Shown here in pieces: positions 1 to 39,608 of a stretch of 39,608 nucleotides of DNA (positions within the stretch are counted from its first letter, which is position 1; the number at the start of each line of letters is the position of its first letter). The translations under genes were made by a program, and so were the position numbers. The notes beneath the pieces were generated by a model. That model saw only the letters and a program-made list of their open reading frames with translations. It did no database searches and was not told the origin of the DNA. Source of the DNA: a virus; IMG/VR virus record IMGVR_UViG_3300020421_000061, positions 1-39,608 of that record. One strand, 5' to 3'.

Positions 1-3000
1 CTGGACCGACAGGAAACACTGGACCCACTGGAGCTCAAGGTGCCGAAGGTAACTTTGGTGGTGCAACGTTTGCATATACTTTTGAGACAAACACTAATAA
101 TACAAACCCAGGTGCTGGTGATATTAGACTTGATAATGCTACACAAAATGCAGCAACAGGAATTTACATATGTGATACTGATGAGGATGGTAATGACATA
201 CAATCTTTTATGCGTACTATTGATGATTCAACAAGCACAATTAAAGGTCACGTTAAGATCTCAAATAAATTAGACTCGGCACAATTTCTACTGTTTACTA
301 TTTCAAGTTTATCAGAAGAAAGTGGTTATTTCGATATTACAGTAAGTGCCATAGATTCTTCAGCTACAAATCCATTTACCGCGAACGAAGATATTTTAAT
401 CACCTTTGCTAGAACAGGTGATAAGGGAGATACAGGTGCCACTGGACCAACTGGATCTACTGGACCACAGGGAAACCAAGGTAATACTGGCCCAACTGGA
501 GCTCAGGGCAATCAAGGAAACACAGGACCCACAGGACCTCAGGGAAATCAAGGTAACACCGGACCTACAGGACCTCAAGGCAATCAGGGAAATACTGGAC
601 CTACTGGACCCCAAGGTAACCAAGGCAATACTGGACCAACAGGACCTCAAGGTAATCAGGGAAATACTGGACCAACAGGACCTCAAGGTAATCAGGGAAA
701 TACTGGACCTACTGGAGGAACTGGACCTACTGGAAATACTGGACCTCAAGGAAACCAAGGAAACACCGGGCCTACAGGACCACAGGGAAATCAGGGCAAT
801 ACTGGACCGACAGGACCGCAAGGAAACCAAGGCAATACTGGAGCTACTGGTGGAACAGGGCCAACAGGAAATACTGGACCGCAAGGAAACCAAGGCAATA
901 CTGGACCAACTGGTCCGCAGGGAAATCAGGGAAATACTGGAGCTACTGGTGGAACTGGACCTACTGGAAACGTAGGACCTACTGGACCAACTGGACCTGC
1001 TGGACCACAGGGAAATCAGGGTAATACTGGACCTACTGGACCTCAAGGAAATCAGGGTAATACTGGAGCTACCGGATCCCCTGGAAATAATTCAAACGTA
1101 GCAGGACCTCAAGGAAACCAAGGAAATACTGGGTCTCCTGGAAATAATTCAAACGTAGCAGGACCTCAAGGAAACCAAGGAAATACTGGACCTACTGGAC
1201 CCCAAGGCAATCAAGGTAACACTGGTCCAAACGGTCCACAGGGAAATCAAGGAAATACTGGAGCTCCTGGAAACAATTCAAACGTAGCAGGACCTCAAGG
1301 AAACCAAGGAAATACTGGAGCTTCATCAAACGTAGCAGGACCTCCTGGACCAACTGGACCTGGATCAAATGTTGCTGGACCTCAAGGAAACCAAGGAAAT
1401 ACTGGAGCTTCATCAAATGTTGCTGGACCTCCTGGACCAACTGGACCTGCATCAAACGTAGCAGGACCTCAAGGAAATCAGGGTAATACTGGAGCTTCAT
1501 CAAATGTTGCTGGACCTCCTGGACCAACTGGACCTGATGGACCAACTGGACCTGATGGACCAACTGGACCAACGGGGCCAAATGCTGGAATAACTTCATA
1601 CACAAATAACGGTAATGACAGAGTAATAACATCTGTAAATTCATCTACAATAAACGCTGAATCTGCTCTAATATTTGATGGTCGTAACTTAGGTGTCGGT
1701 AATAACCCAAACTATGAATTAGATGTATCCAATACTGGTCTTACTGAGGGTAGAATAAGAGCAACTTCAGCTGGAAGAGCAAGGTTACACTTAGATGGAT
1801 ATAACGACATAGCAGAAATTTACTTTGCTAGAACTGGTACAAACAAATCTGCAATATATCAAGACTCATCTGGAACAGTGTTAAATGTTTATAGTTTTCA
1901 AAATAATAATGAAATAATGACGTGGGATTTTGTTAATGACAGAGTTGGTATCGATGATTCATCACCCTCATATAAATTAGATGTAAATGGAACAGGTAGG
2001 TTTACAGGCGCATTGCAGCTTGATACTGCAGCTGCTCAAAATTCAGAAGCAACTTCATTGATGATAAATGGTAGTGGTGTAATTGGTACGAGAGAATTAG
2101 GAAGTAATGCTTTCAATAGTACAGCATTTACTACAAACACTGGTACAGTTACATCTGTGGCAACTTCTGGTAATGTAAACGGAATAACCTTAACAGGTGG
2201 AACTATTACTACATCAGGTACCGTTACATTGGGTGGAACGCTTTCTATCAACAACGGTGATTGGAGTGGTACAGATTTAGCAGTTGCAAATGGTGGTACT
2301 GGAGCAAGTGATACTTCTACTGCTCGTTCAAATTTAGGCTTACAGATTGGTGTAGATGTACAAGGATATGATGCTGACTTAGCCGCTATTGCAGGTCTTA
2401 CACCAGCCGACGGATCATTTATAGTTGGAACAGGTACAAGTGCTGGTAATTGGGCGGTTGAGACGGGATTAGTTGCTGTAGGTAATGCCCTAACTTCATT
2501 TACTACATTCTCAGGCGCTGCAGCAAATACTCCTTTGGGTGCAGATCTTATTCCCATCTATGACTCGGATCAAGGTGCTTGGAAAAAAGACACAATAACC
2601 AACGCTGCATTACAGGGACCTACTGGACCACAAGGAAACCAAGGAAATACTGGAGCAACTGGAGGAACTGGACCTACTGGAGGAACTGGACCTACTGGAG
2701 GAACTGGACCTGCTGGACCTACTGGACCTGATGGACCTGCTGGACCTCCTGGACCAACTGGAGGAACTGGACCTACTGGAGGAACTGGACCAACTGGACC
2801 TGCTGGACCAACTGGACCAACGGGGCCAAATGCTGGGATAACTTCATACACAAATAATGGAAATAACAGAATACTAACATCTGTTGATTCATCTACTATC
2901 AATGGTGAAGCTAGCTTGACTTTTGATGGTACTGAACTCTTATCGCTAGCTGGTGGAGGATCTCAAGCTCAGTTTTTGATGAACGATACCCAACACCATG

Positions 3001-3653
3001 GTGGAAACGCTGGTATTTCAATTCAAAGTAATACCATAACCCTTGGTGACATAAACAACAATGATATGTGTGATAGAATATTTTTCCAAGTTATGGGTGG
3101 TGCCAGAATGACAATTAATGATTCAGTAGTCTCAGTGGATGAACCATTCGTTTGTACAAACGGAGATTCGACTTCTCCAGGTCTTCAATTTGGTAGTGCT
3201 AATGATGGGTTCTTCCATGATACTTCTGATCCAGGTCAGGGTATAAAGATGATGGTAAACAACGCCAACGAATTTTTATTTGCTAATGGCGGTGACTTTC
3301 ACGCTGATGCCGATGTAATTGCTTTCTCTACTACAATCTCAGATAAAAGACTAAAGGATAATGTTGTAACCATTGAGTCGCCTATGGATAAAATAAAAAG
3401 ACTTCGAGGAGTTGAGTATGTTTGGAATATTGGTAAGAGAAAAGGGAAAAAAGATTTAGGTGTAATTGCTCAAGAAGTAGAAAAAGTAATACCAGAAATT
3501 GTTAAAGAAAAATATATGCCATTCATAGATGATACAGACACAAAGTATAAAACTGTTGATTATGAAAAATTAACAGCAGTTCTCATAGAGGGTATAAAAG
3601 ACCAACAAAAACAAATCGATGAACTTAGACGAGAAGTAGAGGAGCTGAAATAA
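1..3653 (+). CDS. Collagen-like tail fibre with C-terminal Peptidase S74 chaperone domain (5' partial)
   Basis: The reading frame is open from base 3, so the Met codon at 210 is internal and the gene starts before the window; 1216 residues are visible. Order of parts: a short Gly-X-Y end, a globular domain (about 51-410), a long Gly-X-Y tract (about 417-1590), globular beta-type segments (1591-2610) including a TARSNLGL-type motif common in tail fibres, a second Gly-X-Y tract (2617-2830), another globular segment, and an S74-type domain from 3339 (SDKRLKDN) with a predicted coiled-coil end. S74 domains (endosialidase and fibre chaperones) trimerise the fibre and then cleave themselves off just before the conserved Ser. 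A trimeric fibre that contacts the host is the likely role. The stop overlaps the next ATG by one base (TAATG). Which T4 fibre it replaces cannot be told. Confidence 0.88.
417..1590 (+). repeat. Degenerate tandem repeats encoding Gly-X-Y (12-residue, 36-base unit)
   Basis: The dominant unit is [12 protein letters not shown], varied by GGTGPTGNT and SNVAG-containing units. At the DNA level it gives imperfect 36-base tandem repeats. The third codon positions vary between copies while the protein is kept, which indicates selection on the protein rather than a very recent expansion. Copy number probably changes by slippage or recombination. Confidence 0.9.
1560..1609 (+). repeat. 50-base direct repeat, copy 1 (copy 2 at 2808-2857)
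   Basis: The two copies differ at one base only. Both sit at the junction where a Gly-X-Y tract ends and a globular segment begins (protein [14 protein letters not shown]). Beyond the 50 bases the two segments stay similar in protein (TSV-SSTIN-E--L-FDG) but diverge in DNA. This looks like an internal module duplication in the fibre gene and could support recombination between the copies. Confidence 0.85.
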
Positions 3654-4465
3654 TGGCAGTTCCTGGCAGCGGTGAACTTAGTTTACTACAAATTTGGAAT
3701 GAGAAAAATGAAAGTGATTATACTTCTACTAATCAAGATGGTGAGAGTGATTTTAGTTTAAGGGGGATGTCTGATGATAATATCAGTGACAGTAGTGGTG
3801 GAAATATAACTATAAATACTGCTGGTGGTGGTAATGGTTTACAGACTCAGAATCAACCACACTCAGCGAGTGAGTTTTATGGTTATGACCATGATGCTGT
3901 TGCACTTCCATCGGTAGGTGCTTATGGTAATAGTAACTCTACCATAATGTTTTCAGGAAATCAAGGTACTAGTTTAGTAACCGTTTCGAATATAGACTTA
4001 TCATCAGCAGCTTATGTAGGACAATCACTCATCGGTGCGACAGGTCACATTTTCTTTAGGTTTGAGTCAGGAACATCTTTTAGATCTGATGCTCAGTTGA
4101 CCAGACTAATTTACAACGGTGGTTCTGTATTCAAATCATTTTCTTCATCAGGAGTCAATGGTATTTTAACAACAGATGAAACCACCAATGCAGCATACGA
4201 TCACAGTGCTACATTTAATCAAGTTGGTACGAGTACTTCAAATAGAGGAAGTTGGGTTCAACTTAATGGTACACCACCTTCAGGTCAAACAGGTGTAAAT
4301 GCAGATGCTATTTATTACGAATCAAGTGGTAATCAAGGAAGAAACAAAGATGTTTATCTAAGGTTTCCTGAGATTACTTTTTCTTCCAATACTATGACTT
4401 ATGAAGGTTATGGTTACGGATCAAACATGGGTACTCTGTACTTAGGTATTTACATAACGGGATAA
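3653..4465 (+). CDS. Putative fibre-associated structural protein, function unknown
   Basis: 270 residues, rich in Ser, Gly, Asn and Thr and poor in Cys, the composition of a beta-rich secreted or virion protein. The N terminus ([18 protein letters not shown]) is of a type I associate with phage fibre and structural proteins in marine phages, from memory only. No catalytic motif or signal peptide is visible. The start overlaps the fibre stop by one base, so translation is probably coupled and the two products are probably made together. A fibre tip, adhesin or fibre-binding protein is plausible; nothing in the sequence proves it. Confidence 0.6.
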   Translation: MAVPGSGELSLLQIWNEKNESDYTSTNQDGESDFSLRGMSDDNISDSSGGNITINTAGGGNGLQTQNQPHSASEFYGYDHDAVALPSVGAYGNSNSTIMFSGNQGTSLVTVSNIDLSSAAYVGQSLIGATGHIFFRFESGTSFRSDAQLTRLIYNGGSVFKSFSSSGVNGILTTDETTNAAYDHSATFNQVGTSTSNRGSWVQLNGTPPSGQTGVNADAIYYESSGNQGRNKDVYLRFPEITFSSNTMTYEGYGYGSNMGTLYLGIYITG

Positions 4466-4469
4466 TGAT

Positions 4470-4715
4470 ATGAGTCTAATACACAGTGGAAGTTGCGATG
4501 GTACAACACAATTATCCGAATCAATATACATATGCAGAACAGAAGATTATAGTATCATTAGTACAAAGGGAGCGACTTCAGGTTCATTACTAAAAATATC
4601 TTCAACTCACAATATGGATAGTGATGATGAAGAGATAGGTGACTTTATAACGGGCTCATTTTGTCCAGAATGTAATGTGTTTTGGGTAGGAAATGATGTT
4701 AGTGGTTCGTATTAA
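4470..4715 (+). CDS. Small hypothetical protein with a C-terminal CxxC
   Basis: 81 residues, starting five bases after the previous stop. It has Cys residues near the N terminus (GSCDG, YICRTED) and a C-terminal FCPEC pair, so a small metal-binding or disulfide-stabilised fold is possible. It lies between two fibre genes on the same strand, which suggests a virion-related role. I do not recognise a family. An earlier ATG at 4465 is closed at once by a TGA, so 4470 is the only sensible start. Confidence 0.5.
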   Translation: MSLIHSGSCDGTTQLSESIYICRTEDYSIISTKGATSGSLLKISSTHNMDSDDEEIGDFITGSFCPECNVFWVGNDVSGSY

Positions 4716-4725
4716 TTTGACATAA

Positions 4726-4746
4726 GTTATATTTATTATTATAATC
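4726..4746 (+). promoter_or_regulatory. Possible late-type promoter before fibre 2
   Basis: The gap before the second fibre gene holds an AT-rich block (TTATATTTATTATTATAATC) about 14 bases upstream of the ATG. It is similar in base content and position to the motif seen upstream of other units here, but it is the weakest match of the set. Confidence 0.3.
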
Positions 4747-4759
4747 AATAGGAAATAAA

Positions 4760-7700
4760 ATGGCAGGTTCACCTCCAGCTGATTCACCCTCACCAGGGTT
4801 TGCAACACCACCAAGAACTCTTAAAGGATCATTACGAGTAAAAAAGAGATTCTTTACTAAGGTGTCATCCTCTAATCAAAGATCGTTTATTTCCAGTTCA
4901 GTAGATAAAGAGATGGAATCATCAGATGGTAAATTTGGTGATAAAGCCATACACGCGTATGACTCAGCATCTAAAACCCATTTAGTATCAGAAGAATTTT
5001 TTGAAGAGGTTTCTAAGTCTAGAGAATCTGGTCAGTTTATATATGATAGTGCTATGGCACCATATACTGCTCCTATTATGCTGAGTGTAGAAGAACTTAG
5101 GGAAGATGTAGAAGATATATTTCAATACGTTACTGGGTCTGGTGTACAGGGAAATCAAGGGGCAGCAGGTCCACAGGGTGCAGCAGGATCAAATGGAAGT
5201 AATGGACCACAGGGTCCGACTGGTCCTGATGGTAGAGATGGAGCAAATGGATCACCAGGCAATAATGGTAATAGAGGTGCACAAGGAGCTGCAGGAAATA
5301 ATGGTGCACAGGGGAATAATGGTGCACAAGGAAATCAAGGTCCTCAAGGTTCTGAAGGTAATTTTGGTGGAGCTACTTTTCAATACAGATATAATAGTCA
5401 AGCTAACAGTGGAGACCCAGGTAGTGGAGCATTCATCACAAACAAGTCTACACAAAATGCATCAGACGTTATCATGGTCGATGATCTAGATGCTGGTAGC
5501 GAAGATATACAAACATATTTACGAACAATAGACGATTCTACTAGTACAATAAAAGGACATGTAAAAATGTCTTTACGTACAGACAGTGATAAATTTATTA
5601 TGATGACCATCACTCGTGTAACTGAAGAAACTGGATACTTTGCCATTTCTGGAGGAGTTGTTGCTTCATCAGATTCAAGTCCATTTAGTAACGGTGATTT
5701 TTGTATATTAACGTTTGCAAGAACTGGTGATAAGGGTGATACTGGATCTCAAGGTGCAAGAGGTGCACAAGGAGCAGCTGGAGCTCAAGGAAACACAGGA
5801 GCAGATGGACCAGCTGGAAATGATTCAAATGTTGCTGGTCCTCAAGGACAAAGAGGAGCACAAGGGGTAAGAGGAGCAGATGGACCAAATGGACCACAGG
5901 GTAATACTGGTGCACAAGGAAATCAAGGAAATACTGGACCAGCTGGAAACGATTCAAATGTAGCGGGTCCCCAAGGACCAAGAGGAAACACTGGAGCTGC
6001 TGGTGGAGACGGTAAACCTGGTACTGATGGAGGCACAGGAGCTCAGGGACAAAGAGGTGCACAAGGTTCAACTGGAGCTAACGGACCAAATGGACCACAA
6101 GGTAATACAGGAAATCAAGGAAACCAAGGTAATACTGGACCTCAGGGAAATCAAGGAAATACCGGACCACAGGGATTAAGAGGAGCACAAGGCTTAACTG
6201 GGTCACAGGGAAACCAGGGAAGAACTGGCCCACAAGGTGCAGCTGGAAACAATGGAAGTAACGGAGCTCAAGGTGCACAAGGAAACCAAGGAAATACAGG
6301 AGCACAGGGTCCACAAGGAATATCTGGAGATTCTAACAAACATCTAAGTTTAGTTGTTGGGTCCAACATGTCAGTAGATCAAACTGGACATAAGTTTTCT
6401 AAGACAGCTAACGATGCAAGTTGGAATGGTGAAGTAAGATCTGGAACTGGTTATAAAAGTGGATGCGTAATTATAGTTTCACCAAATCAGACAAATAAAT
6501 ATTTTATGATTGGTTTAAATACTGATCCTGCAACAAATACTAGTTACAGTTCAATAGATTATGCTCTGTATTTACATGGCGGTGGTGTTATAAAAATATA
6601 TGAAGGTAGTTCTAATCCTTATAATGGAGGAGCGTATTCTGCTGGGGATATTTTTGCAATCACATATGATAATGATAAAATTAGATACTATCATAATGGT
6701 AGTCTTTTAAGAACAGTTGATGTTTCGGCTGATTTAACCTTTTACTTAGATTCTTCATTTTACAATACAGGTACAGATCTAACTAGACACGTTTCTTTTT
6801 TACCAATGGGTCAAGTCGGACCTACAGGACCACAAGGTAATACAGGAGCACAAGGTCCTCGTGGAAACACTGGAGCTGCTGGCGCAGATGGTAAGCCTGG
6901 AACAAACGGAAGCAACGGTGCACAAGGAGCAGCTGGAATAAACGGAAGTAACGGAGCTCAAGGAAACCAGGGTAATACTGGAGCTTCATCAAATGTTGCT
7001 GGACCACAAGGAGCAGCTGGTAATAATTCTAATGTTGCAGGTCCTCAAGGATTAAAAGGTGCACAGGGAAATCAAGGTAATACAGGGTCTCCTGGAAATA
7101 ATTCAAATGTTGCAGGTCCACAAGGACCAGCAGGAAACAATTCAAATGTTGCAGGTCCTCAAGGATTGAGAGGTGCACAAGGTGCAAGAGGTGTACAAGG
7201 ATCAGCTGGAAGTAATGGAGCACAGGGACCAGCAGGAAACGATGGAAGTAATGGAAGTAACGGAGCTCAAGGACCAAGGGGAAACACTGGAGCTGCTGGC
7301 GCAGATGGTAAGCCTGGAACAAACGGAAGTAATGGAGCACAGGGAAACCAGGGAAGAACTGGCCCACAAGGTGCAGCTGGTAATAATGGAAGCAATGGAG
7401 CACAAGGACCAGCAGGAAACAATGGAAGCAATGGAGCACAAGGAGCAGCTGGTAATAATGGAAGTAACGGTGCACAGGGAGCAGCTGGATCAAACGGAAG
7501 TAATGGAGCACAAGGACCAACTGGACCAAATGGACCTCCTGGAAACAATGGAAGCAATGGAGCACAAGGTCCTCGAGGATTTAATGGTACACTGGGTGCA
7601 GCAGGACCACAAGGACCAACTGGACCAGCAGGACCAGCTGGTAATAATGGCGCAGCTGGACCACAAGGACCAACTGGACCAGCAGGATCGGCAGGACCAC

Positions 7701-7819
7701 AAGGACCTTCAGGTGCTAGCAATAGTGCATTCACTGGAAACCAGGTGGTTGTATATAATGCTAAGGGTCAAACAGTAACATTTACATTTGATAAGGGAAT
7801 ATGTACTAGAATAAGATAG
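4760..7819 (+). CDS. Collagen-like tail fibre with lectin-like internal domain
   Basis: 1019 residues. Parts by base position: a unique N-terminal head of about 125 residues, probably the virion-attachment end; Gly-X-Y (5131-5358); a globular domain (5361-5728) clearly related to that of the upstream fibre, sharing [15 protein letters not shown] and [11 protein letters not shown]; Gly-X-Y (5731-6330); a beta-rich domain of about 160 residues (6331-6810) that reads like a concanavalin/SPRY-type carbohydrate-binding jelly roll (pattern YYHNGSLLRTVDVSAD, typical of such folds); a long Gly-X-Y tract (6813-7715); and a short C-terminal cap. There is no S74 domain. The start has a GGAA-type ribosome site (AATAGGAAATAAA). 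A trimeric receptor-binding or decorative fibre is likely. The modification-type genes follow directly. Confidence 0.85.
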   Translation: MAGSPPADSPSPGFATPPRTLKGSLRVKKRFFTKVSSSNQRSFISSSVDKEMESSDGKFGDKAIHAYDSASKTHLVSEEFFEEVSKSRESGQFIYDSAMAPYTAPIMLSVEELREDVEDIFQYVTGSGVQGNQGAAGPQGAAGSNGSNGPQGPTGPDGRDGANGSPGNNGNRGAQGAAGNNGAQGNNGAQGNQGPQGSEGNFGGATFQYRYNSQANSGDPGSGAFITNKSTQNASDVIMVDDLDAGSEDIQTYLRTIDDSTSTIKGHVKMSLRTDSDKFIMMTITRVTEETGYFAISGGVVASSDSSPFSNGDFCILTFARTGDKGDTGSQGARGAQGAAGAQGNTGADGPAGNDSNVAGPQGQRGAQGVRGADGPNGPQGNTGAQGNQGNTGPAGNDSNVAGPQGPRGNTGAAGGDGKPGTDGGTGAQGQRGAQGSTGANGPNGPQGNTGNQGNQGNTGPQGNQGNTGPQGLRGAQGLTGSQGNQGRTGPQGAAGNNGSNGAQGAQGNQGNTGAQGPQGISGDSNKHLSLVVGSNMSVDQTGHKFSKTANDASWNGEVRSGTGYKSGCVIIVSPNQTNKYFMIGLNTDPATNTSYSSIDYALYLHGGGVIKIYEGSSNPYNGGAYSAGDIFAITYDNDKIRYYHNGSLLRTVDVSADLTFYLDSSFYNTGTDLTRHVSFLPMGQVGPTGPQGNTGAQGPRGNTGAAGADGKPGTNGSNGAQGAAGINGSNGAQGNQGNTGASSNVAGPQGAAGNNSNVAGPQGLKGAQGNQGNTGSPGNNSNVAGPQGPAGNNSNVAGPQGLRGAQGARGVQGSAGSNGAQGPAGNDGSNGSNGAQGPRGNTGAAGADGKPGTNGSNGAQGNQGRTGPQGAAGNNGSNGAQGPAGNNGSNGAQGAAGNNGSNGAQGAAGSNGSNGAQGPTGPNGPPGNNGSNGAQGPRGFNGTLGAAGPQGPTGPAGPAGNNGAAGPQGPTGPAGSAGPQGPSGASNSAFTGNQVVVYNAKGQTVTFTFDKGICTRIR

Positions 7820-7848
7820 TACAAAAAAATTAGTTTTAGAATTTTAAT

Positions 7849-7867
7849 TTAATATATATTATAAAAG
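7849..7867 (+). promoter_or_regulatory. Putative T4-type late promoter
   Basis: The block TTAATATATATTATAAAAG fits the recurring AT-rich motif of this window and ends 9 bases before the TTG start of the oxygenase gene. The ATAAAA core resembles the T4 late promoter box TATAAATA. It would start transcription of the oxygenase and glycosyltransferase cluster. Confidence 0.45.
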
Positions 7868-7876
7868 AGGTTTTTC

Positions 7877-8470
7877 TTGCGAGGTGAATGGTGTTATTAT
7901 AAACAAGCTTTTACAGAGGCCGAATGTGACGAGATAGTCAACATTGGGTTGTCAGGAGATTTAGGGTCTGGTGTTGTTGGAGATGGAGAATGGGGAAACT
8001 CTGACAGTATAACAGATTATGATATGAGAAATAGCGACCTAAGGTTTATAAATCCTGGTGAACTTGGAACACAATGGATATTTGATAAAATGTGGAGATT
8101 GGCTTTAGAAGCAAACAAACAGTGGTTCAGTTTTCATTTAGAAGAAATAGAAAGTTTTCAATTTACACAGTACGATGGTAGCAAGAAGCAACATTATAGA
8201 GAACACGTTGATGTTTTTTGGGTTACTCGTAAACCTTCACATAGAAAATTATCAGCTGTAGTACAGTTATCACATTCAGATGCATACATAGGTGGAGATT
8301 TAGAATTTAGACGTTTAGATGAATATCCTGATGATGGCCAAAAAGCTGAAATGAGATTAAAGGGATCAGTAATATTTTTCCCTTCGTTTGTTAGTCATTT
8401 AGTTTCCCCAGTAACATTGGGTATGAGACATAGTTTAGTAGTTTGGATTGACGGTCCAAAATGGAGATAA
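7877..8470 (+). CDS. 2OG-Fe(II) oxygenase, prolyl 4-hydroxylase-like
   Basis: 197 residues. The full set of 2-oxoglutarate/Fe(II) dioxygenase ligands is visible: H110-V-D112, distal H174, and R184 ten residues later for 2-oxoglutarate. The GGDLEF segment and FFPSFVSHLVSPV are typical of the PKHD/P4H branch. The enzyme would hydroxylate a protein side chain (or another substrate) using O2 and 2-oxoglutarate. The start is TTG with AGAGG six bases upstream; no ATG fits better. It directly follows a collagen-like fibre gene and overlaps or abuts glycosyltransferase genes, so hydroxylation of fibre Pro or Lys is a reasonable inference. P4H-like proteins are common in marine phages, often with unknown targets. 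Confidence 0.85.
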   Translation: MRGEWCYYKQAFTEAECDEIVNIGLSGDLGSGVVGDGEWGNSDSITDYDMRNSDLRFINPGELGTQWIFDKMWRLALEANKQWFSFHLEEIESFQFTQYDGSKKQHYREHVDVFWVTRKPSHRKLSAVVQLSHSDAYIGGDLEFRRLDEYPDDGQKAEMRLKGSVIFFPSFVSHLVSPVTLGMRHSLVVWIDGPKWR

Positions 8471-8471
8471 A

Positions 8472-9509
8472 GTGAAACGGTTTTGTATCAATACACTAAC
8501 TCATTCTGGAGAGAATAGAGTACAGCTTTTAAAAAAGACCATTGATCTGTTTGTGGACAATACAAACTTCGATACGTTAGATTGGTTTATTTACATAAAT
8601 GGGTCAGATAAATCATATGATGGAATAGAAAGAGAATTTACTTCTAAATATCCACACATCAAGTGGAACATTACACATTCAAGTGTAAATTTTGGTGTTG
8701 GAGCTGGTATAAACAAACTAAATAGTTATTCTAAGGATTATGAATATACCTTGTTTTTAGAAGGTGATTGGTTTACTGTACCAGAAAATTTATCATTTAT
8801 TGGTAAAGATTGGTTGAATACATCTTTGGATTTGTTAGATGAATCAAATATATCTCAAATCTTTCTTAGAAAATATATCGATGACATGGACGATAGACAA
8901 TATGGGTATGGATACTGGATTAGGGAAAACAATATAACTTCATCAATTACAAAAAACGAAATAGAATATTTAGTGTTGAAAGAGAAAGAGTACAGTAATA
9001 ATCCACATATAAGAAGAAATTCTGACTATTATGATGTTGGTATATTTCCATTAACTGAGTTCTATGATGAAGATGGTAATCCAACAGAAATAAAAGGAAA
9101 TAAGGATTGGGGACAAGCAGAAATTACAGCTGAAAATTTGGGAAAGCAACTATCAACTGTTTACATAAAGTTTGGAAAGTTTATTCATGGTGACAGGTAT
9201 GATAGAAATATGAATGAAATAGGACTTAGAGGTTGTGGAGGATGTAAATTTGGATTAATGGAACCAACTAAGTGGTGGTGTTCTGCCTGTACAGATGATG
9301 ATGAATTTACACAGTTTGAACAGCAACAGTGGTATTATGAACGAGAGTTGGATAGTGTGATAAAAGAAAACAAAGACGATCCAGATAAAATATATGAGGT
9401 AGCAAGAAAATATCACAGAGCAGATCAAGATTATATAACAAAGGTTAGACTACCAAACTATAAACTTTCTATAGATGAGCTAAATGAAAACGAGCGGTTT
9501 GAAAGATAA
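8472..9509 (+). CDS. Glycosyltransferase (GT-A fold) with four-Cys zinc-binding insert
   Basis: 345 residues if it starts at GTG 8472, which has GGAG at 8463-8466 and lies one base after the oxygenase stop. An upstream TTG at 8448 would add 8 residues but has no ribosome site. The N-terminal half has a GT-A pattern: an opening beta strand (KRFCINTLTHSGENR), the NFGVGAGINKL segment of GT2-like enzymes, and LFLEGDW (E97-G-D99) in the place of the DxD metal motif. A C255-x2-C258-x11-C270-x2-C273 cluster probably binds zinc. The C terminus is charged and probably helical. The sugar donor and acceptor cannot be read from sequence. Its place between two oxygenase-like genes suggests sequential hydroxylation and glycosylation of one substrate. 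Confidence 0.7.
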   Translation: MKRFCINTLTHSGENRVQLLKKTIDLFVDNTNFDTLDWFIYINGSDKSYDGIEREFTSKYPHIKWNITHSSVNFGVGAGINKLNSYSKDYEYTLFLEGDWFTVPENLSFIGKDWLNTSLDLLDESNISQIFLRKYIDDMDDRQYGYGYWIRENNITSSITKNEIEYLVLKEKEYSNNPHIRRNSDYYDVGIFPLTEFYDEDGNPTEIKGNKDWGQAEITAENLGKQLSTVYIKFGKFIHGDRYDRNMNEIGLRGCGGCKFGLMEPTKWWCSACTDDDEFTQFEQQQWYYERELDSVIKENKDDPDKIYEVARKYHRADQDYITKVRLPNYKLSIDELNENERFER

Positions 9510-10402
9510 TGCAAGTACCAGATTTATTTTGTCATAATACTAATATTGAAACATTCTTTATGCATGTTGAAGATTCTAATATGAATGGATGGATAGCATC
9601 TACAGTTCCAATTGATACAATATCTATTGGAGAACGATCGTTGGTTTTTGATAGAAATAGTGTAAGAAATGATGTTCAAGATTCATTGAATAATAATTCT
9701 GTAGCGTATTCGGTACAGTTTCCAAGATCTAGAGAAAGTTCTACAGATCCGATATGGGTTAATGGGCAAAATGCTGGAACTCTGTTTAAATATTATGTTT
9801 ACCATTCTGGTTTTAATGTAAAAAATAATGATTTAGATATGGTAGTTGTAGAAAATTTTTATGATGATCCAGATATGGTTAGGGAGTTTGCTCTAAATTT
9901 AGAATATGGGGTAAACACTGCACACAGAGGATATTCTGCAAATTCATGGACATTGGATGGGACCAAGGAAAGATTCGAACAAATACTGCAAACTGAAATA
10001 TTAGATTGGAACGACTCAAGATATAGAAATGGAATGTTTCAATATATTACTGGTAAAGACCCAATCGTTCACCATGTAGATGAAAACAATTATGCTGGAA
10101 TAATCTATTTAACACCAGATGCACCGTTTGAAAGTGGTACTAGCTTTTACGAAAGCAAGTCTGAACGTAGAAGCTGGTTCAATCATGACCCAAATGATCG
10201 GGAAGCATATGAAAGAGCCTTCGAAGGTAATTTTTACAACAGACATAAGTTTACAGAGATAGATAGAATAGGAAACGTTTATAATAGGTTAGTATTGTGG
10301 GACTCATTTAAGATACACGCCGCAACGCAGCATTTTGGAAATGACATGTACGATTCTAGATTGTTTCATATATTCTTTTTTGATACAGATGGAGGAAAGT
10401 AA
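9509..10402 (+). CDS. DUF6445-like putative 2OG-Fe(II) oxygenase
   Basis: 297 residues. The core begins near residue 110 (VVVENFYDDPDMVREFALNL), the usual opening of this family, and contains H189-V-D191 (HHVDENNYAGIIYLTP), SGTSFYESK, H270 (FKIHAA) and R284 (SRLFHIFFF), the order expected for a double-stranded beta-helix dioxygenase. The N-terminal 110 residues are a separate unrecognised region. It starts in a TAATG overlap with the previous stop. Activity and substrate are unknown; family assignment is by motif recall. Having two different oxygenase folds in one operon suggests two hydroxylation steps or two residue types. Confidence 0.65.
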   Translation: MQVPDLFCHNTNIETFFMHVEDSNMNGWIASTVPIDTISIGERSLVFDRNSVRNDVQDSLNNNSVAYSVQFPRSRESSTDPIWVNGQNAGTLFKYYVYHSGFNVKNNDLDMVVVENFYDDPDMVREFALNLEYGVNTAHRGYSANSWTLDGTKERFEQILQTEILDWNDSRYRNGMFQYITGKDPIVHHVDENNYAGIIYLTPDAPFESGTSFYESKSERRSWFNHDPNDREAYERAFEGNFYNRHKFTEIDRIGNVYNRLVLWDSFKIHAATQHFGNDMYDSRLFHIFFFDTDGGK

Positions 10403-10403
10403 A

Positions 10404-12245
10404 TTGAAAATTAACGTTATAACAAGGTGTACTAGGCTTGATAACATATTAGAAGTCGGAGAATCAGTTAGTTCTGAATTTGCAGAATGGCATGTTATAT
10501 TTGATACGTCAGTATTACGAGATATACCAACAAAATTAATTGATTCTCTACAGTCTATTCAAAATACAAAGTTACATTTTATACACGGAAAAGAGGGCGA
10601 TTTATTATATCCACAATCTATGCAGGTTATTAGAGAAATTAAAGATGGTTGGATAATATACATAGACGATGACAATATACAGCATGAAAATTACTATTCG
10701 TTAATATCGAAGGCTATCATTGATAAGTCTTGGGCTGGTGGTGAGACAATCAAAAAGATTATTATTGGAAAGCAGTTTGTAAACTTTAAAGATTTTACGG
10801 AATTGGAATATAGAGATGCAGCACCTGAACATACAAAATATCAACACATTGATTTGGCACAAATAACTTGGCACCATTCAGTTTTTAATGATTACGATTT
10901 CATAGGAGATTATGCAGCTGATGGTAAATTAGTAGAACAAATACATAATGAACACCCAGAATGGTTTAAATTTATAAACGAAACCATATGTTATTACAAT
11001 TATTTGGTAAAGCCACACAAGAGTTTTGTACCAAAAATATTGTACGTAGGTCCAGGAAAACCAGATTTGAAATCTAATCAGTTTGAAGAATGGGAAGAGA
11101 GTTCATTAAACACTTTACACGTTGAAAACGATAAAGGAATAGCTAGCGTTATAACTGATTTTAAACCAGATTCAATATTAACTGTTTCTGATGATGACAT
11201 AACTGAAAACCCAGAATTGTGTACAATGTCATTAGAGATTAGAAATAAATGGTTTAATATAAAAAGTTTGGATAGTGAAATATTAGCTGGAGACATTGCT
11301 TATGGTGTAGCAATGAACAATATGATAGAGAATCAGGTTTTGAAAGATTATGTTTCATGGTTCACTCCAATATACAACACTGGGAAAAAACTATATCGTA
11401 CATATGAATCACTAAAAAACCAAACAAATCCAAACTGGGAATGGGTTTTAGTAAACGATTCAAATGATGGTTCTAAAACCATATCTATAGCCGAAGATAT
11501 TGCATCATCAGATCCAAGAGTTAAACTGTATGACTTCAATACTAAATGTAATGGTATTGTTGGAGAGGCAAAGTATAGAGCAGCTGTATTATGCAAAGGC
11601 GAACTTTTATCCGAGTTAGATCATGATGATTATTTAACCCCAGACGCAACACAATTATTATACGATGCAATGGTTGCATATCCAGACGCTGGATTTTATT
11701 ATACTGATTGCGTAGAGGTTGATGAAAATTGGAATTCATTGCAGTATGGAGAAGGGTTTGCAATGGGCTATGGTACATATAGAGATGAAGAAAGTATGGG
11801 TAAACAGTTTAAAGTACAAGTTGCACCAAACTTAAATCCAAAAACAATACGACACATAGTTGGTGTTCCAAATCATATAAGATCTTGGAGAAGAAATACA
11901 TACTTTGAAATGGGTGGTCACAACAGAGGTTTATCTATAGCTGATGATTATGAATTACTGGTTCGAACATTTTTGTCTACTAGGATGTGTAGAATAGTTA
12001 AACTAGCTTATGTACAGTTTATATATGATGATGCTTCAGGAACAAACACTCACAATTCTTCTAGACGAGACATACAACGTAGAGTTAGAACAGTAGCTAA
12101 TCATTATGATGCTGATATTACAAGAAGATTCCAAGAGCTAGGACTTGAAGATTGGGTAGCTGGAACTCCACAACAAGTAGTTGCAGACGTAGAATCTAGA
12201 TTTGGTGAAGAAGAATGCGTAGCAAACTATAATTATATACCATGA
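10404..12245 (+). CDS. Two-domain glycosyltransferase
   Basis: 613 residues from TTG 10404, chosen because GGAGG lies at 10391-10395, 8 bases upstream, at the end of the previous gene; ATG 10389 would add 5 residues without a ribosome site. The N-terminal domain (about 1-200) has a GT-A layout with YIDDDN (D88-D90). A middle segment (about 210-310) contains KILYVGPGKP and is unassigned. The C-terminal domain is a classical GT2: FTPIYNTGKKLYRTYESLKNQ from residue 320, WEWVLVNDSNDGS, and the DHDD metal site at 406-409. Two active sites in one chain suggest addition of a disaccharide or two linked steps. The acceptor is unknown; the collagen-like fibres are the nearest candidates. Confidence 0.8.
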   Translation: MKINVITRCTRLDNILEVGESVSSEFAEWHVIFDTSVLRDIPTKLIDSLQSIQNTKLHFIHGKEGDLLYPQSMQVIREIKDGWIIYIDDDNIQHENYYSLISKAIIDKSWAGGETIKKIIIGKQFVNFKDFTELEYRDAAPEHTKYQHIDLAQITWHHSVFNDYDFIGDYAADGKLVEQIHNEHPEWFKFINETICYYNYLVKPHKSFVPKILYVGPGKPDLKSNQFEEWEESSLNTLHVENDKGIASVITDFKPDSILTVSDDDITENPELCTMSLEIRNKWFNIKSLDSEILAGDIAYGVAMNNMIENQVLKDYVSWFTPIYNTGKKLYRTYESLKNQTNPNWEWVLVNDSNDGSKTISIAEDIASSDPRVKLYDFNTKCNGIVGEAKYRAAVLCKGELLSELDHDDYLTPDATQLLYDAMVAYPDAGFYYTDCVEVDENWNSLQYGEGFAMGYGTYRDEESMGKQFKVQVAPNLNPKTIRHIVGVPNHIRSWRRNTYFEMGGHNRGLSIADDYELLVRTFLSTRMCRIVKLAYVQFIYDDASGTNTHNSSRRDIQRRVRTVANHYDADITRRFQELGLEDWVAGTPQQVVADVESRFGEEECVANYNYIP

Positions 12246-12973
12246 TAACAATAGTAATACCAACACTTTGGAGATCTCCAGAAACTTTACATAGTACGAT
12301 AGAATCATTCAAGCGGACATTAAAGGACTATCCAAACAATGAACTTATACTGATAGACAATGCCAATTCTGATTTTAAAGATGACATAGTTAATGTTGTG
12401 AAACCTAGAAAAAATATAGGTGTTAACCCAGCATGGAATGTTGGAGCAGATATGGCATATAATGAACATGTATTATTTATGAATGATGATATTACTGTAA
12501 ACTTTAAACCCGTTTTAGAATGCCTATATAGGGATTTAGAAGGTTTAAAATATGGTACAATTACTGGAGACAAGGAACGTATAGCTACAGAGGGTTTAAA
12601 TGTTAACGATGATGGCGATACAATAGAGTTGACTAGGGACCATTCTGGTAGGTTTTTTGGGTTCGGCTGCTTCTTTATGGTACAAAAAGAATTGTATCAC
12701 CATATACCAAAACGTTTTAAATATTTTTGGGGGGATGATTGGTTGTTCTATATTTTGGAACACTTACGCCAAAGAAAGTCTTATTTTTTTAAAAACTTAA
12801 ATTTACCCGGTAAAATGTCAGTAACATCCAATGACATAGACCACGAGAATAATCATGAGGAAAACGACTGGTGGACACCCACTACTCAAGCTGCTCATGA
12901 TTATTATAAAAGACTAAACAGTGCCTTGTTCAGAGGTGATTTTATAGACGATAAGAACGGACATCAGCATTAA
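12242..12973 (+). CDS. Family 2 glycosyltransferase
   Basis: 243 residues, start in an ATGA overlap with the previous gene. The N terminus MITIVIPTLWRSPETLHSTIESF is the standard GT2 opening, followed by ELILIDNA, the NIGVNPAWNVGAD segment, and FMNDDITV with the metal-binding D82-D83. The GDDWLF near residue 165-170 fits the catalytic-base region. No membrane segment is seen, so it is a soluble cytoplasmic enzyme using a nucleotide sugar. It closes the five-gene oxygenase and glycosyltransferase cluster; a new promoter-like motif follows. Confidence 0.8.
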   Translation: MITIVIPTLWRSPETLHSTIESFKRTLKDYPNNELILIDNANSDFKDDIVNVVKPRKNIGVNPAWNVGADMAYNEHVLFMNDDITVNFKPVLECLYRDLEGLKYGTITGDKERIATEGLNVNDDGDTIELTRDHSGRFFGFGCFFMVQKELYHHIPKRFKYFWGDDWLFYILEHLRQRKSYFFKNLNLPGKMSVTSNDIDHENNHEENDWWTPTTQAAHDYYKRLNSALFRGDFIDDKNGHQH

Positions 12974-12996
12974 ATTAGCTTTTGGAAATTAACAAC

Positions 12997-13014
12997 AATA
13001 TATATAATAAATAG
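12997..13014 (+). promoter_or_regulatory. Putative T4-type late promoter
   Basis: AATATATATAATAAATAG sits 14 bases before the chosen ATG at 13029. It shares the TATATAATAAAT block with the motif upstream of the gp26-like gene. It probably opens the tail transcription region. Confidence 0.5.
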
Positions 13015-13028
13015 TTATGGAGAATAAA

Positions 13029-13343
13029 ATGTCAGAGACAAAATTTACAGAAGAAGAACTAACGTCACTTAGAGAAGTTCAAAGCAAATATCAAGCTATA
13101 CAAATGAAGTTTGGTGCGTTAACTATGCAAAAGTTAGCACACGATAAGCAAGCTGAAGCATTAGCCGATAGTGAAGATTCTCTTATGGGTGAACTGGAAA
13201 ATTTGCAAAACTCAGAAAAGGAAATAGCCAAATCATTGAATGACAAGTATGGAGCTGGCTCATTAGATCCTCAAACAGGAGTTTTCACGCCTACACCAGA
13301 TGCACCTACACCAGATGAAGTTCCTTCTAACGAAGATAAATAA
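13029..13343 (+). CDS. Small coiled-coil protein upstream of tail sheath, function unknown
   Basis: 104 residues. ATG 13029 is preferred to ATG 13017 because GGAG at 13020-13023 is then correctly spaced. The first 75 residues are heptad-like helix (KFTEEELTSLREVQSKYQAIQMKF...), rich in Glu, Lys, Gln and Leu; the C-terminal 25 residues are Pro, Thr and Asp rich and probably disordered. I recall similar short proteins in marine T4-like phages without known function. Its position right before the sheath gene suggests a virion or assembly role. Confidence 0.6.
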   Translation: MSETKFTEEELTSLREVQSKYQAIQMKFGALTMQKLAHDKQAEALADSEDSLMGELENLQNSEKEIAKSLNDKYGAGSLDPQTGVFTPTPDAPTPDEVPSNEDK

Positions 13344-13346
13344 TAT

Positions 13347-13371
13347 ATAACCAAACTGAGTTTTCGGTTAT
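13347..13371 (+). terminator. Weak hairpin after the small coiled-coil gene
   Basis: ATAACC (13347-13352) pairs with GGTTAT (13366-13371), and inside it AAAC can pair with GTTT, leaving a small bulge. Only a short T-rich stretch follows, so termination is uncertain; it may simply stabilise the mRNA end. Confidence 0.3.
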
Positions 13372-13377
13372 TTCTAT

Positions 13378-13391
13378 GGTATTTATCATTG
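13378..13391 (+). promoter_or_regulatory. Possible promoter before tail sheath
   Basis: GGTATTTATCATTG resembles the TATTTATAAA variant of the window motif, 44 bases before the sheath ATG. It is followed at 13401-13412 by a perfect 12-base palindrome (GTTTACGTAAAC) that could be a protein site or a small hairpin in the leader. Confidence 0.3.
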
Positions 13392-13435
13392 AAATAGTTC
13401 GTTTACGTAAACAATAACTTAACTGGAGAAATTAA

Positions 13436-15820
13436 ATGGCTGAGAGAATTGTATCTCCGGGTGTATTTACCCGCGAGAAGGATCTCTCCTTTCTTCCTCA
13501 AGGTGTTGCAGAAATTGGAGCAGCAATAATTGGACCAACAATAAAGGGTCCAGCTTTTGTTCCAACATCTGTTAGCAATTTCCAAGAGTTTGAAGAAATG
13601 TTTGGAGGTCTTAGTCAAGACTTTTATGTTCCATTCACTGTGAGAGAATATCTTAGAAGTGCTGGAACAGTCACAATAGTTCGTGTTCTTGGGTTAGGTG
13701 GATATAACGAAAAAGTAGTTGGCCTAAGTGTAATGCCACAGGTTAGTGCATCAGGAGCTTCTAATTATAAAAGAATGCTTTTAGCTGTATTAGCACCAAG
13801 TGCAACAAATGCAACCCCACCTTTAGGGTTTTCAGGCTTAACTACACCAGGTACATGGGAAAATTTTGTAATTAGTTCAGGAAGTTTCCAAGTTAGTGCC
13901 TCGTTTGATTCATCAAATTCAAAGTTCATAGAAAACGTCTTTAGTTCGAATCCACAATCGACTAAAGCAGGTGGTGTAGACTCGCCATTCTATCTATATA
14001 AATCTTTTAAATCAGCTATGGTACAGGTTGGACATAACTCAGGTAGTGCTGTTAGTTCTTCCCTTTTCAATATAGATTTACAAAAAGATTATGAGAATGC
14101 ATGTACACCATATATCACTTCACAAAAGATCGATGGAGCTACCAACAATCTATTTAAGATTAAGCTTAGATCTCATGGTGAAACTGATACACATGGAAAA
14201 TATAAGATTGGTATCTTAAATGTCAAGCAGGCATCAGATGTTCCAGGTTCTGATTTTGGAACCTTTTCTGTGCAGGTTAGAGAAATAGACAGACAATCTT
14301 TTAAACAATCAGACGATGTTATAGTTGAACAGTTTGATAATTGTAACTTAGATCCAACTTCTGCAAATTATGTTGCTAGAAAGATTGGTGATAGGTACGT
14401 TACTATAGATGCGCAAGGAAAGTTGACATATAATGGTGACTGGCCAAACAGATCTAAGTACATATATCTTTCAGACTATGACACTGTTAAAAGTGGTCTT
14501 CCAGGAACTCAAGTACCTTTTGGTTTTGGTAAAGTGATATCGCCTATCAATAGCGGTAGTGCAAATGTCACAGTAGCAAGTGCTTCATTTGTTAAAACCC
14601 AAACCAATAGTACAACTAGTGAATTCGATACAAGCGTATTTTATGGCTTTAACTTCGAAGACACAACAAACAGAGAGTACTTGGCTCCATTACCAGCTAA
14701 CGCAACAGCAGATTTAAACGCTACATTTAGTTTAAATGACCAGACTGGACACGCTGATGCTTCTGCTGCTGATTTTGGTGGATCATCAACGTTTGCTACT
14801 AGTGCATCTTCACTCGCATTGGGAACATCTAATGTTGCCCAGCATAAGTTCATGGTACCTTTTCAAGGTGGTTTTGACGGTGCTAATCCAGCGATTAAGA
14901 AAAATACTGGTACAGACATCTCTGCAACAAACCAACAAGGATTTGATTGTTCTACATCAAGTGCTAGTGGTTCAATTGCATACAAACGTGCTATAAACTC
15001 AGTTAGTAATCAAGATGAATTTGATATTAACATGCTATCAACACCAGGTTTGATCTATAATCTTCACCCAAATCCTATCAATAGAGGTATATCTATGGTA
15101 GAGGCTAGAGGTGATGCATTTTATGTATATGATCCAACAACTTGGAGTGAAGGCATATCTGCTGCTACTGACGCAGTTTCATCTAAAGATACTAACTACG
15201 CAGCTGTTTACTATCCATGGGTCAAGATACTCGATGATAGTGTAAACTTACCAACATGGGTACCACCTTCAGTGGTAATTCCAGGAGTTTACTCTAGAAA
15301 CGATGCAGTAGCTCATGAGTGGTTTGCACCAGCAGGTTTGAATAGAGGTGGATTACGAAACGTTTTAGAAGCAAAAACTAGATTAACACACGCAGAGCGT
15401 GACCTTCTTTATGAAGATAGAGTTAATCCGATCGCTTCATTTCCAGGTCAGGGCGTTGTAGTTTTCGGTCAGAAAACATTACAAGCAAAGCCATCGGCAT
15501 TGGATAGAATTAACGTTCGTAGATTGTTAATTAGATTGAAGAAGTTCATTGCTAGTAGTTCACGTTACTTAGTATTCGAAAACAATACTGTAGCTACTAG
15601 AAATCGTTTCTTAAACATTGTTAATCCGTATCTTGATTCAGTTCAAGCTGCACAGGGTCTAACAGCGTTTAGAGTTGTAATGGACGATTCTAATAACACG
15701 CCAGATGTTATCGATAGAAATCAACTAGTTGGACAAATATTCTTACAGCCTGCAAGAGCTGTTGAATTTATTGTTCTTGATTTTGTCGTACAACCGACTG
15801 GAGCATCGTTTCCAAGCTAA
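13436..15820 (+). CDS. 18: Contractile tail sheath protein (T4 gp18-like)
   Basis: 794 residues, longer than T4 gp18 (659), the extra length lying in the variable outer domains. The N terminus (MAERIVSPGVFTREKDLSFLPQGVAEIGAAIIGPT) and the C terminus (RRLLIRLKKFIASSSRYLVFENN..., then QPARAVEFIVLDF) are the conserved sheath inner-core segments that connect subunits and drive contraction. GGAG precedes the ATG. It is followed by an intrinsic terminator and then the tube gene, the usual T4 order. Many synonymous codons are C-ending or CGT, more than in neighbouring genes, as expected of a highly expressed protein. Confidence 0.95.
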   Translation: MAERIVSPGVFTREKDLSFLPQGVAEIGAAIIGPTIKGPAFVPTSVSNFQEFEEMFGGLSQDFYVPFTVREYLRSAGTVTIVRVLGLGGYNEKVVGLSVMPQVSASGASNYKRMLLAVLAPSATNATPPLGFSGLTTPGTWENFVISSGSFQVSASFDSSNSKFIENVFSSNPQSTKAGGVDSPFYLYKSFKSAMVQVGHNSGSAVSSSLFNIDLQKDYENACTPYITSQKIDGATNNLFKIKLRSHGETDTHGKYKIGILNVKQASDVPGSDFGTFSVQVREIDRQSFKQSDDVIVEQFDNCNLDPTSANYVARKIGDRYVTIDAQGKLTYNGDWPNRSKYIYLSDYDTVKSGLPGTQVPFGFGKVISPINSGSANVTVASASFVKTQTNSTTSEFDTSVFYGFNFEDTTNREYLAPLPANATADLNATFSLNDQTGHADASAADFGGSSTFATSASSLALGTSNVAQHKFMVPFQGGFDGANPAIKKNTGTDISATNQQGFDCSTSSASGSIAYKRAINSVSNQDEFDINMLSTPGLIYNLHPNPINRGISMVEARGDAFYVYDPTTWSEGISAATDAVSSKDTNYAAVYYPWVKILDDSVNLPTWVPPSVVIPGVYSRNDAVAHEWFAPAGLNRGGLRNVLEAKTRLTHAERDLLYEDRVNPIASFPGQGVVVFGQKTLQAKPSALDRINVRRLLIRLKKFIASSSRYLVFENNTVATRNRFLNIVNPYLDSVQAAQGLTAFRVVMDDSNNTPDVIDRNQLVGQIFLQPARAVEFIVLDFVVQPTGASFPS

Positions 15821-15841
15821 AGGATAACGAAAAATAAGATT

Positions 15842-15872
15842 AAGGCTCAGAGTTTCTGGGCCTTTTTCTTTT
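15842..15872 (+). terminator. Rho-independent terminator after sheath gene
   Basis: GGCTCAG (15844-15850), loop AGTTT, CTGGGCC (15856-15862) gives a 7-base-pair stem with one G-T pair, extended by AA/TT, and is followed by TTTTTCTTTT. It lies about 20 bases after the sheath stop. Confidence 0.9.
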
Positions 15873-15891
15873 GTGGTTTTTTCATTTCGAC

Positions 15892-15906
15892 GATATTTAT
15901 AAACAA
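15892..15906 (+). promoter_or_regulatory. Putative late promoter before tail tube
   Basis: GATATTTATAAACAA, a close match to the CATATTTATAAATG motif at 17542, starts 48 bases before the tube ATG, directly after the sheath terminator. A separate promoter here makes sense because the tube is needed in high amount. Confidence 0.45.
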
Positions 15907-15939
15907 ATATAGCAAAGCTTTTTTATTAGGAGAAATAGA

Positions 15940-16428
15940 ATGCCACAGTTGATTGATCCAAATGACGTAATGTTTACGCAGTTTGAACCCAAGGTTCAGA
16001 ACAGATTCATTATGTACATAGAAGGGATTCCTGCATACACAATCAAAGCTGCTGCAAGACCTGAAATTCAGTTTGAAACGGTAACATTAGACCATATAAA
16101 CGTCAAACGTTATGTCAAAGGAAAAGGTGAGTGGCAGACATTAACAATAACATTATACGATCCAGTTGTACCCTCAGCTGCACAAGCAGTTATGGAATGG
16201 GTAAGACTATCACATGAGTCAGTAACTGGTAGAAATGGATATTCAGATTTTTATAAGAAAAACGTCACATTTAACGTTTTAGGTCCTGTTGGAGACATAG
16301 TTGAAGAATGGCAATTAGTGGGTAGTTACATCGAAGGTGCAAACTTCGGTACCCTAGATTGGTCTACAACTGATCCAGTAGAAATAGAATTAACACTTAG
16401 ATACGATTACGCTATACTACAGTTCTAA
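15940..16428 (+). CDS. 19: Tail tube protein (T4 gp19-like)
   Basis: 162 residues, almost the same length as T4 gp19 (163). The sequence follows the tube fold: an N-terminal PNDVMFTQFEPKVQNRFIMYIEGIPAYTIKAAARP strand pair, VKRYVKGKGEWQTLTITLYDP, a helix around AAQAVMEWVRLSHE, and the final ELTLRYDYAILQF strand. Subunits stack as hexameric rings inside the sheath and conduct the DNA. An AGGAG ribosome site stands before the ATG. It is flanked by its own promoter-like motif and a downstream inverted repeat, so it may be a single-gene unit. Confidence 0.93.
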   Translation: MPQLIDPNDVMFTQFEPKVQNRFIMYIEGIPAYTIKAAARPEIQFETVTLDHINVKRYVKGKGEWQTLTITLYDPVVPSAAQAVMEWVRLSHESVTGRNGYSDFYKKNVTFNVLGPVGDIVEEWQLVGSYIEGANFGTLDWSTTDPVEIELTLRYDYAILQF

Positions 16429-16437
16429 ATTTGCTTT

Positions 16438-16496
16438 AAATTAGCATTTCAAGTTGTGGCATTCTAGTTTGCTAATTTACTTCGCAAAACGTTTTG
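16438..16496 (+). repeat. Inverted repeat and 12-base palindrome after tail tube
   Basis: AAATTAGC (16438-16445) and GCTAATTT (16471-16478) form an 8-base-pair stem with a 25-base loop; it lacks a good T tract. A perfect palindrome CAAAACGTTTTG follows at 16485-16496, seven bases before the next promoter-like motif. Either could end or protect the tube transcript, or bind a regulator. Confidence 0.4.
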
Positions 16497-16502
16497 TGAT
16501 AC

Positions 16503-16518
16503 ATATATATAATAAATG
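16503..16518 (+). promoter_or_regulatory. Putative T4-type late promoter
   Basis: ATATATATAATAAATG, 20 bases before the gp26-like ATG, with an AAAGGAG ribosome site in between. It is one of the clearest members of the motif set. Confidence 0.5.
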
Positions 16519-16538
16519 CTATACGTAAAGGAGTTATA

Positions 16539-17339
16539 ATGTCAGACGAAAAAGCAAAGATACCAGGGCAAACTGGTGCGCCTGAAAAACCGAAGTTTCC
16601 TACTGAAGTAGTAGATCTTCCAAGTAAAGGATTGTTGTATCCTGAGGGACATGCACTTAGTAATGGTACGGTAGAGTTAAAATACATGACAGCTAGGGAA
16701 GAAGACATACTTTCTTCTGCAAATCTTATACGAAAAGGTTTGGTAATTGATGAGCTGCTAAAATCATTAGTAGTTTCTGACGTTAATTTTGATGATATTC
16801 TTGTTGGAGATAAGAACGCAATCATGGTTAATGCTAGAATATTTGGATATGGTAAGCAGTATAAATCTGATGTTACATGTCCAAAGTGTGGTAAAGTAGA
16901 AAAAGACTGTGACTTTGATTTGACAAGTATTGGATACAAAGAGATCGATGAAAAATTATGCAATCGTAAGAACGAGTTCGAATATGAGTTACCAAATTCA
17001 AAGCGTAAGATAGTTTTTAAGATGTTGACACAAGCTGATGAAGTAGCAATAACAAAAGATATTGAAGCTGTAGCTAAACATGTTAACAACGTAACACCAG
17101 AGGTAACAACTAGACTTCGTTATCAGATAAAATCCGTAGACGGTAATGAAGACAAAACATTCATAAACAACTTTATACAGAATGAATTTTTTGCTGTAGA
17201 TTCTAGAGCTTTTAGGGAGTATTACGCAAAGGTGCAACCAGATGTAGAGTTAGAATTTTTGTTTGGATGTGGATCTTGTGGAGAGCAGTCTATAGCTGAT
17301 GTGCCTATAACGGTAAATTTCTTCTGGCCTTCCCAGTAG
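16539..17339 (+). CDS. gp26-like baseplate/tail assembly protein (zero-frame product)
   Basis: 266 residues. The pattern VDLPSKGLLYPEG...VELKYMTAREEDIL...DKNAIMVNARIFGYG...TRLRYQIKSVDGNED...VDSRAFREYYAKVQPDVELEF...FFWP is one I associate with the gp26-type protein encoded just before the tape measure in marine T4-like phages. C114-x2-C117 and C244-x2-C247 look like a split zinc ribbon. In T4, gp26 acts in baseplate hub assembly; the position upstream of the tape measure also fits a tail assembly chaperone. A slippery heptamer near the 3' end probably lets a share of ribosomes continue in the -1 frame (see 17315 and 17321). The gp26 label itself is uncertain. Confidence 0.75.
   Translation: MSDEKAKIPGQTGAPEKPKFPTEVVDLPSKGLLYPEGHALSNGTVELKYMTAREEDILSSANLIRKGLVIDELLKSLVVSDVNFDDILVGDKNAIMVNARIFGYGKQYKSDVTCPKCGKVEKDCDFDLTSIGYKEIDEKLCNRKNEFEYELPNSKRKIVFKMLTQADEVAITKDIEAVAKHVNNVTPEVTTRLRYQIKSVDGNEDKTFINNFIQNEFFAVDSRAFREYYAKVQPDVELEFLFGCGSCGEQSIADVPITVNFFWPSQ
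17315..17321 (+). promoter_or_regulatory. Probable programmed -1 frameshift site (A AAT TTC)
   Basis: The heptamer fits the X XXY YYZ rule exactly in the reading frame of the gp26-like gene (codons AAT-TTC, residues 260-261), 15 bases before its TAG. After slipping, the -1 frame is open to 17527. Downstream, CTGG/CCAG (17324-17336) gives a weak 4-base-pair hairpin and GAACTT/AAGTTC (17345-17363) a 6-base-pair hairpin that might stimulate slippage. Confidence 0.65.
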
Positions 17340-17527
17340 ATCCCGAACTTCGTCCCCAAGTTCATAAGTCAATATTCGATATGGCTTACTACAGCGAAGG
17401 CGCATTCTCATTTGGGGATCTTTATGAAATGCCAATACAACTTAGACGTTTCTATATGGATAAGTTAGTTGAGGCTAAAAATGAAGAGAAGAACCGAATG
17501 GATAAGGCTACTAAGAAACGGTCTTAA
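17321..17527 (+). CDS. -1 frame extension of the gp26-like protein (fusion domain)
   Basis: 68 codons in the -1 frame: LLAFPVDPELRPQVHK, then SIFDMAYYSEGAFSFGDLYEMPIQLRRFYMDKL and a charged tail ending KKRS. The fused product would be 329 residues. The codons look protein-like from the slippery site onward, well before the first ATG (17381), and that ATG has no ribosome binding site, so a separate gene is less likely. Related phages, as I recall, have a small gene here with a similar MP-LRRFY segment. The arrangement (short form, frameshifted long form, then tape measure) is that of tail assembly chaperones such as lambda gpG/gpGT. If it is instead an independent gene it would start at 17381 and have 48 residues. 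Confidence 0.65.
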   Translation, partial: LLAFPVDPELRPQVHKSIFDMAYYSEGAFSFGDLYEMPIQLRRFYMDKLVEAKNEEKNRMDKATKKRS

Positions 17528-17541
17528 TAACCTACATACTC

Positions 17542-17555
17542 CATATTTATAAATG
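17542..17555 (+). promoter_or_regulatory. Putative late promoter before tape-measure unit
   Basis: CATATTTATAAATG, 33 bases before the ATG at 17589. A palindrome GTAATATTAC (17555-17564) overlaps its last base. Confidence 0.45.
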
Positions 17556-17588
17556 TAATATTACGTTTCAATTATACAGGAGCTTATC

Positions 17589-17834
17589 ATGTCTAAGAAA
17601 AAACTAGACGAAGGATTCTTAACAAACTTAGCAAAAAATGTTGCAGTATATCTTGCTGTTAATGCAGTGAGGAATAAGAAACCAAAATCAGCAATCCAAG
17701 ATCCCGGTTTACAAGCTATGTACAAAGACTTAGACAAGTATATGGACAGGATTGAAAAAGAAGCTCAAAAACGGATTGCAAAGAAAAGTCCAGAGGAACA
17801 AAAAGAATTAGCTAGAATAATGAAGATGTTGTAG
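17589..17834 (+). CDS. Small basic helical protein before tape measure, unknown
   Basis: 81 residues, Lys-rich, mostly predicted helix, with a short hydrophobic stretch (NVAVYLAVNAVRN, residues about 13-25) and a charged C-terminal helix ending in MKML. AGGAG precedes the ATG. It sits between the frameshift gene and the tape measure, where tail assembly factors usually lie. I do not recognise a family. Confidence 0.6.
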   Translation: MSKKKLDEGFLTNLAKNVAVYLAVNAVRNKKPKSAIQDPGLQAMYKDLDKYMDRIEKEAQKRIAKKSPEEQKELARIMKML

Positions 17835-17843
17835 GGGTAAACC

Positions 17844-20207
17844 ATGCCTGCAGGACCAACAAGAAAACAATTAGAAGAAGAACTAAAAGCAGCAGAAAGA
17901 ACGTCCGATCAATTAAACGTTTTATTGAACTTGGCGAAGCGTGGCTCAGCAAGGTTCACAGAATTATCGAAAAGGATATTTGAAGTTAACTCCAATATCA
18001 GGGAGATGACTAAGGGTATTGAGGTTTTTGATAAAAAAACAGAAGCTATTGACAAATTTACGGCTGATCTAAAAAAGGCAAATAAAGAGCTAGAAGACTT
18101 AGGCGACACCACTGATAGTTTTGGTATAGACTTGGCAAAATCCCTGGACAAGGGTAAAGAGGGTTGGACAGAAATAAGTAAAGCTGCTGGGAAATACGCC
18201 GCCCAAGGAAAGGACCTTCAAAAGGGTATTTTAGATGAATTAAAAGACGTTGACGTCCAATTGAAAGGTAATGCAAAGAGTCTTGCATTAGGTCTGAAAG
18301 TAGACGCAACCTCTATTGACTTATTACGAGATCAGCTTTTAACAAAACAACAAATAGCTCAACTATCAGAAGAAGACCGAGAAGCAGTTATATCACAAAA
18401 TAATGCAAACCGAAAGCTGCTGAACACATTAGAGTCCCACGCTAGAATTCAAGAAAAGATAAACGACGCAACAGCAGATATGATACCAATAGTGCAACAG
18501 ATTACGGATGCGTTTACTTCTGGAGCTGGCTTTATGATAGCAGCTATTAGTGCCATAGAAACAATATTGTTATCTGGAGTTCAAAGAACCAAGGAATTAA
18601 ATACACAGTTAGGAATTGGTGTTGGAGAATCTGGAAAGATAGCAGCAAATTTAGCACTTGAAAATAAAGTTGCATTTGCATCAGGTTTTGGTGAAGAAAT
18701 AGTTGCGGCTGCTTCTGCTGCAGCTGATGTTTCTGGAAACTTAGATCTTGCTAGGAATTCAGCTATTGCTGTAAGCGATGCAGCTATAGCGTTTCAAACT
18801 GGCTTAGATGCTTCAACCGTTGCAGGACTTGCAGAAACTTTAACTATAACAACCAATCTTACTCGAGAACAAGCTTCTGCTACTTTAAGTTCGGTTGCAA
18901 ACTTAGCGCAACAAAATAAGGTTGCACCTAAAAAGGTCATGGAAGATTTAGCAAATTCTTCAGCTGATATGGCAAAGTTTACAGATGGTAGCGCTGAAAG
19001 TTTGGCAAAAGCTGCTGTACAAGCTGCAAGGTTGGGTATAACATTAAGTAAGTCTGCACAAATATTAGATAAAATGTTAAGCTTCGAAGAAAGTATTACT
19101 TCACAGTTTGAAGCCGAAGTATTATTGGGAAGAGAATTAAATTTTGACAGAGCTAGACAGTTAGCATTAAATAACGATATAGCTGGAGCTGTACAAGAAG
19201 TAGTTGGGCAGTTAGGATCTGAAGCAGAGTTCAACGAATTAAATGCAATACAGAGACAAGCATTAGCAGATTCTATCGGTGTTGGTGTAGAAGATTTAGC
19301 AAGTATGGTGGCAAAGGGTGGAAAAGCAGTTTTAGAAGAAGACAATTTAGGTGAACAACAATTAAAGGGAACAATGGATCTCATAAAACAGGGTTCTGTA
19401 ATGGGTGGAAAAATAGATACGCTAATTAAAATCGTATCGGCTGGATTTGTAGCTTTAGTTGCTGGTCAGTGGTTAACTGCCGGTTTAGGTAAATTGAAAG
19501 GACTGTTTGGAAAGGGTGGAGTACCAGGATCAGGAATCAAACCACCTGTACCAAAAACTGGTCCTGTTAAAACTGGAAACTTAGGCAAACTTAATCAGTC
19601 TAAAATTAAACCAATGGGAAATGTCACAGACGATGTAGCTAAAAACATGAAGAAGAGTATGGATGCTGGTAGAATTGCAATCAAAGAAGGTACTGAGGCA
19701 ACGATCAAACAGACAACTAAAACAGTTGGTAAAGCAACGGGTAAATCGTTACTAAAGAAAATACCAATATTGGGAGCTGTAGCTGGTTTAGGATTTGCTA
19801 CTAGCAGACTTTTAAAAGGTGACTTTTTAGGAGCAGCTTTAGAAGTTGCAAGCGGTGGAGCTAGTATATTACCAGGAGCAGGAACTGGAGCTTCATTAGG
19901 TATAGATGCCTTACTAATGGCACGAGATATAAAGGGAGCATTTGCAGATGGTGGAACAGTTTCATCAGCGGGTACATATTTAGTAGGAGAGAGAGGACCA
20001 GAATTAGCCCATCTTCCACGTGGTTCTTCAGTTGTACCAAACGAAAATATTAAGGGGGCACTTGCAGAAGGTCAATTTGGTCAAGTAGATATGAAACCAG
20101 TGGTTGCAGCTCTAAATGCCATGACCGCTGAATTACGAGAAATAAAACGTAGTAGTGGAGCTACTGCTACAAATACAGGTAACTTTTCAATAGGATCATC
20201 AAACTAA
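17844..20207 (+). CDS. Tail tape measure protein (T4 gp29 position)
   Basis: 787 residues. The first 200 are strongly helical and charged with coiled-coil character. A hydrophobic helix follows (GAGFMIAAISAIETILLSG, about residue 227), then Ala-rich helical segments, a Gly/Lys-rich linker (about 550-610), a hydrophobic stretch (GAVAGLGFATSRLL... and GASILPGAGTGASLG), and the typical tape-measure end ADGGTVSSAGTYLVGERGPELAHLPRGSSVVPN. It sets tail length and probably lines or exits the tube at injection. It starts 9 bases after the previous stop with AGGGG upstream, and its stop overlaps the next ATG (TAATG). Confidence 0.85.
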   Translation: MPAGPTRKQLEEELKAAERTSDQLNVLLNLAKRGSARFTELSKRIFEVNSNIREMTKGIEVFDKKTEAIDKFTADLKKANKELEDLGDTTDSFGIDLAKSLDKGKEGWTEISKAAGKYAAQGKDLQKGILDELKDVDVQLKGNAKSLALGLKVDATSIDLLRDQLLTKQQIAQLSEEDREAVISQNNANRKLLNTLESHARIQEKINDATADMIPIVQQITDAFTSGAGFMIAAISAIETILLSGVQRTKELNTQLGIGVGESGKIAANLALENKVAFASGFGEEIVAAASAAADVSGNLDLARNSAIAVSDAAIAFQTGLDASTVAGLAETLTITTNLTREQASATLSSVANLAQQNKVAPKKVMEDLANSSADMAKFTDGSAESLAKAAVQAARLGITLSKSAQILDKMLSFEESITSQFEAEVLLGRELNFDRARQLALNNDIAGAVQEVVGQLGSEAEFNELNAIQRQALADSIGVGVEDLASMVAKGGKAVLEEDNLGEQQLKGTMDLIKQGSVMGGKIDTLIKIVSAGFVALVAGQWLTAGLGKLKGLFGKGGVPGSGIKPPVPKTGPVKTGNLGKLNQSKIKPMGNVTDDVAKNMKKSMDAGRIAIKEGTEATIKQTTKTVGKATGKSLLKKIPILGAVAGLGFATSRLLKGDFLGAALEVASGGASILPGAGTGASLGIDALLMARDIKGAFADGGTVSSAGTYLVGERGPELAHLPRGSSVVPNENIKGALAEGQFGQVDMKPVVAALNAMTAELREIKRSSGATATNTGNFSIGSSN

Positions 20208-23086
20208 TGGCACTTAAAGATTTTGATTTATCGAAAATATCCAAGTTTTCTTATGGAACAGTAAATGCAAATAAGAAAGTTGGACAGTCTTTTAGAGACG
20301 GACACTCTGAAGGTGTAGTTACTGGTGTAAAAAATGTTATAGAAAATAAATTTATTTCTGCAAACAATTCAGAATGGCCAAATCAACAGTTAGTTTCTGG
20401 AAGAATTGGAGCTAGAGAAGCCTCACCACCTCAAGGAGTTGGATCTAAAGATAACCCACAAACCTTTCTAGTCAATAATGCAGCTGGTGAAAGAGAAATA
20501 ACTGGAATACAAGGATCTATAACGTTTGATGGTAACGATGACTTGATTTCAAAAAGTTTAATTATGAGTACAATGAACGATCAGTTGACAAGTGGAACAC
20601 TTAGATCGTATGATATGGCTGTAATAAACAGCAACCAAATGGGTTGGAGACAGATTCCAATAGGTTTTAGAGATTTTGGAACAACGTCTTTAGAAGATCT
20701 GCCAGATAAAATATCAGGTGATGCATCATTTCCAGGATTTACAGTACTTCAAGCAAATCCACAATGGACAGATGGACATGTTAGTAACTATACAGATATA
20801 ACAACTCTTAATTCATGGTATGGACGATTTATAAACAAGTTCGTAAACCTATCCAGTGATCAGGTGATGAGAGGAAGTGGTATAGTCGGTGATACGTTTT
20901 CTCAATTTGATTCATTAAGCTTTCCAATAGGCTTCAGTCCTGGTATAAGAGCTATAACTTTTGGAAATCTAGTAGAAAAACCAAGCTATACAAAACAAGT
21001 AAATTTTGTTGGAGGAGTATATCCAAATACAGGAAAATTAAGGTATGTAGATTCAAATCTTGAGGACAGGTTAACATTTAATCCTGGTGATTTCAATGGA
21101 GATTCTGATTTTGTACCAGAAGACGGAAATAAAATGTTGTATTTGTATGATAAATTCATAATGAATGCAAATGAGATGAGATTTGGAAGAGCGTTTAACG
21201 ATATAGTAATTGATTCAATATTTGGTGATAGGTTCCCATTGGTTCCTGGTCAAAATTTAGTTAGATCTGCACACATTCAATCTTTAGAAACTGATAAGTT
21301 TAAATTTAACCCAGCTTTCCCTGATGTATCATCAGTAAATTATTATAGTGGAGAAAGAGGAGATTCTGACGAAGTTGCACAATTATATGCAGGAAAGAAT
21401 CAAGTTTATTTTGATGGACAAAGTAGATTGTATAGGCATCCTATTGCTGATACACAATCAGATAATCAATATAATGTTTTTGTATATGACCAATTAAGTG
21501 ATAGGTTTAATGCATCTTATAATGCTAGCGCTGAATTTACAGATCAGGCAGGAGAAGCAGTAGTAACCAGTTATGTTTCTAGTTTACATAAACAGGGATT
21601 AGAATATTCTGTTCCCGTTGGAACTCCAGTTGCAGGTGAAGGTGGAAATAGTGCAGATGTAACAGGGTTGAATTTTAGCCCATTTACTTTTTTCAGCAAA
21701 TCACCTGGTCAAGCTAAAACATTTAATATAAAGGGTACAAAGGAGTTTGATTTAAGACGGCAAAATGACGGTACTTTAGAAGACAGGTTATCAATGTCAA
21801 ATCAAGTTAATGAGAAACCAGTTGGAGCAGAGAATGTACATCCAACACTTGCTTCGTTTGTAACCGATAGACAAGTTGGAGACCCAATTGACGAGTTTTC
21901 TCAAGAAATAAGCATGGTTCCAGGTGCCGCAGGAACAGGAAACACAGTACCATTAGAAGATTTTCAAGTAACAAATGCGTCGTCTATTCATAGAACTCCA
22001 ATAAATTTAACATTGATGGACAAATATTCATCATTAGCCTATCCTGTTTTAGGTGTTGATGATGGCTCAGATACTATAGATCCAAATGGTGCAAGATCTA
22101 TAATGTATGATAAGACATTAAGAAGTGCAGGTGAATTAAACGAGACCATAGATGTCAAGTTTGGTGGTAGTGGACAATCAGATAGATCCCCAGGGTTAGA
22201 GGCACAAAGTCATCCAAAAGGACGTGGAGCTAGAGATAGAGCACAAAAAATAGTTTATAATATTGGAAGAAGCGATCACGGTGCAGTACAGGTAGTAAAA
22301 GACGAGATTATGAATGTACCAGGAAGATTCGAAACTGGAGCGATAAAGGTAGATGTAGATGGAAAAGCAATATCTAAGTTGACAACTAACGTTGATAAGA
22401 TTAACGCAATACCATATGGTGGAGATGACAAGCAAAACGAAGCCGCGTTTAATTCTGCAGATAAGGATGATTTTGTACCATTAGTATTTTATGATGTTTT
22501 CAATAAAAAGAATATTGTTTTTAGAGCAATATTTGAAGGTGACATTACAGACACAGTAACACCAGACTATAATCCAGTTGGTACAATTGGACGACCAAAT
22601 AAGGGAGCAGTTTATGGTGGAGTAGACAGGAAAATATCCTTTGGATTTCAATTGTATCCAAAAACAAAACAAGAATTTCCAATCATGTTAGAAAAACTAA
22701 ATTACTTGGTTGGATTATGTTATCCAAATTTGGATGACTATTATAGAATGTCAGCACCCATGATAAAATTAACTTTAGGTGATATTTTTAGAAGACAGCT
22801 CGGGTATTTGACAACATGTACAGTTACGTTTCCATCTGAAAGTGATTGGGAAATAGAAAGAGGTTTGAGATTTACAAAACTAATAAAGGTTCAAGTAGAT
22901 TTTGATTATATCGGTGGACAAATACCTATCTCTACTGGTAAACATTATAGTTTAGGATGGTTAGATGGGACTAAACTTCCAGATGCAGATCCAATTAGGG
23001 TAACAAATGGTGGAAACGAAACATCAGTAAGTTTACCAAATGTGGGAAAGATATTTGATGAAGCCAAAGATATGGTAGGAAGCTAA
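20207..23086 (+). CDS. Large baseplate protein with tube-initiator-like C-terminal domain
   Basis: 959 residues. The C-terminal 170 residues (FPIMLEKLNYLVGLCYPNLDDYY...PMIKLTLGDIFRRQLGYLTTCTVTF...WEIERGLRFTKLIKVQVDFDYIG) follow the pattern I associate with tail-tube-fold baseplate proteins such as T4 gp48 and gp54, which cap the hub and start tube polymerisation. Those T4 proteins have about 320-360 residues, so roughly 780 residues here are extra, Asp/Asn/Gly rich and probably beta, without family match. Position right after the tape measure agrees with the T4 order (29-48-54). The exact gp48 or gp54 equivalence is open. Confidence 0.6.
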   Translation: MALKDFDLSKISKFSYGTVNANKKVGQSFRDGHSEGVVTGVKNVIENKFISANNSEWPNQQLVSGRIGAREASPPQGVGSKDNPQTFLVNNAAGEREITGIQGSITFDGNDDLISKSLIMSTMNDQLTSGTLRSYDMAVINSNQMGWRQIPIGFRDFGTTSLEDLPDKISGDASFPGFTVLQANPQWTDGHVSNYTDITTLNSWYGRFINKFVNLSSDQVMRGSGIVGDTFSQFDSLSFPIGFSPGIRAITFGNLVEKPSYTKQVNFVGGVYPNTGKLRYVDSNLEDRLTFNPGDFNGDSDFVPEDGNKMLYLYDKFIMNANEMRFGRAFNDIVIDSIFGDRFPLVPGQNLVRSAHIQSLETDKFKFNPAFPDVSSVNYYSGERGDSDEVAQLYAGKNQVYFDGQSRLYRHPIADTQSDNQYNVFVYDQLSDRFNASYNASAEFTDQAGEAVVTSYVSSLHKQGLEYSVPVGTPVAGEGGNSADVTGLNFSPFTFFSKSPGQAKTFNIKGTKEFDLRRQNDGTLEDRLSMSNQVNEKPVGAENVHPTLASFVTDRQVGDPIDEFSQEISMVPGAAGTGNTVPLEDFQVTNASSIHRTPINLTLMDKYSSLAYPVLGVDDGSDTIDPNGARSIMYDKTLRSAGELNETIDVKFGGSGQSDRSPGLEAQSHPKGRGARDRAQKIVYNIGRSDHGAVQVVKDEIMNVPGRFETGAIKVDVDGKAISKLTTNVDKINAIPYGGDDKQNEAAFNSADKDDFVPLVFYDVFNKKNIVFRAIFEGDITDTVTPDYNPVGTIGRPNKGAVYGGVDRKISFGFQLYPKTKQEFPIMLEKLNYLVGLCYPNLDDYYRMSAPMIKLTLGDIFRRQLGYLTTCTVTFPSESDWEIERGLRFTKLIKVQVDFDYIGGQIPISTGKHYSLGWLDGTKLPDADPIRVTNGGNETSVSLPNVGKIFDEAKDMVGS

Positions 23087-23087
23087 A

Positions 23088-23390
23088 ATGTTTAGGCGAT
23101 ATAAAACTGCTAAAGTAAAGGTAGATCAAAAAACCAAAAATAGATACTATTCTCCATTGTTGTATCCGACAATATTAGAAAAAGATACAGATATTATTCA
23201 CAACATAAGATCAGGTGACAGGTTAGATTTATTAGCTAATACGTATTATGGTGATGTTAATTTGTGGTGGATTATAAGTCGTGCAAATAGACTTGATCCG
23301 TCTGACCTAGGTTTAGAAGTAGGGACAACTTTAAGAATACCTGTAGATGTTGGCGAAATATTGGGGAAGTTACAAGAAGAAAATAGGTAG
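23088..23390 (+). CDS. 53: LysM-type baseplate protein (gp53-like)
   Basis: 100 residues. After a short basic N terminus comes a LysM-like motif: HNIRSGDRLDLLANTYYGDVNLWWIISRANRLDPSDLGLEVGTTLRIP. T4 gp53, a baseplate wedge protein, is known to carry a LysM-like fold, and short versions of this protein are common in marine T4-like phages. The gene starts two bases after the previous stop. A LysM tail protein that clamps the hub is the alternative. Confidence 0.7.
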   Translation: MFRRYKTAKVKVDQKTKNRYYSPLLYPTILEKDTDIIHNIRSGDRLDLLANTYYGDVNLWWIISRANRLDPSDLGLEVGTTLRIPVDVGEILGKLQEENR

Positions 23391-23395
23391 GTGAT

Positions 23396-26293
23396 ATGCC
23401 TAATCAATTTGTAAACATAAATAAAAAAATTCAACACGGCTTGAACCAAAGAGTGAAGGCTATGAATTCGTTTGGAGGTGATCCATTACTAAGAACACTT
23501 GGAGACGAAATAATGAACGATCCATTGGGTTCTGTTCAAGATGAAGGTTATGAATTAAGTATGGAACAACAAATGGTAAAAACGCCATTTGCCAGAATCA
23601 TATCACCAGGTGAATCTAGTACTGAAGTATTATACGGAACATTTAATCATACGTTTGATCAAGAACTGGGTACTTCAGATGAGTCTTCAGGTGTGGATGC
23701 ATTTAAATCATTGGGTGATAGTATAAAACCTAGCGAACAAGCATATTATAATTTTGACGTTGATAAGAAAAGAGATGGAATGGATTTTGGTAAACCAAGA
23801 CCAGGAATAGAAAGTATAGCTATAGATTATCAAGGATACGGTGGAGCTATAAGAAAGGCGACAATTGCTATTAACATATTTTCGCTTGCAGATTTAGAAA
23901 AATATACAAACAACTCTATACTATCGATTGGACGAAACTTAATAGTTGATTGGGGATGGGTTAGAGGAAGTAGCTCATCTGAGTTTCAGATACCTACACT
24001 TTTAAATTTAGAAGAAGATGGAAAATTATCGTTACGTAAAAGTTTATTTTTCCCAGTTGTAAATGCGCAAACTAAAAAAATAGAAAAGCCTGCTGAATTT
24101 AGGGAATTACCATTTGATTATTATGGAGACTGGGGAGGATTGTTTGGTAGAGTTATGTCATCTACATGGTCTACAAATGGAAGCGTTTTTCAATGTACGG
24201 TAGAAGTATTGGCAAAAGGTAATAATGTGTTCCAAAAAATAATGGATAACTCAAAGCCAAATAAGCAAGTGTATTCCATGCCGTCTAGACCAGCTGAAAA
24301 CATAGACAAATATGTTGAAGCCACAACTAAAGATAAAGACGGTTCTTTAGATACAAGAACTCATAATATTGTTGAAAGAATAAAACAGCTTGATATGGAA
24401 ATATTAATGAAGATGTTTTCTGATACAAAAATTGGCGTATTTGGAAATGAATGGGATGAAGCTATAGATATAGTAAACGAATCTGGTGGTGAAATACTTG
24501 TTTCAGAATGTGAAAACATAGTCATGATGGTTGCACCAGATCCTTCAAGTACAGTTACACCAGAGCTACTAGATACTGAGGGATTAAGTGATACTCAAAT
24601 AAAGTTCAATGCATTTTCAGGATTAACAAAACAAATTTGGATTAGATGGGGATGGTTTGAAGATAATGTTGTTTGTTATTATGCAAAATCTGCAATACTA
24701 GAAAAGAAAACTGGTAATGTAATGAAGGAAGCAGAATTTAGATCTATACAGGAAGTCAATGGAGAATTGGTATCAGTAAAAATATCAAATGATGAAGAGC
24801 TGTATACACATACTCCAAGTGCATTTGTTATACCTGGACAATATAAATCAGAGTGGTTTCCAACATCTGAAGTTAGCAATCAGTTGAAAGAAGACCCAGC
24901 TACTTTATATAAACAACTAGCAGATACGTTTAACGGACTAAAGTTTCAATTTGCAGTTGATAGTAAAAAACAGCAAGGATATTTGAGAAACATGTATGTT
25001 AATTACAATCAGATAAAAAGTTCATTCGTTTCTCCAGGTTCCAGTATAGAATCGGGAATGATGAAGCTTGCAAATTCATTGAATACACGATTAGATTTTT
25101 GGGACTTTGAAGTAGAAAGCAAAGAACTAAATACTTCTTGCTTATTGACGGTTTCTATAATAGAAAAGGACAATGTTTCTGAAGAAAACGAGGGATTGTC
25201 AGAAGAGTTAGACCCAAAAAAGTCATTTATATTTGACAATTATGGTATGAATTCTCTAATTCAGGAAACAACATTGGAAATGTCTGTACCAGATAAGTTT
25301 GCAACATCTATAGGATTAGGCGCAAATACAGACTCTGCTATAGAAGGAACAGACGCAGATTCAATAGCAAAATATTTAAAAGAACAAAGATCAAACGACG
25401 AAGGTGATGAGGAAGACCAATACGTTAGGTTGGCAAAAATGTTTAATGATTCTCAAAACATATCAGAAATACAGGATAAATTGGAAAACGATAATGCTAA
25501 TCAAAATCCAATAAACATTGGAGAATTGGAAATAGGGCCAGATCCAATAGTTACGGAAATTGTAGATTCTGTAAAGTCAAAAGCAACTACTGGAGGGTTT
25601 GATCACAACTTACAAGGTTTTCCAATTGTTAGCACAGAAGAACAAATGCAAGCAGAATTATCTAAAAAGATTCAAGCAGAAGTACAGAAAACATCAGCTG
25701 TATTTGAGATAGGTCAAAAAAATGGAGCTATTAATATTGATATAGGTGGAACAAGTGTGTCTATAAGTAAAGTTCAGGGAATAGGTATATTGGATCCTAC
25801 GGATTCGGAAAATAAAGAGTTTGCAAAAGCTTTGCCAGGACAGGGATACAATTACGATTCTACTGGACAATTGAGACAAAATGCATTGAATTACCTAAAA
25901 TTTATGTTTGAAGAATCACCGATATCAAGAAAGAAAAGCGATACGTATAAGTTAACATTACCTTTAGAGGTTTCCATTACATTAGATGGTTGTTCTGGCT
26001 TGACAATAGGAAACATGTTCAGACTCTCAAACATTCCTGAAAAACCCTACAATCAGTATTCGTTAGATCCTTCTACGTATTTTTATGTTAGTGGTTTACA
26101 GCATAATGTACAGTCAACAAGTTGGACTACTACAATAACTGGAAAATTAGATAGGGTTAGAAATGGAGAATTAGATCCACTATCAAGAATAACTAGGGAA
26201 AATAAAGTTGCCATACGTCAAAAACTAAAAGAGCAGTTTAGTAAAAACTTAAAAAGATTTTTAGATTTACAGAGTGCAGAGGAAGAAGATTAA
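23396..26293 (+). CDS. Large baseplate/hub-like structural protein
   Basis: 965 residues. Recognisable stretches are QGYGGAIRKATIAINIFSLADLEKYTNNSIL...NLIVDWGW, a second WIRWGWFEDNVV, and a C-terminal part LPLEVSITLDGCSGLTIGNMFRLSNIPEK...FYVSGLQHNVQSTSWTTTITGKLDRVR. The last resembles late-control (gpD) or gp44-type hub domains, where such an end closes a beta barrel. The repeated DWGW/RWGW motif suggests two related domains. No lysozyme motif is visible. A central hub or wedge role is inferred from context between the LysM protein and the end of the tail block; the family is not certain. Confidence 0.55.
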   Translation: MPNQFVNINKKIQHGLNQRVKAMNSFGGDPLLRTLGDEIMNDPLGSVQDEGYELSMEQQMVKTPFARIISPGESSTEVLYGTFNHTFDQELGTSDESSGVDAFKSLGDSIKPSEQAYYNFDVDKKRDGMDFGKPRPGIESIAIDYQGYGGAIRKATIAINIFSLADLEKYTNNSILSIGRNLIVDWGWVRGSSSSEFQIPTLLNLEEDGKLSLRKSLFFPVVNAQTKKIEKPAEFRELPFDYYGDWGGLFGRVMSSTWSTNGSVFQCTVEVLAKGNNVFQKIMDNSKPNKQVYSMPSRPAENIDKYVEATTKDKDGSLDTRTHNIVERIKQLDMEILMKMFSDTKIGVFGNEWDEAIDIVNESGGEILVSECENIVMMVAPDPSSTVTPELLDTEGLSDTQIKFNAFSGLTKQIWIRWGWFEDNVVCYYAKSAILEKKTGNVMKEAEFRSIQEVNGELVSVKISNDEELYTHTPSAFVIPGQYKSEWFPTSEVSNQLKEDPATLYKQLADTFNGLKFQFAVDSKKQQGYLRNMYVNYNQIKSSFVSPGSSIESGMMKLANSLNTRLDFWDFEVESKELNTSCLLTVSIIEKDNVSEENEGLSEELDPKKSFIFDNYGMNSLIQETTLEMSVPDKFATSIGLGANTDSAIEGTDADSIAKYLKEQRSNDEGDEEDQYVRLAKMFNDSQNISEIQDKLENDNANQNPINIGELEIGPDPIVTEIVDSVKSKATTGGFDHNLQGFPIVSTEEQMQAELSKKIQAEVQKTSAVFEIGQKNGAINIDIGGTSVSISKVQGIGILDPTDSENKEFAKALPGQGYNYDSTGQLRQNALNYLKFMFEESPISRKKSDTYKLTLPLEVSITLDGCSGLTIGNMFRLSNIPEKPYNQYSLDPSTYFYVSGLQHNVQSTSWTTTITGKLDRVRNGELDPLSRITRENKVAIRQKLKEQFSKNLKRFLDLQSAEEED

Positions 26294-26294
26294 A

Positions 26295-26906
26295 ATGGAT
26301 GGATTGTTACCTAAATCGTTTGTTAACAGCGAAGCTCTTCAAAATGTAGAAAGAGTTGAAGGGCCATTCGTCTCAATGAAGAATCAATTTTTTTATTTTG
26401 GTGAAGAGTTAACGGTGTTAGAGGGTAGCGAATATTTAATACACTATTTAAATAGTAAGAATGTTAAGTATACCCTTATAAAAACTGGAGAAGAAATAGC
26501 CTCAAAAAAGAAATCTAATTTTGAAATGTACTCATCATTAGGCGCAAAAGCTAGAGACGATTATCCAGTTCCATTTTATCCAACATCAGTCAAACTTCCA
26601 TATTCTAACGTTTACATAAACAGAACATTTGCAATTAGTAATATTTTTAAGAGTAAAGGTATATTGGAAGTAGAAGCAAAATCAAAAACAAATCTTTTTA
26701 GATTTATAACAATAGAATGGCAAATAGGTGGTAGTGCAAATGAAGCTAGACTGTTTAATAGAAAACAGTTAGACGGTGTACCTGCAGAATTTGGAGAATT
26801 GAGAGAACAATTACCAGAATTACAGCTTCACGAGTCTAAAGTGTTAATGGTTTCCGGGGTAAGTTCTATGTCTAAACTTCTCCAACATGGCCAAAATTTT
26901 TATTAG
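26295..26906 (+). CDS. Hypothetical protein at the end of the tail block
   Basis: 203 residues from ATG 26295, two bases after the previous stop; a GTG at 26274 inside the previous gene would add 7 residues but is less likely. Sequence is mixed alpha/beta with a Tyr/Phe-rich centre (LPYSNVYINRTFAISNIFKSKGILEVEAKSKTNLFRFITIEWQ). I see no catalytic motif. Its coupling to the baseplate genes suggests a virion or assembly protein. Confidence 0.55.
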   Translation: MDGLLPKSFVNSEALQNVERVEGPFVSMKNQFFYFGEELTVLEGSEYLIHYLNSKNVKYTLIKTGEEIASKKKSNFEMYSSLGAKARDDYPVPFYPTSVKLPYSNVYINRTFAISNIFKSKGILEVEAKSKTNLFRFITIEWQIGGSANEARLFNRKQLDGVPAEFGELREQLPELQLHESKVLMVSGVSSMSKLLQHGQNFY

Positions 26907-26920
26907 TTTTGACGAAATAG

Positions 26921-26940
26921 TTTTATATATATTATAAATG
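26921..26940 (+). promoter_or_regulatory. Late-promoter-like motif touching the polymerase start codon
   Basis: TTTTATATATATTATAAATG; the final ATG is the only in-frame start of the next gene. Elsewhere the same motif stands 10-50 bases upstream of a start. There is no ribosome binding site in this gap. Confidence 0.4.
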
Positions 26941-28239
26941 GTTATAGAATTTAAAGATCAATACAACGATCTACTCAAACGTATATCTGGCCAAGAAGTT
27001 ACCGCAGTCGCAATACGTCAAGACTTTAGACTTCATCCTTGTTCGAGTAGCACAACATGTATAGCTATATGTTTCAATGGACAAACATATTACATACTAT
27101 CCAACCATTCAGAATCTTTAGGCGACAATTTAGATATATCAAAACTTTCTTGTGTAAAAAGGTTTTGGGTAGATGATCTAAAACAGTTTTATCATTTGAC
27201 TGGGTTTGAAAGGTTATATGATATTAAAATGATGGGGTGGGTTAACGATATAGAATATGAAGATGTCCCAGTTTCAGAAGCATTTAGGGCAATACATTTA
27301 AGGTCACAGAATGATCATAGAGCAAACGAAATTGTACCTATTGTAAAGTTGAAAGAACACTGTTATGATAGGTTGGTATCGATGACATTGGCTAGAGATT
27401 CTATGAAGGTAACAAGACCATTTGTAAAATATAACGGTTTGCTATTAGAAATGGCAAAATTAGAAGGTACTGGTATAGGAATATCTGATGGGTATTTTGA
27501 TAAAGTTTTTAGTGGTGACACTGCACATTCTAACTATAATTTTTATACGTCTACTGGTAGACCTTCAAATACATTTGGTGGAATAAATTTTGGAGCACTA
27601 AATAAGAGTGATGGTGTACGAAAGGGAATAGTTCCTAAAAATGGTGGAATGCTAGTAGAGTTTGATTATGATGCGTATCATCTTAGATTGTTGGCTAATT
27701 TAGTAGGTTGGGATTTTCCACTGGATAGAGACGTACACCAATATTTTGCAGATGAAGTCTACAAGTGCTCATATGAAGAAGCAAAAACAAAATCTTTTCA
27801 GATACTATATGGACAAGTTCCATCTTCAGAAGACAATACATCATTCTTTTGGGCAGTAAATGAGTTATCCAAAACTTTAGAACACTATTTTAAAGCAAAC
27901 AAATGTTTCAATTCTCATATTTATAAGAAACCATTTTATTTGGCTGGTCAAAGTGACGTCAACAGGAATAAGTTGCTCAACTATTACATTCAGTCTTTTG
28001 AAACAGAACGAAATGTAGATGTAATTAAGAGCATACACAAGTATCTGAGGAGCAAGGAAACATCAATGATTTTGTATACGTATGATAGTTTTTTATTCGA
28101 TTTCAAAGTCTCTGAGGGGTTACAAACGTTATCCTCTATAAAAGAACTACTTGAAAAGGATGGATTTCCTGTAAAGGCAAAAGCTGGTAGTAATTACCAT
28201 GAGTTACAAGATATAACGGAGAAGTTACGTGGATCTTAA
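26938..28239 (+). CDS. Family A DNA polymerase, short divergent form
   Basis: 433 residues. The palm and fingers of Pol I are visible: TSTGRPSN---INFGALN---VRKGIVP, motif A FDYDAYHLRLLAN (D243), motif B with K283, F287 and Y291 at the spacing of Pol I K758, F762 and Y766, and motif C as Y382-D383-S384 in place of His-Asp-Glu. The Arg of the O-helix is Tyr. The N-terminal 190 residues look like a worn 3'-5' exonuclease domain: CIAICFNGQTYYIL is present, but the DxE and YxxxD metal sites are not evident. Both polymerase metal Asp residues remain, so activity is possible, but proofreading is doubtful. T4-like phages normally carry family B gp43, so this may be a replacement or a second, repair-type polymerase. 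No ribosome site precedes the ATG. Confidence 0.8.
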   Translation: MVIEFKDQYNDLLKRISGQEVTAVAIRQDFRLHPCSSSTTCIAICFNGQTYYILSNHSESLGDNLDISKLSCVKRFWVDDLKQFYHLTGFERLYDIKMMGWVNDIEYEDVPVSEAFRAIHLRSQNDHRANEIVPIVKLKEHCYDRLVSMTLARDSMKVTRPFVKYNGLLLEMAKLEGTGIGISDGYFDKVFSGDTAHSNYNFYTSTGRPSNTFGGINFGALNKSDGVRKGIVPKNGGMLVEFDYDAYHLRLLANLVGWDFPLDRDVHQYFADEVYKCSYEEAKTKSFQILYGQVPSSEDNTSFFWAVNELSKTLEHYFKANKCFNSHIYKKPFYLAGQSDVNRNKLLNYYIQSFETERNVDVIKSIHKYLRSKETSMILYTYDSFLFDFKVSEGLQTLSSIKELLEKDGFPVKAKAGSNYHELQDITEKLRGS

Positions 28240-30397
28240 AAAAATAATAAGTGATGCAATCGATAATGTATCATATAGAACGACAAACGGTATGGTGGAT
28301 TTAAACGATCCATATCATTTGCACGAAGTACAATTAGAATTAAAAAAATATCTGGACCCAAATACAGTTGAAATGGTATTGTATGAGAAGGATAAGGAAA
28401 AGCAACCACCACTAGACGATGCAGGCAAAAAAGAAAAAGAAAAATTAGGGTTGATTTGGAAAGGTCAAGGTTATGGTAAAGAGAACGAAGATGGTATAAC
28501 ACATAAAAATGATGGTGGAAAATTAGTTAAAATAGAAAAGGATGTGGACAAAAAGGACGATAAAACAGGAAGCATCTTTAAAGATAAAGAACAAGATTCT
28601 AAAGACGTTGTAAGAAATAAAGACTATGACGCTAAAAATGCAGATTGGCAACCTGAAGGTGGAAACCAAGAAAAAGCAGTAAAAAGAACAGCTGATAAGT
28701 TGAGAAATGCTGTCAGTCAAATACCGTTTGAATCAGAAGAAGACGAAGCTGCAACCAATAGAGTTATATCTAACATAGAAAATGGTGATCCTATTGATCC
28801 AAAAGATTCAGAAGTTTTTAACAAATACATAAGAATTAAAGAAACCGGTGGACAGTCAAATCCAGAATTTGCATTTTACATTTCTAATACAGCAGCTGGT
28901 GATTTTAGACAGGGACGAAGAGTAAAGGTAGAAATGGGTACTGGTCAAAATGGTCATATGGTAAGAAGGAAGTTAGAGGCTCAAGGTATACAAGCTGCAA
29001 GTGCATCTACCACTGCCGGAAAGGTACCACCAAAACTTTCTGGAAAGATAATGACCATGACTAAAATAGCCCAAGATAAGGGTGGAGGAATAGTAGAGCA
29101 TAAAGTCAAAAAGACTAGAAATGCAGATGGTCAAATAGAATCTGTGACAGTTGGTGGAAGAACGATAAAAAGAATTCCAGAACCAGATAGAAAAGAATTA
29201 GAAGCTCAAGGAATGTCCGAAAAGGATATTAACAAAAAGATTGCTACCATAAAAAGAAACAATAAAATGGTAGATCAATATGAAAACATTGATCAGGTTG
29301 AAGAAGCACGATTGGTTAAGGGTGCAGATACTAGCACAAAAGAAGGAAGAGAAAAAACTGCAAAAGAAGGTCCAGTAGTTATGGCTGATTCTATTCGGGC
29401 TCATATGGAAAAAGCTGGCCCATTAACAAAAGCTGAAGAAGCAATGTTAGATCGGATGAAAGCATTAGGAGACATCGAAGATCCAGAAGAATATGAAAGA
29501 GAAGCAATGAAAATGTTATCCGATATGCAAAAAATTGAGAGTATGAGAAAGGGTGTTCCTGATGTAGCTGAAGCGATAATTATGTGTGTAATGAACAAGA
29601 AGGGACTAGATTGTGTGGCACCAGCTGGAGAAACATATAAGGTTGCAGATTTAATTGTGTTCCCTCCAAAAGACAATCCAGAAGATCCAAACTCTGCAGA
29701 ATATATAGTCTTTTTAGAAAGTACTGGTGGATTGAGTGTTAAGTGGAAAGGTGGAGCTGCTTCGGGTGCCAGAGCTAAAGTAGAAGTTACCGCATTTAAG
29801 AGCGAAGAAACACAGGGAAGATTAACAAAAATTTTAGATCTACATAATAATTTTATGGGTACATCAAAGCAACCATTAACAAGAAAAAGAATAGATAGTG
29901 GTAAAGCTGAGTTAGATAAGCAAGAACAATGGGCACGTCAAAATGGTATGTTATCTGATGATGATTTTGGAGATGATGGATCATTAATAATTCCAGGATC
30001 AAAGGGTAATAGAACGACAAAACAGTGGGCAAATGATTCAATAGCTGATTGGCAAAGTAAAGGTAAGTTACCACCAGACTGTACCCCAACATTAAAACAA
30101 AGTGGAATAGAATGCCTAACAAAGGAAAATAAAGCTTTACTAGTAGATTCACTAGACCAATATTGTAGAGGTGGAATAATGTTGGCAAAGATTCATAATA
30201 AAGATTTAGAGTATCAACCGTATGGAAATGCAAATGGAACAGCTGATGCATTAGAGTTATCAAATGGAATAGATTGTGTTAATCACATGCATTTTCAACC
30301 AAATCCTGGGTTTGATTTTACTAAAGACAAAGACGGAAATAACATAGTAAGACCTAACGCGGTTTATGCTGGACATTTGGAGAAGGTGTGTGATTAA
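28229..30397 (+). CDS. Large charged protein, possible nuclease-like C-terminal domain
   Basis: 722 residues. The start is GTG with GGAGAAG four bases upstream, inside the polymerase gene (11-base overlap). The first 450 residues are Lys/Glu/Asp rich, low in hydrophobics and probably flexible or helical. From about residue 450 a globular domain appears: GLDCVAPAGETYKVADLIVFPP..., then IVFLESTGGLSVKWKGGAASGA. An Asp, then Glu, then VKWK arrangement can fit a PD-(D/E)xK nuclease core, and I recall similar proteins as conserved unknowns in T4-like phages. The last part has several Cys (CTPTLKQSGIEC, YCRGG, IDCVNH). Function is unknown; the nuclease idea is weak. Confidence 0.6.
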   Translation: MDLKKIISDAIDNVSYRTTNGMVDLNDPYHLHEVQLELKKYLDPNTVEMVLYEKDKEKQPPLDDAGKKEKEKLGLIWKGQGYGKENEDGITHKNDGGKLVKIEKDVDKKDDKTGSIFKDKEQDSKDVVRNKDYDAKNADWQPEGGNQEKAVKRTADKLRNAVSQIPFESEEDEAATNRVISNIENGDPIDPKDSEVFNKYIRIKETGGQSNPEFAFYISNTAAGDFRQGRRVKVEMGTGQNGHMVRRKLEAQGIQAASASTTAGKVPPKLSGKIMTMTKIAQDKGGGIVEHKVKKTRNADGQIESVTVGGRTIKRIPEPDRKELEAQGMSEKDINKKIATIKRNNKMVDQYENIDQVEEARLVKGADTSTKEGREKTAKEGPVVMADSIRAHMEKAGPLTKAEEAMLDRMKALGDIEDPEEYEREAMKMLSDMQKIESMRKGVPDVAEAIIMCVMNKKGLDCVAPAGETYKVADLIVFPPKDNPEDPNSAEYIVFLESTGGLSVKWKGGAASGARAKVEVTAFKSEETQGRLTKILDLHNNFMGTSKQPLTRKRIDSGKAELDKQEQWARQNGMLSDDDFGDDGSLIIPGSKGNRTTKQWANDSIADWQSKGKLPPDCTPTLKQSGIECLTKENKALLVDSLDQYCRGGIMLAKIHNKDLEYQPYGNANGTADALELSNGIDCVNHMHFQPNPGFDFTKDKDGNNIVRPNAVYAGHLEKVCD

Positions 30398-30398
30398 A

Positions 30399-30782
30399 AT
30401 GAAAGACATAATACTTGAACGTAAAAACGTAGATACTGCTGGTATAATTGTACGATCAGATCAAGGCATAATTTTATGTAAAGACTCAGAAAAATGGGGC
30501 ATTCCTAAGGGTAAAGTGGAGCTCGGGGAAACACCAATACAGGCTGCAATTAGAGAAACTGCTGAAGAGGTATCAATTCTTGTATCAGAAAACGGGTCTC
30601 ACATCAACACACCAGTAACATTAAAAGCCGTTAAGAAAAATTCTATAGGTAGGGATTTTCACATATTTGAATGTAGGTTAAAATATCCCATATTACCTAC
30701 TAAAAGTTTAGAGCACGAAGAGGTGCGATATTTTTCAATATTACCAGAAGACACAGATCCACGCTTGAAGGATTTAATATAA
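30399..30782 (+). CDS. Nudix hydrolase (MutT-like)
   Basis: 127 residues from ATG 30399, two bases after the previous stop; an earlier in-frame Met at 30366 lies inside the previous gene and adds an unlikely leader. The Nudix box runs G38-x5-E44-x7-R52-E53-x2-E56-E57, with Ser in place of the usual final Gly. KWGIPKGKVELGE is the classical entry to the box. Such enzymes hydrolyse nucleoside diphosphates linked to another group: damaged dNTPs, mRNA caps, or signalling nucleotides. The substrate cannot be read from sequence. It lies in the replication block. Confidence 0.88.
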   Translation: MKDIILERKNVDTAGIIVRSDQGIILCKDSEKWGIPKGKVELGETPIQAAIRETAEEVSILVSENGSHINTPVTLKAVKKNSIGRDFHIFECRLKYPILPTKSLEHEEVRYFSILPEDTDPRLKDLI

Positions 30783-31171
30783 TGAAAACACAATTATTAT
30801 GTACATTTTGTACAAAGTATGATTTAGACGAGGTAGTAGAATTAATTACATTGGGAACATCAGTGGTTTTCAATAAGATATATGTTTTTGAAAATACAGA
30901 AAAACCAGATTCATTAATCTGTACATATAATGTAGAAAAAACAGAAGACTTCATTCAAAATTCCAAAACGATGGCAATACATCGTAAGAAGGAAACAAAT
31001 ACACTGTATACTATTAACGCATTAAATGAGGCCATAAGAGAAGCAAATAATGGAATATTAGATAAAAAGTTCTCTTTGTCATGGTCAATGTATAGGAACA
31101 GTTTATTACTAACAAACGATCAGGGATTGAACGTAGTTAGAACAAAACTTCACAAAATTGTTAACGTATAA
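30782..31171 (+). CDS. Conserved-looking small protein upstream of gp32, unknown
   Basis: 129 residues, starting in a TAATG overlap with the Nudix gene. The C-terminal half (YTINALNEAIREANNGILDKKFSLSW, then NSLLLTNDQGLNVVRTKLHKI) is the kind of segment I recall from unnamed proteins next to gp32 in T4-like cyanophages, though I cannot give a function. Two N-terminal Cys (LLCTFCTK) may form a metal site. A role in late gene control or replication is possible from its place only. Confidence 0.6.
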   Translation: MKTQLLCTFCTKYDLDEVVELITLGTSVVFNKIYVFENTEKPDSLICTYNVEKTEDFIQNSKTMAIHRKKETNTLYTINALNEAIREANNGILDKKFSLSWSMYRNSLLLTNDQGLNVVRTKLHKIVNV

Positions 31172-31200
31172 ATAATTCGAAAAAAACTCACTTTTCAATA

Positions 31201-31262
31201 ATTGCGTTAATATATATTAATGTAATCAATAAATAATGACAAATAACAGTAATAAATATAGG
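31201..31262 (+). promoter_or_regulatory. Gene 32 leader: hairpin plus unstructured AU-rich tract
   Basis: ATTGCGTTAAT (31201-31211) pairs with ATTAATGTAAT (31216-31226), counting two G-U pairs, over a 4-base loop. After it comes a G-poor tract with repeated AATAAAT/AAATAA blocks up to the AGGAG at about 31260. This recalls the T4 gene 32 operator, where gp32 binds its own unstructured AU-rich leader next to an RNA structure. The centre (TTAATATATATTAA) could instead be a promoter element. Confidence 0.4.
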
Positions 31263-31272
31263 AGAAATTGTT

Positions 31273-32043
31273 ATGGATATATCAGCCATTAAGGCTAAAC
31301 TTGGTCAACTTCAACAGTCCAACAACCGCACTTCAAACCTTTGGAAACCCACACCTGGAAAAACTCAAGTGAGGATTGTACCTTACAAATTCAATAAGGA
31401 TAATCCTTTCATCGAGTTATACTTTCATTATGATATGGGAGATAGATACTATCTTTCACCACAATCATTTGGGCGTCCTGATCCGATTGAAGAATTTGCT
31501 ACTAAACTTAAAACATCTGGAAACAATGATGACTATAAGTTAGGAAAGCGAATTGAAGCCAAAATGCGTACTTTCGCACCAGTAATAGTGCGCGGCGAAG
31601 AGAATGAAGGTGTTAAGTTTTGGGGTTTTGGAAAGACTGTATATCAAGAACTACTTTCAATAATCGCAGATCCAGATTATGGTGACATCACAGATCCAGT
31701 AAATGGTCGTGACATTGTGGTTGAGTTCAAAACCAGTGAAGAAACTGGTAGGTCATTTCCAATGACAACTATTAGGGTAAAACCTAATCAAACTCCAGTA
31801 ACGGAGAAAGCTGATGAGATGAAGACGATGAAGGAAACACAGAAAAATATCACCGAAATCTATAACGAGCTCAGCTATGATGATCTCAATGAAGTTCTCA
31901 AGAACTGGTTGAATCAAGATTCTGGCGTTAAAGATGAAGAAGTCACTACTCCAGTTGAGACTAAAAAGGCAACAAACAATATGCCTTCTCAAGCGGAAGT
32001 ATCAGATGTTTCTTCAGCATTCGACGAGTTATTTAGCAGTTAA
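31273..32043 (+). CDS. 32: Single-stranded DNA binding protein (T4 gp32-like)
   Basis: 256 residues, shorter than T4 gp32 (301). The N-terminal basic segment with KLGQLQQSNN, WKPTPGKTQVRIVPYKFN...PFIELYFHYDMG, FGRPDPIEEFATKL, and GVKFWGFGKTVYQELLSI match the gp32 OB-fold core. The acidic tail ends in SSAFDELFSS, the protein-protein interaction tail that contacts helicase, polymerase and recombination partners. There is no Cys at all, so the zinc site of T4 gp32 is missing. An AGGAG site precedes the ATG. Codon choice is richer in C-ending codons than its neighbours, in line with high expression. Confidence 0.93.
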   Translation: MDISAIKAKLGQLQQSNNRTSNLWKPTPGKTQVRIVPYKFNKDNPFIELYFHYDMGDRYYLSPQSFGRPDPIEEFATKLKTSGNNDDYKLGKRIEAKMRTFAPVIVRGEENEGVKFWGFGKTVYQELLSIIADPDYGDITDPVNGRDIVVEFKTSEETGRSFPMTTIRVKPNQTPVTEKADEMKTMKETQKNITEIYNELSYDDLNEVLKNWLNQDSGVKDEEVTTPVETKKATNNMPSQAEVSDVSSAFDELFSS

Positions 32044-32058
32044 ACAAAAATGGAATGA

Positions 32059-32090
32059 AGGGGCCGAAAGGCCCCTCTTCTTAACAGGGG
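32059..32090 (+). terminator. GAAA-capped hairpin with overlapping alternative hairpin at the uvsX ribosome site
   Basis: AGGGGCC (32059-32065), GAAA, GGCCCCT (32070-32076) gives a very stable 7-base-pair stem followed by CTTCTT, consistent with a partial terminator. The CCCCT of its 3' arm can instead pair with AGGGG at 32086-32090, the uvsX ribosome binding site. The two hairpins exclude each other. Gene 32 read-through and uvsX translation could thus be set by this element. Confidence 0.7.
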
Positions 32091-32097
32091 AAAAGTT

Positions 32098-33198
32098 ATG
32101 AGCGATAAAAATGCGCTAGCGTCACAGCTAGCAGAAAGCTTAAATCAAAAATTCAAAGGTCAAAAGGTTGCATACTTTCTAGATGGAAAGGATAATACAC
32201 CAACAGACGTTAAGGATTTTATTTCAACAGGTTCATCTTTATTAGATTTGGCAATATCAAATAGACCAGATGGTGGAATAGCTGTAGGAAGAATAACCGA
32301 AATAAATGGTTTATCTTCTACTGGTAAGTCACTATTGGGTGCACATGTATTAGCTGAAACTCAAAAGAAAGGTGGTGTAGCAGTGTATATTGATACTGAA
32401 ACATCAGTTAGTAGAGAGTTTTTACAGGCTATTGGATGTGATGTTGGTAATCTTTTGTATTTACACATTGAAACAGTTGAAGAAATCTTTCAAGCAATAG
32501 AAGATATAATTTTAAAGATACGTGAATCTAGTAAAGACAAACACGTCACAATTTTAATCGATAGTTTAGCAGCTGCTTCAACAAAAGTTGAAATGGAAGC
32601 TGATTACGATAAAGATGGTTGGGCAACTAGTAAAGCCATTATCATATCTAAAGCTATGAGAAAGATTACACAGATGGTTGGAAGACACAAAATTACTCTT
32701 GTGTTTACTAATCAACTTCGTCAAAAGATGGGTGTAATGTTCGGTGATCCATACACAACAAGTGGTGGATTAGCGTTACCTTTTCATTCATCTACAAGAA
32801 TACGACTCAAAAATATGGGTCAAATCAAGGATAAGGAACAAAACGTAATTGGTGTCAAGTGTAGAGCACAGGTTATAAAGAATCGAATTGGTCCACCTAT
32901 GAGAAGTACAGATTACGACATGTATTTTGATAGAGGTATAGATGATGTTGGTGGATGGCTTCAGGTTCTCAAGGAATTAAAAGTCGCAAAAGTGGCTGGA
33001 GCTTGGTATACAATCAATTACAAGGGAGAAGATAAAAAATTCCTCTCTAAAGATTTTGTTTCTATCTTGAAAGAAGATCCAGACTTTAAATCGTATCTCT
33101 ATAAAACAATATGTGATAATAGCATATTGCAATATCAAGAAAATAGAGGTATAGATGATGTTGAATTCACTGACGAAGTGATAGACGAAGATGCGTAA
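32098..33198 (+). CDS. uvsX: UvsX/RecA-like recombinase
   Basis: 366 residues, close to T4 UvsX (about 390). The Walker A is GLSSTGKS (71-78), the catalytic Glu region is VYIDTETSVSREF, Walker B is HVTILIDSLAA, and FTNQLRQKMGVMFGDPYTTSGGLALPFHS matches the L2 DNA-binding loop and following core. It forms filaments on single-stranded DNA for recombination-dependent replication and repair, loaded against gp32. The AGGGG ribosome site can be masked by the upstream RNA element. The gene overlaps the next by 8 bases. Confidence 0.93.
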   Translation: MSDKNALASQLAESLNQKFKGQKVAYFLDGKDNTPTDVKDFISTGSSLLDLAISNRPDGGIAVGRITEINGLSSTGKSLLGAHVLAETQKKGGVAVYIDTETSVSREFLQAIGCDVGNLLYLHIETVEEIFQAIEDIILKIRESSKDKHVTILIDSLAAASTKVEMEADYDKDGWATSKAIIISKAMRKITQMVGRHKITLVFTNQLRQKMGVMFGDPYTTSGGLALPFHSSTRIRLKNMGQIKDKEQNVIGVKCRAQVIKNRIGPPMRSTDYDMYFDRGIDDVGGWLQVLKELKVAKVAGAWYTINYKGEDKKFLSKDFVSILKEDPDFKSYLYKTICDNSILQYQENRGIDDVEFTDEVIDEDA

Positions 33199-34213
33199 GC
33201 GATACGCTGAAATTCTCACTCAGATAGGTCAACAAGTAAACACAAATCAATCCATTAATGACCATGTTTTGGTTGTTGATGGGTTGAACAACTTCATTCG
33301 GGCTTGGTCGGCTTCCCCTGCATCCAACGCGGATGGAGTTCACATAGGTGGGATGATAGGGTTTTTACAAAGCGTAGGCTTTGCAATTAGAACTCTATCA
33401 CCCACTCGTGTAATTATTTGTTTTGATGGTGCTGGAGGATCTCAGAAAAGACGTAAAATTTATGACGGTTATAAAGCACAACGGAAACCATTAAAGACAC
33501 CAAACAGATTTAAAGGTATGCAAGGGTTGGAAGAGCCTTCAGATAGTATGCATAGACAAATTAAAAGGTTATCAGAATATTTGAATGTTTTGCCTCTAAC
33601 ATCTCTGTCAATCGATAACATTGAAGCTGATGATTCGATTGCTTACATTGCAAAATCTGTTTTAAAGGATAGTAAAGTTTCTATTATGTCAACCGATAAA
33701 GATTTTCTACAATTGGTTGATGATAGAATCAATGTTTGGTCTCCAACAAAAAAAGCGTTATATGATAGGAGTAAGATAGCCGAAGAGTATGATATGCTTG
33801 CTGAAAATTTGATTTATTTTAGAATTATAGATGGAGATAAGTCAGATAACATAAATGGTATTAAGGGATATGGATTGAAAACTACTCTCAAAAAAATGCC
33901 ATTTTTGAAAGATAAGATTATATATAATATTGAAGACTTTCTCAAAGAGACTTCAGAATTTGGTTATGTCAATAAAGACGTTTTAACAAGAAATTATAAA
34001 CTAATGCAATTGAGCGATGTTGAAATATCTGGTTCTGCAAAGAGTAAGATATTAAATATAGTTAATGAGGTTCCAAATAGATTGGTAAAATACAAGCTTC
34101 ACAAGATGTTTTTGGAAGATACAATAAATCAGGTTATAAAAAACCCAGATGTTTGGTTGCAGGATACGTTTAACAGATTGGATATGGTGATAAATAATGC
34201 CTCCAATAGCTGA
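33191..34213 (+). CDS. rnh: 5'-3' exonuclease, RNase H/FEN family (T4 rnh-like)
   Basis: 340 residues. Conserved acidic metal-site motifs are in order: VVDGLNN (D30), IICFDGAGGSQKRRKIYDGYKAQR, IEADDSI (E145, D147, D148), STDKDF (D169, D171), and DGDKSDNI (D214, D216, D219) leading into the helix-hairpin region. This is the complete FEN/T4 RNase H catalytic set, so the enzyme should remove RNA primers and flaps during lagging-strand synthesis. It overlaps uvsX by 8 bases and the helicase by 17 bases, a tight replication operon. Confidence 0.9.
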   Translation: MRKRYAEILTQIGQQVNTNQSINDHVLVVDGLNNFIRAWSASPASNADGVHIGGMIGFLQSVGFAIRTLSPTRVIICFDGAGGSQKRRKIYDGYKAQRKPLKTPNRFKGMQGLEEPSDSMHRQIKRLSEYLNVLPLTSLSIDNIEADDSIAYIAKSVLKDSKVSIMSTDKDFLQLVDDRINVWSPTKKALYDRSKIAEEYDMLAENLIYFRIIDGDKSDNINGIKGYGLKTTLKKMPFLKDKIIYNIEDFLKETSEFGYVNKDVLTRNYKLMQLSDVEISGSAKSKILNIVNEVPNRLVKYKLHKMFLEDTINQVIKNPDVWLQDTFNRLDMVINNASNS

Positions 34214-35576
34214 TTCACTTACAAAGTATGGTTCTAGTTTTCAAACTAAAATCATAACATGTTTACTAACACAAGCAGATTTTTTAACTACATGCTATGA
34301 CATGATTCAGCCAGAACAGTTGGACACTGAATCCAAACAGTGGTTGGTTAGAGAAATCAAATCTTATTTTTATGAATATAAAGTTTTGCCTACATTGGAA
34401 ACATTAAAGGTAAAAATACAAGAAATAAAATCTGATATACTGCAACAAACTGTTGTTGATGAACTTAGAGAAGTTACTAAATTAGTCGAGTCTAGTGACT
34501 TAAAGTTTGTAATGAACGAAACTTTAGAGTTTTGCAAAAATCAAGAATTAAAGTCTGCAATAATGAAATCTGTAGACATGCTTCAAAATGGTAGATATGA
34601 TGAAATAAAAAGATTAATCGATAATGCTATGAGAGCTGGAACCAAGCGAGATGTTGGTTTAAATTATATGGAAGAATGGGATTCGATATTAGAAGACATA
34701 GCAAGAGATTGTACTGGAACTGGATTTGAGCCTGTAGATGAAATAACAAATGGTGGTTTAGCAGGTGGTGAACTTGGAATAGTAGTTGCACCTTCTGGTG
34801 TTGGTAAAAGTTGGTTATTGCAAGCGATTGGTGCAAATGCTTTACGATTAGGAAAAAACGTAATACATTATACTTTAGAATTAAATCAAGCATATGTTGG
34901 TTTAAGATATGCAGCTATATTTTCTGGAGTAGAAGCAGCACACATTCCAGATCAAGCTAAAAAAGTAAAAAGCATGGTAGACGAACAGTGTAGAGGTGAA
35001 TTATTAATAAAATATTATCCCACAAGATCTGCTAGCGTTCAAACTATTTATACTCATCTTAAAACTGTAGAATTATTAGGTCATTCACCAGATTTAATTT
35101 TAGTTGATTATGCAGATCTATTAAGTGACACATCTGGTAATGGAGAGATTAGGTTGCAATTGTCTAACATTTATGAAGAGCTACGTGGACTAAGTGGTGA
35201 GTTCGGGATACCAATGTGGACAGCTTCTCAGTCAAATAGAAGTAGTTTAGAAGATTCTGTTATTGGAGCAGAAAAGATTGCTGAATCGTATAATAAGATT
35301 ATGACTGCAGATTTTGTTATGAGTTTATCAAGAAAAATTGAAGATAAAGTTGCGAATACTGGACGTATACACGTAATTAAAAATAGATTTGGTCCAGATG
35401 GGATGACGTTTCCGACATCGATGAACACATCAACAGGTCAAATTAATATTTTCAATTCTGGCACTCAAGATGGTGCAGAAGTTCAAACTAAAATGAATAA
35501 TGGAAATGAGTATGTCAGAAAGTTGCTTAAGAAACGTCATAACGAAATGTTTAGCGAAGAAGACGTTACAAAATAA
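34197..35576 (+). CDS. 41: Replicative DNA helicase (T4 gp41-like, DnaB family)
   Basis: 459 residues, near T4 gp41 (475). The N-terminal helical domain is followed by the RecA-like core: TGFEPVDEITNGGLAGGELGIVVAPSGVGKS with Walker A G201-V-G-K204-S205, DLILVDYADLL as Walker B, TASQSNRSS with the sensor Gln, and a C-terminal NRFGPDGMTF segment with the arginine finger region. A hexamer would unwind the fork on the lagging strand. No clear ribosome site is seen; the 17-base overlap with the nuclease gene suggests coupled translation. Confidence 0.92.
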   Translation: MPPIADSLTKYGSSFQTKIITCLLTQADFLTTCYDMIQPEQLDTESKQWLVREIKSYFYEYKVLPTLETLKVKIQEIKSDILQQTVVDELREVTKLVESSDLKFVMNETLEFCKNQELKSAIMKSVDMLQNGRYDEIKRLIDNAMRAGTKRDVGLNYMEEWDSILEDIARDCTGTGFEPVDEITNGGLAGGELGIVVAPSGVGKSWLLQAIGANALRLGKNVIHYTLELNQAYVGLRYAAIFSGVEAAHIPDQAKKVKSMVDEQCRGELLIKYYPTRSASVQTIYTHLKTVELLGHSPDLILVDYADLLSDTSGNGEIRLQLSNIYEELRGLSGEFGIPMWTASQSNRSSLEDSVIGAEKIAESYNKIMTADFVMSLSRKIEDKVANTGRIHVIKNRFGPDGMTFPTSMNTSTGQINIFNSGTQDGAEVQTKMNNGNEYVRKLLKKRHNEMFSEEDVTK

Positions 35577-35604
35577 TGTTAGTTGTATATAAGGAGATTT
35601 AAAA

Positions 35605-37617
35605 ATGAGTGATAAATTTACACTTACACCGTCGTTTGTAAAAAAATACCAGAGAAAGTCAGCACCGTTCGGTTTTAATGGTCTAGGAGAAATGGTATAC
35701 ATGAGAACATATTCTAGAATCAAAGAAGACGGTAAAAATGAAATGTGGTGGGAAACAGTTAGAAGAGTTGTTGAAGGCACATACACAATGCAAAAAAAGC
35801 ATATCGATTCAAATCAATTGGGTTGGAATGCATGGCAAGCACAAAGATCAGCACAGGATATGTACGATAGAATATTCAATATGAAATTTTTACCACCTGG
35901 ACGTGGACTGTGGGCAATGGGAACAGAAATGACAGAAGAACGTGGATTGTATGCTGCGTTAAATAATTGTGCGTTTGTTTCAACGGATACATTAAAGGAC
36001 GATTTAGCCAAACCATTTTGTTTTCTTATGGACGCATCAATGTTGGGTGTAGGTGTTGGTTTTGACACTAAAGGTGCAGAAAAAATAATTATAAAGGGTA
36101 TAGATAAGGGTAAAAATGAACAAACGTTTGTTATACCAGATAGTAGAGAAGGTTGGGTTGAATCGTTAAAAATGCAGCTAGAAAGCTATTTTATGGGTAC
36201 AGCAGCAATATCGTTTGATTATTCTGAAATACGAGAAGAAGGTGCACCAATTAAAGGATTCGGTGGAGTTTCTAGTGGACCAGCACCGTTAGAAGAGTTA
36301 CATAAAGCTGTTATGGATATTTTAGAAAAAAATACTGGTGAACCAATAACAATAACAACAATTGTAGACATAATGAACTTAATTGGTAAATGTGTCGTGG
36401 CTGGTAATGTGAGAAGAACAGCCGAGATTGTATTTGGTGAGCCAGATTCTGAAGAATATTTAGATTTAAAAAATTATGATGTTAATCCACATAGAGATCA
36501 ATATGGCTGGACATCAAACAATTCAATATTTGCAGAATTAGGAATGGATTATACTGAAGCTTGTAAAAGAGTTGTAGATAATGGGGAACCTGGTTTTGCA
36601 TGGTTAGATAATATGAGAAAATATTCTCGCATGAAAAATGGCGGAGATAATAAGGATCATAGAGTTGCAGGCGGTAATCCGTGTTTAGAGCAATCATTGG
36701 AGAGTTATGAGTTATGCTGTTTGGTTGAAACATTCCCAAACAATCATGATTCGTTTGAGGATTATGCTAGAACTCTTAAGTATGCGTATTTATATGCGAA
36801 AACTGTTACTTTGGGTCGTACACATTGGCCAGAAACAAACAGGGTAATGTTACGTAATAGAAGAATAGGATGTTCAGTTAGTGGAATAGCACAATTTATA
36901 ACATCAAGAGGAATAGACAGTTTAAAGGATTGGTTAAATGATGGATATGGAGTCATACAAACTTGGGATAAAATGTATTCAGATTGGTTTGCAGTACCAC
37001 GTTCCATTAAAACTACTTCTGTTAAACCTTCTGGCACCGTTTCATTATTGGCTGGCGCTACTCCAGGCTTGCATTATCCCGAGTCTAGGTTTTATATTAG
37101 ACGTATTAGATTAAGTAATAGCTCTCCATTGATTGCACCATTAGAAAAAGCAGGATACAAAATAGAGCCTGCTTTTGGATCAGAAGAAACTACTAGTGTA
37201 GTTGAAGTTCCAGTAGACGTTGGAGAAGGAATACGAACAGTATCAGATTTAACCGTATGGGAACAATTTAGTTTAGCTGCTTTTATGCAAAGACATTGGG
37301 CAGATAATCAAGTTAGTTGTACAGTTACGTTTAATCCTGAAACTGAAGGACCACAACTTCCTCATGTATTAAATTATTTTCAATATCATCTTAAGGGCAT
37401 AAGTTGCTTACCTAGACATGATTTTGGTGCATTTCCACAAATGCCATATGAATCTATAGACGAAGAAACTTATGATAAATTACTTAAGGGATTGGGAAGA
37501 TTAAGTTTTAGACAAGTAAAAGGGAATGAAGCGGAAGTTGATAAGTTTTGTAACAATGATGTTTGTGAAATAATCCCCACAGCCGGTGATAAAGACGATC
37601 AGGAATATGCAAACTAA
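35605..37617 (+). CDS. Adenosylcobalamin-dependent class II ribonucleotide reductase
   Basis: 670 residues, similar in kind to the monomeric Lactobacillus leichmannii triphosphate reductase. Key residues by comparison: C122 in LNNCAF and C371 in ELCCLVET as the reducing pair, C360 and E362 in NPCLEQ for thiyl radical and proton transfer, and C649-x4-C654 near the C terminus as the shuttle pair. The C360 to C371 spacing of 11 matches the reference enzyme. It makes deoxynucleotides for phage replication using vitamin B12, so the host must make or import B12. T4 itself uses a class I enzyme. AAGGAG precedes the ATG, and helicase is the gene before. Confidence 0.92.
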   Translation: MSDKFTLTPSFVKKYQRKSAPFGFNGLGEMVYMRTYSRIKEDGKNEMWWETVRRVVEGTYTMQKKHIDSNQLGWNAWQAQRSAQDMYDRIFNMKFLPPGRGLWAMGTEMTEERGLYAALNNCAFVSTDTLKDDLAKPFCFLMDASMLGVGVGFDTKGAEKIIIKGIDKGKNEQTFVIPDSREGWVESLKMQLESYFMGTAAISFDYSEIREEGAPIKGFGGVSSGPAPLEELHKAVMDILEKNTGEPITITTIVDIMNLIGKCVVAGNVRRTAEIVFGEPDSEEYLDLKNYDVNPHRDQYGWTSNNSIFAELGMDYTEACKRVVDNGEPGFAWLDNMRKYSRMKNGGDNKDHRVAGGNPCLEQSLESYELCCLVETFPNNHDSFEDYARTLKYAYLYAKTVTLGRTHWPETNRVMLRNRRIGCSVSGIAQFITSRGIDSLKDWLNDGYGVIQTWDKMYSDWFAVPRSIKTTSVKPSGTVSLLAGATPGLHYPESRFYIRRIRLSNSSPLIAPLEKAGYKIEPAFGSEETTSVVEVPVDVGEGIRTVSDLTVWEQFSLAAFMQRHWADNQVSCTVTFNPETEGPQLPHVLNYFQYHLKGISCLPRHDFGAFPQMPYESIDEETYDKLLKGLGRLSFRQVKGNEAEVDKFCNNDVCEIIPTAGDKDDQEYAN

Positions 37618-37634
37618 TTTTACACAAAAAGCGG

Positions 37635-37668
37635 ACAGGCAGACGGCACACCTGTAGAAAAATGTGCC
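37635..37668 (+). ncRNA. Candidate H-type RNA pseudoknot in the receptor 5' leader
   Basis: Stem 1: ACAGG (37635-37639) with CCTGT (37651-37655). Stem 2: GGCACA (37645-37650) with TGTGCC (37663-37668). Loop 1 is 5 bases, the stems stack directly, and loop 3 is AGAAAAA, an A-rich strand as found in triplex-forming pseudoknots. There is no following T tract, so it is not a standard terminator. It lies between the reductase stop (37617) and the receptor ribosome site (37686-37692). Each stem may also form alone as a simple hairpin. Confidence 0.5.
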
Positions 37669-37698
37669 ACTTACTAATCAAAAGCAAGGAGACAGATT

Positions 37699-39608
37699 AT
37701 GAACTATCGTAATCTTGCTGTATTATTATTACTCTCAACTGGTTTGTTTGCGCAAACTATGGTAGGAGTAGTATTAAATGCAGACTCAGAACCACTTGTT
37801 GGAGCTAATGTAGTAGTTGAAGAAACAGATATTGGAGGAGTTACCGATTCAGAAGGTAAATTCCAAATAGATGTCGTTTCTGGGGACTATGACGTTACGG
37901 CTTCCTTCATTGGTTATGTTCCTATCACTAAATCAGTTAGTGTTGGGGATATCGTTTCAAGCGTTAATTTCTTTTTAGAAACTGACGTTGTTGCAATGAC
38001 AGCATTAGAAGTTTTGGCTTCACGTGCTGACGAGAACACACCTGTTGCTTATACTACGGTTGAAAAAGCTGAAATGGAAATAAGACTTGGTTCACAAGAT
38101 ATTCCAATGGCTCTTAATATGACACCGTCAGTATATGCGACACAACAAGGTGGAGGTGCGGGTGATGCTCGTATCAACGTTCGCGGGTTTAACCAAAGAA
38201 ATGTTGCTGTTATGATTAATGGTGTTCCTCAAAACGATATGGAAAACGGTTGGGTTTATTGGTCCAATTGGGATGGAGTAGCAGATGCTGCCAATTCTAT
38301 TCAGATGCAAAGAGGTCTATCAGCAGTCAATCTAGCAACACCTTCTATAGGTGGAACTATGAACATAATAACAGATCCTGCTGGTCACGAAAAAGGTGGC
38401 AAGTTTAAGCAGGAAGCTGGAGCTGGTGGTTTTATGAAGACCACTTTGAACTACAACTCAGGTCTTATTAACGATAAGTTGGCTATTAGTGGAACTATCG
38501 TTCGTAAAACAGGAGATGGAATCATTGATGGAACTTGGACAGATGCTTGGGCTTACTATTTAGGGTCAAGTTATGCTGTTAGTGACAAACAACGATTCGA
38601 ACTATACGCTATTGGTGCACCACAGCGTCATGGTCAAAATCTATACAAGCAGAATATAGCGACTTACTCGCAAGATCTAGCAGGAGACATTGATGGTTAT
38701 AATGACTCTGCTTATGTTGCAGGTGAGAAGTTTGAAACTGAAGCTGGTAGATTGTTTAACCAGAACTGGGCACCTGTGGATGAATCCTATAAAGGCAAAC
38801 AGTATTTTTATATGTATGGTGCAAACACTGCAGATAGAATGAATGCTGGTATGCTTAATGAAAGGGAAAATTACTTCCACAAGCCTCTTGTCAATTTAAA
38901 CCACTTTTTAACTTTAAATGACAATGCAAGATTAAGTTCAGTACTATATTGGAGTGGTGGCTCTGGTGGAGGAACTGGAACTTATGGTAGCGTAAGTAGA
39001 ACACCCGCGGTAGAAGGAGAAAGATGGTATGCATCTTCACCCTGGCAATGGGATTGGAATGCTGAGATAGCACAGAACTCTGCTAATGTAGATTCTGCTT
39101 TTTCAGATACAGAAAATCGCTCAACAGGAATCCTTCGTAATTCAATTAATCGTCAAAACACTTATGGATTAATTTCTAAACTTAATTATGATGTATCAGA
39201 TGAGTTAGAAATTCAAGTAGGTATTGATTGGCGAACTGCTGAAATAGAACATGCGCGTGAAGTACGTGATCTACTTGGTGGTGATTATTATGTAGATTAT
39301 GCAGACGACAATGCCGAAGACGGTAAAATTGTTCGTTTAGGTGATGAAATCGCATACTTTAACACTACAACAGTAGACTGGTTTGGTAGTTTTGCACAAG
39401 GTAAGTACACAACTGACAAAATGAGTTTATACGGTATGGGTGGTTTATCCACTATAGCTTATTCTTATCAAGACCACTTTACAGTGCTAAATGAGAAGAT
39501 TAAAGCTGACCCGATTACTACATTTCAGTTAAAAGGTGGTGCTACTTACAATTTAGATGATCGTATGTCTGGATTTGTTAATTACGGATACGTTCAAAAG
39601 CCGCCAAT
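37699..39608 (+). CDS. TonB-dependent outer-membrane receptor with carboxypeptidase-regulatory-like N-terminal domain (3' partial)
   Basis: 636 codons are visible and the frame is open to the window end. Residues 1-19 are a signal peptide (basic start, LAVLLLLSTGLFA). Residues about 22-95 form a CarboxypepD_reg-like beta domain (GANVVVEETDIGGVTDSEGKF...GYV). ALEVLASRA near 102-110 may serve as the TonB box. The plug domain (about 115-228) has INVRGFNQRNVAVMINGVPQNDMENG and LATPSIGGTMNIIT, and barrel strands follow. AAGGAG stands seven bases before the ATG. The layout is typical of Bacteroidota and related phyla, where such receptors import siderophores, B12, glycans or peptides. It follows a B12-dependent reductase with the same strand. 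A receptor gene in a T4-like phage is unexpected; a chimeric assembly must be excluded. Confidence 0.88.
   Translation, partial: MNYRNLAVLLLLSTGLFAQTMVGVVLNADSEPLVGANVVVEETDIGGVTDSEGKFQIDVVSGDYDVTASFIGYVPITKSVSVGDIVSSVNFFLETDVVAMTALEVLASRADENTPVAYTTVEKAEMEIRLGSQDIPMALNMTPSVYATQQGGGAGDARINVRGFNQRNVAVMINGVPQNDMENGWVYWSNWDGVADAANSIQMQRGLSAVNLATPSIGGTMNIITDPAGHEKGGKFKQEAGAGGFMKTTLNYNSGLINDKLAISGTIVRKTGDGIIDGTWTDAWAYYLGSSYAVSDKQRFELYAIGAPQRHGQNLYKQNIATYSQDLAGDIDGYNDSAYVAGEKFETEAGRLFNQNWAPVDESYKGKQYFYMYGANTADRMNAGMLNERENYFHKPLVNLNHFLTLNDNARLSSVLYWSGGSGGGTGTYGSVSRTPAVEGERWYASSPWQWDWNAEIAQNSANVDSAFSDTENRSTGILRNSINRQNTYGLISKLNYDVSDELEIQVGIDWRTAEIEHAREVRDLLGGDYYVDYADDNAEDGKIVRLGDEIAYFNTTTVDWFGSFAQGKYTTDKMSLYGMGGLSTIAYSYQDHFTVLNEKIKADPITTFQLKGGATYNLDDRMSGFVNYGYVQKPP

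Follow-up and report, generated by a model that had tools for sequence, protein, structure and literature searches.

A TonB-dependent receptor lineage with a conserved pseudoknot RNA leader in the DNA replication region of T4-like marine phages

INTRODUCTION

Why should a T4-like phage carry a gene for an outer membrane receptor among the genes that copy its DNA? Phage-encoded nutrient uptake has been described mostly for periplasmic or inner-membrane steps, such as that of PstS, together with single SusC-like genes of megaphages. The window analyzed here is the entire virus record IMGVR_UViG_3300020421_000061 of IMG/VR (39608 bases), the end of which falls inside the gene in question. A first-pass annotation had noticed this gene as a TonB-dependent receptor encoded beside T4-like replication genes, and had offered nutrient supply, replacement or masking of the host receptor, or exclusion of later phages as its possible uses. 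Our preferred answer, which we regard as an even call, is that the gene encodes a functional TonB-dependent importer that was captured from Marinimicrobia (SAR406) and is kept by T4-like marine phages, with a nucleic acid-derived compound as the best guess for its substrate.

THE RECEPTOR GENE IN ITS PHAGE SETTING

The window carries T4-like structural genes (tail fibers, sheath, tube, and baseplate) and a series of replication genes on the plus strand, which encode, in this order, a gp32-like single-stranded DNA-binding protein (31273–32043), a UvsX/RecA-like recombinase (32098–33198), a 5'-3' exonuclease (33191–34213), a DnaB-like replicative helicase (34197–35576), and a class II (adenosylcobalamin-dependent) ribonucleotide reductase (35605–37617; TIGR02505 above cut-off), followed by the receptor. 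This context and the Pfam domains described below agree with the first-pass annotation, as does the position of the receptor on the same strand, with its start codon 81 bases 3' of the reductase end (37617 to 37699). The class II, B12-dependent reductase differs from the class I enzyme of T4. It is an ordinary phrog_367 member, like the class II ribonucleotide reductases of other phages, while its identity to isolate phages in the collection compared is at best 47%. Elsewhere in the window, a 433-aa protein (26938–28239) has weak similarity to family A DNA polymerase, although the polymerase encoded behind the receptor in relatives is a T4-like enzyme of family B. Large proteins encoded at 20207–23086, 23396–26293, and 28229–30397 have no PHROG match.

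The first 636 codons of the receptor gene are present in the window (37699–39606, plus strand, ATG start), compared with ~910 codons in relatives; the frame stops at 39606 because the virus record itself terminates there. A strong Shine-Dalgarno sequence, AAGGAGA, lies at 37686–37692. A putative signal peptide, MNYRNLAVLLLLSTGLFAQ (37699–37755), was recognized by eye from its hydrophobic start and its AQ ending. It is followed by an N-terminal carboxypeptidase-regulatory-like domain (37765–38001; Pfam CarbopepD_reg_2, 4e-16), a TonB-box-like motif, EVLASRA (38008–38028), which does not vary among the 69 distinct full-length copies from phages, and a plug domain (38032–38358; Pfam Plug, 3e-14, above cut-off), the fold of which was confirmed in the model of a relative with 91% identity. 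The start of the beta barrel (38404–39606), mapped from the full-length relative L006, is cut by the contig end. The earlier description of the gene as intact as far as seen accordingly stands for the N-terminal domain, the plug, and the ribosome site; its signal peptide is a reading by eye, and its barrel is incomplete.

RECURRENCE OF THE JUNCTION IN VIRAL CONTIGS

A window that stops inside the receptor gene invites the suspicion of an assembly or binning artefact, or of host DNA that was packaged accidentally. When viral contigs were scanned, 318 stretches with relatives of the receptor and 502 with relatives of the reductase came to light, derived, judging from their identifiers, from >50 separate JGI metagenomes. 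The receptor was the next gene in 96 of the 99 distinct reductase contigs that extend far enough downstream, usually after a gap of 43–116 bases, with a glutamine synthetase gene in between in three contigs. Seen from the other side, the gene upstream of the receptor in 136 distinct receptor contigs encoded the reductase in 119, a glutamine synthetase in 4, and a membrane protein near an Hsp20 gene in 7. In longer relatives, the receptor is followed either by T4-like DNA polymerase B, sliding clamp, and clamp loader genes (the latter two identified by reading their sequences) or by tRNA-Ala and thymidylate synthase genes. The first-pass annotation had proposed looking for the same junction in independent phage contigs and for what comes after the receptor, and had named a chimeric contig, or host genes only downstream, as outcomes that would overturn it; the recurrent junction with phage genes on both sides excludes both. 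The RNA leader described below is confined to phages, and the receptor lineage is separate from nearly all cellular copies, which likewise speaks against an artefact. We therefore give this explanation next to no probability, and the phage-borne TonB-dependent receptor is confirmed as real.

The receptor is kept nearly always in this place, but it is not indispensable. The related phages L082, L138, and L139 retain the reductase without the receptor. In L082, the reductase of which is 91% identical to that of the window, the site is empty (2929–3125), and reductase, tRNA-Ala(TGC), and thymidylate synthase genes follow one another without receptor or leader, while L006 has the same tRNA-Ala and thymidylate synthase genes after the receptor. 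Since the gene order is otherwise equal, the receptor is cargo in a defined slot. In a second genomic location (L239, L246, L247, L275, L298, L300, and L312), the receptor follows a gene for a ~280-aa membrane protein near an Hsp20 gene, and the leader is present there too, which indicates that gene and leader move together. The glutamine synthetase (PF00120) found between reductase and receptor (L025, 6541–7622; L099, 12026–13009; L117; L265) is possibly a second nutrient-related gene in the same slot. An 82.7 kb viral contig without the reductase (L074) also carries the receptor, in a region (7890–19023) with sulfotransferase/glycosyltransferase, DAHP-synthase-family, and type IV pilin-like genes.

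A PSEUDOKNOT LEADER UPSTREAM OF THE RECEPTOR

The first-pass annotation had passed over an RNA element that accompanies the receptor gene. In the window this element of 34 nt occupies 37635–37668 on the plus strand, 64–31 nt before the receptor start codon, and reads ACAGG-CAGAC-GGCACA-CCTGT-AGAAAAA-TGTGCC. Stem 1 pairs 37635–37639 with 37651–37655 (ACAGG with CCTGT), stem 2 pairs 37645–37650 with 37663–37668 (GGCACA with TGTGCC), and an A-rich loop 3 (AGAAAAA) lies at 37656–37662; the helices interleave, with loops of 5, 0, and 7 bases. Only one of 115 phage leaders inspected lacks the pseudoknot. Among 89 distinct sequences, 98.0% of the cells are paired, double changes occur at 6 of the 11 pairs (three per helix), and the double-changed cells number 55 as against 9.0 in shuffles, while sliding the partners by 1–3 bases lowers the pairing to 18–56%. 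These compensatory changes support the two interleaved helices of an H-type pseudoknot. The mean major-base frequency is 0.90 in the element, 0.47 in its 5' flank, and 0.59 in the spacer; the distance from the element end to the start codon has a median of 29.5 bases, and the spacer to the Shine-Dalgarno sequence a median of 18 nt, with 52% A and 6% G.

The association between leader and receptor is nearly exclusive. A covariance model found exactly one strong copy per receptor locus tested, except for a degenerate version in L146, and matched the receptor leader as the only site in the window; there was no copy in the receptor-less relatives L082, L138, L139, and L141 and no significant match in 54 cellular loci. 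When all viral contigs were scanned with a pattern of the element, 111 of the 112 matches lay before a receptor start, and the remaining one was cut off after a receptor-like MKSR. A known riboswitch was rejected as the identity of the leader: no Rfam family matched at gathering score, and what appeared at the permissive threshold of E ≤ 10 belonged to unrelated families and stayed sub-threshold. The gene 32 leader was considered as the site of a second copy, which was not found in the window, and the gene 32 leaders inspected from these phages contain no copy of the receptor pseudoknot; a crude scan for interleaved stems was positive in 29 of 59 gene 32 leaders as against 15 of 115 shuffled receptor leaders, in low-complexity sequence that gives chance matches. 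In the resources searched, the leader RNA appears to have no earlier description. It probably tunes receptor synthesis at translation, and it could also affect how stable the mRNA is. A phage protein operator, for which the gp32-like protein is a candidate ligand, and a metabolite riboswitch seem about equally likely functions.

CONSERVATION AND PREDICTED FOLD OF THE RECEPTOR

The full-length receptor comprises 905–942 aa in 97 contigs with a stop codon, and the alignment of the 69 distinct phage copies contains 368 identical columns. With a median pairwise dN/dS of 0.13, the phage receptor is under strong purifying selection. Conservation among phage copies is 1.00 in the TonB-box-like motif, 0.95 in the plug, 0.852 in the barrel strands, and 0.845 in the loops. 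The EVLASRA motif is largely kept in cellular homologues too, and the terminal F908, a C-terminal aromatic residue as used in outer-membrane insertion, is invariant in the phage alignment A1. At the thresholds used, there were no phage-specific fixed residues departing from the Marinimicrobia consensus.

An AlphaFold model of full-length L006, which is 91% identical to the receptor of the window, reached a pLDDT of 84.5 and a pTM of 0.81 with a deep alignment of 86 sequences, as against a pLDDT of 53.6 with phage sequences alone. In this model, a large C-terminal barrel is predicted to enclose the plug. Foldseek matched the model to Fiu, PqqU/YncD, FhuA, and FecA with a probability of 1.00, at 10–15% identity. 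Among viral structures there was one real receptor match, SusC of an uncultured marine phage (A0A8D9FQQ5), at 12% identity. Membership in the SusC/RagA subfamily itself was rejected, as the TIGR04056 score of 67.5 bits is far under the cut-off of 368.25, and no SusD partner was found among the phage downstream genes or, in cells, among the families listed for the genes next to the receptor.

ORIGIN AND LIKELY HOST

The closest cellular homologues belong to Candidatus Neomarinimicrobiota (SAR406), with up to 69% identity, followed by those of Calditrichia, Ignavibacteria, and Bacteroidetes (45–51%). Trees place the phage copies in a single, strongly supported group within the Fidelibacterota/Marinimicrobia sequences, with L151 as the single cellular exception; phage monophyly without this exception was rejected, as the AU test gave p = 0.0004 against placing L151 outside the phage clade. 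L151 (986–3736) is a receptor gene on a 4.3 kb Marinimicrobia MAG contig, with no leader and a second receptor gene adjoining, and it may represent a transfer back from phage to host or a mis-binned piece. Since the phage receptors are nested in Marinimicrobia homologues, the gene derives from such bacteria, and from this origin we infer Marinimicrobia as the phage host. The chromosomal receptors of Marinimicrobia (L151–L175) are full-length homologues with 51–69% identity, the same domains, and the same TonB-box-like motif, but unlike the phage copies they have a chromosomal setting and no pseudoknot leader upstream. The phage gene is thus host-derived as well as stably kept in the phage genome, as an auxiliary gene should be. 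One further leader-carrying record, IMGVR_UViG_2785510770_000044 (L387), has an identifier that differs in form from those of the other contigs, which belong to metagenomes; it may stem from an isolate or a single cell that was sequenced, in which case it might reveal the host.

SUBSTRATE CLUES FROM CELLULAR HOMOLOGUES

In other phyla of the FCB group, the next co-directional gene encodes a nucleotide pyrophosphatase/phosphodiesterase (PF01663) in 16 of 43 loci (L179, L185, L190, L195, L206, L209, L210, L212–L214, L216, L219, L222, L225, L227, and L228), in homologues that share only ~46–52% identity with the phage receptor and for the most part are not from Marinimicrobia. In 12 such genomes, a search with PF01663 found one gene each near 300 bits, which is the adjacent gene where coordinates are comparable, and the adjacent protein resembles Xanthomonas NPP and human/animal ENPPs. 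Receptor and pyrophosphatase/phosphodiesterase would constitute a two-gene uptake unit across several phyla, one that is apparently undescribed. PF01663 enzymes cleave other phosphodiesters too. In Marinimicrobia themselves, a deoxynucleoside kinase gene lies directly 3' of the receptor in two genomes, and a strong S1/P1 nuclease gene lies 2–5 genes from it in two; these links are few and were noticed after the fact. Together with the reductase, thymidylate synthase, and polymerase setting in phages, the neighbors of the homologues point, by association, to a nucleic acid-derived substrate, and a nucleotide, nucleoside, or related phosphodiester product is the best-supported guess. The position of the receptor away from the reductase in some phages weakens the nucleotide context as proof.

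PROPOSED FUNCTION AND ITS RIVALS

Taken together, gene, context, conservation, origin, predicted fold, and the leader structure read from covariation are directly supported, and the following course of events is proposed on top of them. The receptor would be made during infection together with the DNA replication genes, its synthesis being tuned at translation by the leader, exported by the Sec and BAM machinery of the host, and energized by host TonB-ExbBD. The infected cell would then keep or gain uptake of one nutrient while phage DNA is copied, and a nucleic acid-derived import would feed the pathway of reductase, thymidylate synthase, and DNA polymerase. A fuller version of this proposal, in which a dedicated importer for nucleic acid breakdown products takes up nucleotide material from lysed neighbors for phage DNA, and the novel phage-specific pseudoknot sets translation by sensing a ligand or a replication protein, seems to us possible and rather doubtful as a whole.

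Much the same evidence would be expected of a working importer of some other nutrient (an iron complex, peptide, sugar, or phosphate ester), kept because infected cells lose or dilute the host receptor. All evidence of the transport type is neutral with respect to the substrate. Siderophore and PQQ transporters head the fold matches (at the low identity given above), and the receptor is retained even in positions other than after the reductase; against this, the sole recurrent cellular gene partner found is the nucleotide pyrophosphatase/phosphodiesterase. We treat this alternative as tentative, though one to be taken seriously. Cobalamin, in contrast, is very unlikely as the substrate. An importer of cobalamin for the adjacent B12-dependent reductase would agree with the class of that enzyme and with the almost invariant adjacency of the two genes, but related phages retain the reductase without the receptor, and in others the receptor lies at a different place in the genome. 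Control of the host homologue by a cobalamin riboswitch, the mark of a BtuB-type transporter, was not observed: no such riboswitch lies near the phage or the host receptor at Rfam thresholds. A single cobalamin riboswitch occurs elsewhere in 10 of 12 Marinimicrobia genomes, and what it precedes in the eight regions retrieved is a TonB-dependent receptor of another type (664–706 aa), usually with a DUF5074-type propeller next. Taken together, the riboswitch findings make B12 improbable.

Phages frequently enter through TonB-dependent receptors, and the lipoprotein Llp of T5 blocks FhuA; 8a60, a solved structure of that complex, is among the fold matches. The receptor could accordingly serve in competition between phages, as a decoy or by replacing or masking the host receptor, and so exclude later phages. 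We consider this unlikely. A decoy needs neither a plug nor a TonB motif, whereas the TonB-box-like motif is invariant, the external loops are not diversified relative to the strands, and phage-specific fixed residues were not seen. Of the three uses first suggested for the gene, a working importer is hence favored over a decoy by purifying selection, the invariant motif, the conserved loops, and the lack of fixed phage changes, with masking, or a second role in excluding other phages, left as a lesser possibility; we prefer the importer because the parts needed for energized transport are the ones most strictly kept.

COMPARISON WITH KNOWN SYSTEMS

With this receptor, a widespread lineage of marine phages nearly always carries a predicted active importer of the outer membrane, encoded inside the DNA replication region. 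It offers a concrete target for the question of whether phages make a dying cell go on feeding through its outer membrane. The host to which it points is Marinimicrobia, a phylum that is abundant and uncultured. The leader RNA is conserved, occurred beside no other gene in the searches, and provides a route to the substrate or the regulator that is independent of host culture.

The translational operator of T4 gene 32 consists of a short pseudoknot and, behind it, an unstructured stretch that includes the ribosome site (PMC535899). The receptor leader is alike in having a short pseudoknot and then an A-rich, G-poor spacer to the ribosome site, but differs in its sequence and loop lengths and in preceding a receptor gene rather than gene 32.

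A SusC-like TonB-dependent receptor was reported in single genomes, those of the marine megaphage Mar_Mega_1 and of megaphage LR745206, and was proposed to be an auxiliary metabolic gene for nutrient uptake (PMC9723777). In the open-licence literature on phage TonB-dependent receptors, this report was the only one found, and it does not concern the present lineage. Like the megaphage SusC (PMC9723777), the receptor described here is a TonB-dependent receptor on a marine phage, and it is a new lineage of this known kind of auxiliary gene. It is nevertheless distant from the known examples, with ~12% identity to marine phage SusC A0A8D9FQQ5 in the fold match, and 23–27% identity to the LR7565xx/LR745206 megaphages over only 27–41% of the query. 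Unlike the megaphage SusC, it is widespread and fixed as a lineage among T4-like phages, and it has an RNA leader of its own.
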